From NCBI RefSeq assembly GCF_024758505.1, contig NZ_CP077970.1:1860001-1924000 (forward strand): a DNA stretch of 64,000 nucleotides, given 5' to 3'. The position numbers were made by a program, and so were the translations under genes. Shown in pieces: positions 1 to 64,000 of the stretch (positions within the stretch are counted from its first letter, which is position 1; each line of letters opens with the position of its first letter). The notes below the pieces were generated by a model. The model saw only the letters and a list, made by a program, of their open reading frames with translations, had not been told where the DNA came from and made no database searches. This DNA is from Bradyrhizobium arachidis. Lineage in GTDB: Bacteria > Pseudomonadota > Alphaproteobacteria > Rhizobiales > Xanthobacteraceae.

Positions 1-1
1 T

Positions 2-55
2 GTGATGACGATCTGGCGCGAGGTCCGCGAGCGCTCCCTGCCCAAGGCGACGTAA
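2..55 (+). CDS. 3' end of an unidentified gene
   Basis: An open frame enters from the left edge and stops at TAA 53-55. Only 17 codons are visible, ending in the residues RSLPKAT, which is too little to name a family. Its position just before nifW suggests another nitrogen-fixation gene, but that is inference. Confidence 0.4.
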   Translation: MMTIWREVRERSLPKAT

Positions 56-183
56 GGCCGCCATGTCCAAAATAGCCGCCCTCTCTGTTCTCGAACGGGT
101 AGTTAGGCCAGCACGCCAGCGTGTTGCACCCCGATGACGAGCAAGCGGGCCGTACTCGGCATAGCGCAATGGTAGAAATACGG

Positions 184-522
184 ATGGAAACGATGGTAAA
201 CGGAATCCTTTTTCAATTGAGCAAGGCTGGTGCGGCCGAGGAGTTTTTTGAGCTGCTCGGCGTCAAGTACGATCCTAAAATCGTCAATGTGGCGCGTCTC
301 CACATCTTGCGACGCATGGGGCAGTATCTCGCGGCCGAAGACTTGACTGCTGCAACCGATGCGGAGGTCGCTAAACGGTGTAAAGCCGTGCTGGAGCGGG
401 CATACGCCGACTTCGTGACCTCCTCTCCAATCGATCAACGCGTTTTCAAGGTTCTGAAGGAAGCCGTCGCGCCACGGCCGAAGAAAGCGCCACCCTTCGT
501 GCAACTCGACAGGTTGAAGTGA
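184..522 (+). CDS. nifW: NifW, nitrogenase-stabilizing/protective protein
   Basis: NifW helps protect or assemble the MoFe protein of nitrogenase. The family signature is clear: an FFELLGV block near the N-terminus, then KIVNVARLHILRRMGQYL, then a helical tail ending in a Pro/Lys-rich stretch. Starting at ATG 184 gives 112 residues, the usual NifW size. ATG 169 and ATG 193 are alternatives and none has a strong ribosome-binding site; the upstream GTG at 121 adds a tail unlike the family. The gene is followed by a fixBCX transcription unit with its own promoter. The identification is firm, the start is not. Confidence 0.88.
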   Translation: METMVNGILFQLSKAGAAEEFFELLGVKYDPKIVNVARLHILRRMGQYLAAEDLTAATDAEVAKRCKAVLERAYADFVTSSPIDQRVFKVLKEAVAPRPKKAPPFVQLDRLK

Positions 523-623
523 CAGCGCTTGTCCTCACCTCGCTTTCGTTCGCTGCACTTCCCGGCCTTCCCGCAACAACGAGGCCGCTGCTGAGCGTGG
601 GCGCCCCGATTTGCTCGAAGGGC

Positions 624-639
624 TGTCGAGATGCGAACA
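624..639 (+). promoter_or_regulatory. NifA upstream activator site (TGT-N10-ACA)
   Basis: TGT 624-626, ten bases, then ACA 637-639: an exact match to the NifA enhancer consensus. It lies about 205 bp upstream of the -24 element at 846, somewhat far but within reach of DNA looping. A single 6-base consensus could occur by chance, so the nearby sigma-54 promoter is the main support. Confidence 0.55.
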
Positions 640-843
640 TTCCGAATTGCAACGTCGCGCTAACCCTCCTTGTCGTGGCTAAGTTCGCCTGTGACGATCA
701 TAAGCGTGGATCTGGTGCCGCTGTTCGGTTTGCGACGCGTGGTCGCCGCATTCTCTTGTCGGGTCGGGCCTCTGTCGGCCAAGGGGCATGCCGCTGATTT
801 TGTAAGCCTCTGTATTAGCACCGAAATTCGAATGCGCGCCCAG

Positions 844-860
844 TTGGTACGACACTTGCT
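844..860 (+). promoter_or_regulatory. sigma-54 (-24/-12) promoter for fixBCX
   Basis: TTGGTACGACACTTGCT has the invariant GG (846-847) and GC (858-859) separated by exactly ten bases, with TTGCT at the -12 element. This is a strong RpoN promoter. Transcription should start near 871, giving a leader of about 340 nt that contains the fixA remnant before fixB. Confidence 0.85.
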
Positions 861-893
861 GTCTGTATTGGCAGCAAAGCCTTGGAGAAGCGC

Positions 894-956
894 ATGCACA
901 TCGTCGTCTGCATTAAGCAAGTCCCGGTTTCCGCGCAGATGAGAGTGCAGCTGTGA
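894..956 (+). pseudogene. fixA: fixA N-terminal remnant (20 codons)
   Basis: ATG 894, behind a GGAG at 884-887, opens a peptide starting MHIVVCIKQVP, the hallmark N-terminus of FixA (electron-transfer flavoprotein beta-like subunit). The frame stops at TGA 954-956, whereas FixA is about 280 residues long. I see no later FixA segment before fixB at 1214. The promoter and the first codons of a fixA gene therefore sit in front of fixB while the rest of fixA is gone. A full fixA would be expected elsewhere in the genome. Confidence 0.75.
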
Positions 957-1213
957 GCAAGACCATCATGCCTCAAACGGGAAGGTCCGACCTCCAAGCC
1001 CTGTTTGCACTCGTACAATGCGACCTCCGCGGCTCGCCCTCTGTACCGAACGCCAATTGGGGCCGGGGTCACGCAGCAAGACTGATCTAATCGAAGTTCG
1101 GCGAGCAACTCGGCCCCGCCCTTAGAGGGGGTGACCCGCGAGCGCCAGACGAACTCGAAAAGCCGGCCTCGCGACGTTGGCGCACGGCTAGTATAGCAAG
1201 GAAAACCAATATC

Positions 1214-2326
1214 ATGAGCAGTACCCCCAAAAGCCGCGCTCCGGCCGCCGCCTCTGGCCGTGCCGCGACCAAGAAGGAGTTGCCCGAGCGCTTTAAGGCC
1301 TACAAGCACGTTTGGGTTTTCGTCGAGCAGGAACGCGGGGTTGTGCACCCCGTGTCCTGGGAACTCATGGGTGCCGGCCGTAAGCTTGCCGACAAGCTCA
1401 AGGTTGATCTTGCCGCGGTCATCATCGGCCCAGAAGGTGAGGCGACACAACAAGCGGCTGCGCAATCGTTCTGCTATGGCGCCGACCTCGTGTACATGGT
1501 TGCCGACAATCTCTTGGCCGACTATCGCAACGAGTCCTACACGAAGGCTCTGACCGATCTTGTCAACCTCTACAAGCCGGAAATCCTGCTCTTGGGGGCA
1601 ACTACGCTCGGCCGCGATCTCGCGGGCTCGGTCGCAACTACGTTGCTTACGGGACTGACTGCCGATTGCACAGAGCTCGATGTCGATGCCGACGGTTCGC
1701 TCGCTGCGACGCGCCCGACCTTCGGAGGCTCGTTACTCTGCACGATCTATACGCTGAACTTTCGTCCGCAAATGGCAACCGTCCGCCCACGTGTGATGCC
1801 GATGCCAAAGCGCGTCGCGCGCCCAGTCGGTCGGATTATCACCCAGTTACTCGGACTCGTCGAACACGACATCGTCACAAAAGTTCTCTCTTTCCTGCCT
1901 GACCGCAACTCAGCAAAATCCAACCTCGCTTATGCCGATGCCGTCGTCGCGGGCGGCCTTGGGCTCGGATCACCGGAGAATTTCCAGCTGGTGCACCAGC
2001 TGGCGACCGCGCTTGGTGCCGAATACGGCAGTTCGCGGCCGCTGGTACAGAAGGGCTGGGTCTCCTCCGATCGCCAGATCGGCCAGACCGGCAAGACGAT
2101 CCGACCGAAACTTTATATCGCCGCCGGCATTTCGGGGGCGATCCAGCACCGAGTTGGAGTTGAGGGCGCCGATCTTATCGTTGCTATCAACACCGATAAG
2201 AACGCGCCGATTTTCGACTTCGCTCATATAGGCATCGTCACCGATGCCATTCATTTCTTGCCGCCGCTCACCGCCGCGTTCCGCGAGCGGCTGTCGCCAC
2301 ATTCCAGCGATCGCATAGCAGGTTAA
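1214..2326 (+). CDS. fixB: FixB, electron-transfer flavoprotein alpha-like subunit
   Basis: FixB pairs with FixA to form the flavoprotein of the FixABCX complex, which bifurcates electrons from NADH to ferredoxin or flavodoxin for nitrogenase and to quinone. The 370-residue protein has an N-terminal ETF alpha/beta fold and a C-terminal FAD-binding domain (about residues 240-355) with the ETF-alpha motifs [27 protein letters not shown] and [13 protein letters not shown]. An AAGGA at about 1199-1203 precedes the ATG. The stop is 12 bp before fixC, so the two are probably co-transcribed from the sigma-54 promoter at 844. Its partner FixA is not encoded intact in this window. Confidence 0.96.
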
Positions 2327-2338
2327 AGGAGTACGATC

Positions 2339-3646
2339 ATGATCGAGGAAAAATTCGATGCCATCGTCGTTGGCGCGGGCATGGCCGGCAATGCGGCCGC
2401 GCTCACCATGGCCGAGGGTGGCATGAAGGTGCTGCAGCTCGAACGCGGCGAGTATTCGGGATCAAAGAACGTGCAGGGCGCGATCCTCTATGCCGACATG
2501 CTCGAGAAGCTGGTTCCCGATTTCCGTGAGGACGCTCCGCTTGAGCGACATTTGGTCGAGCAGCGCTTCTGGATGATGGACGATCGCGCGCACACCGGCT
2601 TGCATTACCGCTCCGAGGATTTCAACGAGGAGAAGCCGAACCGCTACACCATCATCCGCGCTCAATTCGACAAATGGTTTTCACAAAAGGTTCGCGAAGC
2701 CGGCGCCACAGTATTATGCGAAACAACTGTCACCGACCTGGCACGAGACTCCCATGGCAAGGTCATCGGTGTAAGAACCGATCGCCGCGATGGGGAGATC
2801 CACGCCGACATCGTCGTGTTGGCGGAGGGCGTCAACGGCATGCTTGGTACGCGGGCTGGCCTGCGGGAGCGGCCGCAGCCCGAGAAGGTTGCGCTCGCAG
2901 TCAAGGAAATGCACTTCCTGCCGCGCGAGATCATTGAGGCGCGTTTCAATCTAAAGGGTGACGAAGGCGTAGTGATCGAGGCCGTAGGCACGATTTCTCG
3001 CGGCATGACCGGCATGGGGTTTATCTACGCCAACAAGGAATGCATCTCGCTGGGTATCGGCTGCCTGGTCGCCGACTTCCAGCGAACGGGCGAGACGCCT
3101 TATGGCCTGCTCGATCGTTTCAAACGGCATCCTTCGGTCGCCCCGCTCATAGAAGGCTCCGAGGTGAAGGAATATTCTGCCCATCTGATCCCAGAAGGGG
3201 GCTTCAAAGCGATACCTGAACTCTATGGCAAGGGCTGGGTCGTGATCGGCGACGCCGCGCAGCTTAACAACACAATTCATCGCGAAGGATCAAACCTCGC
3301 GATGACGTCGGGCCGGATTGCGGCAGAAGCGATCCTTCAGATCAAGTCGCGGAATCAACCGATGACCCCGCAGAACCTGGCGCTATACAAGAAGATGCTC
3401 GATGAATCTTTCGTGATAAAGGATCTAAGGAAGTACAAAGACATGCCGGCGCTGATGCACACTCGGTCACAAAACTTCTTCCTGACCTATCCGCAGCTCG
3501 TCTCAAAGGCTATGCAGAACTTTCTGCGCGTCGACGGCACGCCTAAAATCGAAAAAGAGAAGCTCACACTCAGGTCGTTCACCAAAGCTCGCTCGCGCCG
3601 AGGTCTGTTTGGCGATGCCTTTCGCCTCGTGCGCGCGTGGCGGTGA
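2339..3646 (+). CDS. fixC: FixC, flavoprotein-quinone oxidoreductase
   Basis: FixC is the FAD-containing, ETF:quinone-oxidoreductase-like subunit that delivers electrons to the membrane quinone pool in FixABCX. The 435-residue protein begins with a dinucleotide-binding motif, [12 protein letters not shown] (about residues 11-22), and has the FAD-binding block [11 protein letters not shown] near residue 300, as expected for the family. Its ATG follows an AAAGGAG sequence at about 2325-2331. It lies 12 bp after fixB and 38 bp before fixX in one operon. Length and motifs look intact. Confidence 0.96.
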
Positions 3647-3684
3647 ACGAAAGAGCAGGACATGTCAACGAGGGAGACCTAATT

Positions 3685-3981
3685 ATGTCGATCGAGCTAT
3701 CCATGCGTGTCGAAGACAAGCTATTCAACAACCGCTATCTCGTCGATACCGGCCGCCCCCACATCAAGGTGCGGCCGCATCCCAAACCATCGCCGCAGCT
3801 TTTGTCAATGCTGAAGGTTTGCCCAGCGCGATGCTATGAGCTCAACGAACAGGGCCAGGTTGAGGCTACCGTCGACGGCTGCATCGAATGCGGCACTTGC
3901 CGAGTAATTTGCGAGGAGAGCGGCGACATCGAATGGAGCTATCCACGAGGCGGCTACGGCGTGCTATTTAAATTCGGATGA
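3685..3981 (+). CDS. fixX: FixX, ferredoxin-like protein
   Basis: FixX carries the iron-sulfur centre of the FixABCX complex. Starting at ATG 3685, behind AGGGAG at 3671-3676, gives a 98-residue protein beginning [16 protein letters not shown]. It has the expected cysteines: CPARCYE in the first half and [13 protein letters not shown] in the second. An earlier in-frame start at 3637 would overlap fixC and lacks a ribosome-binding site. It is the last gene of the fixBCX operon. Confidence 0.95.
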
Positions 3982-4163
3982 AGCAAAATGGAGAGTTTCC
4001 CGGAGAGTCGCGATTCTGCAGCTATCAAGCCGCGATTTCCCGAGCGTCGAGGCGTCTTCCATGAACTGTCCGAGGGCTATGAGAGCATGATCGGGCTTTC
4101 GGGCGAACAGCAGACCTCTGCACAAGATCAGCGCAGAACTAAATAACATCGCAGAGGATCGTG

Positions 4164-4976
4164 ATGAGGACAGAACATCTCGCCTCCTACGTTCTAAGGG
4201 GTGGAGAAGAGGGCCGGGCACGTCTTGCAGTGATCGCCCGCGTGCTGGCGGAACCAACACGCTTGCTGCTCGATCGATCCGAACCGCTCGAAGGATGCGC
4301 GGCCATCGATGCAGGCTGCGGCGGTGGCGATATAACGTTCGAATTGGCAAAGAGGGTTGGCAGAGCCGGCCAAGTCTTCGGTCTGGATCTCGACGAAGAC
4401 AAAATCGTTCTGGCACGGGCCGAGGCTAAGCGGCGTGGCATCCCAAATGTGGAATTCTGCCGCGCAGACGTTACGCATCATTGGCCGGTGCGCGGGGTAT
4501 CAGTGGTGAGCGTTCGGTTCGTGCTTACTCATCTCGTCGATCCTCGCGAGGCGCTCAAACAAGCATACGAGGCGCTCCGACCTGGGGGTATGATCGTGGT
4601 GCAGGATATCGATTGTGACGGCGAGTTCTGCGATCCGCCGTCGGCTGCGTTTCGTCGCAAAGGCGAACTCTTCATTGAAGCCGTGCGCAGGCGCGGCGGA
4701 GATCCCTTGATTGGCCGTAGGCTCGTCGCGCTCCTCGAAGCCGCAGGCTTCTCCGACGTTCACTCCTCAATGGTTCAGCCTTACGGGCGCGATGGTGACG
4801 TCAAGCGGGTTCCATTGCTGACTTTCACCGCAATTCGCGACGCGCTGCTTCAGTTAGGGCTCACCAGCATCCAGGAGATCGGCGGCATTACGGCCGAGCT
4901 CGAAGCGTTCCTCGATCGGCCTAACACGACTGTCGGGCTGCCGCGGATCTTCCATGCCTGGGGACGGAGGCAGTGA
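4164..4976 (+). CDS. Class I SAM-dependent methyltransferase
   Basis: A soluble protein of 270 residues with a Rossmann-type methyltransferase fold. Motif I reads AIDAGCGGGDIT (about residues 48-59), followed by an acidic loop (GLDLDEDK) and a post-motif EALRPGGMIVVQDID typical of methyltransferases acting on small molecules. ATG 4164 directly follows an alternative GTG at 4161; a GAGG lies just upstream. No neighbour identifies the substrate. It stands about 180 bp after fixX, on the same strand, and could be read through from the fix promoter. I see no sigma-54 site of its own. Confidence 0.85.
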   Translation: MRTEHLASYVLRGGEEGRARLAVIARVLAEPTRLLLDRSEPLEGCAAIDAGCGGGDITFELAKRVGRAGQVFGLDLDEDKIVLARAEAKRRGIPNVEFCRADVTHHWPVRGVSVVSVRFVLTHLVDPREALKQAYEALRPGGMIVVQDIDCDGEFCDPPSAAFRRKGELFIEAVRRRGGDPLIGRRLVALLEAAGFSDVHSSMVQPYGRDGDVKRVPLLTFTAIRDALLQLGLTSIQEIGGITAELEAFLDRPNTTVGLPRIFHAWGRRQ

Positions 4977-5197
4977 AGCTTGAGTTTGCCGGCTTGCTAT
5001 ACCTCGAGCGCGCTCCACGATGGTTTGAGAGCGCGCGACGATGGTTCGACAGTGCATGACGTGAAGCCTGCTGCTGGGCCGTTTTTCGCCGTACGCACGA
5101 TAAGAACCAGCGGCGGAAACCGGCAAGACGAAGCTTGGGTTTTCTCACTAGCGTATTTTCACCAAATGCAGCACGCGAGGACAAAAGCGTGAAGACG

Positions 5198-5437
5198 ATG
5201 ACAAACGAGGATTTTGCGGCCATGCGCAGTCATCGTGACCGCATCCATCGTTATCGCCGTATACTCAAGACGCGGCCAACTGGACTCGAGCATCAGGATC
5301 TCGAGCGACGTTTGTGCGAAGAGCGTTGTGCTTTCGATGCCTTAATAGCCGGTAGCTTTCCACTAGTTTTCAAAATTCCGCATGGGGCTGACCGGGAGAG
5401 GTCTGTTTCAGTCACGGCGAAGGGCGCCATCGTGTGA
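5198..5437 (+). CDS. Small hypothetical protein
   Basis: A 79-residue basic protein starting MTNEDFAAMRSHRDRIHRYRR and rich in Arg and His. The N-terminal half resembles, from memory, a small conserved family in Bradyrhizobium; I cannot name a function. Starts at GTG 5189 or further upstream at 5135 are possible. It has no signal peptide or membrane segment. The second half (from about residue 50) looks less typical and may be altered by a frameshift. Confidence 0.5.
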   Translation: MTNEDFAAMRSHRDRIHRYRRILKTRPTGLEHQDLERRLCEERCAFDALIAGSFPLVFKIPHGADRERSVSVTAKGAIV

Positions 5438-5771
5438 CTAAAGCCGCCCGACCCCTCGGTGCCGGTGTTCGCTGCCCCGATGATTGCAGTTGTCGCGAGC
5501 CAAGCGCTGGTAAGCGGCAAGCTGAGGCCGTCGGGCGGCGTGATTTCCATGGTATAATCGCGTCGATTTCGCTGCTTGGCCAGTCCGTTGGCGATACCCC
5601 GAAGCGTTAGGGTGAGCCAGGCGAACGGATCTACGTTGTTCGTCTTAGTTGTCTGCAGCAGTGTTCGTAAAGCCGTATGTCCGTCTCTTCCGGTGAGGTG
5701 GCTCGCCCTATACTGCGCGTCCGAGGTTACTCGGGCGTACCGACCCGATCCTCATCACAGGCGGACGAGTC

Positions 5772-6029
5772 GTGGCAGATTATAGGGAAGTATTTGTCGG
5801 AATCGACGTGGCGAAGCTGAAAAGCGCGATCGCGGAAAGACGCCGGGAAGGAGAGGCTCGCTTCTTCGGTGAGGTTGACGCGTCGGCGACCGGCATGCGC
5901 CGGCTCGTTGAGCGGATCGCCAGCCGGTTTGATGGTGTGCATTTCTGTCGCGAAACAGGTCCGACTGGCTATGGCCTTTATCGCCTGATCCGATCGCTCG
6001 GCCATGAATGCACCGAGGTAGCGCGATAG
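5772..6029 (+). pseudogene. IS110-family transposase, N-terminal fragment
   Basis: Starting at GTG 5772, the 85 residues contain the IS110/IS116/IS902 N-terminal DEDD nuclease start FVGIDVAKLK and the segment ETGPTGYGLYRLIRSLGHEC. It ends at TAG just where the family continues for about 250 more residues, so only the first quarter remains. The break lies immediately before the tts box at 6070, suggesting that a rearrangement joined the IS scrap to the effector promoter. Confidence 0.8.
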
Positions 6030-6069
6030 AGGCAAGCACGCCCAGGTCATTGCCACCCTTCTGAGACTC

Positions 6070-6099
6070 GTCAGCTTCTTGAAAGCTAGGCCTGCGAGC
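6070..6099 (+). promoter_or_regulatory. tts box (TtsI-dependent type III secretion promoter)
   Basis: GTCAGCTTCTTGAAAGCT at 6070-6087 matches the rhizobial tts-box core (GTCAGCTT, spacer, TCGAAAGCT) with one mismatch. It sits 75 bp before the end of the leader of the gene at 6162, in the correct orientation. TtsI is induced by NodD and flavonoids and activates type III secretion genes. Confidence 0.78.
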
Positions 6100-6161
6100 A
6101 TCAGGCAGTTGGCCTTTAGACGATCGAGCCGTCTTAGGTTTTCAGAGGAAAGGAGAGTGCT

Positions 6162-6782
6162 ATGGACTTCAATCGAATCAACGGTGCCGGATCCCCACCA
6201 ATGACCCCAGGGTCCTACGTCCTTACTCAGGAGGATGCCGAGCTGTTTCGACAGGCATTGGGGGAATCGTCTTCCAGTGCTGGGGGAAACCCCGCAACCG
6301 GCCATCCAGAGGTCCTTGATGTCTCACATGCCGCTCCGCGGTACTTTTCCCACGGCACCCAACGCGCGCCCCGACAGCTAGCAGACGCGTTGTTCCACAT
6401 GGGCCTCGCGCCGGATTCGGACCAGCCGAGGATGCATTACAACATCCGCGGTGAGCGCTACACGGGTGAGTTGGGGCCAGGAGGGCTAACCGACATTCGT
6501 CTTACACACCATCCCCGCGCTCGAAATGAGCAGGTAAATGAAGCCGGGCCGTCGTCTGTCACGCCATCAGCGGGTCAACCGGTGCCAGATTTCGGCGACA
6601 TCTTCCCGATCAACCCAAGGAACTACGTGCAATGGGCCACGTTCGGGCTGATGGACGCATTGCGCGAAGCGAATCTCATGCCGAGCGCAAACCGCCCCAC
6701 AATTGTCAACATCAGCCAACGGCCCTATATAGCCGAGCTTGTTGAGGGCGCGGTTCGTCTCACGCCGCGGGCCCCCGAGTAA
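6162..6782 (+). CDS. Candidate type III secreted effector
   Basis: A 206-residue soluble protein behind a strong ribosome-binding site (AAAGGAGAG) and a tts box at 6070, which is the main evidence for type III secretion. The N-terminal 60 residues are Ser/Gly/Pro-rich and look disordered, as in many effectors. I do not recognise a catalytic domain. The protein contains an internal twofold repeat: about residues 59-115 align with 152-201, sharing a PRxY start, an L-x-DAL helix, a PxxxxP turn, an NI-x-R-x-Y strand and an RLT end. It has no signal peptide. Secretion and function are inferred. Confidence 0.7.
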   Translation: MDFNRINGAGSPPMTPGSYVLTQEDAELFRQALGESSSSAGGNPATGHPEVLDVSHAAPRYFSHGTQRAPRQLADALFHMGLAPDSDQPRMHYNIRGERYTGELGPGGLTDIRLTHHPRARNEQVNEAGPSSVTPSAGQPVPDFGDIFPINPRNYVQWATFGLMDALREANLMPSANRPTIVNISQRPYIAELVEGAVRLTPRAPE

Positions 6783-7454
6783 CTGCAGGGGTTTGAATCA
6801 ACGCGGTTGGTACCATGAGCGAGTAGGCTGCTTGAGTTCTCCCTCCGGCCTCTCGCAGAACGGTCCGCGGCTCTTTCGACCCATACCACTTCCACCAGGC
6901 AAACGTGCCGGCTATGCCGAATTGCCATTGGACGAGGGTTCGTCCCCAGACCGGTCATTGCAGGAGACCCGCGCCTGATGTTGTGAGTTCTGCATCGTCC
7001 ACAGTGCATCAGCCCACCGTCGACATACCGACACCATGGGAGGTCGGGATGTGCCCGGGCCATCCAGAGGTCAAATGGGATAGTAGAGAAAAACCTTTAA
7101 GCGTTAGCCTCTGCGCGGCCCACTGTTGCTTACGCTTTGTCGTCAGTGCCTCACCCAGCCGGCTGCGGGGGATCTCGGCGTTACAGCAATCGATCGTCGT
7201 CTGGATCCGCGACAGCCGACTTCACACCGTGTGTCCCGTACAACCGCCGCGAAGCTACAAGCCGGACGGCCTTCGCAATATGCGGTCGAAAAGGGTAGCG
7301 GGTTTAGGACTGACAGACGTTGTGGCGCTCGCAAGGACTGTTCGCCTTTGCGAGCCGCCGCGGCCAGCTATCTTTCGACCTGATAGAATACTGAGCGTGC
7401 CATCATGCGGCTTGTGGCCCGGGTCTAGTGTGAAATCAGGGCGGGCTCCAGAGG
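6783..7454. other. No gene seen
   Basis: About 670 bp between the candidate effector and the minus-strand secreted protein. The open frames here lack ribosome-binding sites and family features. No IS ends, tRNA or strong terminator were seen. Confidence 0.5.
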
Positions 7455-7808
7455 TCAAAGGCTGTAAGCGAAGTATGAATCTTCGTTGTAGTCGAACATG
7501 TGGGCGTCACGACGCTCGACTTTTACTGAGAAATAGGAAGACGTGTCGTGATCAAAGCCGTTGTACGCCCCCGAGCCGTTCGGCATGAGCGTGAAATGCG
7601 AATACTCTCCATGGTGATAGACGTTTGCTAACTCGCCACTAACGTAGCAATGGCTGATGTAGTCATACCCGCTAACTCTGCCGTTCCGAACGCAGACGCT
7701 GATCCTGTTGTAGGCGCTGGTCTCGTGTTCGTACACCCTGGTGACAAGACGACCGAGACTGTGAGCCAGTGCAACCGCGGCTGCGGCCGCCCGAATACAG
7801 GGTTTCAC
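7455..7808 (-). CDS. Small exported hypothetical protein
   Basis: A 117-residue protein with a GTG start at 7808 preceded, on the minus strand, by AAGGAG at ideal spacing, which is good evidence that it is real. The N-terminus (MKPCIRAAAAAVALAHS) looks like a short signal peptide. The rest is Tyr/His/Asp-rich and beta-like, ending FDYNEDSYFAYSL, with two or three cysteines. I do not recognise a family. A weak sigma-54-like element lies upstream at 7921. It is transcribed toward the effector region. Confidence 0.6.
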   Translation of the reverse strand: MKPCIRAAAAAVALAHSLGRLVTRVYEHETSAYNRISVCVRNGRVSGYDYISHCYVSGELANVYHHGEYSHFTLMPNGSGAYNGFDHDTSSYFSVKVERRDAHMFDYNEDSYFAYSL

Positions 7809-7920
7809 GTTGTCTCCTTGCTGCTTGATCGGAGAACTTGGGGTGGAGGCGTGGCTTGATGCGCGCGTGGAGACGCGCCATGCCCACCTCTACGTGGCGC
7901 GGCGATTTTGTGCCTTAAGA

Positions 7921-7936
7921 AGCAAGCAGTATGCCG
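7921..7936 (-). promoter_or_regulatory. Possible weak sigma-54 promoter
   Basis: Read on the minus strand, CGGCATACTGCTTGCT keeps the GG and GC dinucleotides ten bases apart and a perfect TTGCT -12 element, but the -24 element is off consensus. It lies about 100 bp upstream of the GTG at 7808. I found no TGT-N10-ACA enhancer nearby. Confidence 0.3.
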
Positions 7937-8171
7937 AACCGCGGCTGAAGCAGCTGCAAGCATTCCATCCAAGGACCGCTCTCGAAGAATCTGGCGTCCG
8001 AGCCATTCTGCGCCGAATCGTCGACGTGGCAGTGATAAGCGCCTGACGTGAGCCGGCGGTCGTCACCTCGCGAATGTGAGGAGGATAATTCCTTCCAAAA
8101 GAGGGCTTGAATCGGACGTTGCGTCAAGTTGTACTGGAGGCGAAAGCCCTTTCGAGAAGACCTAAACCAAA

Positions 8172-8657
8172 ATGACGCGATCCTTCCTCGCTACTATACT
8201 ATGTTCCGTATCCGCTTTGATTGGGATGGCCGGAGTCTCGCTCGCTGGCCCAATCGGACGCTACGACTGCGCCATTGTCGCCACATCTCGATATCCAGTG
8301 GGTGATCGCAATGAACACGACGTCGTCAGCTTCCAATATACGTGCAACGGCGTCGATGGGGCATTCAAAAATGCCGTAGTTACAGCAATATCTGTTGTGG
8401 AGCTCGATAACGAGGAGGGAACCTATTTGGCTTCGTTTAGTCTTCACCGCTCACCCGATGGTTTTGCAGCTGAGCAGTTTTTGGAAGGCATCGGCGACAT
8501 CGTCGTAGAGGGCGACAACGCCGTTGGAATTGAAGCGTACGGAAAGACGTCGTTTAAATTCGCATCCGGTACCTTGGAGTGTCTCGCAGACAAGACGGTC
8601 AAGTTCACGGCCAAGCCCACCGGTTTCGGCAAATTCAAGCTGGAGTTTACAGACTAA
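8172..8657 (+). CDS. Exported hypothetical protein
   Basis: A 161-residue protein with a clear Sec signal peptide: MTRSFLATILCSVSALIGM followed by AGVSLAG, with cleavage probably after the SLA-G region near residue 26. The mature part is acidic and beta-rich, with three cysteines (positions near 32, 57 and 136), suggesting a small periplasmic or secreted domain. No catalytic motif is recognised. The ribosome-binding site is weak. It is divergent from the exported protein at 7455-7808. Confidence 0.65.
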   Translation: MTRSFLATILCSVSALIGMAGVSLAGPIGRYDCAIVATSRYPVGDRNEHDVVSFQYTCNGVDGAFKNAVVTAISVVELDNEEGTYLASFSLHRSPDGFAAEQFLEGIGDIVVEGDNAVGIEAYGKTSFKFASGTLECLADKTVKFTAKPTGFGKFKLEFTD

Positions 8658-9923
8658 TCGTTCGTCAACTCGGTGCTCACGTGCAAGCGGCGCTTTATGT
8701 AGCAAAACCTCCCTGACCTCGTCCTTCTTGATTAGCGAGATCCGTCGATCTCGAAGGTTCAGGACGCGGAATCGCCATACGACAAGTTCCCACACTTGGA
8801 GCGTGAGCGGGAGGAGTTCAGCGGTGCGTGCGACGTCCAATGTTTCTCGCATTGAGCTGCTGGGACGCTACAGGAGTTATGCATATCTGCAGGTGAGGCT
8901 ACGCTTGTCGACCGTCGTTTCGTGGAGTCGCTGGTTTGCAGCGGTTTAAGGCAAGCTTTTGAGGGAAGGGGATGTTAAGGCCGGATCAGGTGCAAGGCGC
9001 TCATATTGCGCGCGCCCTAGAGATCAAAGTGGCCATGGCCGTGTTAAAGATCTTTGATTGATCGCTTCAATACAACAACTCCAAAGCGTTCAACTAGCAC
9101 GTCGATTGCAGCTGGAAAGGCCCGCGCGGTGCCTTGCCCCGGGACGGGTCGCCCGTTGGGGCGCGACCGGTCAGGCCCAATTCTCTCAAGGGCGAACGAA
9201 CGCCGCGGCCTGAGGCGCTTGTTTAGAATGAGGTGGAGCGTTACTCGCTCCTGCGCATTGAACAAGCTGAGATCGAAGCAGAAGAATACAGGTCGAGATC
9301 TCCGCAGCTAGCTGATCGACCTCGCTGAAAAGCATTAATACCCGAAAACGGATTACTCATCCGGCGAAACATAGCCCTACCGGCGCTTGAACCAAGGATC
9401 CGGTTCGAGCGCACGTGGCTTGCGAGAACCGCGCGGATCCTTTTGTTCGAAGTCGTGCGTCTAGCTGTCCGACCGCAAACGTGCCGATGTCAACAAGTTA
9501 CCAATTTGTCGGCAGACTGACATTGTGCCGGAAAGGCAACACGCGTGTTCGTGCATCGCACTGGCCCAAATCCTGCACCGCACAAAAAAGCGGGATGCCG
9601 AGGCTTACGAAACGGAGGCCTATTTGAAACTCTATGTATCAAAGCGACGATACCGACCCGGCTCCACTGTTGGTGAACAATCGCGGCAGTTCGCCCAAGA
9701 GGCTGGACGGCGCAAAGCTGATGGCCCCCATGACTTCAGCAGAAGCCTCGATGACCTCCTTCAAGATCAATTGGCTGGCGCCGATCTGGGTGGCGCAATG
9801 ACTCTTTCGCGAGCTGACGACCGTCAATCTAACCGTGATCGTTTGCTGGCGGGCCTACCGATTTGGCGTCGCCGACGATGCGGCTCGCGGTGATGTGGGG
9901 CGTTGCGGGCTCGGGAGATCTCG
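8658..9923. other. No gene seen (1.27 kb)
   Basis: Several open frames of 60-140 codons exist on both strands but none has a credible start, codon pattern or family motif. The stretch looks like decayed accessory DNA ahead of the DUF3422 gene. Confidence 0.5.
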
Positions 9924-11252
9924 ATGGTCGATCAATTGGATTTGGCATCATTCAAGCTACATCCCGAGCGGGACGCTGTACTCGGCGAAGTGCATGCACG
10001 CCCATTTACCGGCCTAGTGTCGGCGCTCGGGATGGTGCGTTTCGTGTTTCTCGCGAAGGGCGACGACGCCGCAAGCGATCGCCGCCGGTTTATTGATTTC
10101 TGTCGGGAGCACAAGGTAACCTCGCCCGAGCCGTCCGCGAAACATCATCAGATCGGGTTCGGGCCAGTGGTGCTACGCTGGGAGCAGCATTCCGAATTTG
10201 CAACGTTCACTTGGATCTGGAGCACCGCGAACGGTCCAGCCGCCCGCCAATTTGGCGACGTCCGTGACTCCGCTCAATCATTAATCCGTGGACTATCGCA
10301 AGCTGGAGAATTGCTCGCCGCGATCAAGTTAGAGGCAGAGCGGGGAGGCGCTTGTCCGATCGAGCGCGCCGAGCAGATTTTTGACAAAAGTAGTCTGGCG
10401 ATGGTCAACGTCAAGGGCGGGGCAGGCGTTGTGGCCTCCGACTTTCGCGCTGACGATAAAGGTTTTACGAGAATTCTGGTCTACGATCGCGGACTGACCC
10501 CGCACGATCTCGGCGCGCTGGTCCAACGTCTGTTGGAAATCGAGACCTACCGCTCCCTAGCGCTGCTTGGTCTATCGACCGCGCTGGAGCTTGCGCCATC
10601 GGTCGATCGAATCGATCGCCGTCTCGTCGAGGTGCTCGAAGAGATGCAGGGCGCGGAAGGGCTAAAAGTCAACAACCATCTCCTTCAGGAACTGACAGCA
10701 CTGGCAGTCTCGTTCGAAAGAGACGTGGCCGGCAGTTTGTTCCGTTTCGGTGCCAGCCGAGCATACAACGAGCTGGTGCAATCGCGATTGTCGATCGTTG
10801 AAGGCGAGGGCGTCGCGGATTATCCAACTTGGTCGTCCTTCCTGGCGCGCCGTATGGCGCCTGCGATACGAACCTGCGCAACGATGGAGGAGCGCCAGGC
10901 AAATTTATCGGACAAGCTGGCGCGCGCCGCGGATCTGTTGCGAACACGCGTTGATGTTGAAATCGAGCAACAGAATCGCGACCTTTTGCGCTCGATCAAC
11001 GAACGGTCGAGGCAGCAGCTTCGCCTGCAGTCCACGGTCGAGGGCTTGTCAGTCGGGGCCATCGGGTACTATGTGGTCAGCCTGTTCGCCTATCTCGCCA
11101 AAGGTGCCCACGACGTTGGACTGCACGTAGAGCCAACGTCTGTAACCGCGGCTTTCGTGCCAATCGCCGTCGGCGTGATCTGGCTGGTTAGTTACAATGT
11201 TCGGAAACGACACCTTAAGCCAGAAGACGCACCGTCCAGAGCGCGCGAGTAG
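9924..11252 (+). CDS. DUF3422 family membrane-anchored protein
   Basis: A 442-residue protein recognised as DUF3422 by its N-terminal pattern HPERDAVLGEVHARPF and the segment LVYDRGLTPHDLGALVQRLLEIETYR. Most of it is a large soluble domain with helical segments. The C-terminus carries two hydrophobic helices (about residues 375-393 and 408-425) separated by a short loop, so it is anchored by its tail. ATG 9924 follows GGGAG. The function of the family is not known to me and no neighbour gives a hint. Confidence 0.85.
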   Translation: MVDQLDLASFKLHPERDAVLGEVHARPFTGLVSALGMVRFVFLAKGDDAASDRRRFIDFCREHKVTSPEPSAKHHQIGFGPVVLRWEQHSEFATFTWIWSTANGPAARQFGDVRDSAQSLIRGLSQAGELLAAIKLEAERGGACPIERAEQIFDKSSLAMVNVKGGAGVVASDFRADDKGFTRILVYDRGLTPHDLGALVQRLLEIETYRSLALLGLSTALELAPSVDRIDRRLVEVLEEMQGAEGLKVNNHLLQELTALAVSFERDVAGSLFRFGASRAYNELVQSRLSIVEGEGVADYPTWSSFLARRMAPAIRTCATMEERQANLSDKLARAADLLRTRVDVEIEQQNRDLLRSINERSRQQLRLQSTVEGLSVGAIGYYVVSLFAYLAKGAHDVGLHVEPTSVTAAFVPIAVGVIWLVSYNVRKRHLKPEDAPSRARE

Positions 11253-11540
11253 AGTTTCCTGAGACAACATCGATCGCGAAGTCCTGCAGCCTGGGGCGAG
11301 GTCGGGAGAGGATATATTCAGGGGCGCCGGCTGCCCTTGCGTGCTGGCTTTGCGAAGGACGATAGTTGGTGGGCTAAATCGATTCTCATGAGATGCGTTC
11401 TCTAGTCGTTTGTTGCGAAGCGAGCGATCGCCTGACCAAGTGGCACGCGTTTCTGTATAGCAAGCCAACTCCGGATCCGATAGTTCGGCCGCACCTCGAC
11501 GTAGGGCAACCAAGCCGGAGATTTCGTCGTAGCGGTCTTG

Positions 11541-11768
11541 ATGAAGGTTTTGTTCTGGGCACTGGGGCTAAGCGTGGCGATGTGCAATGCGGGCGCTTTC
11601 GATCGTGATCCCGTTAAGAGCTGCTTGCCTAAATGCGGCCTCCGTCTGGCACACTGTTTGCTCTGCCAAACACAACATCACCAGGCCCCCCATGGTGGTG
11701 TTGGGGCGGACTCGGTGCATCCGAGGTCCAGGCGTCGGGGCCGCCCCGCTGCCCTTGTTCGAGTATAG
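11541..11768 (+). CDS. Possible small exported peptide
   Basis: ATG 11541 opens 75 residues starting MKVLFWALGLSVAMCNAG, a plausible signal peptide, followed by a Cys-rich stretch (several Cys within residues 29-45). There is no good ribosome-binding site, and the last third is basic and low-complexity, so the true extent is uncertain. It may be a spurious or decayed frame. Confidence 0.3.
   Translation: MKVLFWALGLSVAMCNAGAFDRDPVKSCLPKCGLRLAHCLLCQTQHHQAPHGGVGADSVHPRSRRRGRPAALVRV
11673..11703. repeat. Inverted repeat / hairpin
   Basis: CAACATCACCA (11673-11683) and TGGTGGTGTTG (11693-11703) form an 11-bp stem with one G-T type mismatch and a 9-base C-rich loop. It is not followed by a T-run, so it does not look like a standard terminator. 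It falls inside the doubtful frame at 11541. Confidence 0.5.
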
Positions 11769-12092
11769 GCGAAGACACACGTCTGCACAGCGCTAATGTT
11801 GATTACTCCACATCTCCGACAATTTTGACAGAGATTCGACCCACACAAAGCCGATACCGTTCACATCGACACGCCAGAGTGTCGTTTAGAACGTCACTGC
11901 CTTCTGTAGGTCCCGTTCCATGGCGCATGCCAAACCGCCGATTTGGAGCAGACCAGCAAGGGACGTGAAGCAAAGTCGCCAATCATATGGCTGATCGCGT
12001 AGTTTCCCGGCGCCAAGATATCCTTCAAGATATCCTTATCGTCTGCATGAACCAATGTTGGGATCGGCCGATTGCCATTCGCTGTGCTCGTT

Positions 12093-12108
12093 TGTCGCGA
12101 TTCCGACG
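12093..12108 (+). promoter_or_regulatory. NifA-type enhancer-like site upstream of hupS
   Basis: TGT (12093-12095), ten bases, then ACG (12106-12108): one base away from TGT-N10-ACA, and 95 bp upstream of the hupS -24 element, the usual distance. A closely similar sequence precedes the monooxygenase promoter at 50816. It could serve NifA or another enhancer-binding protein such as HoxA. Confidence 0.4.
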
Positions 12109-12185
12109 TCGTCGTGCGCCTGTGATTTGGTCGACGATAATCCCAACGAACGGGAACGTCTTCAGTTCGCGCACACACGGAGCCA

Positions 12186-12202
12186 TTGGCCTGCTTCTTG
12201 CT
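12186..12202 (+). promoter_or_regulatory. sigma-54 promoter for the hup operon
   Basis: TTGGCCTGCTTCTTGCT has GG 12188-12189 and GC 12200-12201 ten bases apart and a perfect TTGCT. It lies 50 bp upstream of the hupS ATG. RpoN-dependent control of hupSL by HoxA or NifA is known in rhizobia. Confidence 0.8.
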
Positions 12203-12251
12203 GTTCGCTTCATCGATAACTCATCAATCGGCACAATCGGTGGGGAGCCTC

Positions 12252-13343
12252 ATGGGAGCAGCGACGGCAACGTTCTATGGCGTGATCAGACGGCAGGGTA
12301 TCACCCGTCGAAACTTTCTTAAATTCTGCAGCCTGACCGCGACGAGCCTCGGGCTTGGGCCGCTGGCCGCCAGCCGCATCGCAAATGCTCTTGAAACAAA
12401 GCCACGCATACCGGTTATCTGGATGCATGGGCTCGAATGCACCTGCTGCTCGGAGAGCTTCATCCGCTCCGCCCATCCCTTAATGAAGGATACCATGCTG
12501 TCGATGATCTCGCTTGACTATGACGATACCATCATGGCCGCCGCTGGCCATCAAGCGGAAGCGATCCTCGAAGAGACCCGTGCCAAATATAAGGGTCAGT
12601 ATGTGCTCGCGGTCGAGGGCAATCCGCCGCTGAACGAGAGCGGCATGTTCTGCATCCACGCCGGCAAGCCTTTCGTCGAGAAGTTGAAGATGATGGCCGA
12701 GGACGCGATGGCGGTCATCGCCTGGGGCTCCTGCGCTGCATGGGGCTGCGTTCAGGCAGCAAGGCCCAATCCGACGCAGGCAACGCCCATCGACAAGGTC
12801 ATCACCAACAAGCCGGTCATCAAGGTGCCGGGTTGCCCGCCGATCGCGGAGGTGATGACGGGCGTAGTGACCTTCATCACCACCTTTGGCAAGCCCCCTG
12901 AACTCGACCGGCAGGGCCGGCCGAAGATGTTCTACTCGCAACGCATCCACGACAAATGCTACCGACGGGCGCATTTCGACGCAGGCCAATTCGTCGAGGA
13001 ATGGGACGATGAGGCGGCGCGCAAAGGATATTGCCTCTACAAGATGGGCTGTAAGGGGCCGACCACATACAACGCCTGTTCGTCGGTGCGCTGGAACGGT
13101 GGCGTCTCCTTTCCGATCCAGTCGGGCCACGGCTGCATCGGTTGCTCAGAAGATGGCTTCTGGGACAAGGGCTCGTTCTACGACCGCCTGACCAACATCA
13201 AGCAATTTGGCATCGAGAAAAATGCCGACCAGATCGGTATGGCGGCGGCTGGCGCCGTCGGCGCTGGGGTCGTCGCACATGCAGCGGTGACGGCGCTGAA
13301 GCGCTATGCCGGCAAACGCGAAGATGCGAACCGGCGTCACTGA
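12252..13343 (+). CDS. hupS: Uptake [NiFe]-hydrogenase small subunit HupS
   Basis: HupS holds the three iron-sulfur clusters that pass electrons from H2 oxidation to the cytochrome b subunit. The 363-residue precursor starts with a long Tat signal containing RRNFLK (about residues 18-23), which exports the folded HupSL dimer. Cluster-binding cysteines are visible in [40 protein letters not shown] and [13 protein letters not shown] hydrophobic C-terminal anchor lies near residues 325-345. ATG 12252 follows GGGAG; upstream in-frame codons to 12186 overlap the promoter and are not coding. It is the first gene of the cluster. Confidence 0.97.
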
Positions 13344-13364
13344 GTGTTTTGAGGTAGGGCAAGA

Positions 13365-15146
13365 GTGGACCTCCAACACCCCCACGGGTTCAAGCCCGGC
13401 AAGCGCATCGTGGTCGATCCGGTGACCCGGATTGAAGGTCACATGCGGGTCGAGGTCAACATTGACTCCGACAACGTGATCCGCAACGCGGTCTCCTCGG
13501 GCACGATGTGGCGGGGCATCGAGATCATCCTGAACGGTCGCGATCCGCGCGACGCTTGGGCCTTCACCGAGCGGATCTGCGGCGTGTGCACCGGAACGCA
13601 TGCGCTCACATCGGTCCGTGCGGTCGAGAACGCGCTCGGCATCGCCATTCCGGAGAATGCCAACTCGATCCGGAACATCATGCAGCTCTGCCTCCAGGTG
13701 CATGATCATCTCGTGCATTTTTATCACCTGCACGCGCTCGACTGGGTCGATCTGATGTCGGCGTTGAAGGCCGATCCAAAGGCGACCTCGGCGCTGGCGC
13801 AATCGATCTCGTCCTGGCCGTTGTCCTCTCCCGGCTATTTCAAGGACCTCCAGATCCGGCTGACAAAGTTCGTCGAGTCCGGTCAGCTCGGTCCGTTCAA
13901 GTACGGCTATTGGGGGCATGCCGCCTACAAGCTACCGCCGGAAGCGAACCTGATGGCTGTCGCCCATTATCTGGAAGCGCTCGATTTCCAGAAGGACATC
14001 GTCAAGATCCACGCCATATATGGAGGCAAGAATCCGCATCCCAACTGGCTGATCGGCGGGGTGCCCTGCGCGATCAATGTCGATGGCACCGGCGCGGTCG
14101 GCGCCATCAACATGGAGCGGCTGAACCTCGTCTCGTCGGTCATCGATCGCTGCATCGAGTTCACCGAAAAAGTCTACCTGCCCGACATCGTCACGATCGG
14201 CTCCTTCTACAAGGACTGGCTCTATGGCGGCGGGCTCTCCGGCAAGAGCGTGATGGCCTATGGCGACATTCCGGAGAACGCCAACGACTATTCTGCGAAG
14301 AACCTGAAACTGCCGCGCGGCGTGATCATCAACGGCAACCTTAACGAGGTGCTGCCGCTCGACCATGCCGATCCCGAGCAGATACAGGAATTTGTTAGTC
14401 ACTCCTGGTACAAATATGACGACGAGTCAAAGGGCCGGCATCCCTGGGACGGCATCACCGAACCGAACTATGTGCTCGGTCCCAATGCGCGGGGCACCAA
14501 GACCGACATCAAGGAGCTTGACGAAGGCGGCAAGTATTCCTGGATCAAGGCTCCGCGGTGGCGCGGAAATGCCGTCGAGGTCGGGCCGCTCGCCCGTTAC
14601 ATCGTGGGCTGCGCGCAGAACAAGCCCGAATTCAAGGAGCCGACCGAAAAGCTGCTTAAGACGCTCGGCCTGCCGGCCAGCGCATTGTTTTCCACTCTCG
14701 GCCGCACCGCGGCACGCGCGCTGGAATGCGAATGGGCGGCCAACCAGATGCGCTATTTCCAGGACAAGCTGGTGGCACGCATTAAGGCGGGCGACTCTTC
14801 AACCGCCAATATCGACAAATGGGAGCCGGAGAGCTGGCCGAAGGAAGCCAGGGGCTATGGCTTCACCGAGGCGCCGCGTGGCGCGCTCGCGCACTGGATC
14901 AAGATCAAGGAGACTAAGATCGACAACTACCAGTGCGTGGTGCCGACCACCTGGAACGGATCGCCACGGGATCCCAAGGGCAACATTGGCGCCTTTGAAG
15001 CGGCGCTGATGGATACGCCGATGGCGGCGCCGGAACAGCCCCTGGAGATCCTACGTACGATCCACTCCTTCGATCCCTGCCTTGCGTGCTCGACCCACGT
15101 GATGAGCCCGGACGGTCAGGAAATGGCAGCCGTCAAAGTCAGGTAA
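13365..15146 (+). CDS. hupL: Uptake [NiFe]-hydrogenase large subunit HupL
   Basis: HupL carries the Ni-Fe active site that splits H2. The 593-residue precursor uses a GTG start at 13365 behind GAGGTAGGG. The N-terminal nickel-ligand motif is RICGVC (about residues 72-77), and the C-terminal one is DPCLACSTH followed by a 15-residue extension ([15 protein letters not shown]) that the protease HupD removes after nickel insertion. [10 protein letters not shown] near the N-terminus is also typical. It is 21 bp after hupS and 15 bp before hupC. It appears intact. Confidence 0.97.
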
Positions 15147-15161
15147 AGAGGCAGGAACGTC

Positions 15162-15917
15162 ATGATGGATGCAGGTTCACGTCCGGCGGCAGAGTCAGAG
15201 CTGGCCTCTGCCGTAATCGCGCTCGATGCCGCTGGCGAACAGACCGCCGCTCGGCCCACCATCTATGTCTACGAAGCGCCGGTGCGGATTTGCCACTGGG
15301 TGAATGCGTTGTCGATCCTGGTCCTTATGGTGAGCGGCTATCTGATCGGCACGCCGCCGCCGATGGTCGCGGCGTCCGGCAACTTTGTAATGGGCTACAT
15401 CCGGTTTGCTCACTTCGCGGCGGCGCAGGTGCTCGTGGTGTTCTTTCTCGCCCGCATCCTATGGGCCGTCTTCGGGAACCATCACTCACGGCAGATTTTC
15501 TACATTCCGGTGCATCGCAAGCAGTTCTGGAAGGACGTACTGCACGAGATTCGCTGGTACGCCTTCCTGGAACGCGAGCCGAAGATTTATGTCGGCCACA
15601 ATCCCCTGGCGCAGACGGCGATATTCACGGGCTTCACCCTGTTGGTCCCCTTCATGATCGTCACAGGTTTTGCGCTCTTTTCGGAAGGCGCGGGGATCGA
15701 CAGCTGGCAGCACGCGCTATTCGGTTGGGTGTTCGACCTTTGGCCGAACAGTCAGGACGTTTACACTTGGCATCATCTTGGCATGTGGGCGCTCATCATA
15801 TTCTTGATGGTCCATATCTATGCCGCCGTCCGCGAAGACATCATGTCGCACCAGAACATCATCTTCTCGATGATCTCGGGTGTACGTCGGTGCCGCGATA
15901 ACAGGGGAAGAGGAGCG
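15162..15917 (+). CDS. hupC: Ni/Fe-hydrogenase b-type cytochrome HupC, no stop codon (reads into hupD)
   Basis: HupC anchors HupSL in the membrane and passes electrons to quinone through two b haems. It has four hydrophobic segments and the histidines expected for haem binding (PVRICHWVNALS, IRFAHFAAAQ, HHLGMWALIIF, VHIYAAVREDIMSHQN). A normal HupC ends about 10 residues after the conserved SMISG segment. Here the frame has no stop: it continues as RRCRDNRG and runs straight into HupD, making a 445-codon open frame (15162-16499). A single change of a stop to GGA near 15906 would explain this. ATG 15162 follows AGGA. Confidence 0.9.
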
Positions 15918-16499
15918 GTGCCGACATGTTCAAAGCCAAGGCGCGTCCTTTTGCTCGGTATCGGCAACATTCTTTGGGCAGATGAAGGGTTTGGGGTGCG
16001 TGCCGTGGAAGAATTTCATCACCGCTACGCCGTACCCGATGAGGTCACAATCCTGGACGGTGGTACCCAGGGGCTCCACCTCGTGAACTATCTTCAGGAA
16101 TCCGACCGCCTGATCGTATTCGACGCGATCGATTATGGCCTGGAGCCTGGTCAGTTGAAGCTCGTGCGCGACGAGGAGGTGCCGCGTTTCACCGGCGTTA
16201 GGAAGATGAGCCTTCATCATACCGGATTTCAGGAAGTTATCAGTGCGTGTGACCTGCTCGGGGATTGCCCGAAACATCTCGTGTTGATCGGCTGCCAGCC
16301 GCTTGATCTCGATGACTGGGGTGGGCCCCTGACGTCGGACGTGCGTAATCAGATCGGCCCTGCGGTCGAGCTTGCCAGATTTATTCTGGTGGAGTGGGGC
16401 GTGCAGGTGACGCCGCGCATCACACCGTTACGGGAATCTGAATGGTTGCTCGCCAATGGTATCGATCACCAGCGTTACGAAGTGAGAGCGCGGACATAA
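15918..16499 (+). CDS. hupD: Hydrogenase maturation protease HupD, in frame with hupC
   Basis: HupD cleaves the C-terminal peptide of HupL once nickel is in place. The family motif VLLLGIGNILWADEGFGVRAVEEF is present (nickel-sensing Glu and Asp), as is the conserved HHTGFQEV. I place the start at GTG 15918, giving MPTCSKPRRVLLLG, with AGGGGA nine bases upstream; ATG 15926 is out of frame and quickly stops. The same frame is open from hupC, so a HupC-HupD fusion could also be made. A free HupD is expected to be needed in the cytoplasm, so internal initiation may rescue function. Confidence 0.88.
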   Translation: MPTCSKPRRVLLLGIGNILWADEGFGVRAVEEFHHRYAVPDEVTILDGGTQGLHLVNYLQESDRLIVFDAIDYGLEPGQLKLVRDEEVPRFTGVRKMSLHHTGFQEVISACDLLGDCPKHLVLIGCQPLDLDDWGGPLTSDVRNQIGPAVELARFILVEWGVQVTPRITPLRESEWLLANGIDHQRYEVRART

Positions 16500-16529
16500 A
16501 CGGCGAGCGAGTTGTCGGAGACATCGCAG

Positions 16530-16946
16530 ATGTGTCTTGGTTTGCCAATGACGATTATCGAAACCGACGGTATCTCTGCGCTTTGCGAGTTTCGTGGAAA
16601 GCGCCGTCGCGTCTGGGTGTTCTTGCTCTCCCGTCCGATTGCCTGCGCCAAGGTGCTTGTCCATGTCGACACTGCGATCCGGCTCTTGGATGATGAAGAG
16701 GCGCAGCTAATTGGCGATGCTATTGAAGGCATCGGCGCAGCGCTCAACGGCGAGGATTGCGACCGCTTCTTCGCCGACCTGATTGACCGCGAGCCGACGT
16801 TGCCCGTGCATCTACGGCTCGATCAGGCCTCTGGTCACCTTCGACTTCCTAATACGAGCCACGAGACAAGCACCGACCTTAAGAAAACGACTGTGAAGCT
16901 GGAAGACGATCCTGTGATCCATAAGATCATTGTCAGTCGTTCATGA
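16530..16946 (+). CDS. hupF: Hydrogenase chaperone HupF (HypC/HupF family)
   Basis: HupF is a HypC-like chaperone for the large subunit, known in rhizobia to stabilise HupL under oxygen. ATG 16530 gives MCLGLPM, the invariant Met-Cys start whose Cys2 binds the cofactor; GGAG lies 9 bp upstream. The conserved C-terminal DLIDREPTLPVHLRL is present, as in rhizobial HupF. The segment around residues 25-45 (RRVWVFLLSRPIACAKV) departs from the usual pattern, and about 35 extra residues follow the normal end. The protein is 138 residues versus about 100 expected, so the 3' end may have been altered by the changes that ruined hupG. Confidence 0.82.
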   Translation: MCLGLPMTIIETDGISALCEFRGKRRRVWVFLLSRPIACAKVLVHVDTAIRLLDDEEAQLIGDAIEGIGAALNGEDCDRFFADLIDREPTLPVHLRLDQASGHLRLPNTSHETSTDLKKTTVKLEDDPVIHKIIVSRS

Positions 16947-17010
16947 TAGCGATCGTTCCAACTAAAAACGGCCTCGTAGAATAACTGATCTGCTCAGATC
17001 TGGAGGACTG

Positions 17011-17255
17011 ATGGAATTCCGCCTCGCACGACGCGACTGGTCCGTGCCCGATATCACTGCTCTTCGTTCTCCAGTCGTGTCCGATGAGGGTGCGGTGGCA
17101 GTGTTGATCCCGCACGCCTTGCCGAGGCGCCCGGCGTTCGCCTCGTTCTGCCTGAGTTGAACATGACTTTCGGAGGGTAGGTGCATGGCGTGGTTGTTGC
17201 GTGCAAGGCCAAGAAGGAGCTCGGTCAGCGCTATGGGCTGCGCGTGCGACCATAA
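17011..17255 (+). pseudogene. hupG: hupG remnant, frameshifted and interrupted
   Basis: ATG 17011 with a perfect GGAGGA starts MEFRLARR, as expected at this place in the operon, but that frame stops at TGA 17157-17159. A second frame then reads LAEAPGVRLVLPELNMTFGG, TAG (17178-17180), VHGVVVACKAKKELGQRYGLRVRP, TAA (17253-17255), which matches the HyaE/HupG thioredoxin-like family. At least one frameshift, one internal stop and loss of the middle and the end are needed to explain it. HupG normally helps export or process HupS. Confidence 0.62.
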
Positions 17256-17417
17256 TGAACTGTCTCACCAAGGGAGAAACACTCGGATTGATCGCAAAAT
17301 CCAGAACTGGTCGATTTATATCGTCCGCATAGCCAAGCTGACCAGGCGACCGCTCCGAGGCTCGACCGCAGGCGTAAAAACAATCGTCGCGTACTATAGG
17401 TCACACGGTGTCCGACT

Positions 17418-18269
17418 ATGAATGCGGATTTCTTGACAGCGGCTGAAGACAAGGAGCCGCCGATGCGCGCCGAGGAAAGTCGGGACGCGGCGGGGGGCAG
17501 CCGGAGCGCCGCGGACTCCTTGGTGGGGCTTGCCATGCTCGATGGTGCCGGGCTCGCGAAGAGCTGCCCGAATGTTGTCGAGCTCTTGTCGAAGATCGCT
17601 GAAGCCATCGCAAGCCAGAAGGCAGATGCGCCCACGCAGCTGTTCCGGCTTGACGATCTCAATCATCTCGAACGCGAGCTCCTCGCTGACGTGATCGGTG
17701 AAGGTGAGGTGGCCGGCGTCGTCGCGCTGCCGGGTGGATCGCTGGTGCAGATCCAGGAAGCGGTACTTGCAGGCCTATGGCGCGTGCGGATTGAGACCGA
17801 CTCTCTCCACGAGTATCTCGAGGTCGGAGCGATCCCGGAGATCGTGAAACGGGCGGCCGCGGATTTGACAGCCGCGAATTTTGAGATCGGCCAGCCGCCG
17901 GAGGGCGCCATGAACGTGCTGCCGGTGCTCGCCGAAATCCAGGAGCGGGCACCTGCCTGGCGGCCCGGCATGCACTCTCTGATCATCAACTTCACGCTGC
18001 TACCGATGAGCCCGGTCGACATGAGCTTCCTGCAGGAGACGATCAGGAACGGACCAATCCAGCTGGTCTCGCGCGGCTATGGTACCTGCCGCGTGCACGC
18101 GACCGGAATCCGCAATGTCTGGTCGGTGCAGTTCCTCAACGCCATGGACACCATCATCCTCGATACGCTCGAGGTCGGCGGCGTGCCGACGGTGGCGGTC
18201 GCGGCCGACGAGGATTTCGAGGATTCGGCTAAGCGGCTCAGGGAAATTATAGAGGTCTATTTCAATTGA
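17418..18269 (+). CDS. hupH: Hydrogenase expression/formation protein HupH
   Basis: HupH assists maturation of the HupS iron-sulfur subunit. The 283-residue protein has the two-part HupH layout: a variable N-terminus ([16 protein letters not shown]), and a conserved C-terminal domain with [43 protein letters not shown] and [14 protein letters not shown] segments. ATG 17418 lacks a strong Shine-Dalgarno site, and the 160 bp before it hold only debris after hupG. Downstream, the stop overlaps the hupI remnant. It appears intact. Confidence 0.93.
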
Positions 18270-18421
18270 GCGGGAGTGATAATTTCGGCGTGCGGCAGGA
18301 TGTTACTGAGCTCGCGCGGCTCGAATGCAGCATGTGCTGGACCGTCTATGACCCCCTCGGCGCGCCCGCGACAAGTGCGTTCGACGACCGTAACTTCCTG
18401 CGCGGTGTACTGACGGAGTAG
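18266..18421 (+). pseudogene. hupI: hupI rubredoxin remnant with only one CxxC
   Basis: Overlapping the hupH stop, a 51-codon frame contains ELARLECSMCWTVYDP, the first metal-binding half of a HupI-type rubredoxin. The second CPxC half is absent: the frame goes on as LGAPATSAFDDRNFLRG and stops at TAG 18419-18421. No ATG precedes it; a TTG at 18266 or GTG at 18290 would have to start it. The HybE-like HupJ that normally follows is missing as well, so a deletion probably removed the end of hupI and all of hupJ. Confidence 0.65.
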
Positions 18422-18426
18422 CGCGG

Positions 18427-19524
18427 ATGAGCCTGGCCCTCCGCAACGAGATCGACATCACGGTGTGGCTCGCGGGGGGCTCGATCGCCGACGTTGCGAT
18501 CCTGCCGCGCAGCCGGCCGCCCGTCATGCGCCTGTTTGCGGGCAGGCCGGCATCGTCAGTGCTCTCAGCGCTGCCTCGGCTGTTCTCGCTTTGCCTGGTC
18601 GCGCAGCAGGTGGCCTATCTGTCGGCCGCCGAAGCTGCGCGGGGTGAAGGCGCCACCGTAAAGACGGTGCAACGCCGTGTCACCGCAATCGTTGCAGAAC
18701 GATTGACTGAATTGGTGCGCGGCCTGTTCGTCGGGCGGCTTGCGCTTGACGGCACCAGCGCTGCGGCCGTGCGCGCGGTGATGCAAGCGGCCACAGTTCT
18801 TGGCGGCGTCGCCAGCGAAGGCGATAGGGGGGTAGCAATGCGCGAGGCGGTGTCGCAAATCAGGTCCGCGCTGACCGAGCTCGGGATCTTGCGCGAAATT
18901 CAGTCACCGGAACCAGGCCGTGCACCGGCGGCGACGCGTCTTACGAGCTTCGATGGTGGGCCGCTGTCGCTTCCGACTATCGAGCAGTCATTCCTGTCTG
19001 CTGCTGATGACCTGGACGTCGTTGGGCGGTTGCTCATCGAGGGCGCGAGCTTTTCCGGCGCGCCCGAACTTCACGGTCGCATTCCGGAGACAGGTGTCTG
19101 GGCCCGCAGGGCCGGACGCGAGCAGATTGTGCCGCTGGATTCTGGTCCAGCCGAGCGCCTCAAGGCGCGCGTCGCCGAAGTGGCTCGTCTCTTCGCCTGG
19201 CTTGACGGCGCCGAGGGGGATCTCGAAGACGGCGTTATCGCCAGCTATTCCCTCGGTACCCGCAGGGGCGCGGCCGCGGTCGAATGTGCACGCGGCCGAC
19301 TCTACCATGCGATCGAGCTCGACGACGAGGACCGGATCGTACGCTTTGAATTACTGGCGCCGACCGAATGGAATTTCCACGCTCGTGGGCCGCTGGTCCA
19401 GAGCCTCAAGGGCTCGCTGCTCGGCGCCGGCCCGCGCGGACAGGACGCGGTTCGTACCCTCGTCGGGTCGTTTGACCCTTGCGTCGGCTTCAGCCTCAAC
19501 TTCCACGAGGTCGGCCGTGCATGA
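18427..19524 (+). CDS. hupK: Hydrogenase maturation protein HupK
   Basis: HupK is a non-catalytic relative of the hydrogenase large subunit thought to act as a scaffold or chaperone during assembly of the Ni-Fe cofactor. The 365-residue protein keeps a degenerate copy of the large-subunit C-terminus, FDPCVGFSLNFHE, with only some of the metal ligands, as is typical. The segment APTEWNFHARGPLVQSLKG is also characteristic. ATG 18427 lies six bases after the hupI remnant. Its end overlaps the GTG start of hypA. Confidence 0.92.
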   Translation: MSLALRNEIDITVWLAGGSIADVAILPRSRPPVMRLFAGRPASSVLSALPRLFSLCLVAQQVAYLSAAEAARGEGATVKTVQRRVTAIVAERLTELVRGLFVGRLALDGTSAAAVRAVMQAATVLGGVASEGDRGVAMREAVSQIRSALTELGILREIQSPEPGRAPAATRLTSFDGGPLSLPTIEQSFLSAADDLDVVGRLLIEGASFSGAPELHGRIPETGVWARRAGREQIVPLDSGPAERLKARVAEVARLFAWLDGAEGDLEDGVIASYSLGTRRGAAAVECARGRLYHAIELDDEDRIVRFELLAPTEWNFHARGPLVQSLKGSLLGAGPRGQDAVRTLVGSFDPCVGFSLNFHEVGRA

Positions 19525-19858
19525 GATGGCGCTGTGCGAGGGCATCATTGGAATCGTTGAGGAAGAGGCGCGAAATCGCTCGTTCTCGCGGGTGAAGGCC
19601 GTGTGCCTCGAGATCGGCGCGCTCAGTCACGTCGCACCGGAGGCAATCAAATTCTGCTTCGAGGCCGTCGCTGTGCGGACCATCGCGCAGGGCGCAAGGC
19701 TCGAGATCATCGCGACGCCGGGGATCGCATGGTGCATGGCTTGTTCGAAAAGCGTCGAGATCAAGCAACGTTACGAACCGTGTCCATCCTGCGGCAGCCA
19801 TCAATTGCAGGTGACCGGCGGTGAGGAAATGCGCGTGAATAAACTGGAGGTCGCCTGA
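19517..19858 (+). CDS. hypA: Hydrogenase nickel incorporation protein HypA
   Basis: HypA delivers nickel to the large subunit together with HypB. The GTG at 19517 gives the invariant start MHEMALCEG, in which His2 and Glu3 help bind nickel. The zinc site is formed by CMACSKSVE and CPSCGS in the C-terminal half. The protein has 113 residues, normal for the family. The start overlaps the end of hupK by 8 bp, and the stop overlaps the hypB ATG (ATGA), showing tight translational coupling. Confidence 0.95.
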
Positions 19859-20763
19859 TGTGTACGGTCTGCGGTTGCAACGACGCCAAGACGTCTATCG
19901 AGTACGTTCGTGATGAACATCACGAGCATGACCACGATAGCCGTCATCACCATCATGCACACCAGCATGATCATCCTCACCATCACCACGAGGCCGGATT
20001 CCACGATCATGTGCACGACGATGCGGGGCTTCTCGATTGCAGCGCCAAGGCCGCGGGCCAGCAGATCGCGGGCATGAGCAGCGACCGTATCATCCAAGTT
20101 GAGCGCGACATTCTCGGCAAGAACGACCGCCTCGCCGCCGAAAACCGTGCCCGCTTCCGCGCCGACGACGTACTTGCTTTCAACCTTGTCTCGAGCCCCG
20201 GCGCCGGCAAGACTTCGCTGCTGGTCCGCGCCGTGTCCGAGTTGAAGCACAGCTTTCTAATCGGCGTGATCGAAGGTGATCAGCAGACCTCCCACGATGC
20301 AGAGCGCATTCGCGCCACTGGCGTGCCGGCCATCCAGGTCAACACCGGAAAGGGCTGTCACCTCGATGCCGCCATGGTCGGTGAGGCCTATGAGCGGCTG
20401 CGCCCGCTTAACGGCGGCATTCTCTTCATCGAGAACGTCGGCAACCTTGTTTGTCCCGCGGCGTTCGATCTCGGTGAAGCCTGCAAGATCGTGGTGCTCT
20501 CGACCACGGAGGGCGAGGACAAGCCGCTGAAATACCCGGATATGTTCGCCTCCTCTTCGTTGATGCTGATCAATAAGATCGATCTCGCGCCGGTGCTCGA
20601 TTTCGATCTCCCCAGAACCATCGAATATGCGCGGCGTGTCAACCCAAGAATTGAGGTGCTAACAGTGTCGGCGCGCACCGGTGAAGGGTTTCCGGCCTTT
20701 TATGTTTGGATCCGCAGGCAGGCGGCCAAGGTAGGGCCGACCGCGGCGGCTGCGGCGGAATGA
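19858..20763 (+). CDS. hypB: Hydrogenase nickel incorporation GTPase HypB
   Basis: HypB is the GTPase of nickel insertion. Its 301 residues begin with the high-affinity nickel motif CTVCGC, then a His-rich stretch (roughly residues 20-60, about 20 histidines) that can store nickel, as in Bradyrhizobium HypB. The GTPase domain has the P-loop [10 protein letters not shown], the switch region GDQQTSHDA, and the base-recognition motif INKIDL. Its start overlaps hypA and its stop overlaps hypF. Confidence 0.97.
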
Positions 20764-23021
20764 CGATGGTCGGCGAAGCCACAGTGCGCGATGGACAACG
20801 GCTGCGCCTGCATGTGCGCGGCGCCGTGCAGGGCGTCGGCTTTCGTCCCTATGTCTATGGTCTGGCCAGGCGCTATCGCCTCGGCGGCTTCGTAGCCAAT
20901 GATCCGCATGGCGTCGTCATCGAGGTCGAGGGCGCGCGCACATCAGATTTCGTGACCGCGCTACCGCTCGAAAAGCCGCCGCTGGCGCGGATCGACGAGA
21001 TTTCGGTGCAGCCGATCAGCGCGGCGGCGAGCGAGGAGTTCTGCATTCGCGCCAGCGAGCAGGGCAGGGTGTCGACGCGGATCGTCGCCGACGCCGCAAC
21101 CTGCCCGGAGTGCCTGGGCGAGCTGTTTGATCCGGCCAGCCGCTTCCATCTCTATCCCTTCATCAACTGCACCCATTGCGGTCCACGCTACACCATCACC
21201 GAGCAGCTGCCATATGACCGTGCGGCCACCGCAATGAAGCGCTTTGTCATGTGTGAAGCCTGTGCCGCGGATTATGCCGATCCCAACAGCCGCCGCTTCC
21301 ACGCCGAGGCGATTGCCTGCCCGCAATGCGGCCCGAGGCTTAGCCACGCCGTCGCGGAGATCGCGGCCGCAATTGCCGTGGGCAAGATCGTCGCGATCAA
21401 GGGTCTGGGCGGCTATCAGCTGATCTGTGATGCACGCGACGACGAGACCGTAAAGCGCCTGCGGAAGCGCAAGCAGCGCGATCAAAAGCCCTTCGCCGTC
21501 ATGGTCGGCTCAATAGACTTGGTTGCCGAGATCGCCTCTGCCGATGCTGCCGAGCTGGCGTTGCTCCAGACGCAACAGCGGCCGATCGTGCTGATGACGT
21601 CGCGTCATCGTCTCGCGCCTGCGATCGCGCCGGAGCTGTCGCGGGTCGGGGTTATGCTGTCGGTTATGCCATTGCACCATTTGATTTTCGATGCCCTGAA
21701 TTCGGGCCATCCGCGGGACGGCAATAGCTGGACGATCGTCACAACCAGCGCCAATCTCAGCGGCGAACCGCTGCTGACCGACAACGACCAGGCGACGCGG
21801 CGCCTCGCCGGCATCGCCGATCTCATCGTCACCCATGACCGCGACATTGTCATTCGTGCGGACGATTCCGTCGTATCGGTCGTGGCGGGGCGCACGCAGT
21901 TCATTCGCCGCGCCCGCGGTTATGTTCCAGAGCCCGTGCGCCTCGTGCGATCCGTGCCGTCGATCCTTGCGGTCGGCGGTACCCTGAAATCGACCGTAAC
22001 AGCGACGCGCGGCGACGAGGCCTTTGTCTCCCAACACATCGGCGATCTCGATACTGCGGAGGGGGTCCGCTTCTTAGAAGAAGCGGTGCATCACCTGCTT
22101 TCAACGCTCGATGTCGAGCCGATCGTCGTCGCGCATGACCAGCATCCAAACATCGCTTCGACCCGTTTTGCCGAAGCGAGCGGGAGGAGGTTGCTCGCGA
22201 TTCAGCATCATCATGCCCATGCAGCGTCCGTGATGGCCGAACATCGCGTCGAAGGGCCTGTGCTGGCTCTGGTGCTCGACGGGTTCGGCTATGGCGGCGA
22301 CGCCGGCAATTGGGGTGGTGAGTTTCTGCTGTGCGAGCGCGCGCGCTTCCGCCGGCTCGGACATCTCGCGCCACTCAAGATGCCCGGCGGCGACCGCGCC
22401 GCGTGCGAGCCGTGGCGGATGGCGGCGAGCGTGCTACACGGCTTGCAGCGCGGCGAGGAGATTCCGCGCCGCTTTGCCGCGCAGCCGCAAGCGACCCATC
22501 TGTCCGCCTTGCTGGATCAGCGCGACGTGCCGAAGACGACGAGCGCCGGCCGGCTATTCGATGCGGCGGCAGGACTGCTTCGGCTTTCCGTGGTGCAGAG
22601 CTACGAGGGCGAGGCGGCGATGAAGCTGGAAGCGCGTGTTCGCCAGCCCCGCGTTGCCTGGGATGGCTGGGTGATCGAGAACGGCGTGCTCTCACTGTCC
22701 ACGTTGCTCGAACGGCTAGCGAGCGATGCTCTCGATCCGACCGACGGCGCCGCACTGTTCCACGGCACGTTCTCCGCCGCCTGTGTTGACTGGATCGTTC
22801 GCATGGCGCGGGAGACCGGCATCATGACCGTCGTCTTGAGCGGTGGCTGCTTTGTCAATGCGATCCTGAGTGCCCAGATCGAGCGGGGCTGCCTCGCAGC
22901 CGGTCTCGCGCCGCTGCTGCCCCGCCAGGTGCCGCCCAATGATGGCGGCCTGAGCCTGGGGCAGGCCTGGATTGCCGCGCTCCAACTCATCGAACCCCAA
23001 GGCCTGGAAGGAACCGCCTGA
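20760..23021 (+). CDS. hypF: Carbamoyltransferase HypF
   Basis: HypF transfers a carbamoyl group from carbamoyl phosphate to HypE, the first step in making the cyanide ligands of the Ni-Fe site. The 753-residue protein has an acylphosphatase domain ([17 protein letters not shown], about residues 20-36), two zinc fingers built from four CxxC pairs (about residues 115-195), a YrdC-like domain, and a Kae1-like C-terminal domain with [13 protein letters not shown] and [13 protein letters not shown] 20760 overlaps the hypB stop; the frame is open further upstream inside hypB but this start fits the family. Confidence 0.96.
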
Positions 23022-23239
23022 TGTGTCTTGCCATACCTGCAGCGGTAACCAAAATCTTGCCTGACGAGATGGCCGTCGTCTCCATCGATGGCGTCAGCAA
23101 GGAAATTTCCATCGCCCTGATCGAGGATCTCGCCGTCGGCGACTACGTGATCATTCATGTCGGTTATGCGCTCACCAAGATCGACCCCGAGGAAGCCAGA
23201 CGCACATTGGATTTGTTGCGCGAGCTCAGCGCCGAGTGA
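23021..23239 (+). CDS. hypC: Hydrogenase chaperone HypC
   Basis: HypC binds the Fe(CN)2CO precursor with HypD and carries it to the large subunit. The 72-residue protein starts MCLAIPA with the required Cys2, and continues with the small beta-barrel pattern of the family (ALIEDLAVGDYVIIHVGYAL) and a C-terminal helix. Its ATG overlaps the hypF stop. Together with HupF this gives the cluster two HypC-family chaperones, as in other rhizobial hup systems. Confidence 0.95.
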   Translation: MCLAIPAAVTKILPDEMAVVSIDGVSKEISIALIEDLAVGDYVIIHVGYALTKIDPEEARRTLDLLRELSAE

Positions 23240-23253
23240 CAGGGAGCCGTCCA

Positions 23254-24396
23254 ATGAAATATGTCGATGAGTTTCGCGACAAGGAGATCGCGCTGGGGCT
23301 GGCGAAAGCGATCCGCGCCGAGGTCGATCTGGCAAGACCCTATCGCTTCATGGAATTTTGCGGCGGCCATACACACACGGTCTCGCGCTATGGCCTCGAG
23401 GACATGCTGCCGAACAACGTGCGGATGATCCACGGCCCCGGCTGCCCGGTCTGCGTGCTGCCGGCCGGGCGTATTGACATGGCGATCCATCTCGCGATGC
23501 GACCCGAAGTCATACTGTGCGTCTATGGCGACCTGATGCGTGTGCCGGGTTCCCAGGGCGCCTCGCTGCTCAAGGCAAAGGCGCGCGGCGCGGATGTCCG
23601 CATGGTGTATTCCACCATCGATGCGATCCGGATCGCAGAGGAGAACCCCGCGCGCGAGGTCGTGTTCTTCGCCATTGGCTTTGAGACCACCACGCCGCCG
23701 ACGGCTATCATGATACGTCTGGCCGAAAAGAAGCATCTCTCGAACTTTAGCGTGTTTTGCAACCACGTGCTGACGCCGCCAGCGATGCAGAATATTCTGG
23801 AGAGCTCCGATATCCGCAATATCGGCGGCGTCGAGATTGACGGCTTTATCGGGCCAGCCCACGTCTCGGTCATCATTGGCACGACGCCTTACGAGTTTAT
23901 CGCGGAGGAGTTTGGCAAGCCGATCGTGATCACCGGTTTCGAGCCGCTCGACATGATGCAGGCGATCCTAATGCTTGTCCGGCAAGTCAACGAGCACCGC
24001 CACGAAGTAGAGAATCAGTATCGCCGCGCGGTGATCCGCGACGGCAATCTGCGCGCTAAGGAGGAGGTCTCCACCGTTTTCGAGCTGCGAGACCGGTTCG
24101 AATGGCGCGGACTCGGTCGAGTGCCCTACGGCGGGCTGAGGCTGAAGCCCGCTTACACCAAATACGACGCGGAGCTGCGCTTCGGCATGCGCGAGCTGTG
24201 CGTTGCCGACGATCCGGCCTGTGAATGCGGCGCCATCCTGCGCGGGATAAAGAAACCTGTGGATTGCAAGCTGTTCGGGACGGTCTGCACGCCCGTAACG
24301 CCCATGGGATCCTGCATGGTCTCCTCGGAAGGCGCCTGCGCCGCTCATTGGACCTATGGCCGTTTCCGCGATCATCAGCAGAGGCCGGTGTCATGA
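23254..24396 (+). CDS. hypD: Hydrogenase formation protein HypD
   Basis: HypD is the iron-sulfur scaffold on which the Fe(CN)2CO group is built. The 380-residue protein has the conserved motifs FCGGHTHT, GPGCPVCVLPAGRID (with the two redox-active cysteines), a VFFAIGFETTTP segment, GFEPLDMM, and a C-terminal [4Fe-4S] site formed by cysteines in CECGAILRG, DCKLFGTVCTP and MGSCMVSSEGAC. ATG 23254 follows AGGGAG; a start at 23236 would lack the site. The stop overlaps the hypE ATG. Confidence 0.96.
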   Translation: MKYVDEFRDKEIALGLAKAIRAEVDLARPYRFMEFCGGHTHTVSRYGLEDMLPNNVRMIHGPGCPVCVLPAGRIDMAIHLAMRPEVILCVYGDLMRVPGSQGASLLKAKARGADVRMVYSTIDAIRIAEENPAREVVFFAIGFETTTPPTAIMIRLAEKKHLSNFSVFCNHVLTPPAMQNILESSDIRNIGGVEIDGFIGPAHVSVIIGTTPYEFIAEEFGKPIVITGFEPLDMMQAILMLVRQVNEHRHEVENQYRRAVIRDGNLRAKEEVSTVFELRDRFEWRGLGRVPYGGLRLKPAYTKYDAELRFGMRELCVADDPACECGAILRGIKKPVDCKLFGTVCTPVTPMGSCMVSSEGACAAHWTYGRFRDHQQRPVS

Positions 24397-25433
24397 GGGG
24401 TCATCAGTGCAAGCTCGACATCAAGAACGGCTGCATCGACCTCTCTCATGGCTCCGGCGGCCGCGCGATGGCGCAGCTAATTTCGGGACTGTTCCACGAG
24501 GCCTTCGGCAATGAATGGCTGGCGCGCGGCAATGATCAGTCGGCCTTCGACGTCGGCGGCGGGCGCATGGTGATGACGACCGATGGCTACGTCGTCTCGC
24601 CGCTGTTCTTTCCGGGCGGAAATATCGGTTCGCTGGCCGTGCACGGCACGGTCAACGACATCGCAATGGCAGGGGCGCGGCCGCTTTACCTGTCCGCGAG
24701 CTTCATTATCGAGGAGGGGTTTCGTTTCTCCCACCTCAAGATGATCGCCGAGTCCATGGGGGAAGCGGCGCGATCGGCCGGCGTCCACATCATCACTGGC
24801 GACACCAAGGTGGTCGAGCGCGGCAAGGCAGACGGCCTGTTCATCTCGACAGCTGGCGTCGGTGTGGTGCCTGACGGGCTCGATCTCTCTGCGGAAAACG
24901 CGCGCGTCGGAGACCGCGTGCTGATCTCGGGCACGCTCGGCGATCATGGCATTGCCATCATGTCCAAGCGGCAGAACCTCGCCTTTGAAACCGACGTCAT
25001 GTCGGATTCGGCGTCGCTGCACGACCTCGTCGTGAAGATGGTTGAGGCGGGAGGCCACGGCATCCGCCTAATGCGCGACCCCACGCGCGGCGGGCTTGCC
25101 GCGACCCTGAACGAGATCGCCCAGCAATCCGACCTCGGCTTTCGCTTGCAGGAAGAGGCAATCCCAGTGAAGCCGGACGTGGCGGCGGCCTGCGAGCTCT
25201 TGGGGCTCGATCCGCTCCATGTCGCCAATGAAGGTAAGCTGGTTGCGATCGTGTCGCCCGAGGTCGCCGATGCCGTGCTCGCTGCCATGCGGGCGCATCC
25301 GCTCGGCTGCGATGCCGCCGAGATCGGCGAGGCAATCGCCGATGACCATCATTTCGTGCAGATGGCGACCAGCTTTGGCGGCGGCTGCATCGTTGACTGG
25401 CTGTCGGGCGAGCAACTGCCACGCATCTGCTGA
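24393..25433 (+). CDS. hypE: Carbamoyl dehydratase HypE
   Basis: HypE dehydrates the S-carbamoyl group on its own C-terminal cysteine to a thiocyanate, the donor of cyanide to HypCD. The protein (346 residues from ATG 24393, overlapping the hypD stop) ends in PRIC, the essential tail. The PurM-like fold shows DLSHGSGGRAM, the ATP-binding DQSAFDVGGGRMVMTTDG, GTVNDIAMAGARPLYLSA and DPTRGGLAATLNE. It closes the hup-hyp cluster; no hoxA, hupT or hupUV follows. Confidence 0.96.
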   Translation: MRGHQCKLDIKNGCIDLSHGSGGRAMAQLISGLFHEAFGNEWLARGNDQSAFDVGGGRMVMTTDGYVVSPLFFPGGNIGSLAVHGTVNDIAMAGARPLYLSASFIIEEGFRFSHLKMIAESMGEAARSAGVHIITGDTKVVERGKADGLFISTAGVGVVPDGLDLSAENARVGDRVLISGTLGDHGIAIMSKRQNLAFETDVMSDSASLHDLVVKMVEAGGHGIRLMRDPTRGGLAATLNEIAQQSDLGFRLQEEAIPVKPDVAAACELLGLDPLHVANEGKLVAIVSPEVADAVLAAMRAHPLGCDAAEIGEAIADDHHFVQMATSFGGGCIVDWLSGEQLPRIC

Positions 25434-25905
25434 GGCTCAAGCTTGCAAAGATCGGAACGTCGCTGTCACACAGGATCGACTAGGGAAGGTTGGTCCGTGG
25501 CCTGGACTCGGCCGCGCGCGGCACGAAAGTATCTTCGTAGCGACCCGTGTCGCCGATATGATTGCAAATGCCACAGTAAGAAGCAGGAGCGTACGCAATC
25601 GAAGAAGTTATTCCAGAGGCTGTATGGCAATTGTGAAGAAGCTCATTACCTCCTGCGTTGAATGTATTGACGCGCAAAGACCCGGTGTCTCGCTAGACAG
25701 CTACCCGCAAAGCTCTCAAACTTGAGTTTCGTTATTCGCGCCGCAAGGCAGCAAACCGTCGGCAAATCGCGCCGGAAAACTGCACTTCTTCCCGGCAATA
25801 GCAGGATTATTGCGACAAATTCGAATAATCATTTGATGTATCAGGCGGTCGACCGGACCAGCCAGGACAGTCACTTTCCCCTCTTGCCGTGCAATCGAGG
25901 GCTGT
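25434..25905. other. No gene seen
   Basis: About 470 bp after hypE. Open frames are short, without ribosome-binding sites or motifs. No clear terminator hairpin was found directly after hypE. Confidence 0.45.
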
Positions 25906-26007
25906 ATGATGAATAATCATGACCTTGTTTCCAGCAGCCTGCTGGCGCTAACCGCGACAGGCCTTGCGCTACTCTGCTCGAGCCTGCTAGCCTTTGCCTT
26001 CATTTGA
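25906..26007 (+). CDS. Possible 33-residue membrane peptide
   Basis: ATG 25906 (or 25909) starts a 33-residue peptide, MMNNHDLVSSSLLALTA and then a long hydrophobic run ending LLAFAFI. It would form one transmembrane helix. Support is limited to its hydrophobic pattern and its position before an exported protein; the ribosome-binding site is poor. Confidence 0.3.
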   Translation: MMNNHDLVSSSLLALTATGLALLCSSLLAFAFI

Positions 26008-26131
26008 AATCAACGTTCGCGCCTTGCTGCTTCACGTTTGGGCCCCCGCAAACGGTCGCTAGCTTGCTAAGATCAACAGAACGCAAATCGGATCCATTAG
26101 CTTGTAGGAAATCAAGTCAGACGAGGGTCCC

Positions 26132-26428
26132 ATGCGCCATCATCTCCTGTTTGCTGTTGCGCTCGCAGTCCCCACCTTGGTTTTCGCTCAGGCAGGTTCG
26201 ATCGCCGCTCCGCAGGATCGTTCGGGATACATTCCCCCGGCTCAACAAGACCTTTACTGCCTGCAAGGGCGTATCTGGGGATACCCAGGTAATTGCCAGT
26301 TCTCGAGCTATGGCCAGTGCATGACCACCGCGTCCGGCACAGACGCCTATTGCGGTATTAATCCGGTCTACGCTTTCGAGCGCCGCAGATCGCGATCACC
26401 TGATGGCTTCGCGAGGCCAGGATATTAA
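26132..26428 (+). CDS. DUF3551 family small exported protein
   Basis: A 98-residue protein with a Sec signal peptide (MRHHLLFAVALAVPTLVFAQA, cleavage near residue 20). The mature part has the DUF3551 pattern: YCLQGRIWGYPGNCQFSSYGQC, a TASGT segment and YCGINP, with four conserved cysteines likely paired in disulfides. Such proteins are abundant in Bradyrhizobium; their role is not known to me. The last 18 residues are basic and variable. A GAGGG precedes the ATG. Confidence 0.82.
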   Translation: MRHHLLFAVALAVPTLVFAQAGSIAAPQDRSGYIPPAQQDLYCLQGRIWGYPGNCQFSSYGQCMTTASGTDAYCGINPVYAFERRRSRSPDGFARPGY

Positions 26429-27144
26429 GGCGAATCCTAGGGTGAGCGTTGAAACCTCGAGGTGCTGATCCAGGAAAGAGAAGAATCGACAAGTGGTCGC
26501 AGCGCTCCTCATCGGTCTCGCCGCGGCGTGCCCGAGCGGCAGCGGTTGAGACGCTGAGGTCCACCGGCACAGGTGAGCGCCTTCATGCTCAAGCACGGTC
26601 GCACCTGTTCCCGCAAGACTCCCTTGATACGGCTGTGGTAGCCGTTTCGTGCAGTTCGACGTGAGCGAACTTGGAGGTTCGGTCGATCGCCACGAACATG
26701 TGGAGCCTACCCTGTTCGGTCCGCACTTGGCGATATCGATGTGGAAGAAACCGATCGGGTTGCTCTTGAACTTCTTCCTTGCCGGTCTGTCGCCTTCGAC
26801 GTCCGGCAGTCGGCCTAAACCGTGGCGCTGCAGACAGCGGTGCAGTGATGAGCGCGTCAGATCTGGGATGGTCGGCTGCAGCGCATAAAGGCAGTCATCA
26901 AGCGGCAATAGCGTGTAGCGCCGGAAGGCAACGATGACTGCCTCCTCTTCGACTGACAGTACCGTTGATCTGGCGTGCTTGGGGCCGGTCGGGAGGTCGG
27001 CGACCGAGGTCTGCTTATTCCACTTGGCGACTTCTGGTTGATGCCGCAGCGCTTTGCCAGTGTCCTCAGTTTCGCTTGACTATGCTGTATCGCTCGACGG
27101 ATCGCCTCTGTCGTCGTGGCGCTCCCATGAAGAACCTGGTCCAT
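26396..27144 (-). pseudogene. IS481-type transposase, frameshifted remnant
   Basis: On the minus strand, the frame from 27144 begins MDQVLHGSATTTEAIRRAIQHSQ and reads to RCGINQK, then loses frame. A second frame carries PLDDCLYALQPTIPDLTRSSLHRCLQRHG and DVEGDRPARKKFKSNPIGFFHIDI, the N-terminal and early catalytic region of an IS481-family transposase. After FHIDIA another shift occurs and the catalytic core decays. The element is inactive. Its left end overlaps the 3' part of the DUF3551 gene, and its right end abuts the truncated hipA. Confidence 0.75.
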
Positions 27145-27200
27145 AGGCATCCTATGATTCGGTAGACAAGGATGCCCCATCAAAACCTGGGATCGAACAT

Positions 27201-28119
27201 TTAGGACGCCGTCGCCGCCGAAAAGGATCCGTCAGCACCAGCACCACCACCAGCAGGTGCTGACGCTGAACAGGCCGAGGCATTGATGCGTGCGGGCACC
27301 TCGATGGGCGGCGCGCGGCCTAAGGCTACTGTCGAGGACGAGGATGCCCTTTGGCTCGCGAAATTCCCGCATCGCGATGATCGCTGGAATAACCCGCGGG
27401 TCGAACACGCCATGCTAACCCTTGCTCGCGAGTGCGGGATCTCGTGTGCGGAGAGCCAGATGACCACAATCGGCGACAAGGATGTTGTCCTGATCAAACG
27501 GTTCGATCGGAATAGGGCCGAAAAAGGCTACCTCCGCAGCAGGATGGTGAGCGCCTTGACGCTGCTCGATGCGGATGACACACCCGACACTGTCGATAAG
27601 CGTCAGAAATGGTCATATCTTCTGCTGGCGGACGAAATACGACGAGCCGAATCCGGAAGTCAGTCGAAGGATCTGCCAGAGTTGTTTCGGCGGGTGTGCT
27701 TTAACGCCCTTATCTCCAACACCGACGATCATCCACGTAACCATGCCATCTTGGCAAAGGACCAGGCATGGTCGCTGTCACCGGCATACGACCTCACTCC
27801 GAACCCGATGATTGCATTAGAGCGCCGGGACTTGGCGATGGCGTTCGGCAACTGGGGACGATACGCCAACCGGGTCAACTTGCTGTCGCAGTGCGAGCGT
27901 TTTCTCTTGTCAAGAGAAGACGCTACGGCAATTGTTGACGGCATGAAAGCGACCATCGGGGAGGCCTGGTATCGAATCTGCAGGCAAGTTGGCGTCAGCG
28001 AGCGGGATTGCGAACTGATCCGCAGCGCGTTCGCTTACGAAGGGTTCGGTTACGATTTGGAGGATCCGACGATCGCAACCGATGACGCCGAAGAGCTGCC
28101 GACCACCCGTCCTCGCTAA
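27201..28119 (+). pseudogene. HipA-type kinase, N-terminally truncated
   Basis: The C-terminal kinase domain of a type II toxin HipA is readable: GTSMGGARPKA (Gly-rich loop), DALWLAKFPHRDD, VLIKRFDR, NALISNTDDHPRNHAIL (catalytic Asp/Asn) and LSPAYDLTPNP. The frame is open back to a TAG at 27198-27200, but there is no start before TTG 27283/ATG 27286. The N-terminal roughly 130-150 residues of HipA and the antitoxin HipB are absent. An IS481 remnant borders it, so the insertion or a linked deletion probably cut the gene. A truncated 278-residue product could be made, probably inactive. Confidence 0.8.
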
Positions 28120-29246
28120 GCAATCGGAAACGCTGGAAGCGCGAATATCGCAGGTCTCATTAGGCGGGCGCCACGAAGCTCCGCTCGATGAGCTCCTCTT
28201 GTCTTGAGACAAGGCCTCAAATATTGGCAGGGCCAGAGGTATTTGAAGGTCCGAGTTGCCCGATGATATCTGAGTAGCGGCCGGCTTTTTCGACGCGTCG
28301 GACCAACTGCACCGGGATTGGTAGCTTGCTTCTAACGGTTCGAAACGCTTCATAGGTTCGCTTATCGACGTTGGTGACGTCGGCATAGGCGGCCAGCTGC
28401 CGAGGTGCGCATCGTTCAGGTCGCTTCCCTTCCACTGCTTGCCCTCCGGCCGGAACTGCCCGATTCCGGCTTGAACCACTCGCGCCAGCAGTCGACGTTC
28501 GGAAATCGCAAGCGCGAAAAGCAACTTCTTCAATTCAAACATTCTCCGTGCCCGATACTGGAGGCGCGACTACGCCTTCTTCTTAAACTTGCGATCAAAC
28601 GCTTGTTCAACCCGTAATGCACGAAACGGAGCGCGGCCGGTAACTCAGCCTGGCGTCGCTTGCAGGGCATAACCGGTTTAATCGGCTGCCGCCCGACCGA
28701 CCTCAGTGCAGCGAAGCAGTTGCGTGGCGTGCTTGCGATGAAATCCGGTGATGACGATGAGCTCAGCGAAAATCCGCGCTTCTGCGCACGGTTCGACGAT
28801 CTGTAGCTCTCGCTGACAGTCGCCGTTAGCTCCTTGCGCGTCGCCTGCTCAATCGCCCCGTCGTCGCCCCGACCGCCCGTTTCGCACGAGGAGTAAATTA
28901 TTCGAGGCAAGGACGCGCTATTCAGGAACATTTCTGGCGAGGTAATGCGGGAAGCAACCCCTTGAATCGCACGTAGCGTTAAATTGTACAGTCTCAACTG
29001 GGTGAGGGGCCTGACCACGCAAAAGCTCTCCAATGACTAACAAGGATTGCGAGTGTCTCAACTCTTAGACTCACGCCGCACGGATCTCGTCAGTTGCGAA
29101 AAGCAGGGCGGTTTTTGGGCGGCTCCGCCCGTTGGACAGCGTCAACAGACTACTAGCGTTTGATGAACGAAAATAGGAGCAAGACGCCCCGCATGTCGAG
29201 CCTCGAACCAATTGGACGGAGCATAGCTTGAACACGGAGGCCGTCG
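28120..29246. other. No confident gene (1.1 kb)
   Basis: Two minus-strand frames (28217-28435 and up to 28542) may be one decayed gene: one reads MFELKKLLFALAISERRLLARV and the other, after a shift, AAYADVTNVDKRTYEAFRTV. I do not recognise the family. The remainder to 29246 holds no credible gene. Confidence 0.4.
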
Positions 29247-31037
29247 ATGTTTGACGCAGCACTACGTGGCTTGATCGATAACGTAAAGAGCGGATCTATG
29301 GATCGCCGAGCCTTCGTCCAGCGCATGATATGCTTCGGTATCACCCCGCCGATGGCAACGCAGATCCTCGCCATCGGTGGCGTAGCCACAGCCGAGGCCC
29401 CATCAACCTACAAACCAACCAAACGCGGCGGTGGTGGACCGCTGAAGATGTTGTGGTGGCAAGGACCAACCCTGCTCAACCCCCACCTTGGAACGAGCAT
29501 GAAGGACCAGGATGGCTCGCGCCTCTTCTATGAACCGCTCGCCTGTTGGGATCCGGATGGCAACCTCCAACCCGTTCTTGCCGCGGAGATACCCTCGATC
29601 CAGAACGGAGGGCTCGCGCCCGACGGCAAGTCAGCGACATGGAAGCTTAAGCCCGCGGTCAAATGGCACGATGGCAAGCCCTTTACCGCGGACGATGTAG
29701 TTTTCAACTGGGAGTACGCCAAAGATCCTGACACGGCAGCCGCAACCATAGCAACATACCGCAACACAACGGTTGAACGGATTGATGATCTCACCGTCCG
29801 TATCCTCTTCAGTAAGCCGACTCCCTTCTGGGCCGACGCATTTGTCGGAACTCCCGGCGCCATCATTCCAAAACACTTGTTCGCCGATTATCGGGGCAAC
29901 AAATCCCGCAATGCGCCGAACAATTTGTCGCCGGTGGGCACGGGCCCTTACAAATTCATCGAGTTCAAGCCCGGCGACCTCGTCCGCGGCGAGATCAATC
30001 CCGAATACCACATGACTGGCCGACCCCATTTCGACACAATCGAGATGAAGGGCGGAGGCGATGCCGTTTCGGCGGCACGCGCGGTGATCCAGACCGGCGA
30101 ATATGACTTCGGTTGGAATATTCAAGTCGAAGACGACGTTCTGTTGCATATTGAAAAAGGTGGCAAGGGCAGGAGCATCCATGCGGTCGGCGCGGATGTT
30201 GAGTTCATCGCGTTGAACTTCACCGACCCTAAGACCGAGGCCGACCAAGAACGCTCCTCATTAAAGACCAAACACCCGCTGTTGTCGGATCCCGCGGTCC
30301 GCAAGGCGCTTGCGCTGCTCGTTGATCGGGAGACGATCAAGAAGGCCATTTACGGCCGCGCCGGCCGCACCACCGCTAATTTTCTTAATGGCCCCGAGCA
30401 GTTCGTTTCTAAGAATACCTCGTGGGAGTTCGGTATCGAAAAGGCTGCCAAGCTGCTTGACGATGCCGGGTGGAAACCCGGCCCGGACGGCGTTCGCGAG
30501 AAGGACGGAAGGAAGCTCAAACTGCTTTTCCAGACCTCGACCAACGGACCGCGCCAGAAGACTCAGGCCATCATCAAGCATGCCTGTCAGAAGGCAGCCA
30601 TCGACGTGGAGCTCAAATCGGTCGTCGCATCCGTGTTCTTTTCGTCCGATGTTGCAAATCCGGACACTTACACAAAGTTTAATGCAGATATCGAATTGTT
30701 AGCGTCCCTAAGCACCCAGCCCGACCCGGAGAGGCGTATGCGTGCCTTTCATTCGCGCTACATTCCCAGCAAGGCGAGCAAGTGGCAGGGATTCAATATT
30801 CCGCGCTACGCGAGCCGCGATTATGATGCGGTGATCGATGATGCCGAGGTTGAAATCGATCCGGTTAAGCGCGCAGCCCTCTTCGTCAAGGCCAATGATA
30901 TCCTCTGGCAGGACACTGTTCTCATCCCCGTGATTCACCGTATGAGGGTCGCCGCGTGCTCGAACACGTTGCGCCCGGTCATCAGTAGCTGGACGACTGA
31001 CATTGACAATTTACACGATTGGTACCGAGAGGTCTGA
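29247..31037 (+). CDS. ABC transporter substrate-binding protein, family 5 (peptide/opine type)
   Basis: A 596-residue periplasmic binding protein of the oligopeptide/nickel family. The N-terminus has SMDRRAFVQRM before a hydrophobic stretch (about residues 30-50), probably a Tat-type signal. Typical family segments are LKPAVKWHDGKPFTADDVVFNWEYAKDP, NNLSPVGTGPYKFIEFKPGD and VRKALALLVDRETIKKAIYGRAG. GGAGG lies nine bases before the ATG. No permease or ATPase genes are nearby, so it is an orphan that may serve a transporter elsewhere. The substrate is unknown. Confidence 0.92.
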   Translation: MFDAALRGLIDNVKSGSMDRRAFVQRMICFGITPPMATQILAIGGVATAEAPSTYKPTKRGGGGPLKMLWWQGPTLLNPHLGTSMKDQDGSRLFYEPLACWDPDGNLQPVLAAEIPSIQNGGLAPDGKSATWKLKPAVKWHDGKPFTADDVVFNWEYAKDPDTAAATIATYRNTTVERIDDLTVRILFSKPTPFWADAFVGTPGAIIPKHLFADYRGNKSRNAPNNLSPVGTGPYKFIEFKPGDLVRGEINPEYHMTGRPHFDTIEMKGGGDAVSAARAVIQTGEYDFGWNIQVEDDVLLHIEKGGKGRSIHAVGADVEFIALNFTDPKTEADQERSSLKTKHPLLSDPAVRKALALLVDRETIKKAIYGRAGRTTANFLNGPEQFVSKNTSWEFGIEKAAKLLDDAGWKPGPDGVREKDGRKLKLLFQTSTNGPRQKTQAIIKHACQKAAIDVELKSVVASVFFSSDVANPDTYTKFNADIELLASLSTQPDPERRMRAFHSRYIPSKASKWQGFNIPRYASRDYDAVIDDAEVEIDPVKRAALFVKANDILWQDTVLIPVIHRMRVAACSNTLRPVISSWTTDIDNLHDWYREV

Positions 31038-31304
31038 CTCAACGTCGCACAATCGAATTCAGGTCGCATCTAGAAACGCCTTGTTTGCAGGCTCCGACGT
31101 CGGCGCCGACCATTGTTCTTTGTCGATTTCGTCCCTGGTTTGATCGCCGAGTTCGCGTTCAGGGAAAGGTCGAGAAGGCTGATGATGTCGGTTTCCGCTG
31201 CTCTCTGCATGGATCGCAACAGATCGATTGCTGGAGGTTCCAGCATGGATCTTCGAGCGGACGGCATGCCCTGAGGCTGAGGTTTTGGCAGCTCGGCCAT
31301 TTGT

Positions 31305-31376
31305 CAGCATGAGATGAAGCGGCTGCGTCAGCGCGAGCAAGAGAACAGAAAGCTGAAGCGGATTATCGCCGAAGAT
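31305..31376 (+). mobile_element. IS3-type orfA scrap
   Basis: A short frame reading EMKRLRQREQENRKLKRIIAED, the leucine-zipper segment at the end of IS3-family OrfA proteins. It breaks off after this segment. Only a footprint of an element remains. Confidence 0.45.
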
Positions 31377-31611
31377 CGCGCAAGTACTGGACCCCCATCT
31401 AGCCTTCGGTCACTGATGAATCGCCGAATGCGTGTTGTCAATTCATCGACTGCGGTGCTCGCTACGTACGGAGGATTGCCGACGGAATGTCGGATCAGGT
31501 GAACGCCAATTTTCTTGCCACAAATCCTTGTTCGCGAAAAATCCCGACCTATTTCGGCTGCGCTAGCACTCGCAGCAAAGGAAGTCCTTTGCGTTTTCCA
31601 GACGGGGGCTC

Positions 31612-31641
31612 GTCAGCTTCTCGACAGCTGGCCCGAGTAGC
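31612..31641 (+). promoter_or_regulatory. tts-box-like sequence without an obvious gene
   Basis: GTCAGCTTCTCGACAGCT at 31612-31629 matches the tts-box core with one mismatch (C for A in the right half). The next 300 bp on the plus strand contain no convincing effector; the nearest credible small gene starts at 31968. It may be a leftover promoter of a lost effector. Confidence 0.5.
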
Positions 31642-31967
31642 ATGAGAGAGCCGCCTTATTGCTCCTGACGGGGCGGTGGCTCGGGATGATTTTTCAGGCC
31701 CGTTCCTCCCAGAGACTGGCCCGGCTGCCGAAAGGTGGCCGGGGCTTTTTGGAGGGGGCGTCATGCCAAGAATTTCGGAGCCGCCGAACGGATTGCGGCC
31801 GCGGCGCTGGGTGTGGCGCCTCCGCAGGCCCATTCACGAAGTTGTCGTTGGCGTGAGGCCGTCCAACCGACGGGACGAGTAGCGCTGCAGGGCTTGGTGC
31901 CGGGGCGTCGTATTTTCTTTGTGTGCTGCTGGGGACCACTAGCGACCGCGGATGCTTGAAGAGTCCA

Positions 31968-32135
31968 ATGATTCGAAGAAAGTTGACTGAATTTGAGAAG
32001 GCTCAAATTGTTGCTCAGCGCAGAGCAGAGCATCTGCGCCAGTTTTGGTTTTGGTCCAACGAAGTCGAAGTGATTGTGGAGGACTACACGGATGACGGAG
32101 GCAATCCTCGCGTGACCATCCGCGTAAAGAGTTGA
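31968..32135 (+). CDS. Small hypothetical protein (55 residues)
   Basis: ATG 31968 opens a 55-residue protein starting MIRRKLTEFEKAQIVAQRR, then EHLRQFWFWSNEVEVIVEDY, ending VTIRVKS. It alternates helix and strand like a real small domain and has a modest GAAGAG upstream. It has no signal peptide. The tts-like box is 340 bp upstream with no gene between, so a link is possible but unproven. Confidence 0.4.
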   Translation: MIRRKLTEFEKAQIVAQRRAEHLRQFWFWSNEVEVIVEDYTDDGGNPRVTIRVKS

Positions 32136-32578
32136 CAGAGAGCAACATATGAACCCTCTCGTCCGGCAGGATCCTGTTTCAGACCACGAGCAGTGATTGT
32201 TGGGTAGACGATGAGGGCTAAGGGTCGGCACAGGCGCCTGCCCGAACCGCCGGTCGCGTATGGTCGCTGGTGACCGATGCAACGCCCATAGAGACGCAAA
32301 GCCGGCGCGGCGGCGCCTGAAATCCTCGCCCGCTGATATGCTGAGGCAGAAAAACATGTAGCCTTGAACGCTGGGATCGAAGCCACGTAGACTGGTGCTA
32401 ACATCCTCGTTAACCGCCGAAGATGTGTCCTGTCGCTTTGTCAGAGGACGCAATGAGCCGGTCCGGGCAGGAGACAAAACAGATAAACACCGCACCAAGT
32501 TGCAGTCTTGTGACGGTTATCTCGCTTCCCGGAAACATGCGTGTGCCGAATTAGAACTATGAGGACGTTGCGGCGCAT
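32136..32578. other. No gene seen
   Basis: About 440 bp between the small plus-strand gene and the end of the minus-strand MetF-like gene. No features were found. Confidence 0.45.
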
Positions 32579-33463
32579 CTAGGGCGTCGCCTCTTTACGT
32601 TTATATTGTCGGATCCACGTAGCTGTCTGCTGAAGTCCGCCGAACCCGAAGAAGTGCGCTCGCAAGGATCGCAATTCAACCGTGCTTTCCATTTGATGCA
32701 AGAGTCGATCAATTAGCTCCCGCGGCTCATAACCGACGGCAAGACGGCTTAATCTATGACCTTGAGCGCGCAATGCTTGAGCAGAGTTTGATACGCCACA
32801 TAAGAGCGCCAAACGCATGACGCTCTTTAGCGTGGTAGGGCCAGCCAAGCCGACGCGAACGTCATCTATTATTCCTCGCATCTGCAAACGACTGATATGG
32901 GCTGTTATGTCGTCTGGCTCGAAACAAAACTGGCTCACCACCCACGGCGTCATCCCTTGCCGAGCGGTCAACGAAACCTTTTGATCGAGTTCGCCATCTA
33001 GCACATCGGTCGGGATGTGCGGATGGGGCTGCGGATAGGTGGCGAAGCCAATACGTTCAAACCCATAGCGAGCGAATAGGCCCGTCTCAAGCGCCGCTCG
33101 ACTGGAGGGAAACGGTCCGACGACGCGCGCAACGTCGCCCGCCAGCAACAATGCTCGATCGACGCCGGCCTCCTGCAGTCGAACCAGCGTCGTCTCGAGC
33201 TGATCATGGCTTTCGTATCTACGTGCAACCACGTGAGGTACCGGAACGAAGCCCGATGCCCTGAGCTCTAGCGCTCTTGCAACCAACGTCTCTTGCGGCT
33301 CTCCTGATATATTCGCAAGGTATATCTCTGTCCCGGGCGAAAGGACTCGCCTCGCTATCTCAACAGCGCGAGCATCGCCCGGTGTGATTTCGATGGAGTA
33401 CTGACCGAGCAATTGCTGGCAAGCGTCCCCCTCGTGGCAAGCTTGGGCCCTTGACTCGGTCAT
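32579..33463 (-). CDS. MetF-like methylenetetrahydrofolate reductase
   Basis: A 294-residue TIM-barrel protein of the MTHFR family. It shows the N-terminal SIEITPGD strand, a VPHVVARRYESHDQLETTLVRL segment, LLAGDVARVVGPFPSS (the family's G-D motif near the flavin), GFATYPQPHPHIP and VSQFCFEPDDI, followed by GIIDDVRVGLAGPTT. I start it at ATG 33463 behind AAAAGGA; an upstream start at 33502 is less likely. It is shorter and more divergent than housekeeping MetF and lies in a one-carbon/ABC gene block, so it probably has a special pathway role rather than methionine synthesis. Confidence 0.85.
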   Translation of the reverse strand: MTESRAQACHEGDACQQLLGQYSIEITPGDARAVEIARRVLSPGTEIYLANISGEPQETLVARALELRASGFVPVPHVVARRYESHDQLETTLVRLQEAGVDRALLLAGDVARVVGPFPSSRAALETGLFARYGFERIGFATYPQPHPHIPTDVLDGELDQKVSLTARQGMTPWVVSQFCFEPDDITAHISRLQMRGIIDDVRVGLAGPTTLKSVMRLALLCGVSNSAQALRAQGHRLSRLAVGYEPRELIDRLLHQMESTVELRSLRAHFFGFGGLQQTATWIRQYKRKEATP

Positions 33464-33589
33464 GAACTTGTCCTTTTCGGCTGTAACGCGAGCGCACGGC
33501 AATCTTCGGCCAGAGGCTCGACGTCACCAGCCGGGTCTTTTAAGGTTGGAAGCGAGCGGAAAGGTCCCGCGCCTCAGCGGGGGACTGAA

Positions 33590-34810
33590 CTATTTTAATG
33601 GTTGGTGGTTTCGAGAGATGACGTAGGACTCGTCCCAGAACCAGAGTCCATTATGCTTGCGCAAGATCTCCTTGGTGCATGCCAAGTACCGATCGTCCGT
33701 CATTGCCCGGGCCAGTCGATCGTCCTCAATCTGTGCCACGTAGCTGGCGTTATTCCAGGCCGCGAACATTGTTGACGTCCCGATGGACGTGGCGTCCGCG
33801 TCAATTTCGTTGGGCAACGTATACATCACGTACTTGAATCTAGACTGCTTATCGGTCAGCGCATTGAAGTTGTACTGGCGTGCCTCATGCCCCATCGCGA
33901 CCTTCGTTTCGCGCAAGATATCTCGTCGATCGTTTGCGAAGGGCTGTTCCCCTGGCCACACGCTCTGAATGATTTCCAGGCCTGGATCATTGCCGCACGA
34001 ATGAATGCCGACCAATCGACCTCCCGGAGCAAGTGCGAGCGCTAGTGGCGCAACGACCTTCTTTGCCTTGAACTCCGCCGACGCACGTGCCCGATAGGGC
34101 TGAGAGGCGATGACAAGATCGTAGTCCGCCACGATCGCGCTTTGCTTGGGGATGACCTGGTCCAACAGGAACCGGCAGCTCTGCAGATATAGCACCAGAA
34201 CGACCGGGCGCTCATAGACCGGATTGCCGGATTTCTTGCTTACACTGGCCTTCCAATGTTGAGCTAGAAACGGCTCCAGATCATTGATCTGGCGCTCGTA
34301 CTCGGCCGCAGTCCGTCCGGTCAGGGCGACTTCATGCCAGACGAGCCTGGATGTCGATGAAGCCGAGCTTGGCGAAAGATATGGGGCTTCGTGATAGTAA
34401 AGGTTGGTCAGGACGACGACCATAGCCGGGTGCTCGTGAAACCGGTCAGGTAACTTCTCGAGCGTCAAGCGAATGTCTTCAAGGCTGATCTCCTTCCCAA
34501 CGACGTAGTATGGCAAATGCTCGTAGCGTTGATGCATTGAACGCAGCACGCGGGCCAGCACCGTCCCGTCACCAACGCCCGCATCAAAGACCCGCACAGC
34601 AGGCGGACGTGGATGAATCTGATCGAGTTCGAGCGCTATTCGTTCTGATACAACGCGCTTCTCGCTGCACGTGTTGACAAACATCAGGTACTTTTGCCGA
34701 TTGTCGTAGAATCGAAAGCTTTTCTCGGGTTCAGCTTCTTTGATCGCTTGAACCTCAGTGTGCGCAAACTCAGTTCGTGCAACGGGTGACACGTCAACCT
34801 CTTTCTTCAT
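33590..34810 (-). CDS. Probable SAM-dependent methyltransferase
   Basis: A 406-residue soluble protein. Motif I of class I methyltransferases is visible as VRVFDAGVGDGTVLARVLR (about residues 72-90), followed by VVGKEISLEDIRLTLEKLP. A later segment, LVIASQPYRA then PLALALAPGGRLVGIHSCG, fits the post-I and motif III region. The C-terminal 100 residues are extra to the core fold. ATG 34810 has AGGA six bases upstream. It lies 126 bp before the MetF-like gene on the same strand. The substrate is unknown. Confidence 0.75.
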   Translation of the reverse strand: MKKEVDVSPVARTEFAHTEVQAIKEAEPEKSFRFYDNRQKYLMFVNTCSEKRVVSERIALELDQIHPRPPAVRVFDAGVGDGTVLARVLRSMHQRYEHLPYYVVGKEISLEDIRLTLEKLPDRFHEHPAMVVVLTNLYYHEAPYLSPSSASSTSRLVWHEVALTGRTAAEYERQINDLEPFLAQHWKASVSKKSGNPVYERPVVLVLYLQSCRFLLDQVIPKQSAIVADYDLVIASQPYRARASAEFKAKKVVAPLALALAPGGRLVGIHSCGNDPGLEIIQSVWPGEQPFANDRRDILRETKVAMGHEARQYNFNALTDKQSRFKYVMYTLPNEIDADATSIGTSTMFAAWNNASYVAQIEDDRLARAMTDDRYLACTKEILRKHNGLWFWDESYVISRNHQPLK

Positions 34811-35156
34811 GATCCTAGCATTTCTTTCGTGACGTCGCTGAACCCTCGATAAGGCACGGCTCAAGGGCGAACCTCCGCACGAGACCATTGAGCGTGATCG
34901 ACGATTCTTGAACGAGCTCGAGGTCTGCTTTGTGCGTCGGCCTGTAAGCCCCACATTTGTGATAGCTTCCAAAATGGCAGCGCTTGGCTTCCGGAATAAG
35001 CGGCTGGAGAAGCGTTCTCATTGCTCTTGCCAAGAGGGGGCGCAAACTTTCCAAACGTTGCTGACGCAATCGGAGCTAAGCGGGTAAGCAATTGCGCAGC
35101 GGCAAAAGGGGACCAGCCGAGCCTCTGACAATCAGAAACCACAGCCCTCGAAGCGA
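34811..35156. other. No gene seen between two minus-strand genes
   Basis: A gap of 346 bp in an otherwise tight block. Frames here are Arg/Leu-rich without motifs. It may hold a promoter for the methyltransferase-MetF pair; no consensus was recognised. Confidence 0.4.
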
Positions 35157-35804
35157 TCAACGCGAAGAGTTCAACCTGGCAAAATCGCCCCCTTCGTATT
35201 TGCTTAGAAACTCGTCAATCGTCAACTTGCGGAAATCTGGCAGCGTCGCCTGCAGGGCTTCATGATCCCAGTCCCACCAGGCCAGCCTGGCGAGCCTCCC
35301 GGCGATGTCGTCCGAGAACCGCCGCCTGACGGGGCGGGCCGGATTACCAGCGACGATCGTGTAGGCCGGCACGTCCTTGGTAACGATTGCACCGCCCGCA
35401 ACCACAGCACCAGTGCCGACGTTGCGGCCGGGAAGTACGATTGCGCCGTGACCTATCCAGACATCGTGGCCGATGTGGACCTGATGCTGCCTCCGCCAAT
35501 CGAAGAATTCTGCCTCGTCACTCTCGCCGGGAAAATAGGCGCTCGCCCGATGGATGAAATGCGACTGACTCGCGCGGTGCATCGGATGGTAGCCGGGGTT
35601 GATGCGCGTCATTGCCGCCATCGAGCAGAACTTTCCTATCGTAGTGTAGGTGATCTGGGAATCGTTTTCGACGTAGGAATAATCGCCCATCGCCACTTCT
35701 CGCAAGCTCGTGCGCACCGACCTCGCAGTACGCGCCGAGTTTGGTGCGTGCATCAGAACGCCGAGGTGGACGGTTGGTTGGACTGAGAGGGTTCTTGTGG
35801 CCAT
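35157..35804 (-). CDS. Hexapeptide-repeat acetyltransferase, phosphonate-metabolism type
   Basis: A 215-residue left-handed beta-helix acyltransferase. The early segment [43 protein letters not shown] and the run [28 protein letters not shown] resemble the family of transferases found in phosphonate (phn) operons; both are given here in part only as landmarks near residues 38-80 and 112-140. WWDWDHEAL closes the domain. ATG 35804 follows GGAG. It is 140 bp downstream of livF in the same direction. The acyl acceptor is unknown; the phosphonate link is by family resemblance from memory. Confidence 0.8.
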
Positions 35805-35944
35805 AGTTGCTCCGCAAGTTGAACGGTGAGCACTGGTCTGAACGGGATGATCACGATTTCGGGACGGATCGAGACTGTCTTGCTGATATCCGGGATGCTG
35901 GCGACCTCCAGCATCGTCGGCCGCGGGCCCGCGCCGGCATGACC

Positions 35945-36634
35945 TCAGTCCGTCTCGAAAACACTATCGGCGAGGAGATCAGTTGGATTCCGCTCTGCCA
36001 CGATCTGTCCCTTCTGGACGACCAGCGCTCGGCCGACCAGCGAGGCCAAGAAGCTCAGATCCTGATCGGCAATGATCATGGCCGTCTTTTCCGACCGCTG
36101 AATCGACAACAGCAATTCGGCGATTTCGTCGGTCACCGAAGGCTGAACTCCCTCTGTCAATTCATCAAGCAGAAGAAGTCGTGGAGAGCGAACCATGGCG
36201 CGCGCCAGGGCCAGCAACTGCCGCTCGCCTCCACTCAACGCCCCGCTGGGGCGCGCAAGAAGCTTTTCGAGTCTCGGAAAGAGACACAATATCTCGGCAA
36301 TCGGCTTTGCGTTGGCGGATCCGGGCATCATGCCCGCAAGCAACAAGTTCTCCTTTACGGTGAGGCCCGGAAAACCCGCTCCGCCTTGCGGCGCGTAGCC
36401 GAAGCCGAGACGACTGCGTCGATAGGCAGGCAGAGCTTCGATGGCATCACCGTCCAGCACGATCCGGCCACCTTCCACCGGCAACAGTCCCATGACAGTC
36501 TTGAGCAAGGTGGTCTTGCCCATACCGTTGATGCCGATGATCCCCAAGATCTCATGAGCGCCGAGATCGAAGCTTAGGCTGCGCAGTACCTGCGTCTTGC
36601 CGTAGCCCGAGATCAACCGTTCACCTTTCAGCAT
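35945..36634 (-). CDS. Branched-chain-type ABC transporter ATPase (LivF-like)
   Basis: The 229-residue ATPase has the Walker A motif GINGMGKTT, the signature [14 protein letters not shown], and Walker [11 protein letters not shown], in the LivF order. The substitution of Asp-Gln for the more usual Glu in the Q-loop region cannot be judged by eye. ATG 36634 follows AGGAGG. It overlaps livG by 14 bp, so the two are coupled. It supplies energy for the importer built by the next genes upstream. Confidence 0.92.
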
Positions 36635-37367
36635 GAGTGGCCTCCTTCTTGCGGCCAAGATAAATGTCGCGAACAATCTCGTTTGCCTCGATCTTGTCCA
36701 TGGTGTCCTCAACCAGCACCTTTCCCCTGTGTAGGACAGTAACTCGTTGCGCAAGGCGGGCGATGAACTCCAAATCGTGCTCGACGACGATCACGGTAGC
36801 GCTTGCGTTGAGAAGTTTGATGATATCAACGGTCTTCAACATCTCCTCGCGCGTCATGCCGGCGGTGGGCTCGTCAAGTAGGGCAATGCGCGGGCTGCTC
36901 GCGAGCAGCATGCCGAGCTCGCACCATTGTCGATGCGCGTGCGAGAGGGTCGCTGCCGGCTGGCTGGCCAGACTTTCGTTGAAGCCGATCTCGTCCAGAG
37001 TCAGCTCGACGACCCTGTCCAGCTGGCGCTTTGCCAGTCCCCTCCGCAAGCCGGCTAGGCGGATATTCTCGCGCACGTCAAGATTGGCGTAGATGCTGGG
37101 AATCTGGTTCTTAATGGCGATCCCAAGCCGAGCAATGCGATGGGTGGCCAGCCCATGCAGATCCCGGCCCTCGAACAGAACCTGGCCGCTGGTCGGCTGG
37201 TGTTGATGTGTGAGGCATTTGAAGAGCGTGCTCTTGCCGGCGCCGTTCGGGCCTATGAGGCAGCGGATTTCGCCGGCGGTAATGACGAGGTCGACACCAT
37301 CAACTGCGGCGAGACCTCCGAACCGCTTAACGAGACCGCGCGTCGCAAGAATGGGGGTCTCGCTCAT
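36621..37367 (-). CDS. Branched-chain-type ABC transporter ATPase (LivG-like)
   Basis: The 248-residue ATPase has Walker A GPNGAGKST, Walker B RIALLDEPTAG and the LivG-type end VTVLHRGKVLVEDTMDKIEANEIVRDIYLG. The ABC signature is altered: TLSHAHRQWCELGMLL stands where LSxGxxQ is expected, as in the urea-type UrtD/LivG group. ATG 37367 overlaps the livM stop. It works with LivF as the ATPase pair. Confidence 0.92.
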   Translation of the reverse strand: MSETPILATRGLVKRFGGLAAVDGVDLVITAGEIRCLIGPNGAGKSTLFKCLTHQHQPTSGQVLFEGRDLHGLATHRIARLGIAIKNQIPSIYANLDVRENIRLAGLRRGLAKRQLDRVVELTLDEIGFNESLASQPAATLSHAHRQWCELGMLLASSPRIALLDEPTAGMTREEMLKTVDIIKLLNASATVIVVEHDLEFIARLAQRVTVLHRGKVLVEDTMDKIEANEIVRDIYLGRKKEATHAER

Positions 37368-38380
37368 GCCGATTCCTCCTTCCGTCGCAAGATGCCGAAA
37401 CGGTTCGGGAACTTCAGGCTCGATAAGCCAAGAAGCATCGGCTGCAGGCCTTGCGGCGCGAGCATGACGAACAGGATGATCGTCGCGCCGAAAATGAGCT
37501 CCGTGTTGAAAACCTGGTTTGCGCCGAGCTGGCTGCTCAGGAGCTGAAAGCCGAAGCTTGCCACCACGGGTCCGACAAAGGCCCCGAGTCCGCCGGCGAT
37601 CACCCACAGAACGAACTGCGAGGCTTGCGGAAGATCAAAGACGTTCGGACTGACGTAGCCCATCACCGCCGTGTAAAGTGCCCCGCCAAGCCCGCCAATG
37701 GCAGCACTTACCGCAAAGCCGACGAGCTTGTAGAAGCGGATGTCATAGCCAAGAAGCTCGCTCCGCAACTCGCTTTCGCGGATCGCCGTCATGATCCGAC
37801 CGGCATCGCTCGAGCGCAGGAACGAGAGCAGAATGTAAGCTCCGGCCAGTGCCAGCAGGCAGATCGAGAAAGTCGCTTCCGTGGACAGAAATGCCTGCGG
37901 GTCGCCTGGCATATTAAGTGACGGGACTGCCGTGATCCCATTGAAGCCGCCAAGCGGCACCGGACCGATGTGAAACGAGGGATCGGCGGTTGACGTCATG
38001 AAGGAATAGAAGATCAGCGTCACGCACAGCGTGATAACGCCGAGATAGACGTCGCCTAGGCGGCTGAAGAACAGGAAATAGCCGAGGACAAGCGAAAATG
38101 CGACCGGCAGTGCGATCCCAATCAACGCGGCAAGTGTGCTGTCGCCGAGATTAAAGACCGCGATTGCATAGGCATAGGCGCCGAGACCGAAAAACACGGA
38201 ATGCCCGAGGTTCAGGATCCCGAGTGTTCCCCAGACGAAGGCAAGACCGAGTGCCGCGATCGCCATTGCCGAAAAGGCCGATAGATTGACCAGATCGAAT
38301 GGCTCCAGAATGAATGGCCCGAGAACCGCGAGGAGCACAAGGGCGACTGGGAAAAAGGCATGTTTGACTTTGCGCTTCAT
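37364..38380 (-). CDS. Branched-chain-type ABC transporter permease (LivM-like)
   Basis: A 338-residue integral membrane protein with about 8-10 hydrophobic helices. The conserved permease motif WGTLGILNLGHSVFFGLGAYAYAIAVF appears near residues 50-75, and RSSDAGRIMTAIRESELRSELLGYDIRFYKL near residues 195-225, both LivM landmarks. It lies 4 bp after livH and overlaps livG. The substrate is not indicated by the sequence; amides, urea, short amines or amino acids are all possible. Confidence 0.92.
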   Translation of the reverse strand: MKRKVKHAFFPVALVLLAVLGPFILEPFDLVNLSAFSAMAIAALGLAFVWGTLGILNLGHSVFFGLGAYAYAIAVFNLGDSTLAALIGIALPVAFSLVLGYFLFFSRLGDVYLGVITLCVTLIFYSFMTSTADPSFHIGPVPLGGFNGITAVPSLNMPGDPQAFLSTEATFSICLLALAGAYILLSFLRSSDAGRIMTAIRESELRSELLGYDIRFYKLVGFAVSAAIGGLGGALYTAVMGYVSPNVFDLPQASQFVLWVIAGGLGAFVGPVVASFGFQLLSSQLGANQVFNTELIFGATIILFVMLAPQGLQPMLLGLSSLKFPNRFGILRRKEESA

Positions 38381-38384
38381 GACG

Positions 38385-39248
38385 CTATCGACCTCCGGTC
38401 CACAAGCTGGAGACGCCAGTTGGAAAGAGGCGCAGGATGATCACGGCCAAAAGCAGCAGCGAGGCCTGGCCGACGACCGGCGTTGCGAAATAGGAAAGCA
38501 TCGCCTCAACCGGCCCGAGTATCGTTGCGGCCGACAGAAGGCCCGCAATCAGGGCTCCACCGCCGCTGATCACCGTGACGAAGGCGCGGGCAACATAGGC
38601 CGCCCCCATATGAGGAAGGACACCGGATATCGGCGCAAGCAGCGCTCCGGCCAAGCCACTGATTGCTGCGCCGACGATGAAAGTGACCGCATACACGCGA
38701 TCACAGTTGATCCCGAGGGTAGCTGACATCTCGGAATTTTGCATCGCGGCCCGCGCGATCAGTCCGTATTTCGTCCAGTGCAAAGCAAGTAGAGAACCCA
38801 CGACCAGCAGCGCGGTGATTCCAATCAGGAGCAGTTGGTAAGCACCGATGGAGTAGGCGCCAATCGGAATATTGCCCAGCGGTGCGCTCACGCCCATCGT
38901 CGTGTTGCCGAAGATGGCGGTCACCGCACCGATCAAAAACAGGCTAAGACCCCAGGTTGCCAACATCGTCGTGACCAGATGACCGTACAGCCGGCGAACG
39001 ATCAGTCGCTCCGCTACTGCACCGATCAGAGCGACGACCATCGGGGCGACAACCAACATGGAGAGCCAAAGATTGACGCCGGCATGATTGGCGATCACGG
39101 TGGCGTATCCGCCGAGCATGATGAATTCGCCATGAGCAAAGTTGATGACGCGCATCATGCCGAAAATGACCGCGAGTCCCAAGCTGATCAGGGCGAGAAG
39201 TGCAATGGAATTGACCACCGCGAAACACAACATGACGAAACTGTCCAT
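38385..39248 (-). CDS. Branched-chain-type ABC transporter permease (LivH-like)
   Basis: A 287-residue membrane protein with the LivH start NSIALLALISLGLAVIFGMMRVINFAHGEF, where the MRVINFAHGEF motif is diagnostic, and RAAMQNSEMSATLGIN further in. It has eight or so hydrophobic helices. It forms the membrane pore with the LivM-like protein. It is 85 bp after the stop of the nearer binding-protein gene. Confidence 0.93.
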   Translation of the reverse strand: MDSFVMLCFAVVNSIALLALISLGLAVIFGMMRVINFAHGEFIMLGGYATVIANHAGVNLWLSMLVVAPMVVALIGAVAERLIVRRLYGHLVTTMLATWGLSLFLIGAVTAIFGNTTMGVSAPLGNIPIGAYSIGAYQLLLIGITALLVVGSLLALHWTKYGLIARAAMQNSEMSATLGINCDRVYAVTFIVGAAISGLAGALLAPISGVLPHMGAAYVARAFVTVISGGGALIAGLLSAATILGPVEAMLSYFATPVVGQASLLLLAVIILRLFPTGVSSLWTGGR

Positions 39249-39333
39249 GAACTATCTCGGCTTGCGAAAATGCAAATAGGAAAATCGGACTGACGGCGCC
39301 GCGAAAAGTGCGGCGCCGCCAGCGCTGGCCCAC

Positions 39334-40569
39334 CTAGATCTGCGGCATCAGAAAATCCGTCTGGTTGGGATTGGTGAAGACGTTGCATTTGCCACCATAC
39401 GTATCCGGCGGAATCTGCTCCTTCTTCTCAATCAGGCTCCAGACGCGGTTCTCGACCTTGATGATGTGAACGTCTTGGGTCGTGTTATGGGTGGGGCCAT
39501 CCGTGGTCATGACCCCGGCCGGACCTTCCCAGCGGATGCCGCTTTCGAGGGCAGCCAGGACCGCCTCCCGTTCGAAGCTGCCGGCACGCTTGACCGCTTC
39601 GGCCCAGAGCATGACACCGCTATAGCCGCCGAACACCTCGCCATTGATATAGGGGTGGTTCTTGCCGGCAACGGCTTCCACCTTGGCCAGAAATTCCTTG
39701 TTCTTCGGAGTGTCGAGTTCTTGGAAGTAGTTGTACGCAACGATCAGGCCGTCCGTTTCCTCCGGAGCAAGAACCTCGTGCTCGTTGCCAGCGGCAAACA
39801 CGATCGAGATAATCGGAATCCTCTTTAGCATCCCGGCCGCTGCCCATTGGCGATAGAACGACATGGCCGGGCCGCCAACGAGGCAGGAATGCACGACGTC
39901 CGGCTTAGCGGCCTGTATCTTTGCAATAGCCGCGGTGAAATCCGTGACATCGAGGGGATAGTAATCATCGGCTAACACCTGGCCACCTTCGCGCTTGGCC
40001 ATCACGTGATTCCAGATCCCGAAATTGCGGGGGGCGTTATAGTCCGACGCAATATAGTAGAGCTTCTTTCCGAGATTCTTGAACGACCATTCGAGCAAAG
40101 GAACGACCTGCTGGTTACCGCCCGTGTTGACGCAGAATGTATTCTTCTCGCAAAGTCCGCCTTCGTAGAATGAGCCGTAGACGAAAGGTATCTTGTACTT
40201 GCGCAGAACGGGGCGCGTGGCTTCGCGCGCGGCGCCGCTGAGCGCACCTTGTACCATGACGACCCGATCGTTCAGCGCCGCCTTCTGCGCGTATTGCGGG
40301 TACTTGTTGATGTCGGACTGGCCATCATAAACCTTTAGCTCGACCTTTTTGCCGAGTAGGCCGCCTGCGCCGTTGATCTCCTCAACGGCGACCTTCATGC
40401 ACAAATTCGAGGGTACGCCATAAATATCAAGAGGTCCCGACAAATCATGGAGGGATGCAATAGCGATGGTGTCGGATGCGGCCCAGGCGCCTCCGGCAAA
40501 AGAGCCGGCGATGGATGCAGCAGAGAGCGCTGCGGAAGTGCCGAGAAACGAGCGACGGGATAGTTTCAC
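39334..40569 (-). CDS. ABC transporter substrate-binding protein, branched-chain/amide type (copy 1)
   Basis: A 411-residue periplasmic type I binding protein. A GTG start at 40569 behind AAGGAGA gives KLSRRSFLGTSAALSAAS, a Tat signal peptide, cleaved near AWA-A. The mature protein starts SDTIAIASLHDLSGPLDIYG, the usual ligand-site loop. It is nearly the same length as its neighbour at 40687 and closely similar along its entire length. These are tandem duplicates. The pair has many conserved aromatic residues in the ligand region. The ligand is unknown. Confidence 0.93.
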   Translation of the reverse strand: MKLSRRSFLGTSAALSAASIAGSFAGGAWAASDTIAIASLHDLSGPLDIYGVPSNLCMKVAVEEINGAGGLLGKKVELKVYDGQSDINKYPQYAQKAALNDRVVMVQGALSGAAREATRPVLRKYKIPFVYGSFYEGGLCEKNTFCVNTGGNQQVVPLLEWSFKNLGKKLYYIASDYNAPRNFGIWNHVMAKREGGQVLADDYYPLDVTDFTAAIAKIQAAKPDVVHSCLVGGPAMSFYRQWAAAGMLKRIPIISIVFAAGNEHEVLAPEETDGLIVAYNYFQELDTPKNKEFLAKVEAVAGKNHPYINGEVFGGYSGVMLWAEAVKRAGSFEREAVLAALESGIRWEGPAGVMTTDGPTHNTTQDVHIIKVENRVWSLIEKKEQIPPDTYGGKCNVFTNPNQTDFLMPQI

Positions 40570-40686
40570 TAGAATTCTCCTTGGATTGCTCGAACGAAGA
40601 GGCGTGCTCTCCTGCCGAGTGGTGACTAACGAAAAGCAAGCAAATGAGGCTGCGGCGCCGCTTGGAGACGCAGCGCCGCGAGCCAC

Positions 40687-41922
40687 CTACATCTGTGGCA
40701 TCAAGAATTCCGTCTGATTTGGGTGGGCAAAGACGTCGCACCTGCCGCCATAGCTGTCCGGCTGGATCTGTTCTTTGGTTGCAACCAGGCTCCAGACTCG
40801 GTTTTCGACCCTGATGATGCGTACGTCTTGGGTAGTGTGGTGCGTAGGCCCGTCGGTGACCATTTTCCCGCCGGGCCCTTCCCAAGTGATCCCGGTTTCC
40901 CAAGCCTTCATCACTGCGTCGCGATCGAAACTGTTCGCGCGCTTGACGGCCTCGGCCCACAACATAACTGTATTGTATCCACCGATCGCCTCGCCATTGA
41001 TGTAGGCGTGGTTTTGACCCATCGCTTGAGCAAAACGCGCCAGAAAGGCTCTGTTTCGTGGCGTATCGAGCTCCTGGAAATAGTTGTAGGCCGCGTAGAT
41101 GCCGTTCGTCTCTTCAGGTGCCAAAATCTCGTGCTCTTGCCCACCACCGAAAATGATCGAGACGATGGGAATCTTCTTCAGCATTCCCGCTGCGGCCCAT
41201 TGACGGTAGAAGGACATTGACGGACCACCAACCAGGCAGGAATGGATGAAATCCGGCTTTGCCGCCTGGATCTTGGCGATTGCCGCAGTGAAATCCGTAA
41301 CATCGAGGGGATAATAGTCGTCCGCAAGCACCTCGCCGTCTTCGCGCTTTGCCATCACGTGATTCCAGGCTCCGAATGTGCGCGGCGCGTTGTAATCGGA
41401 GGCGATGTAATAGAGCCTCTTACCAAGAGTTTTGAACGACCACTCGAGCAGCGGAACGACCTGCTGGTTTCCTTCGGTGCTGCAGCAAAATATGTTCGGT
41501 TCGCAGGCGCCACCTTCATAGATCGAACCATAGAAATACGGCACCTTGTATTTGCGCAGAACCGGTCGCGTCGCCTCTCGGGCAGCTCCAGTCAAGGCGC
41601 CCACCGCCATCACGGCTCGGTCGCGCAACGCCGCCTGCTGCGCGTATTGCGGACCTTTGTTGATGTCCGACTGGCAGTCGTAGGCCTTCAGGACGACTTG
41701 CTTGCCGAGTAGCCCGCCCGCCGCGTTTAACTCCTTGACCGCGAATTCCGTGCACATGTTGGACGGTGCGCCATAGACATCGAACGGTCCGGAGAGATCG
41801 TACAGTGAGGCAATGGTTACGGTGTCCGAGGCCGGAGAGGCGGAGCCGGCCAGTGAACCAAAAACGGAGGCGGCTGATACCGCGGCGGAAGAACGGAGCA
41901 ATGTGCGACGTGACAAATTCAT
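40687..41922 (-). CDS. ABC transporter substrate-binding protein, branched-chain/amide type (copy 2)
   Basis: A 411-residue paralog of the 39334 gene, with a Tat signal MNLSRRTLLRSSAAVSAAS and cleavage near the SASPA-S region. Long stretches match copy 1, such as NQQVVPLLEWSFK and LADDYYPLDVTDFTAAIAKIQAAKPD, while positions lining the ligand cleft differ (for example YGSIYEGGACEPNIFC against YGSFYEGGLCEKNTFC). An AAAGGAGGA precedes the ATG. The two receptors probably widen the substrate range of one importer. Confidence 0.93.
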   Translation of the reverse strand: MNLSRRTLLRSSAAVSAASVFGSLAGSASPASDTVTIASLYDLSGPFDVYGAPSNMCTEFAVKELNAAGGLLGKQVVLKAYDCQSDINKGPQYAQQAALRDRAVMAVGALTGAAREATRPVLRKYKVPYFYGSIYEGGACEPNIFCCSTEGNQQVVPLLEWSFKTLGKRLYYIASDYNAPRTFGAWNHVMAKREDGEVLADDYYPLDVTDFTAAIAKIQAAKPDFIHSCLVGGPSMSFYRQWAAAGMLKKIPIVSIIFGGGQEHEILAPEETNGIYAAYNYFQELDTPRNRAFLARFAQAMGQNHAYINGEAIGGYNTVMLWAEAVKRANSFDRDAVMKAWETGITWEGPGGKMVTDGPTHHTTQDVRIIRVENRVWSLVATKEQIQPDSYGGRCDVFAHPNQTEFLMPQM

Positions 41923-42051
41923 GAGTATCCTCCTTTAAGGCTCGCAATAAGAGTCCAACGCGGCGAGCAACTGCGGCGCCGGGGATAGACGACGAACGGG
42001 CAGGCGTGATGATCGTTGGCGGCAAGCGAATCCCCGCGGGCGGGATCAGGA

Positions 42052-42882
42052 CTATCTTCGTCGCGCCATTGGAACGACTTGACGCTCGACGGGCAGGTCG
42101 GGCTCGTACAGGTACTTTGCGCTTGTATCGAGAAAGTCGTGGGTGTGGATCACCACCGCGTCCGAGTTCAGGAACGCGATCGCATAGGCTGGCGGCTCCA
42201 TGCTGCAGGGAATCCCTCGCTCGTGACTGAAATCGAGCCACAATTGATGATTGAGCCCCCGCAAGGAGGAAAAGGGAATGTTTTGCCAGCTTCCGGCGAT
42301 TGGGCGATGCACATGCCCGAAGAACAGATGGCGGATGGAGTGTCCGTCGAGGAGCCGTCCAAATCTTGCAGCATCGTCCAGCATGATGTCGTCAGCCGGT
42401 CGGAAGTGAACCGGAAGCGGCGGGTGGTGCATGAAGAGATAGACAGGGCTGCCTTGTGACTCTCCCAGACGCGTGCGCAACCATGCCTGGCGCTGCTCAC
42501 AGTAAAGGCCGGCGTGGCTGTCGGTTTGCTTTGTATCGAGGAAGAGAAAGCGTCCGGCCGCCGTATCGAGCGCGGATTGAACGAAGCCGAAATCGTCAAG
42601 AGGAGCCTCGGGAAACACGCTTCGGAAATTGGCCCGATCGTCATGATTGCCCATCAAGAGCCGCACCGGCATAGGCAGGACCTTTAGCGCCTCGCGCAGG
42701 CGAACGTAGGCGCTTTTCTCGCCGTGATGAGCGAGATCACCGGTGATGACGCAGAGCTCCGCATCTGCGTGCTGCCTGGCGATATCGGCCAGGCAGGCGT
42801 TCAGGCGCTCACCCGGGTCGTTGTCGAAGAGACGATTGCCAGCTGGGACCAGGTGAAGGTCGGTGATTTGAATGATTTTCAT
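42052..42882 (-). CDS. Metallophosphoesterase (CpdA/GpdQ-like phosphodiesterase)
   Basis: A 276-residue calcineurin-type phosphoesterase with all five metal-binding blocks: DLH near residue 8, GDLAHHG, MGNHDDR, MHHPPLPVH and GHVHRP. The family includes class III cAMP phosphodiesterases and glycerophosphodiesterases or phosphonate-ester phosphodiesterases. The insert typical of GpdQ is not obvious. It lies 21 bp from the MetE-like gene, and both are transcribed toward the binding-protein genes, so it probably acts on the imported compound or its ester. That role is inference. Confidence 0.88.
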   Translation of the reverse strand: MKIIQITDLHLVPAGNRLFDNDPGERLNACLADIARQHADAELCVITGDLAHHGEKSAYVRLREALKVLPMPVRLLMGNHDDRANFRSVFPEAPLDDFGFVQSALDTAAGRFLFLDTKQTDSHAGLYCEQRQAWLRTRLGESQGSPVYLFMHHPPLPVHFRPADDIMLDDAARFGRLLDGHSIRHLFFGHVHRPIAGSWQNIPFSSLRGLNHQLWLDFSHERGIPCSMEPPAYAIAFLNSDAVVIHTHDFLDTSAKYLYEPDLPVERQVVPMARRR

Positions 42883-42903
42883 TATTGGAGGCTACTTGCG
42901 CTG

Positions 42904-44076
42904 TCAGGAAGCAACGGCTTCAACGGAGGGCCTGGCGTTCGCGTTCCAGAGCCGGCGAGTCGCAATCTCGGCGCCCTGCACAAGCGACTCGAGCTTGCGC
43001 CAGGCGATGTCCGGATCGACAGTGTGGAACGTTGCAAAACTGGCAAAGCCACAGTCGGTGCCAGCGATCACTCGCTCCCGTCCGACCAAATTGGCGTATT
43101 GTTCGATGCGCTGGGCGACGACCTCGGGATGTTCAATGTAGTTCGTGCAGGTGTCGATGACACCCGGCACGATAATCTTGTCGTCGGGGAGCCGCGTCTG
43201 TTTGAACAGACTCCATTCGTGCGAGTGACGTGGATTTGCCGCCTCCAGCAGAAGTGCCATCGGCCGCGCCTTGATGATGATATCGAAGATCTCGTGGAGA
43301 TCGATATCGTGATGATGGGGCGATTCGTAATTGCCCCAACATAGATGCAGTCGCATCCGATCGGCGGGAATGTCGCGCAGGGCATGATTAAGGACCTCGA
43401 CGTGAAGGGCAATTTCCTTGCGAAACTCCGCGACATCCATCGGCTTCGCCCGGAAATGGCGTCCAAGCGCCAGATCAGGGCAGTCGATCTGCAGAAGGAT
43501 GCCCGATGCAGCGATGGCGTCATATTCCTTCTTCATCGCGTCAGCCAAGGCATAGAGATAGGCCTCCTGCGAGGGATAATATTTGTTCGGCATGTAGTGG
43601 GCCATAATCCCCGGCGACGAGGCGTTCATGAATGCCTCCTCAACAGAAACCATATTGAGTGCCGCTTTGAGGTTGGCGATATCCGTCGCCACCGCCGCCT
43701 CTCCCTGGTACGCGATAGGTCCCACGCACGCAGGCGTCTTGATATCTAGATCGACCCGCTTTGCGAAATTCGAAAACTCCGCCAGCTCGGACAACGCAAG
43801 CGGCTGATCAACGCCCGTCAGACCTGTCATGCGCTCGCGCGCATAGGTCGAATAGGCGTATTTGCTCATCTCGCCATCATCGACAACCGCAAGCCCAATA
43901 AGCGATTGCTTTTTTACGATGTCGAGGACCGCTGAACTGACGCTGGTCGCCAGCAACGGATTGCGGTCAGCGTCCAGTTCGCTCTTCTCTTTTGCTAGGA
44001 GCATCTCCTCCAATGCAGAGGGCCGCGGCAGACTGCCGACGTGGGTCGTGAGGATACGGTCGGTGCTTATTTTCAT
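42904..44076 (-). CDS. MetE-like (cobalamin-independent methionine synthase II family) methyltransferase
   Basis: A 390-residue TIM-barrel protein related to the C-terminal half of MetE. It begins TDRILTTHVGSLPRP, typical of this subfamily, and has LLQIDCPDLALGR, RMRLHLCWGNYESPHHHDI (histidine and cysteine for zinc), and VIAGTDCGFASF with the last zinc cysteine. It lacks the MetE N-terminal domain and therefore probably moves methyl groups between a small molecule and a thiol or folate. It is the first gene of the block, divergent from the LysR gene at 44989, and pairs logically with the MetF-like enzyme at its far end. Confidence 0.87.
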   Translation of the reverse strand: MKISTDRILTTHVGSLPRPSALEEMLLAKEKSELDADRNPLLATSVSSAVLDIVKKQSLIGLAVVDDGEMSKYAYSTYARERMTGLTGVDQPLALSELAEFSNFAKRVDLDIKTPACVGPIAYQGEAAVATDIANLKAALNMVSVEEAFMNASSPGIMAHYMPNKYYPSQEAYLYALADAMKKEYDAIAASGILLQIDCPDLALGRHFRAKPMDVAEFRKEIALHVEVLNHALRDIPADRMRLHLCWGNYESPHHHDIDLHEIFDIIIKARPMALLLEAANPRHSHEWSLFKQTRLPDDKIIVPGVIDTCTNYIEHPEVVAQRIEQYANLVGRERVIAGTDCGFASFATFHTVDPDIAWRKLESLVQGAEIATRRLWNANARPSVEAVAS

Positions 44077-44290
44077 TCGCCTCTCCTATTAATTCGTACG
44101 AGGTCGGCGGCCGACCCTCCTATCCCCGGTTCGATGGGGAGAGGGTCACCTCGACACGCGCGATCTCGTGGTGCGTGAGCGTTGCGCTCTCGATAGGCCT
44201 GACTGACAGTGGTTTGCGGCCTGCTTCCGGAGACGAGGCGTAGCAAGCATAGTTGACGTGGAAATGTCCTGTTATTAGCCCTGCTAATAG

Positions 44291-44307
44291 TTGAAGTATT
44301 GCTTCAA
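44291..44307. promoter_or_regulatory. Perfect inverted repeat, candidate LysR operator
   Basis: TTGAAG-TATTG-CTTCAA is a perfect 6-bp palindrome with a 5-base spacer, containing a T-N11-A LysR motif. It lies 215 bp upstream of the MetE-like start and on the LysR side of it, in the divergent intergenic region. Confidence 0.45.
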
Positions 44308-44988
44308 TTAAATTGGCTGGCATTCAATCGGCTCATCTATCGCCGCTGCCAATTTTATTCTGCGCGAAAGCCTTAATCCGCGCGCTAAATTATGCCAAAT
44401 CTTACCGGTCTTGCTGAAAAGCGATCCAGCGAGCAAGTTAAATGGTCGAGATGCACCTGCGAAACGGCGCGCAACTGGCGCAGTCAAAAATCAAGGTTGT
44501 GTGTTTCTGTTGCGCAGAGAAAACACTCTCCAAGCGGAGGGGGCTTGGTTTGCCTATACTGGAGAGTAACGCGCCCAAGCTCTGCTTTGGAGACGCAGTA
44601 GAAGTTTGACATTTCGGATACCATGTGATGTTCATTTTCAACCACCACAGCAGAAGCCTCTACCGGGAGTTGAGGCAGCATCTTAAGAAGAGTCTTTCGT
44701 CGATTTGCGATCTTGAAGCAGGCCATGTGGGGAAGGGCGATATGAGGTTAGGGTATTCGCGACAGTAAGTTGTTTCGATCGTCGGTCGAGACACAGCGGT
44801 GATCAGCAAATACTTTAAGAAGAACGCCGAAGCCGCGCGCCTCAATTCTCTGAGCCGTGCCGCTCAGGTCGCCGTTAGGCCGCCCAGTACATACAACTCC
44901 AACCTTGCCAGTAGGCAGGGGCGCGAAAAGCCTTGAAACCGCGTCGGAATGCGAATCTACGGCAATAGGAGGAGCAGGCGTCGAAGGC

Positions 44989-45885
44989 ATGAAAATTAGT
45001 TCTCATCAGATTGCGGCCTTTACAGAGGTCTTCCGGCAGAGAAGCGTTTCAGAAGCTGCAGCTGTCCTCGGTGTCACCCAATCGGCCGTCACCCAGCACC
45101 TTGCGAAGCTTGAGCAACATATGGGGACGACACTCTTTATCCGTCATCGCAGCGGGCTCGAGCCGACAAAACCGGCTCAGGAACTGTTTGCGCTAACTGA
45201 TCGCGTTCGAGTCCTCGAGCAGCTCGTCGCGGAGAAGATCAATGCCTACAGTGACCTATCGGCCGGACATCTAACGGTGATCGCGAACGCGCCGCGCCCG
45301 GCAATGCCACTTATTTCCGAGTTCAACCGGCAGTTTCCTGCAGTCAGAATCACGTTCTCCCTAGTGCCCTGGGAGCTTGCTAAGCAACGGCTTGAAGCGC
45401 GTGATGTCGATATTGCTATCATCACGGAGCCTGATGACATTGCCAACCTATTCCACGTGCAGCTAAGCAAGACTCGGCTCATGGCGCTCATGCGGCGCGA
45501 GCACCGACTCGCCTGCAGACCGACACTCACTCTTGCCGAACTTGCCCAAGAGAGAATCATTCTAACCGAGGATGGTTCGCTGACGCTCCGCGAAGTGGAA
45601 AAAGCATGTCTTGAGAACAGTACAAGTATGCCCAATGTTATCAAAATGGCGACTTATCCTGTTCTGAAGGAGGCCGTTCTGCACGGAATCGGAATCGGCG
45701 TCCTCCTCGAGGACAGCGTGTTTCCAGCAGAGGAGCTCGTCTATAAAACAGTCGACGAACTCTCGAGTGATTTCAAAACGTATATTGTCACGACATCGGA
45801 TAAAAGACGCCTACGCTGCGTAAAATCATTCTTCGAAACCGTTGAGATTTCCTTAGAAAATCAAGGCAAAACGTTTCCCCGCTAG
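44989..45885 (+). CDS. LysR-family transcriptional regulator
   Basis: A 298-residue LysR protein. The N-terminal winged helix-turn-helix is clear: AFTEVFRQRSVSEAAAVLGVTQSAVTQHLAKLEQHMGTTLFIR, about residues 9-50. The effector-binding domain spans about residues 90-290. ATG 44989 is placed by homology to the family start; AGGAGGAG lies about 15 bases upstream. It is divergent from the MetE-like/ABC block and is the natural regulator of it. A start at 44857 would add a non-LysR extension. Confidence 0.9.
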   Translation: MKISSHQIAAFTEVFRQRSVSEAAAVLGVTQSAVTQHLAKLEQHMGTTLFIRHRSGLEPTKPAQELFALTDRVRVLEQLVAEKINAYSDLSAGHLTVIANAPRPAMPLISEFNRQFPAVRITFSLVPWELAKQRLEARDVDIAIITEPDDIANLFHVQLSKTRLMALMRREHRLACRPTLTLAELAQERIILTEDGSLTLREVEKACLENSTSMPNVIKMATYPVLKEAVLHGIGIGVLLEDSVFPAEELVYKTVDELSSDFKTYIVTTSDKRRLRCVKSFFETVEISLENQGKTFPR

Positions 45886-46475
45886 ACAGATTGGAAATCG
45901 CACCGCGCAAGCCGGTTCGCGAGGGGGGGCTTCGGCCGAGGTCGGTGCCGAGCTTCACGATATAATGGCGTCTGGCTTAAGCAAGTGCGGTGGCGCGCTC
46001 CTGACGATGAGGAAGCTTTGCGCGGGATGTGCTGGAGGGAGCCTTTCCTAGCGTGTGCCGTAGGTCGATATATAATAGCCCAGTACCATGCTTGTCCTCG
46101 CCTAGGCTACGAAATCTGCTGCAGTAGTAGGATCTCGACGTCTTATGCGGTCATATCGGACGGCCAATGTCAGCCCCAAGTCCGAGCGGCGTGCCGCCCC
46201 ACAGCATCGCGGGTCGCCCCCGTATGCCGGAGCAGATTGGCGGCCTTGATGGAGCGTCAATTCATGTGTTGAGCGCTCGTCCGGCTGCGACCGGTTCTTT
46301 ATGACTTTGAAAGCACGGCCGCCTTCGCAGACTACAAATGCTCGAGCGCGGCAGGTAAACTAGGAGCCGGTCCAACGTGAGAGAGATCAGAAGATCCTCG
46401 ATCATTTGCAAGGGCTACTGCAGCCGATCCCTTCCAGATCGTCACGATACGCAACAGAGCAGACAAGCCGCTGGC
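45886..46475. other. No gene seen
   Basis: About 590 bp between the LysR gene and the end of the dehydrogenase gene. No credible frame or terminator was identified. Confidence 0.45.
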
Positions 46476-47918
46476 CTAGACCGACCAGGGAAGCGAGTAG
46501 GTCTTCAACTGCGTGAAGCTCCGCATCGCCTCCAGCACGCCCTCTTTGTGCCCGAGTCCGGACTGCTTGATTCCCCCGAAAGGGGTCAATTCGGTGCGAT
46601 ACCCGGGAACTTCCCACACGTTGACGGTACCAACCGCGAGACCGTCGATGAGCTTCGTTACATGATCAAGCCGGTTGGAGCACACTCCAGCAGAAAGTCC
46701 AAACTGGGTCGCGTTCGCAATCGATATGATCTCATCAACATCATTAGGACAACGGATGATCGGCAGCACAGGCCCGAATGTTTCTTCAATAACAAGTTCG
46801 GACGTTGCTGAGACGTGGTCCAATAGGGTGGGCGGATAAGACGCGCCGTCAGGCTGGTTACCCAGCAACAGGGTAGCACCAGCATCGACGGCATCGGCAA
46901 CCCGGCGAGCAATCAGCTGGGCAGCCTCTCGACTGATGACGGTGCCGATGTCAACCGATGGATCGCTGGGATCGCCGGTCGAAAGCTTCAGCATGTGATG
47001 GAGCGCCCGCTCGGCGAATTCGTCGGCAACGGAGTCTACCACTAACGCCCGCTTGACGGCTGTACATCGTTGACCCGAGTTCTTGGTCGCTCCCTGAACC
47101 GCCAAATACGCTGCCCGATCGACGTCGGCATCCTCAAGCACAATGATGGGGTCATTCCCACCGAGCTCCAAGATGAGCTTCCGGTAACCGGATCGTTCCG
47201 CAATATGGTGCCCAACGTGCACGGAGCCAGTAAACGTGACGAGCTCAGCATTTGGATCGGTAAACATGGCGTCTCCCAAGGGGGCGGGAGCCCCTGTCAG
47301 GATCGAAAGCATTCCCTCCGGCAGGCCTTGCTCGTAGAGAATCCTTCCGAGCGCCAGGGCGGTCAATGGCGCTCGCTCAGATGGCTTCAGGACGACGCGG
47401 TTGTTTGTCGCAATCGCGGGCGCGAGTTTATGGCTGACGAGATTGAGAGGATGATTAAACGGCGTGATAGCTGAGATCGCACCCGCAAGGGGTGTTCGCA
47501 TGGAAAAAATGCGCCGATCATGTGGGGTTGCGCCAATGTCAGATGGATAAATCTCGCCGTCGCTCTGGATTAACATATGGGCAGCAAATGACCAGACGTC
47601 GCATGCACGCCCGGTTTCATGCAAAGCGTCCTTCAGGCAGAGACCTGTTTCTGCTGTGATAAGCCGAGCAAGTCGGTCTTGATCTCTTCTAAGGGCGCTT
47701 GCCGTCCCCAGGAGGATATCCGTTCGTTCGCGGCGCGTGAGCCGAGGATGAATCCGCGCGGCTGCTTCAAATGCTCGGCGTGCATGCTCCGGTCTGCTTT
47801 GCGGGACTCTGCCAAAAAGCATCCCTGTGAATGGGTTCTTCACCTCGATCGTTGCGTCCGAGTGGGCGGGCGCACCTGCGATGAGCATTGGATGATAGTC
47901 TTGATCGGTATCGTACAT
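46476..47918 (-). CDS. Aldehyde dehydrogenase, phosphonoacetaldehyde-dehydrogenase-like
   Basis: A 480-residue NAD(P)-dependent aldehyde dehydrogenase. The catalytic Cys is in GQRCTAVKR (Cys285), the general base in LELGGNDP (Glu251), and the cofactor motif FTGSVHVG near residue 229. The start DYHPMLIAG and the Arg immediately before the catalytic Cys, plus ITPFNHPLNLVSHK, resemble PhnY-type phosphonoacetaldehyde dehydrogenases, which oxidise phosphonoacetaldehyde to phosphonoacetate. The match is from memory; sulfoacetaldehyde or another charged aldehyde is possible. It is the last of three linked minus-strand genes. Confidence 0.85.
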   Translation of the reverse strand: MYDTDQDYHPMLIAGAPAHSDATIEVKNPFTGMLFGRVPQSRPEHARRAFEAAARIHPRLTRRERTDILLGTASALRRDQDRLARLITAETGLCLKDALHETGRACDVWSFAAHMLIQSDGEIYPSDIGATPHDRRIFSMRTPLAGAISAITPFNHPLNLVSHKLAPAIATNNRVVLKPSERAPLTALALGRILYEQGLPEGMLSILTGAPAPLGDAMFTDPNAELVTFTGSVHVGHHIAERSGYRKLILELGGNDPIIVLEDADVDRAAYLAVQGATKNSGQRCTAVKRALVVDSVADEFAERALHHMLKLSTGDPSDPSVDIGTVISREAAQLIARRVADAVDAGATLLLGNQPDGASYPPTLLDHVSATSELVIEETFGPVLPIIRCPNDVDEIISIANATQFGLSAGVCSNRLDHVTKLIDGLAVGTVNVWEVPGYRTELTPFGGIKQSGLGHKEGVLEAMRSFTQLKTYSLPWSV

Positions 47919-48071
47919 GTCATAACTCTCTTTGGGCGTCTATTTGAGATCCACGACCGCGGTTGCGTTTCTTGGAAGCAGATAAGGGAGGCGATCGGAG
48001 CACCTCTTTGAACAGCCCGTTTTCGTTCCAAACCAGAGCGATGAAGATCAGCCGCATATGCGGCCACCGAA

Positions 48072-49232
48072 CTAGGACACGAGACCCATATTGCCGGTTG
48101 TCGCGATCTCATTGCCGCCGATGCCGATGCAGCGCTGAAACATGGTCTTGTTCTGAAGGGGAGAATATCGGCTCGTGACGCGAGCAAGCTGAGAGGGATG
48201 GAGGCGGTTGACCTTGCAGACCACGAAATGAGGGCCGCTGCGCCGGGCGCACTGCCGCAAGGCCGTCGTGATATGCTCGGCCCGCTCACAGCGAGTAGCC
48301 GTTCGATAACCGCAGGCGGACGCAACGGCCTCGAGAGATGTCGTTCGTGACGTCGAGAACTGCCCGCCCGTCGAAACGTATCCTTCGTTGTCCAGTACCA
48401 CATGAATGAGATTCTGGGGGGCGGCGTAGCCTATCGTCGATAGGATACCCATGTGCATCAGCGCGCCGCCGTCTCCATCCAGTGCCAGCACAGGTCGGGT
48501 CGGCGAAGTCAGCGCGACCCCTGCCGCAACCGCGCTGCAATGTCCAAGGGAGCCCTGCATGTAGAAGTTAGTGGGACGATCCTGAATGCGGAACAGCTCA
48601 CGTGAAATGTATCCGGTCGTGGAAACAATAAGAGTATCGGGTTCGAGCTGCTGATAAATCAACTCAATGGCTTGCCCGACACTGACCCCATAATGGATTG
48701 CATCAGTCTGTCTTTCATCCGGGCTGCACTTGGATAGCTGACCTCTCCGAAAAAGCAATGCAAACGGCGCTGAGCGATGAAACGCATCGTCGCCTTGTGC
48801 GAGGGCGTTATCCAAGCCGGACTCGGTCCCATCAAAGTCACAGGATTCCATAGAGAACTGGTTCAAGATGGCTCTTGTGTTGGCACCCATGATCGTGTGT
48901 TGGGGCTCGTCGGCAGGTTCATCGGGGTGGCCACGAACGGATAAGAGGAGAAGGATGGGAATCTTGTTGACCATTAACAGAGATGTCAGCGGGTTGATGA
49001 TGTTTCCGAGCCCGGAATTTTGAAGCGCAACGACCCCTCGTTGACCTGAGAGCGCCGCGCCAGCAACTAGCGCAACTGCGCTGCCTTCGTTGGCCGCAGG
49101 CAAGCTCAGGAATTCTGAAGCTTCAGCGACTTGGTCGAATAGACCACCAAAGATAGAACACGGTACCCCAGAAAAGACCGTGTAACCCGCCACCCGAAGC
49201 TTAGACAAGAGAACATGGATTGGAATAGTCAT
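48072..49232 (-). CDS. Phosphonopyruvate/sulfopyruvate decarboxylase-like ThDP enzyme
   Basis: A 386-residue single-chain thiamine-diphosphate enzyme. The N-terminal PYR half has VFSGVPCSIFGGLFD and AANEGSAVALVAGAAL, with the catalytic Glu, and LQNSGLGNIINPLTSL; the PP half has the ThDP motif LDGDGGALMHMG to LDNEGY. This pattern fits phosphonopyruvate decarboxylase (to phosphonoacetaldehyde) and the related sulfopyruvate decarboxylase. The aldehyde dehydrogenase downstream would use either product. The C-terminal tail (about 20 residues, QNKTMFQRCIG onward) is atypical. No PEP mutase gene is in the window. Confidence 0.85.
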   Translation of the reverse strand: MTIPIHVLLSKLRVAGYTVFSGVPCSIFGGLFDQVAEASEFLSLPAANEGSAVALVAGAALSGQRGVVALQNSGLGNIINPLTSLLMVNKIPILLLLSVRGHPDEPADEPQHTIMGANTRAILNQFSMESCDFDGTESGLDNALAQGDDAFHRSAPFALLFRRGQLSKCSPDERQTDAIHYGVSVGQAIELIYQQLEPDTLIVSTTGYISRELFRIQDRPTNFYMQGSLGHCSAVAAGVALTSPTRPVLALDGDGGALMHMGILSTIGYAAPQNLIHVVLDNEGYVSTGGQFSTSRTTSLEAVASACGYRTATRCERAEHITTALRQCARRSGPHFVVCKVNRLHPSQLARVTSRYSPLQNKTMFQRCIGIGGNEIATTGNMGLVS

Positions 49233-49304
49233 GTCGTGCTCACGAGATGCATCGAGAGCAGCGGCGGAATGAGCCGTTCCTGCAGAGCGGAAAAGTCATT
49301 GGGG

Positions 49305-50381
49305 TCAGACGATCTTTCTCGCGACGATGAGGCTGCGATTGCAGATTGATTTGTGGAATTCGATCTCCTGGAAGCCGGTCCTCTCGAGCATGGCCCGCAT
49401 GTCCTCAAAGCTGTAACAGCAGCCTTCGTATCCCGTGGTAAGGAGCACGGAGTACTCCGCTTCGGCGGCCGGGGACGGGCGGCCTCCGCGATCATCAGGG
49501 TGGCAGCCGTAAATTGCTATCCGACCATCGCAAGCAATGCTGTCAAAAGACTTGCTCAGGAGCAGATGAACCTTGTCTGGTCCCCAATTATGAAGAACGT
49601 GCGAATAGAGGTGGAGGCTAGCATTCCGAGGCAGGGGATCAACGAACATGTCGCCGGCTATGACATTGGCACGACTCGGGTACAAATTCCGATCTGTCAG
49701 GCACGTCCTTGCAAGCCGATCAACAGGGGAACGCTCAAGGATCGTTGCAGAGAGTGGGGAATAGCGCATCAACAAATGCGCAGAATAGACTCCCGATCCA
49801 CCGCCTACATCGAGTACGCAAGTATCATTCGTGCAATCAAGCAGCTTCGCAAGGTGCGGAGCAAAGATCCGTCCGCGTTCCTCCATCCCGCGTGTATTCA
49901 GATCGGCGAACTCATCCGTCTGCATCAAGGCGTCCCAGGTCTTGGTTACGCCGCGCTCGACGTGCCAGGTATCCGAGCCATCCTGTCGCAGGACCTCATA
50001 AAGTTCCCGCACAGATGGCTTATATTTCATCGTTGCAATATACGACGCGACGTTGTCCGCGGAATTTCCGCTCAGATACCGAACGGCTGTCGCTGTTGCG
50101 TGCAGTCGGCCGGATTGTCTGGAGATGAGGCCCCACGATTCAAAGAGGCGAAGCATGGTCCGCGTTGGCCGCTCGCGAAGAGAGAAATCAACTCGCAATT
50201 CCTCTTCCGTTACCGGTTGGTTATCCAGGTAAGTAAAGAGATCAAGCCATGAGACTGCGGCAATATAGAGATCAGCAGCATAGGAGCTGTCGCGCCACTT
50301 GATAATTTGAGTAATATCGGGAAAGCAGACAGGCGCGGCTTCAGAGTTCTGGGCGCGCGACGTCAGTGCAGACGAATGCAT
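49305..50381 (-). CDS. O-methyltransferase (Methyltransf_2 type)
   Basis: A 358-residue methyltransferase with an N-terminal winged-helix dimerisation domain (about residues 25-110) and a C-terminal SAM-binding domain: CVLDVGGGSGVYSAHLL (motif I), then the catalytic-region segment LYSHVLHNWGPDKVHLLLSK, which has His in the place of the usual base. Such enzymes methylate hydroxyl or carboxyl groups of secondary metabolites. It is first of the three-gene set, 72 bp before the ThDP enzyme. ATG 50381 has a modest upstream site. The substrate is unknown. Confidence 0.85.
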   Translation of the reverse strand: MHSSALTSRAQNSEAAPVCFPDITQIIKWRDSSYAADLYIAAVSWLDLFTYLDNQPVTEEELRVDFSLRERPTRTMLRLFESWGLISRQSGRLHATATAVRYLSGNSADNVASYIATMKYKPSVRELYEVLRQDGSDTWHVERGVTKTWDALMQTDEFADLNTRGMEERGRIFAPHLAKLLDCTNDTCVLDVGGGSGVYSAHLLMRYSPLSATILERSPVDRLARTCLTDRNLYPSRANVIAGDMFVDPLPRNASLHLYSHVLHNWGPDKVHLLLSKSFDSIACDGRIAIYGCHPDDRGGRPSPAAEAEYSVLLTTGYEGCCYSFEDMRAMLERTGFQEIEFHKSICNRSLIVARKIV

Positions 50382-50815
50382 TGCTGCAAGTCCTTGTCAA
50401 AACGAGCGTGTATCTGTGAATGAGCTATTGCTGAATGTCGGCAAGCTCCAGTCCGACGTTTAGCGAGCAATCAGTGACACGCGTCTGTCATCTAGATCAA
50501 TTGCCATTGTTGGTAGTTGACCGTTCGCAAAATGTCTCGGTCACGGCTCGGAGGAATGGCCGTTAATCGAATGATCACAAGCTGTCAGTGTTGGTGCGGA
50601 AGATCAAACAGGCCATGCTTGTGTGGTTCGACGAGTCCTATGCGCAGTGCGTCTCCACATTAGCGTCGAGTGCGACCGCTGCGATCTGCTTTAGGCAGTA
50701 CGAAGGTCGCTCCACGATGTAGGTCGCTTGCGGACGATTGCGTTGTAAAAGTTCGGTCCGTGATAGTTAGGGAACAAAGACTGCGGACTTGGTATGCGCG
50801 AATGCGACTCGAATT

Positions 50816-50831
50816 TGTCGTGCTGCAGACG
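50816..50831 (+). promoter_or_regulatory. NifA-type enhancer-like site upstream of the monooxygenase
   Basis: TGT (50816-50818), ten bases, ACG (50829-50831), one base from the NifA consensus. It sits 109 bp upstream of the -24 element and shares TTTGTCG...GACGT with the site before hupS. Confidence 0.4.
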
Positions 50832-50922
50832 TATGTCGCAATTGCTTCAAAGCATAAGGCGCTGCAGTCGTTGCTCGTTTCGAGGCGTTGTGTTTGGGCG
50901 CTTGACTATCGCGGCCCCCCCA

Positions 50923-50939
50923 CTGGTACGATACTTGCT
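50923..50939 (+). promoter_or_regulatory. sigma-54 promoter for the monooxygenase/CoA-transferase unit
   Basis: CTGGTACGATACTTGCT has GG 50925-50926 and GC 50937-50938 ten bases apart. It differs from the fixBCX promoter at 844 by only two bases. It lies 42 bp before the ATG at 50981. Confidence 0.83.
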
Positions 50940-50980
50940 ATTCTCCTCGCCAGGTCGTCAAGAACAGGCGGGAGGAGAAG

Positions 50981-52613
50981 ATGACCAAAACCACGAGCTG
51001 GGCCAATGGTGGTATTGGCGGGCATGCGACAGCGAAAGTCGATGTCCTGGTTATCGGAGCCGGCGTCGCTGGCCTTTATCAGCTGTACCGGCTACGGGAG
51101 CTCGGGCTGAACGTCAGGGCGATCGACGCGGCCTCAGGGGTCGGCGGCACTTGGTATTGGAACCGTTATCCTGGTGCGCGCGTCGATTCAGAGGGACACG
51201 TCTATCAGTACCTTTTCTCCGAAGACCTCTACAAAGGATGGAGCTGGAGCGAAAGGTTTCCGAGCCAACCCGAAATCGAACGCTGGCTCAATTACGTGGC
51301 GGACCAGCTTGATCTACGCAAGGACATTCAGTTCGGCGCGACGGTCCAGAGCGCTCATTTCGATGAAGCGACGGAGCGATGGGTGGTCGTGACCGACAAG
51401 GGTGATATGATCGATACCCAGTTTCTCGTCACCTGTTGCGGCATGCTTTCGGCGCCCCATGTGTCTTTCCCGGGCCAGGAGACATTCAAGGGGCAGGCGT
51501 TTCATACGGCGCGATGGCCGCAGCAACTGGTCGATCTTACTGGGAAGCTTGTCGGCGTGGTCGGTATCGGACCAACTGGGATCCAGGTGGTCCAGACGAT
51601 CGCGCAAAAGGTCGGCCAGCTCAAGGTGTTCGTCCGCACGCCGCAATACATCCTCCCTATGAAGAATCCCAAGTACAACGCCGCCGACGTCGAGGCCTAC
51701 AAGTCGAAGTTCAAAGCCCTTACCGAGCTGCTGCCGCACACGTTCACGGGCTTCGAATATGACGTTCAGTACGCCTGGGCCGGTCTGCCACCGCAACAGC
51801 GCCGCAAGGTGATCGAAGACTGCTGGAACGATGGTTCTGTGAAGTTGTGGATGGCGTCCTTCGCCGAATTGTTCTTCGATGAGGGGGTAAACGCGGAGAT
51901 CTCCGAATTCGTGCGCGCGAAAATGCGCGAGCGGCTCAGGGATCCAAAACTATGCGAGCTGCTGATCCCGAGCGATTACGGATTCGGCACCCATTTTGGA
52001 GCAGAATTTCCTCGAGGCGTTCCATCGAGCCAGTGTGGAGGTTGTCAACGTCAAGACCAACCCAATCGAGCGCGTCACGACCGAAGGCATCCAGACGGCG
52101 GACGGCACAGTTCACCGGCTCGACGTCATCATCCTAGCGACGGGATTCGACGCAGGAACGGGCGCTTTGACCCGCATCGACATCCGCGGTCGCGATGGAC
52201 GGTCGCTGAAGGAGGAGTGGGGCAGAGACATCCGGACCACCATAGGGTTGCAAGTTCACGGCTATCCCAATCTCTTCACGACCGCGGCGCCGCTAGCCCC
52301 CGTGGCCGCGCTTTGCAACGCGACCACTTGCTTGCAGCAGCAGGTCGAGTGGATAACCGGATGCATTAGCTATCTCCGTGGCAAGAACTTGAAGTTCATC
52401 GAACCCTCCAAAGCGTTGGAAGATCAGTGGGTGGCGCATCACGAGGAAACCGCCAACGCAATGCTGATCGCCAAGACTGATTCCTGGTACCTGGGATCGA
52501 ACGTCGAAGGGAAGCCGCGCCGAGTGCTCTCCTACACCGGGGGTGTAGGCAGCTATCGGCAAAAATGCGACGAAGTCGTCGCAAGCGGCTGTGAGGGCTT
52601 TGCCGCGCACTAG
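50981..52613 (+). pseudogene. Flavin-containing (Baeyer-Villiger type) monooxygenase with a frameshift
   Basis: The gene starts at ATG 50981 behind GGGAGGAG. The first frame has VIGAGVAGLYQLYRL (FAD), FKGQAFHTARWP (the Baeyer-Villiger fingerprint) and VGIGPTGIQVVQ (NADPH). At about 51985-51997 it shifts after SDYGFGTH: the homologous continuation EQNFLEAFHRASVEVVNV lies in the next frame, through ILATGFDAGTGAL to 52613. A small deletion has removed the link residues usually found there (an RVPL-like segment). Combined length would be about 540 residues, as in the family. As sequenced the protein would be truncated at 462 codons with a foreign tail. A sequencing error is the alternative. Confidence 0.85.
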
Positions 52614-52680
52614 GGTCCGATCCGGCGCGAGCAATTCTTTGGGTCAATTGGTGGCCTTTGATTGGGAAAATGGAGCCACG

Positions 52681-55098
52681 ATGGGAGTACTGTCGCATCT
52701 GCGGGTCGTCGAAATTGGTAGCTCGGCGGCAACCAGCTATTGCGCGCGATTGTTTGCCGACTTCGGTGCGGATGTTCAGAAGGTCGAGCCGCCGGCAGGC
52801 GATCCAATTCGCCACTACGCGCCGCTCACGCCGAAGGGCCAGAGCGCTTGGTTCGCTTTCCTGAACTTCAACAAGTCAAGCACAATCATTGACCCCGCTG
52901 CATCGGACGCGGTAACGCGGCTGACTGCAATGATCGAGGACTGCGATATTCTGGTTGACGGCAGGGAAATTGATCCGGCGAACTGCCCCTCCATTGATAT
53001 CGCCGCGATCCGCCAGCGGCGATCCAATTTGATCTACCTCGAAGCGAGCTGGTTCGGCCGCGAGGGCCCTTATGCGGGATTCGCCGCAACCGATGCGACC
53101 ATTCGCGCGCTCGCCGGCCTTATCAAGCTCGTGGGACCCGCCGAGGGCCCGCCCTTGCACGCACCGGATTTCCAGACCGGTATCCTCGGCGGTCTGTGGG
53201 GTTTCATCGCGGCGGCTTCTTCGGCGGTTGCACGAATGAAGGGTGAGGCAGGACGGTCGTGGTCGGTCAGTATCTTCGAATCGAGCCTCGCTATAAGCGA
53301 GTATCTCATGTTCGAGGCCTCGGCGCGCGGCGAGGTCATGCGCCGGATTGGCATTAACCGCTTCTGGCCGGTTTTCCCGGGCGGCGTTTACGAAACCAAA
53401 AACGGCTGGCTCGGCGTTACGACGTTCACGCCGGCACAATGGCACGCGTTCTGCGATATGCTCGGGCTGTCCGAACTGCGCGATAGTCCGGCTCTGGTCC
53501 TCAGCGAAGAGCGTCTGCAATACATCGAGATGATCGAACGACAGTTCGTGCCAAGGTTGAAGGCTCGGACAGCGCAGGAGTGGTTCGCAGAGGGACTGAA
53601 GCGGAAGATCCCGATCGTACCAGTACCGAACCTATCCGATCTGCTCCTCGACACAGAAAAAAAGGAGCGCGGCGCAATCGTGCCTATCGTCCTAGGCCGA
53701 GAAGAGGGCATGACTGTTGGATCGATGCAGCGGCTGACATTGACGCCCCCGCGCCGAGGAGGCAAAGTTCCAGCTCTTGGCGAGCAGCAATCTGTCGCGG
53801 ACATCCCAAAGCAGCTATCTTTGGCGGCGTCGCGGTCGTCCACCTGCATCGATGCCGGACGGCAGCCCTTGCGTGGAATTCGCATTATCGACTTCACAAT
53901 GGGCTGGGCAGGCCCGTTGTGCACGCGCACCCTGGCTGATCTTGGCGCGGAAGTCATCAAGATTGAGTCCACCAAGTATCCGGACTGGTGGCGCGGTGTC
54001 GACCGGCGGCCCGCTTACGTCGACGCTCAGATGTACGAAAAGAGCCAAGCCTTTTGCATCATGAACCGCAACAAGCGCGGCATCACGCTCGACCTCACGC
54101 GACCCCAAGGCCTCGCTCTTGCCAAGCGTCTTTTGGCGGAAGCCGATGTCGTCGTAGATAATTATTCGGTTGATGTGCTGCCGAAGCTCGGACTTGGCTA
54201 CGATGTGCTCCGAACGCTCAATCCTCGGCTTGTCATGTTGTCAATGTCCGCCTTTGGCGCGAACAGCCTCTATCGCGATTGTCGAGCTTACGGTTCGACC
54301 CTCGAGCAGGCGTCAGGGTTGCCGATCGTGGTCGGAAATCCGGACGGGCCACCCGTGATGAGCCACGTCGCCTTTGGGGATGCCGTCGGTGGGTTGAACG
54401 GCTGCGCAGCAGTTCTGGTCGCGCTGATTCACGCCCGCAATACCGGGCTCGGACAGTTCATTGACCTTGCGCAAATCGAATGCATGATGCCGTTTGCAGC
54501 GCCGTGGATCACCGTTCAGTCGATCGGCGGTAGGCCGCCCCCGAAGTATGGTAGTCGACATCCGCAGTTCGTTCCGCATGGCTGCTTTCGGTGCTCGGGT
54601 GAGGACAGTTGGGTCATGCTAGCCGCGATCGACGAGAAGATGTGGCAGAGACTTGCTATTCTCATTGGACGGCCAGACTGGGCGATAGACGCATCGCTGC
54701 AATCTGCAGAAGCTCGCCGCTGTATCGAGGACGAGATAGAGAGGGCCATCGAAGCCTGGACGCTCACCCACGATGCCGACCAGGCGATGTCGAAGTTGCA
54801 GGCGGGAAGAGTTGCGGCTGGCGTGGCCCGGCAGCCAAGTGATCTGCTCAGAGACCCGCATCTCGGGTCGCGTGCATTTCTACAGGAAGTGGAACGCGCG
54901 TTCATTGGCGTGCATCCACAGCCGTCGATGCCGATCCGCGACAGTTCGGGACCGTTTGCGATCCGCACAGCGGCGCCAACGCTCGGAGAGCACAACAGCG
55001 AGATACTATCGGGACTTCTCGGGCTCTCTGGCACCGAGATCGCTCAATTGGCGTCGGCGGGCATCATCGGGACGTCGATGGCCTCCAAGACGAGCTAG
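52681..55098 (+). CDS. Tandem (double-domain) family III CoA-transferase
   Basis: A protein of 805 residues made of two CaiB/BaiF-type CoA-transferase units. Unit 1 starts at VLSHLRVVEIGSSAATSYCARLFADFGADV and has LHAPDFQTGILGGLWG, with the catalytic Asp. Unit 2 begins at LRGIRIIDFTMGWAGPLCTRTLADLGAEVIKIES, near residue 398, and has SHVAFGDAVGGLNG, also with its Asp. Family III enzymes normally dimerise as interlocked rings, and a fused pair could form one from a single chain. GGAG precedes ATG 52681. It follows the monooxygenase by 67 bp, likely in one unit; substrate unknown. Confidence 0.9.
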   Translation: MGVLSHLRVVEIGSSAATSYCARLFADFGADVQKVEPPAGDPIRHYAPLTPKGQSAWFAFLNFNKSSTIIDPAASDAVTRLTAMIEDCDILVDGREIDPANCPSIDIAAIRQRRSNLIYLEASWFGREGPYAGFAATDATIRALAGLIKLVGPAEGPPLHAPDFQTGILGGLWGFIAAASSAVARMKGEAGRSWSVSIFESSLAISEYLMFEASARGEVMRRIGINRFWPVFPGGVYETKNGWLGVTTFTPAQWHAFCDMLGLSELRDSPALVLSEERLQYIEMIERQFVPRLKARTAQEWFAEGLKRKIPIVPVPNLSDLLLDTEKKERGAIVPIVLGREEGMTVGSMQRLTLTPPRRGGKVPALGEQQSVADIPKQLSLAASRSSTCIDAGRQPLRGIRIIDFTMGWAGPLCTRTLADLGAEVIKIESTKYPDWWRGVDRRPAYVDAQMYEKSQAFCIMNRNKRGITLDLTRPQGLALAKRLLAEADVVVDNYSVDVLPKLGLGYDVLRTLNPRLVMLSMSAFGANSLYRDCRAYGSTLEQASGLPIVVGNPDGPPVMSHVAFGDAVGGLNGCAAVLVALIHARNTGLGQFIDLAQIECMMPFAAPWITVQSIGGRPPPKYGSRHPQFVPHGCFRCSGEDSWVMLAAIDEKMWQRLAILIGRPDWAIDASLQSAEARRCIEDEIERAIEAWTLTHDADQAMSKLQAGRVAAGVARQPSDLLRDPHLGSRAFLQEVERAFIGVHPQPSMPIRDSSGPFAIRTAAPTLGEHNSEILSGLLGLSGTEIAQLASAGIIGTSMASKTS

Positions 55099-55209
55099 CA
55101 AAAGCAACGTGTCGCGAACATGAATAATCGACCCAACGACGCTCATGTGAAACGGCCGCAGGGGTTCATTTTCTAAAGCCCTCGTGAAACCAGCGGAAGA
55201 CGGACGCTG

Positions 55210-55455
55210 ATGAACAGAGACAGAGCTGGCGGTCATTCGTATCCAGCCCTTTGGGGGCCGAGGTTCGAAGCGGCGTATCGCAGGCAGATAGCTGATTGGG
55301 TCAGCGCTGTGAAGACCAGAGCGTCGGTCGGAGCGAGCGCATGGGACGGCTATGTCACCTCGGCCATCGCAGAGCAAGTCGCTGAAGCGCTTGCCCGAAA
55401 TGGCCTGCGAGCCTGGAATATGGACCACATCTTCCGTTGTATGACTGACCGATAG
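55210..55455 (+). pseudogene. C-terminal fragment of a Gfo/Idh/MocA (IolG-like) dehydrogenase
   Basis: An 81-residue frame contains FEAAYRRQIADWVSAVK and WDGYVTSAIAEQVAEALA, which resembles the final helices of inositol/sugar dehydrogenases of the Gfo/Idh/MocA family. The NAD-binding N-terminus is absent. The complete gene at 55524 belongs to the same superfamily but is not the same protein. This looks like the end of a deleted dehydrogenase. A small stand-alone protein cannot be excluded. Confidence 0.45.
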
Positions 55456-55523
55456 CGAGCAAACAAGGCTGGAGGGAATCGACCAGCCACTCACGCAATC
55501 AAACGCCAGTCCTGGGAGAGAAA

Positions 55524-56597
55524 ATGCTGATCAACTATGCAGTTGTCGGCGCGGGCCGGATTTCGCAACAGGCCTTCTTGCCAGGCGTTGGACAGTCCAC
55601 GAACTCGAAGGTCACTGCGATCGTGACCGGTGATCGGGACAAGGCCGCGCGGCTGGCGGAGTTCCATGGTGTTGGTCAGATTGTCGGCTATGACGGATAC
55701 GATGCCCTTTTGAAACGATCCGACGTCGACGCGGTGTATATTGCTCTGCCCAACCACTTGCATGCTGACTACGCTGTTCGGGCAGCTCGCGCCGGCAAAC
55801 ACGTCTTGGTCGAGAAGCCGCTGGCTACCAACGAACAAGATGGGCTCGCCATGATCGCCGCTGCGCGCGAAGCCGGCGTGTTTCTGATGACCGCTTACAG
55901 GCTCCACAACGAACCCGGAACGGTCGTGGTCCTTGAACACATCCGCAACAACGCGATCGGCCGGCCGCTCTTCTTTCAATCGGTGCTCAGTTTCCAGGCG
56001 CCGCCAGAGAACCACAGACTGAAAGCTGCGAGTTGGGGCGGACCGCTCCAGGACGTCGGGGTCTATTGCGTCAATGCGGCTCGTCACATCTTTGCTGAAG
56101 AGCCGATCGAAGCCATGGCGATGGCGCACCGACCGAACGATGACCCGCGTTTTGGCGAGGTGGAAGCGTCCGTCGCAGCTTTGCTGCGTTTCCCATCGGG
56201 CGGTTTGGCGCAATTCGTCGCCAGCTTCGGGGCGGCCGCCGTCGACAATTATCGGGTTGTCGGAACGGCTGGCGATCTCGAACTCGACCCTGGCTTCAGG
56301 TTCGAGACTGCAACAAAACTGCGTCTGCGCCGCGATGGCGAGGTCCGCGAAACGCAGTTTGCGCAAATCGACCATTTTGGCGCGCAGGTGGAATATTTTT
56401 CAGATTGCATCAAGGCTGGAACGCCGCCCGAGGCTGATGGCGAGGAGGGATTGGCTGACTTGCGTGCACTGGTCGCAATCGAAACGGCCGCCCTGACGGG
56501 ACAACCGCAAACCATCACATCCCATCCACGTGCCCGCCATCCGACGCTCGACATGGTGCGAGTTACCCCCGTAACCGATCGACGTCTGGTTTTTTGA
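55524..56597 (+). CDS. Gfo/Idh/MocA family oxidoreductase
   Basis: A 357-residue NAD(P)-dependent sugar-type dehydrogenase. The N-terminal Rossmann motif is AVVGAGRISQQAFLPG (about residues 6-21), and the family's EKPLATN segment (catalytic Lys) lies near residue 97. The C-terminal alpha/beta domain has WGGPLQDVGVYCVNAARHIF with the expected Asp and a tyrosine-like position. It resembles glucose-fructose oxidoreductase-type members. It begins just after the fragment at 55210 and ends about 170 bp before the convergent RpiR gene. The substrate is unknown. Confidence 0.9.
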   Translation: MLINYAVVGAGRISQQAFLPGVGQSTNSKVTAIVTGDRDKAARLAEFHGVGQIVGYDGYDALLKRSDVDAVYIALPNHLHADYAVRAARAGKHVLVEKPLATNEQDGLAMIAAAREAGVFLMTAYRLHNEPGTVVVLEHIRNNAIGRPLFFQSVLSFQAPPENHRLKAASWGGPLQDVGVYCVNAARHIFAEEPIEAMAMAHRPNDDPRFGEVEASVAALLRFPSGGLAQFVASFGAAAVDNYRVVGTAGDLELDPGFRFETATKLRLRRDGEVRETQFAQIDHFGAQVEYFSDCIKAGTPPEADGEEGLADLRALVAIETAALTGQPQTITSHPRARHPTLDMVRVTPVTDRRLVF

Positions 56598-56768
56598 GGC
56601 GCTGCTCGCCTGCGCGCATCACCGGACGACGAACATAGAAAAGGCGCAGGCCGACCGCGCCATAATCTGAGTTGCTGGAGTTGCGACGGCGTTGTTCGCC
56701 CTTCGTGAAATTGGCCAAAGGAATGGGAGTCTCAATGGGGATCCAAGCGCAAGCCCGCTCCAGTTGCC

Positions 56769-57572
56769 CTACTGACCGGTAACCGTTGGAATCCGCGGAT
56801 TGACGTTATTTTTCTGTAGTCTCGCTGCCAGCGCTACCATCAAAGCATGGGCAATGCACACAGGAGCGGCGAGTGAACGCGAAAGTTTGTATTCATGCTC
56901 TGGGACCGCGAATAGAACGCGGGCGCTCTTGGCCAGCGGAGACAGCGTGCTATCCGATAGCGCAATGATAGGAACGCCATTTCGCCCGGCTTCTTCCACA
57001 ACGTTGACGACCTCGTTTGCGTAGAAGCGGAACGATGCCGCCAAGACCACGTCCTTCTTGCGGATCGTACGCGCGATGTGTGTAGCAAGTCCGCCGCCTG
57101 CGTCGAGCAACACGCAACGTTTTCCCAGCATGGTCAATATGTAGCGAAGGAATTCAACGACGGGCGCTGAACGCAGTTGCCCGATCAGAAAAACCGAGTC
57201 GGCTCTCTCAAGGAGGCTCACCGCGTCCGAGAGAGCTTTTGGGGAGAAGTCCCTTAGTATGTCTTGAAGGGAGGCAATGTCACGGACGACCAGGTCGCGC
57301 AGGAAACCAACTTCACTGCGATCGACACGGGCACCCAGTCCAACCTCCACGGCTCTAATGTGCGCCTCGAAACCCGGGGCGGCAGTTGACAGGCGCCGCT
57401 GAAACAGCGCCTCAAGCTCCTTGAAACCTTCATAGCCCAGTGACTGGGCGAAACGCACGGAGCTCGAGGCATGGATGCCGCAGCGATCGGCGATGGCGTT
57501 TACTGAAAGGACCGCGGCATCATTCGGGCTCCGGGTTAGATAAACGGCTATCTTTCGATAGGACTTGCTCAT
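56769..57572 (-). CDS. RpiR-family sugar-phosphate regulator, N-terminus frameshifted
   Basis: An HTH-SIS regulator of carbohydrate metabolism. The protein from ATG 57572 has the end of the RpiR helix-turn-helix (SVNAIADRCGIHASSSVRFAQSLGYEGF, about residues 23-50) and a SIS sugar-phosphate-binding domain (about residues 115-245, with VFLIGQLRSAP and IALSDSTLSPLAKSA). The normal N-terminus is readable just upstream, in another frame, from ATG 57639 (MHNVKAPGDCEELIHVIHDRR); a one-base change at about 57573-57577 separates them. The 267-residue internal-start product lacks about 20 residues and may be partly active. It probably controls the neighbouring dehydrogenase genes. Confidence 0.8.
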   Translation of the reverse strand: MSKSYRKIAVYLTRSPNDAAVLSVNAIADRCGIHASSSVRFAQSLGYEGFKELEALFQRRLSTAAPGFEAHIRAVEVGLGARVDRSEVGFLRDLVVRDIASLQDILRDFSPKALSDAVSLLERADSVFLIGQLRSAPVVEFLRYILTMLGKRCVLLDAGGGLATHIARTIRKKDVVLAASFRFYANEVVNVVEEAGRNGVPIIALSDSTLSPLAKSARVLFAVPEHEYKLSRSLAAPVCIAHALMVALAARLQKNNVNPRIPTVTGQ

Positions 57573-57819
57573 GTCATCGGCGGTCGTGGATGACGTGGAT
57601 CAATTCCTCACAATCTCCCGGTGCCTTCACGTTATGCATTCAAGGTACTCTCATCATTGGTTTCATAGTGTTTGTATGGTGACAATTTCACTCTCGTTCG
57701 GAAGCCTGTCGTCCCTGAGGTCGGTAGCGCCCTCGATCGCGGAAATCAGGTGGTTCCTAGCATCCAGCTTGAGCAAGGAGCCGGCGGATTTCCGCCAGGA
57801 TGGCTTCAGTCAGCAGCTC

Positions 57820-58361
57820 TCATTCTAGTGCACTGTCGAGATCAGGACTTCCGTGCTGCAGGGCACGACGGCCGACCTCCGGTCCGCTCATGAGCGGCAT
57901 CGAATAGTCGACGCTCTCGACGTCGGAACGCGTCTCGAACGCAATTGCGACCGTCTGCTCGACATTGGTTGCCGCTCCGCTGACGATCAGTTGGAGCGGT
58001 TCGACATGACGGCTGTGCGCCAGAAGCGCCTCCACCGCCGCGAGCATCAGCTTGGCGGCGTCGGACTTCTGCAGGAAGGCGCGCGCCTGCCTGGAACGCC
58101 TCCTGCGCGAGCAGGCTGAAATTGTGCACCGTGAAGATCAACACCTCGGTCTGAAACGGGTATTCCCTGATTCGCCGCGCGATGCGTGGCATGGAAAAAT
58201 CGACGATGGCGACGTCGTGGCGCTGGTTGGCGATTGCGGCGGCAACCGCCTTGCTGCCGCATTCGCTTCAGCGACCACCTGCCAATCCGCCCGCTGTTCG
58301 AGCATGACCCGCAGGCCCGATCGCACCGTCTCGTGATCGTCGCGATCAGAAAGCGCTTCAT
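57820..58361 (-). pseudogene. NarL/LuxR-type response regulator, multiply frameshifted
   Basis: From ATG 58361 the frame starts MKRFLIA, then continues in other frames: DHETVRSGLRVMLEQRADWQVVAEA, then MPRIARRIREYPFQTEVLIFTVHNFSLLAQEAFQAGAR, then MLAAVEALLAHSRH. These are consecutive parts of a receiver domain. At least three shifts are required, and no LuxR-type DNA-binding domain is seen. It is next to the histidine kinase gene at 58459, its former partner. Confidence 0.7.
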
Positions 58362-58458
58362 GGCAGAGCACTCCAAACTTTCTTGACACGGTGGCAGCCC
58401 GAAACGCCAACTACGGAAAAAGCGACGTTCGCCTACCCCGGTGATCAGTTTTCTTCTC

Positions 58459-59313
58459 TCACGATGTGCCTGCGCGGGCCCTCACGAGGGTTGTGGTCGC
58501 TTTCCTGTTACGTTTGTTCCTGGCGGATTTGCGCGGGAACACCGCCAGCAAGGTGGTGCCGGAATGTCGCGCCGCCGCGTCAGACTGGATATGAAGCGTG
58601 CCTCCGATCTGCTGCAATCTTGCCTGCATGGCCGGAATTCCAACACCCATCACAGCCTTCGTACCGGATTTAGCGCGATCAGCTGGAAAGCCCTGCCCGT
58701 TGTCGCTGACAGTCAGTTGAAAATGACCGCCGGCCGAGGCCACGGCGATTCTCACCTCCGTTGCCTTCGCATGGCGAAAAACGTTCGTGAGGGCCTCTTG
58801 AATGACCCGGAGCACCGAGTACTGCTTGTCACGCGACAAGCGATCGATATCCGACGAAATCCTGGTCGTAACGCGCAGGGATGTCCGCGCGGCAAACCCC
58901 CGCGAATAACGTTCGATGGTCGCCTTCAGACCGTCGACGGTCAGATTCTGCGGGTGCAGCAAATAGGCAAACGCCCGGATCTCCCGCAGCGCCTCGTCGA
59001 TCGAGGCATCGATCTCGTCACATAGCCGCGCAGCACCGGCCTGGTCGTTCAGGCAGGTGCGCAGGCGCATCAGCCCGAGGCTCGCGGCGATCAGATGCTG
59101 GCAGGTCGAATCGTGAAGGTCAGACGCGATCCGCTGCTGGATGCCCTCCTGGAGGGACACCAGGCTCGCGTTCGGATGGACGTCGGCCAGCCATTCTTCC
59201 GGACTAATCGGCGGCCATTCCCTGACGCCGGTCCTATTCGACTCGCAGGTGGGGAAGCCATGCAGCTTCACGGTACGCACTCGCACCTCGAGCAACTCCC
59301 GTTGTTTATCCAT
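58459..59313 (-). CDS. Histidine kinase (HisKA_3/HATPase), likely truncated
   Basis: A protein of about 284 residues with the NarX-type dimerisation helix and phospho-acceptor His in ASDLHDSTCQHL (about residue 70), and the ATPase boxes VIQEALTNVFRHAKATEV, VSDNGQGFP and GVGIPAMQARLQQIGG. There is no transmembrane or recognisable sensor domain; the first 55 residues look like a leftover. The start is uncertain (59313 or 59331). Its response regulator is broken, so the two-component system is probably dead. Confidence 0.75.
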   Translation of the reverse strand: MDKQRELLEVRVRTVKLHGFPTCESNRTGVREWPPISPEEWLADVHPNASLVSLQEGIQQRIASDLHDSTCQHLIAASLGLMRLRTCLNDQAGAARLCDEIDASIDEALREIRAFAYLLHPQNLTVDGLKATIERYSRGFAARTSLRVTTRISSDIDRLSRDKQYSVLRVIQEALTNVFRHAKATEVRIAVASAGGHFQLTVSDNGQGFPADRAKSGTKAVMGVGIPAMQARLQQIGGTLHIQSDAAARHSGTTLLAVFPRKSARNKRNRKATTTLVRARAGTS

Positions 59314-59331
59314 GGATTTCAACGTTCCCAC

Positions 59332-60178
59332 GCCGGGCGCCTACCTGCAACAACCGACGCGGGCCACTCATACACTATGCGCAAGGCATAGGCTGGCGAG
59401 GTCTGCTAATCCAAATCGCATCTTCGGATCAAAGCGTACCTTTCAAGCGATACTACAATATGACCTTACCTCAGCTTCAGGCCAAATCGCCTACCAACCT
59501 TGTTAGTCCCGGCGCCGACCTCTTATGTGGTCCTGCAATAACCGGCGTTGTCCATAAATGAGAGTTCTTGATAGCCTCGTTGTTCTACTCGTTCGCGTAC
59601 AGTTTAGGACGCACTGTCCGAAACCTGACGAGAGGTTGCGGGCATCTGCAATCGCAAACTCGATCACGCACGGCTTTTGCTCTGGCACGGCGATTTCCAC
59701 GACACACTACAAAAATAGCGGGCAGAGGCCCGTGGACGTCAGCACGAACCGTGTCCGAGGTGGAAAGCCGATGCTCTTGCTTCCTGGACTAGGCAGCAAG
59801 TACGCACCAATTCTCAAGTGCCTTGACTGCGACGTTGTAGCCCCTTCAGTTCACCTGATATACGAGCTTGGATTGAGAGTAGTTCTTTGAGGCCGCCGAG
59901 CAACGAGCAAAATAACCGGGGCTGCCGGTCGTTGTCTGCATGCGGTCGGTCGGAGAGTAGCAGCGCAAGGGGCTTCCGTAGCGACACCACCGGGTCTGGC
60001 CTACCGACGGTTTGTCTGACGATCATAGCCCAACCGAGCTGATGATGGTGGTGTCGCTTGCATCGGAGAAAGTGAACATCGTTGCGAACAACGCGCGCCA
60101 GTGTCATGTCTAGCGGCGCGCTCCTTTGTACCAAGAGCCCCATCATCCTGTGGATTCCTGGTAGGGAAAGCCAAACTG
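59332..60178. other. No gene seen (0.85 kb)
   Basis: Frames such as 59558-59890 have no ribosome-binding site, motifs or biased codon pattern. No RNA genes or IS ends were recognised. Confidence 0.45.
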
Positions 60179-60643
60179 TCAACGTTCTGGTCGACCTCCG
60201 TCGATCCGGAGAGTCGGCAGTTGCCAAGAACCATAATGAAATTTGATGCCAGCCCCAGCTGGAAAGTTGAGCGATGCCAAAGGAGGGAAGAGGACAGTAG
60301 GGTTGAAGAGCTCCGGGCTGGCGAACGGTGGAAGGTCGACATTCGCGAGGGCTTTCGCGCTCTCAATCGAGTAGATCACATCTCGCGCGACCCGCTGCGT
60401 AGCGCCTTTCATCCAGAGCTGAAGAAAGCCGATCTGATCGTTTGCGGAGGTCGCGGAGGTGACTTTCCCGAAGAGGTCTACCGCCTGCGTGCATTCGGTT
60501 TGAAGTCGCTCCTGCCAATGCCAATAGACGTCGAAAAACTTTTTCGAAAACTCCGTCTGCGTTCCGATGGTTTGCTTGGTAAAGTCCTGAAATGCGCGTG
60601 TTGCATCGCCGACGTTATCGTTGATTCCCGCTTCCTTCGTCAT
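60179..60643 (-). CDS. Phasin family protein
   Basis: A 154-residue helical protein resembling phasins, which coat polyhydroxybutyrate granules, abundant in Bradyrhizobium cells. It starts TKEAGINDNVGDATRAFQDFTKQT and continues with amphipathic helices (TEFSKKFFDVYWHWQERLQTE, AQAVDLFG-type segments). I use ATG 60643 with AAGGAG six bases upstream; ATG 60649 is too close to that site. A Pro-rich tail (about residues 105-154) follows the helical part. The assignment is by general pattern. Confidence 0.7.
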   Translation of the reverse strand: MTKEAGINDNVGDATRAFQDFTKQTIGTQTEFSKKFFDVYWHWQERLQTECTQAVDLFGKVTSATSANDQIGFLQLWMKGATQRVARDVIYSIESAKALANVDLPPFASPELFNPTVLFPPLASLNFPAGAGIKFHYGSWQLPTLRIDGGRPER

Positions 60644-61385
60644 CCTCATCTCCTTGTCATTGTTGAGTGCTCGTGACAGCGCTGGTGCGCTGGAAACGTC
60701 CAGTTTGGGAAAGGCTAAATGGAAAATGCAGCTCGTCGAAACACACCAGCAATTCGTCGCGCAGCGCGCTTTCAGGACCCCTATGCGGCAATATGGCAGG
60801 AGGCGTGACGCTGCCGCTTTGCTCAGCTCGGCGCCACGACGCCAAGGGCCCGCTCCGGACTTGACGGGCTGCAGCATCAGCATGGCCTTGATTGATCGAT
60901 CGAGTGGGCCTCATCCGAACTCCTGGGCCGGAGATTGCAGGAGCGCTTCGTCGCCCCATCACCGCGCCCGAAATCTGTCCCAGCAATCGCCGTGCCACCA
61001 ACGGGGTGTCGACACCTTTCTGAACAGGAAAGTGTGCCTTGCGCCGCGCCGTTGGAATGCGTCGGCCTTCGTGCCGAAGTTCGGACATCCGTCGCTTCAG
61101 CCGGACTGAACCGAAGATCGCAAAATGACCGCGATGGTCTTCCCGAAGATATTTGTACCATTCGGAGTAGGGGCCGCTGGACGAAATCTCGCTGGAGCGC
61201 CTTGAAAGACTCCGAATGGGTGACACGCTGTTTGAGACCCCTGAGAGGGCCCGCCGCCTTTCTCAGCCAAGTCTTGCACGGAAAGAACTTCGCACTCAGG
61301 TCTGATCGACCCTCTGATGAGCATCGCGAGGTCACGCGCGAACGCGAGCCAGAGCAGGGGGCATGGTTCGTCCCGGCCGGGCTGA
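60644..61385. other. No confident gene (0.74 kb)
   Basis: Minus-strand frames contain pieces such as SEWYKYLREDHRGHFAIFGSVRL that look protein-like but cannot be joined or named. Probably decayed coding DNA. Confidence 0.4.
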
Positions 61386-61835
61386 TCAGCCGTTCGCCCG
61401 ACCGGCCTCTCTCCTAAAGCCGCCTCCCTCGTACTCGCGAAAGAATTCGCTATATCGCGCAGGGTCAATGGCCTTCAGGCGGTTCAGCGCGCGTTTGGCT
61501 TCTAGATCGGCGTCTTGGCCATGACGATCTTTGATCTTGTTCACCGCATCTATGATGCTTTTTAGTCGCCGCATTGGTGTTGTTTGCCCGGAGTTCTTTT
61601 CGAAGCTTGCAAGTGCAGATGTCTGCCCGAGTGCCTTCGCGAGCGTCCCGAGCTTTTCATCAAGTTCCTCAACGGCGTCGGATAGGGTGTCGAACCGTTC
61701 GGTTACGCTAATCGTTTTGGCTACATCCTCGTCGAGCCGCGCGCCAACATTCGTCTCAATGTCCTGAGTCACTGCCCCGCTGAGTGGCGCAAAGAATGGA
61801 AAGGAGTACCATGAGAACCAATTCCGGTTTGACAT
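61386..61835 (-). CDS. Hypothetical protein behind a consensus sigma-54 promoter
   Basis: A 149-residue protein starting MSNRNWFSWYSFPFFAPLS, aromatic and hydrophobic for about 20 residues, then a charged helical region with probable coiled coil (about residues 35-75, SVTERFDTLSDAVEELDEKLGTLAKAL), a linker, and a Lys/Arg-rich helical end (RYSEFFREYEGGGF). I do not recognise the family. ATG 61835 has AGAGGA upstream. The sigma-54 promoter at 61883 is 48 bp away, so expression is probably RpoN-dependent. An envelope-associated or structural role is possible but speculative. Confidence 0.65.
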   Translation of the reverse strand: MSNRNWFSWYSFPFFAPLSGAVTQDIETNVGARLDEDVAKTISVTERFDTLSDAVEELDEKLGTLAKALGQTSALASFEKNSGQTTPMRRLKSIIDAVNKIKDRHGQDADLEAKRALNRLKAIDPARYSEFFREYEGGGFRREAGRANG

Positions 61836-61882
61836 CGATATCCTCTCGACCATCGGAATGGAGGCGTTCTTTCTCATGTTCC

Positions 61883-61899
61883 AGCAATTGGCGTGCCAA
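61883..61899 (-). promoter_or_regulatory. Consensus sigma-54 promoter (minus strand)
   Basis: On the minus strand TTGGCACGCCAATTGCT matches the -24/-12 consensus at every defined position. GG and GC (complement of 61896-61897 and 61884-61885) are ten bases apart. Transcription would start near 61872, 37 nt before the ATG at 61835. No TGT-N10-ACA site was found upstream. Confidence 0.88.
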
Positions 61900-62208
61900 T
61901 CGACCGGATTTGATGGCCAAATCATGGGCAAAGTATAATTCCCACTAAGCAGATGAACTGAAAGCGACTCCAAGGCGCGGCGTGGCGCGCTTAGAAGATC
62001 CGTAGTCAGGAAAATGATGATCGATCGGCTGCTCGGACGACTAAATCGTTAGCCGGGCCGACATTGAATTCTGTCGATAGATCGAATGCTCAGGGAAGGC
62101 CTGCGATGCAGTCAACTACCAGCCTTGGCAATTGATGGAGAAGACGGAGGCATGGCTATCGTGGCCGATCAACTGTCAAGGAAACCGACACGGAACGGAG
62201 CCAAAAGA

Positions 62209-62967
62209 ATGAAAGAAGTCCTGCTGTGCACCGTCGCGCTTTTTGCGCAGACTGCTTCGGTCTCGGCCGCTGATCTGGTGGCGAAAGCGCTCCCAATGGT
62301 CACTCCGATCTACGACTGGAGCGGCTGCTACACCGGCATCAATGGGGGCTTTGGCTCTGCGCACCAGTGTTGGCACGTCGTCAATGTCGGCGACTTGGTC
62401 GTTGCTCCGCCGCTCGTGATGGGGTGCCATAGTTCGACAGGAGGCACCGCCTGCGGTCAAATTGGTTACCGCTGGCAGATTGCGAACTCTGTGTTCGGTC
62501 TTGAGGCGGAGGGCAACTGGGCCGACTTTAAGGGCTCCAACGCCAACCTTGCCTTCGCTGGCGTGCAGGATGAATCCAGGATCGATGGATTTGGCTTGTT
62601 CACCGGCCAGGTCGGCTATACCAAGAATAACGTGCTGTTCTGTACGAAGGGTGGCGCTGCAGGCGTCCGCGACAAATACCGGGTCTTCGATCTTGCGACT
62701 AGGCTGACAATCGACAATGGCAGCGAAACCCTTTGGGGCAGTGCTGTAGGCGCGGGCCTTGAACTTGGCTGCGCTCCGAATTGGTCCGTCGGCATAGAGT
62801 ACGACCACGTGTTTATGGGCCGTCGGGATATGGACTTCTTTTGTCCAACCGCACTGGTAGGCGTTTCGGCGGGCGGCCGTGCAGGGACCGCGCGCATCAG
62901 TCAGGACGTCGACATCGGTTTGGTTCGTGCGAACTACAGCAGGAGTGACGCGGTCGCGAAATATTGA
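62209..62967 (+). CDS. Omp25/31-like outer-membrane beta-barrel protein
   Basis: A 252-residue outer-membrane protein. MKEVLLCTVALFAQTASVSAA is a signal peptide cleaved near SAA-D. The mature start has the family's IYDWSGCYTGINGGFG (usually YxWTGFYVGxNxG), followed by alternating strands: GTACGQIGYRWQIAN, FGLEAEGNWADF and TGQVGYTKNNVLF, and the ending LVRANYSRSDAVAKY in the position of the closing strand. ATG 62209 has GGAG upstream; 62086 is too far. Such porin-like proteins are common in Bradyrhizobium. It carries a few extra cysteines. Confidence 0.87.
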   Translation: MKEVLLCTVALFAQTASVSAADLVAKALPMVTPIYDWSGCYTGINGGFGSAHQCWHVVNVGDLVVAPPLVMGCHSSTGGTACGQIGYRWQIANSVFGLEAEGNWADFKGSNANLAFAGVQDESRIDGFGLFTGQVGYTKNNVLFCTKGGAAGVRDKYRVFDLATRLTIDNGSETLWGSAVGAGLELGCAPNWSVGIEYDHVFMGRRDMDFFCPTALVGVSAGGRAGTARISQDVDIGLVRANYSRSDAVAKY

Positions 62968-63107
62968 TGTTCGCCAATCAGGACCGCGGAAGCGGGAACG
63001 GAAGGTGGCCTGTCGTTCGAGCAATCAAACGACTATCCGCAGCAAGACGGATCTAAGTCCCAGCTAAATAGTTCGGTCGACAAGCCATCGGCTGAATGGT
63101 TTGGCAA

Positions 63108-63124
63108 TTGGCCCGGCTCTTGCT
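63108..63124 (+). promoter_or_regulatory. Good sigma-54 promoter match upstream of the YWTD gene
   Basis: TTGGCCCGGCTCTTGCT has GG 63110-63111 and GC 63122-63123 ten bases apart and a perfect TTGCT. It lies about 180 bp before ATG 63305. No NifA enhancer consensus was seen upstream. Confidence 0.6.
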
Positions 63125-63304
63125 CCACTGCCTACCGATACCATGAAGGTCTGCCGCCGGGGTGACCGCTTCAAAAGCACGGGCATGCGAGATGTTTAGT
63201 GTTTCAAACAACCTGATGATCGAAAGCACATCTCTGACCCGTCGCTCACTGTGCAGCTTGGAAAACTACCTTGAGCATACGACCCATCAGTCCTGAGGGA
63301 GAAC

Positions 63305-64000
63305 ATGACGGACGCTAGTGCGATCAAATCGAAACTTTCGTCCAGCCGAAAGATTGCAGGTCGTCAGCTATTCTTTCTTGAGGTGAGCACCAACCGCATT
63401 CAAGTCATGAAGCCAGATGGCTCCGATCGAAAGGTTATTGTCACTGATTGTCAGCTTCCTGACGGAATCGCCATCGATGTCGACGCCGGCCACATCTATT
63501 GGACCAACATGGGTTCCGGTATCGCCGTTAACGATGGTTCGATCGAGCGAGCCGATATCGATGGAGCGGCTCGTAGAGTCATCGTCCCGCGCGGTGCCAC
63601 TTTCACACCGAAGCAGATTCAGCTCGATCAGAAAGGCGGCAAGCTCTACTGGTCTGACCGCGAAGGAATGCGGGTCATGCGGTGCAATCTCGACGGTTCC
63701 GAGATCGAGACGCTCGTTGAGGCAGGCCGCGGTGAGCTGGACCGACGCGACCCGACCAAATGGTGCATCGGCATCACCATCGACACCGATCGCCGCCAAA
63801 TCTACTGGACGCAAAAAGGTCCGGACAATGCCGGCAAGGGCCGGATCTTCCGCGCGGACATGGACATCCCAAACGGCAAGGGCCCGGCAACCCGTTCCGA
63901 CATAGAGGTGCTGTTCGACGGCTTGCCGGAGCCGATTCACCTTGAGTTCGATCTGGCGAACCGCGTCCTCTATTGGACAGACCGCGGTGATCCGCCGCGT
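63305..64000 (+). CDS. YWTD (LDL-receptor-type) beta-propeller protein, 3' end beyond the window
   Basis: ATG 63305, behind AGGGAG, opens a frame still running at the window end, 232 codons so far. Repeats of the beta-propeller type recur: IDVDAGHIYWTNMG, LDQKGGKLYWSDREG, IDTDRRQIYWTQKG and DLANRVLYWTDRGD, each with a Y-W-(T/S) core about 45-75 residues apart, and a N(I/L)DG or DIDGA turn between blades. There is no signal peptide, so it may be cytoplasmic. YWTD repeats bind proteins or ligands; the role in bacteria is not known to me. The sigma-54 site at 63108 suggests bacteroid expression. Confidence 0.82.
   Translation, partial: MTDASAIKSKLSSSRKIAGRQLFFLEVSTNRIQVMKPDGSDRKVIVTDCQLPDGIAIDVDAGHIYWTNMGSGIAVNDGSIERADIDGAARRVIVPRGATFTPKQIQLDQKGGKLYWSDREGMRVMRCNLDGSEIETLVEAGRGELDRRDPTKWCIGITIDTDRRQIYWTQKGPDNAGKGRIFRADMDIPNGKGPATRSDIEVLFDGLPEPIHLEFDLANRVLYWTDRGDPPR

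Follow-up and report, generated by a model that had tools for sequence, protein, structure and literature searches.

We found three adjacent genes of Bradyrhizobium arachidis that appear to form a selected lower phosphonate pathway, for which a PEP mutase with an altered motif would be supplied from a distant locus; we give this reading a probability of about 0.6. The genes lie in a 64,000-nucleotide stretch of DNA (the window), all on the minus strand, and encode, in the order of transcription, an O-methyltransferase (OMT; 49305..50381; 358 aa; PF00891 family), a fused one-chain ThDP enzyme of the phosphonopyruvate decarboxylase type (Ppd; 48072..49232; 386 aa) and a PhnY-like aldehyde dehydrogenase of the phosphonoacetaldehyde dehydrogenase type (ALDH; 46476..47918; 480 aa). 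The first-pass annotation had described such a run in one direction, and the three open reading frames are indeed real and intact, with gaps of 72 and 153 bp between them. It had also stated that the window is devoid of a PEP mutase gene. Accordingly, tblastn of the 64 kb with a PepM query of the operon type described below gave no significant match (best E value, 0.58), and the window does not qualify as a PepM-headed operon.

Ppd and ALDH scored above the curated cut-offs for TIGR03297 (339.2 versus 312.5 bits) and TIGR03250 (665.7 versus 635.65 bits), by which they are assigned as a phosphonopyruvate decarboxylase and a phosphonoacetaldehyde dehydrogenase, respectively; that TIGR models build on sequence counts somewhat against our main reading. 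The best solved relative of ALDH by sequence is 4i3t, and alignment with it showed that the Arg, His, Arg and catalytic Cys of PhnY are all identical in ALDH (4/4). These residues have hand-counted chain numbers 111, 162, 293 and 294 in 4i3t, which we took as offset by 3 from the numbering of Sinorhizobium meliloti PhnY, where we take R108, H159 and R290 to be phosphonate-binding and C291 to be catalytic. The first-pass annotation had left room for another charged keto acid, sulfopyruvate, which would be converted to sulfoacetaldehyde and then sulfoacetate. Among NCBIfam models, that of sulfopyruvate decarboxylase ranked second to TIGR03297 for Ppd, but Ppd fell below the cut-offs for both the beta (153.6 versus 221.5) and alpha (82.8 versus 147.95) models, and ALDH fell below that of the sulfoacetaldehyde dehydrogenase SafD (351 versus 700). 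As both enzymes pass the phosphonate cut-offs, and as the operon found in relatives is headed by a PEP mutase rather than a sulfonate gene, a sulfonate pathway is very unlikely and the C-P assignment is favored. The two proteins do come from broad superfamilies, but the specific family scores and the adjacency of pepM in relatives leave hardly any credit to the idea that they simply act on common branched keto acids and aldehydes. The methyltransferase exceeded the PF00891 cut-off (66.7 versus 22.3), and the His of its LHxW stretch is aligned. Enzymes of PF00891 usually have substrates of other kinds than phosphonates, which counts against our main reading; the one encoded here would act on a phosphonate or phosphonoacetate.

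The neighbors of these genes in related genomes had been named as a test that could point to a different pathway; instead, they favor phosphonates. A canonical pepM, encoding the EDK motif, lies directly upstream of OMT in 10 of the 14 sampled Bradyrhizobium genomes that contain OMT, and an OMT ortholog directly downstream of pepM was present in 10/195 genomes. At all named operon-type loci of Bradyrhizobium (8/8), PepM, OMT, Ppd, a gap and ALDH follow each other on one strand, and an EamA gene fills the Ppd-ALDH gap in each of the eight, so that the intact order is pepM-omt-ppd-exporter-dehydrogenase. The triad is best read as the lower half of an operon for phosphonate synthesis, of which the window would hold a reduced form. 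A hexapeptide transferase had been cited as further support for C-P chemistry. This protein, encoded ∼11 kb from the triad, does exceed the TIGR03308 cut-off (291.7 versus 201.65), but no match above 60 bits was found in the flanks, up to 10 kb, of the eight operon-type loci, and we withdrew the argument.

In the window-type locus, pepM is missing and the EamA/DMT exporter gene is reduced to a remnant of ∼43 codons (47929..48057, minus strand, detected by tblastn), while the triad is intact. With the EamA protein of locus L023 as a query, the remnant gave an E value of 0.014 against the whole 64-kb window and 26.6 bits against the gap, whereas 200 versions of the gap shuffled base by base reached 23.1 bits at most. 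The score was 25.4 bits in L021 and weaker in L022 (20.0 bits, or 21.6 bits with the L165 query), and no clear tblastn match was obtained in L162 and L163. The loss of the exporter counts against our main reading. Given their common layout, the loss of pepM probably predates the split of the five window-type lineages. With pepM lost and only a remnant of the exporter left, the triad might itself be a functionless leftover of the operon. Other breakages nearby or in other genomes would agree with this: the adjoining monooxygenase gene has a disrupted frame in the window and is fragmented in genome G017, OMT is in two pieces and Ppd has stops in G092, and Ppd is broken in G162. However, the three frames are free of stops in the window and in four window-type relatives, and comparison with these relatives (dS, 0.17-0.54) yielded dN/dS values of 0.13-0.16 for OMT, 0.16-0.21 for Ppd and 0.10-0.15 for ALDH. 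The triad is under purifying selection in the window and the four relatives (dN/dS, 0.10-0.21), and decay is an improbable explanation.

The suggestion that a PEP mutase is encoded elsewhere, to be sought by a genome search for pepM, proved fruitful. A single protein of the genome (G000) scored above the TIGR02320 PEP mutase cut-off (326.4 versus 319.55; G000:C1:1677861-1678721), and the three other PF13714 proteins scored 30.4-86.6. The gene is located 230 kb from the triad, with nodA in between, an arrangement that also occurs in two other genomes. The protein retains W44, S46, D58, D85, D87, K120, N122, R159 and H190 (mussel numbers). It fails the EDK(X)5NS motif, by which PEP mutases are recognized in the literature (PMC6697681), and reads QDSCFPKMNS, with Gln and Ser replacing Glu and Lys; QDS in place of EDK counts against our main reading, and the protein is a putative PEP mutase. 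The altered PepM represents a Bradyrhizobium subfamily in which the motif lysine is replaced mostly by S and rarely by N, and the EDS form of G017 also passes the TIGR02320 cut-off (326.7). Long end branches (0.14-0.53) and a changed Glu occur together in G000, G094, G082, G185 and G143. An altered-type PepM is present in each of the five genomes of the window type that we checked (G000, G017, G171, iriomotense and Ec3.3). We considered that the altered mutase might be a pseudogene, which is disfavored by a dN/dS of ∼0.1 (0.07-0.17 in 18 pairs), or a phosphonopyruvate hydrolase, which is disfavored by its TIGR02321 score (193 versus 374.4) and by the reverse pattern of hydrolase-like genes elsewhere, which keep EDK and have Thr/Ser for Asn. 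Where a genome has additional copies of the altered PepM, these are frequently broken; 16 further entries, mainly second copies, are largely so.

A full-length altered PepM was found in 75/195 genomes, 74 of which have nodA; these represent 74 of the 108 nodA-bearing genomes sampled. The link to symbiosis that the first-pass annotation had raised thus stands for the distant mutase gene. The altered PepM often adjoins an aminotransferase, a cytidylyltransferase or a CDP-alcohol phosphatidyltransferase, in a locus common to other rhizobial plasmids, and G000 shares the order pepM, aminotransferase, cytidylyltransferase with Mesorhizobium sp. 131-3-5. In favor of our main reading, G017 and G171 have a full-length PepM with no aminotransferase match in the ∼10 kb searched around it, and the local cytidylyltransferase is absent or broken; against it, a cytidylyltransferase-like frame (47%) lies at a distance in G017. 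Also against it, full-length altered PepM occurs in genomes that lack the triad, such as G060 (aminotransferase fragments, no cytidylyltransferase), so it can be retained without the triad.

In the intact operon, PepM would convert PEP to phosphonopyruvate, Ppd would decarboxylate it irreversibly to phosphonoacetaldehyde, and ALDH would oxidize the latter to phosphonoacetate. The methyltransferase would then probably methylate phosphonoacetate, or an earlier intermediate, and the product would probably be carried out by the EamA exporter. In the window form, phosphonopyruvate would most likely come from the symbiosis-region PEP mutase 230 kb away, beyond nodA. The fosfazinomycin route (FzmG, FzmB) proceeds from phosphonoacetaldehyde to phosphonoacetate and its methyl ester, and thus through the same intermediates, but the oxidation is performed there by a 2-oxoglutarate dioxygenase and in the window by an ALDH. 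A PhnY-type ALDH is also part of the PhnW-PhnY-PhnA degradation of 2-aminoethylphosphonate, but the window has Ppd and a methyltransferase instead. Furthermore, the genome contains no PhnA (phosphonoacetate hydrolase), and its best PhnW match scored 100.7 versus a cut-off of 400.8, so the triad does not belong to this route. Alternatively, the triad could have been orphaned and process phosphonopyruvate or phosphonoacetaldehyde derived not from PEP but from phosphonoalanine or other phosphonates of the nodule or soil. Consistent with such salvage, pepM and the exporter are gone from the locus, the C-P lyase gene PhnJ is kept in the genome, ABC importer genes of the amino-acid/urea type are found no more than 15 kb away, and a phosphonopyruvate-hydrolase-like gene is found near PepM in some other genomes. 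Yet, lacking PhnA and a PhnW above the cut-off, the route would halt at phosphonoacetate, the operon in relatives starts with pepM, and a methyltransferase is not known to be part of a phosphonate degradation route. We therefore consider salvage unlikely and retain biosynthesis with a distant mutase as our main reading.

As to regulation, the LysR gene at 44857-45885 was rejected as a regulator of the triad, as its orientation is convergent to the ALDH gene and divergent from a MetE-like gene; its product scored 161 against phn_lysR (cut-off, 341). We detected no Nod, NifA, sigma-54, tts or Pho box upstream of the window triad, but a lone, speculative FixK/FNR-like site, TTGCGAACGGTCAA (50517..50530, minus strand), upstream of the methyltransferase gene. 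It matches the FixK/FNR consensus, as does the aligned place in L021, L022 and L162 but not in L163; by plain arithmetic alone, ∼0.04 such sites are expected in the stretch.

Genes for PepM, Ppd and a phosphonoacetaldehyde dehydrogenase (pdh) were described in the free-living Bradyrhizobium roseus S12-14-2, and in the legend of Figure 6 of that paper they are joined by an O-methyltransferase (mtq) and transporters (PMC10708946). As this legend spans C-P lyase genes too, mtq adjoins pepM only probably, and the set already published for a free-living Bradyrhizobium probably includes the methyltransferase. In that paper, Pdh leads to 2-hydroxyethylphosphonate and then methylphosphonate (PMC10708946), whereas ALDH should give phosphonoacetate, and the window locus is on a symbiosis island. 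Like G000, Mesorhizobium loti R7A carries a PEP mutase gene on its symbiosis island, in the msi327/msi326 pepM-aminotransferase locus, and the island pepM is expressed in nodules (PMC3538637). There, the likely coupling enzyme is the aminotransferase, for which PnaA provides an example (PMC11867202); the locus has no Ppd/ALDH/methyltransferase triad and differs from the Bradyrhizobium copies at the motif lysine. The Pnt clusters for cell-surface tailoring combine a PEP mutase and a nucleotidyltransferase with a logic like that of the second Bradyrhizobium locus, but their survey kept only EDKXXXXXNS mutases (PMC6697681), a screen that would leave the altered one out. A passage of a paper on the Bradyrhizobium japonicum isocitrate lyase names the mutase just as a family member (PMC4519974). 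Among the matches listed in the open-access rhizobium-related literature, judged by title and start of abstract, none reported a split triad or an altered mutase, and only the free-living Bradyrhizobium and M. loti expression papers bore on the topic.

What began as a conjecture on three genes is now a proposed pathway that can be tested gene by gene. More tentatively, Bradyrhizobium symbiosis islands might make nodule phosphonates via the lysine-replaced PEP mutase, with one branch (aminotransferase, cytidylyltransferase, CDP-alcohol phosphatidyltransferase) leading to a phosphonolipid or a glycan capped with phosphonate and the triad providing, in some lineages, a second branch to methylated phosphonoacetate. 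If so, surveys screened by motif would miss this mutase. Together, the association of the altered pepM with nodA and the nodule expression in M. loti suggest that legume symbiosis may widely involve phosphonate chemistry that has stayed hidden.

The first-pass annotation had described three adjacent genes in one direction as a possible phosphonate pathway, and we found them as reported. The ORFs for the O-methyltransferase (OMT, 50381-49305), the decarboxylase (Ppd, 49232-48072) and the aldehyde dehydrogenase (ALDH, 47918-46476) are intact and follow one another in this order on the minus strand, with intergenic gaps of 72 and 153 bp. The genome is a single contig of 9.43 Mb, on which nodA (1789359) lies 71 kb before the window. 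Ppd and ALDH scored over the NCBIfam curated cutoffs for phosphonopyruvate decarboxylase and phosphonoacetaldehyde dehydrogenase, respectively, and under the cutoffs of the sulfonate enzymes. ALDH aligned nearly end to end with structure 4i3t, with conservation of the catalytic Cys and of three further residues that bind the phosphonate in PhnY of S. meliloti. The methyltransferase belongs to PF00891; since its solved-structure relatives include carminomycin and other natural-product enzymes as well as the small-acid enzyme DSYB, family membership leaves its substrate unfixed.

Several other genes surround this triad. Proteins similar to MetF and MetE, an ABC importer of the urea/amino-acid type with two binding proteins, and an SpdA-like phosphodiesterase are encoded at 32579-44076 (minus strand), and a LysR gene (44857-45885, plus strand) is divergent from the MetE-like gene. 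The triads of L021, L022 and L163, three loci with the window's layout, likewise have LysR and MetE nearby, and metE and metK of the M. loti island are expressed in nodules according to the accessible text of PMC3538637. A hexapeptide transferase of the phn_thr family (35157-35804) scored far above its cutoff and lies ∼1 Mb from the C-P lyase gene phnJ (884710 of the contig). Genes at 12186-25433 resemble, as judged by eye, an uptake hydrogenase and maturation cluster.

We scanned genome contigs with an alignment of Bradyrhizobium decarboxylases and retained the 80 top-ranking loci out of 573, 10 of which were from Bradyrhizobium. Eight of these 10 (L023-L030) carry pepM, OMT, ppd, a gap and ALDH on a single strand, the gap being occupied in all eight by an EamA exporter gene, and two, from B. 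iriomotense (L021) and Bradyrhizobium sp. Ec3.3 (L022), have the window's layout with no pepM within 10 kb. Among 195 genomes sampled from the genus, a PepM relative was found in 84, the methyltransferase in 14 and the decarboxylase in 16 (with stops in G162 and G092; the G043 copy is only 39% identical). PepM adjoins OMT in 10 of the 14 OMT genomes (G024, G028, G039, G056, G064, G097, G098, G102, G124, and G166) and is separated from it in three (G017, G171, and G000, the window's genome); OMT is split into two pieces in the last, G092. Seven of the eight named operon loci come from the same assemblies as sampled genomes, so the two sets are not independent; combined, they hold 11 operon-type genomes. 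The phosphonate assignment is well supported by these relatives, in which pepM heads the same operon. A PepM-OMT-Ppd arrangement is also present in another family of the same order (G267, locus L262), with identities of 65%, 66%, and 61% (the last over the first 102 residues).

Sequence comparison indicates that the window form derives from such a pepM-headed operon. In the 153-bp Ppd-ALDH gap, ∼43 codons match the exporter N terminus, with the strand and position that the intact operon predicts (E = 0.014 in a search of the entire window). This match scored 26.6 bits against the gap, versus 23.1 for the best of 200 single-base shuffles of the gap, and the exporter's best match elsewhere in the genome is 29%. 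The corresponding remnant scored 25.4 bits in L021 and 20.0 bits in L022 (21.6 with another query), and nothing clear was detected in the gaps of the two other window-type loci, L162 and L163. A search upstream of the window triad found no PepM remnant. Nei-Gojobori comparison of the triad with its four window-type relatives (dS, 0.17 to 0.54) gave dN/dS values of 0.10 to 0.15 for ALDH, 0.16 to 0.21 for Ppd, and 0.13 to 0.16 for OMT. The triad has therefore persisted as protein with no mutase or exporter beside it, provided that these were lost before the window-type lineages split, as their common layout suggests. At 50981-52613, a Baeyer-Villiger type monooxygenase gene is broken by a frame change; its longest stop-free stretch is 487 amino acids in the window, 555 to 576 in L021, L022, and L163, and 173 in L162.

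The genome contains seven PF13714 matches, four of which were scored on the PEP mutase model, the other three being weak matches in long frames. The protein encoded at 1677861-1678721 scored 326.4, over the cutoff of 319.55, versus 30.4 to 86.6 for the three others, and its best solved relative is the mussel PEP mutase 1m1b. Its motif is changed, reading QDSCFPKMNS versus EDK(X)5NS in PEP mutase. We aligned 101 full-length rows, comprising 90 from 81 of the 84 PepM genomes, the 8 named operon loci (7 from assemblies also sampled), and 3 outgroups. The motif starts with EDK in 22 rows (all 18 operon rows, the outgroups, and G108) and otherwise with EDS (71), QDS (6), KDS (1), or EDN (1). W44, S46, D85, D87, K120, R159, and H190 (mussel numbering) are conserved in 79 of 79 altered rows, and D58 and N122 are each changed in a single row; these nine are functional residues of the mussel enzyme. 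Sixteen further rows, mostly second copies, were kept outside this count. Where their motif is readable, the lysine is always replaced by S or N, with no instance of EDK, and most of these rows are interrupted by stops or frame changes or lack further residues. Second altered-type copies occur in several Bradyrhizobium genomes (L290-L304), many with stops or frame changes, and pieces of the locus seem to have been copied and lost often. The best 120 database matches to the window genome's protein comprised 81 EDS, 22 EDK, 11 EDT, and 6 QDS. In a quick tree of the 101 rows, a single change from Lys suffices (branch support, 95 SH-aLRT); with 16 added rows, mostly from other genera, two are needed, the second presumably being one Mesorhizobium with EDT. 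Altered-type dN/dS was 0.07 to 0.17 (18 pairs), so full-length copies are under selection. The altered protein, a putative mutase, may supply phosphonopyruvate to the triad. Phosphonopyruvate-hydrolase-like genes (EDKTFPKVTS/VSS) are found close to altered-type PepM or elsewhere in its genome (L149:18271-19143; L160:14701-15564, which contains a stop; L248; L249); the L149 gene has 2dua as its best solved relative and a TIGR02321 score of 353.4, just below the cutoff of 374.4.

Altered PepM is linked to symbiosis genes. With nodA called at E of 1e-80 or better (108 of 195 genomes), 74 of the 75 genomes with full-length altered PepM have nodA, versus 34 of the 120 others (Fisher, 9e-26, a value that ignores relatedness). 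In 27 tabulated genomes with both genes on one contig, they lie 32 to 530 kb apart (median, 87 kb), using the nearer copy in the two-copy genomes G192 and G107; the other G192 copy is ∼3.8 Mb off. Four of these contigs are plasmids (G036, G060, G121, and G180) whose PepM copies are identical to one another and lie 218 kb from nodA. In G000, G017, and G171, nodA stands between altered pepM and the triad. Operon-type PepM differs: three of its genomes have no nodA at 1e-80 (G064, G097, and G166), and in G124 it is 2 Mb from nodA. The accessible text of PMC3538637 reports that pepM (msi327) and aatA (msi326) of the M. loti R7A island show strong nodule expression, at 827 and 2456 Miller units, and stay below 20 Miller units in broth, that this expression needs nifA2, and that the mutants are fully effective; its main text contains no word starting with "phosphon".

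We examined the surroundings of 17 chosen altered-PepM loci from 16 genomes (G000 and 16 stretches of 20 kb). Long matches were found for an aminotransferase (at least 350 residues) at 7, a cytidylyltransferase-like protein (at least 240) at 13, and a CDP-alcohol phosphatidyltransferase (at least 190) at 9. An aspartate-superfamily aminotransferase can serve as the PEP mutase coupling enzyme (accessible text of PMC11867202). PepM matches occurred in 107 of 72,556 plasmid records, and a similar gene set is found on plasmids of other rhizobia and a Ti plasmid. Seven of 8 inspected PepM records had the aminotransferase and cytidylyltransferase and six the CDP-alcohol phosphatidyltransferase, with EDK in 6, EDT in 1, and EDS in 1. 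On the Agrobacterium Ti plasmid (L274:7935-13143), pepM, there encoding a canonical EDK mutase, is accompanied by all three of these genes. Alkaline-phosphatase-superfamily genes lie near both kinds of PepM locus (L158:7708-9210, L161:1074-2606, L164:17055-18341, and L272:18462-19769); that of L158 encodes a type I phosphodiesterase (PF01663), which scored weakly as a phosphonoacetate hydrolase.

Some observations count against the proposed pathway. The motif of the putative mutase is changed, and retention of PepM does not need the triad, since G060 has a full-length altered PepM, aminotransferase fragments, no cytidylyltransferase, and no triad. Near PepM in G017 and G171, no aminotransferase was found and the cytidylyltransferase is absent or broken, a pattern that fits supply to the triad in just these two cases; distant cytidylyltransferase-like frames exist in G017 (47%) and, with a stop, in G171. 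Phosphonate use is also possible in the window's genome because it has a C-P lyase gene, but PhnA was looked for there and is absent, and PhnW is below its cutoff.

The mutase screen of PMC6697681 used EDKXXXXXNS, a criterion that, as described there, would exclude the altered type. Among the open-access rhizobium-related papers listed, titles and abstract openings yielded no report of the split form or altered mutase. In free-living B. roseus, pepM, ppd, and pdh have already been described; in the accessible text, the Figure 6 legend names an O-methyltransferase and transporters, which are probably in the same cluster as pepM, and the proposed products are hydroxyethylphosphonate and methylphosphonate (PMC10708946). 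The aldehyde dehydrogenase of the triad should yield phosphonoacetate, rather than the products proposed for B. roseus. Phosphonoacetate is converted to its methyl ester on the route to fosfazinomycin, and the triad OMT may catalyze a methylation step.
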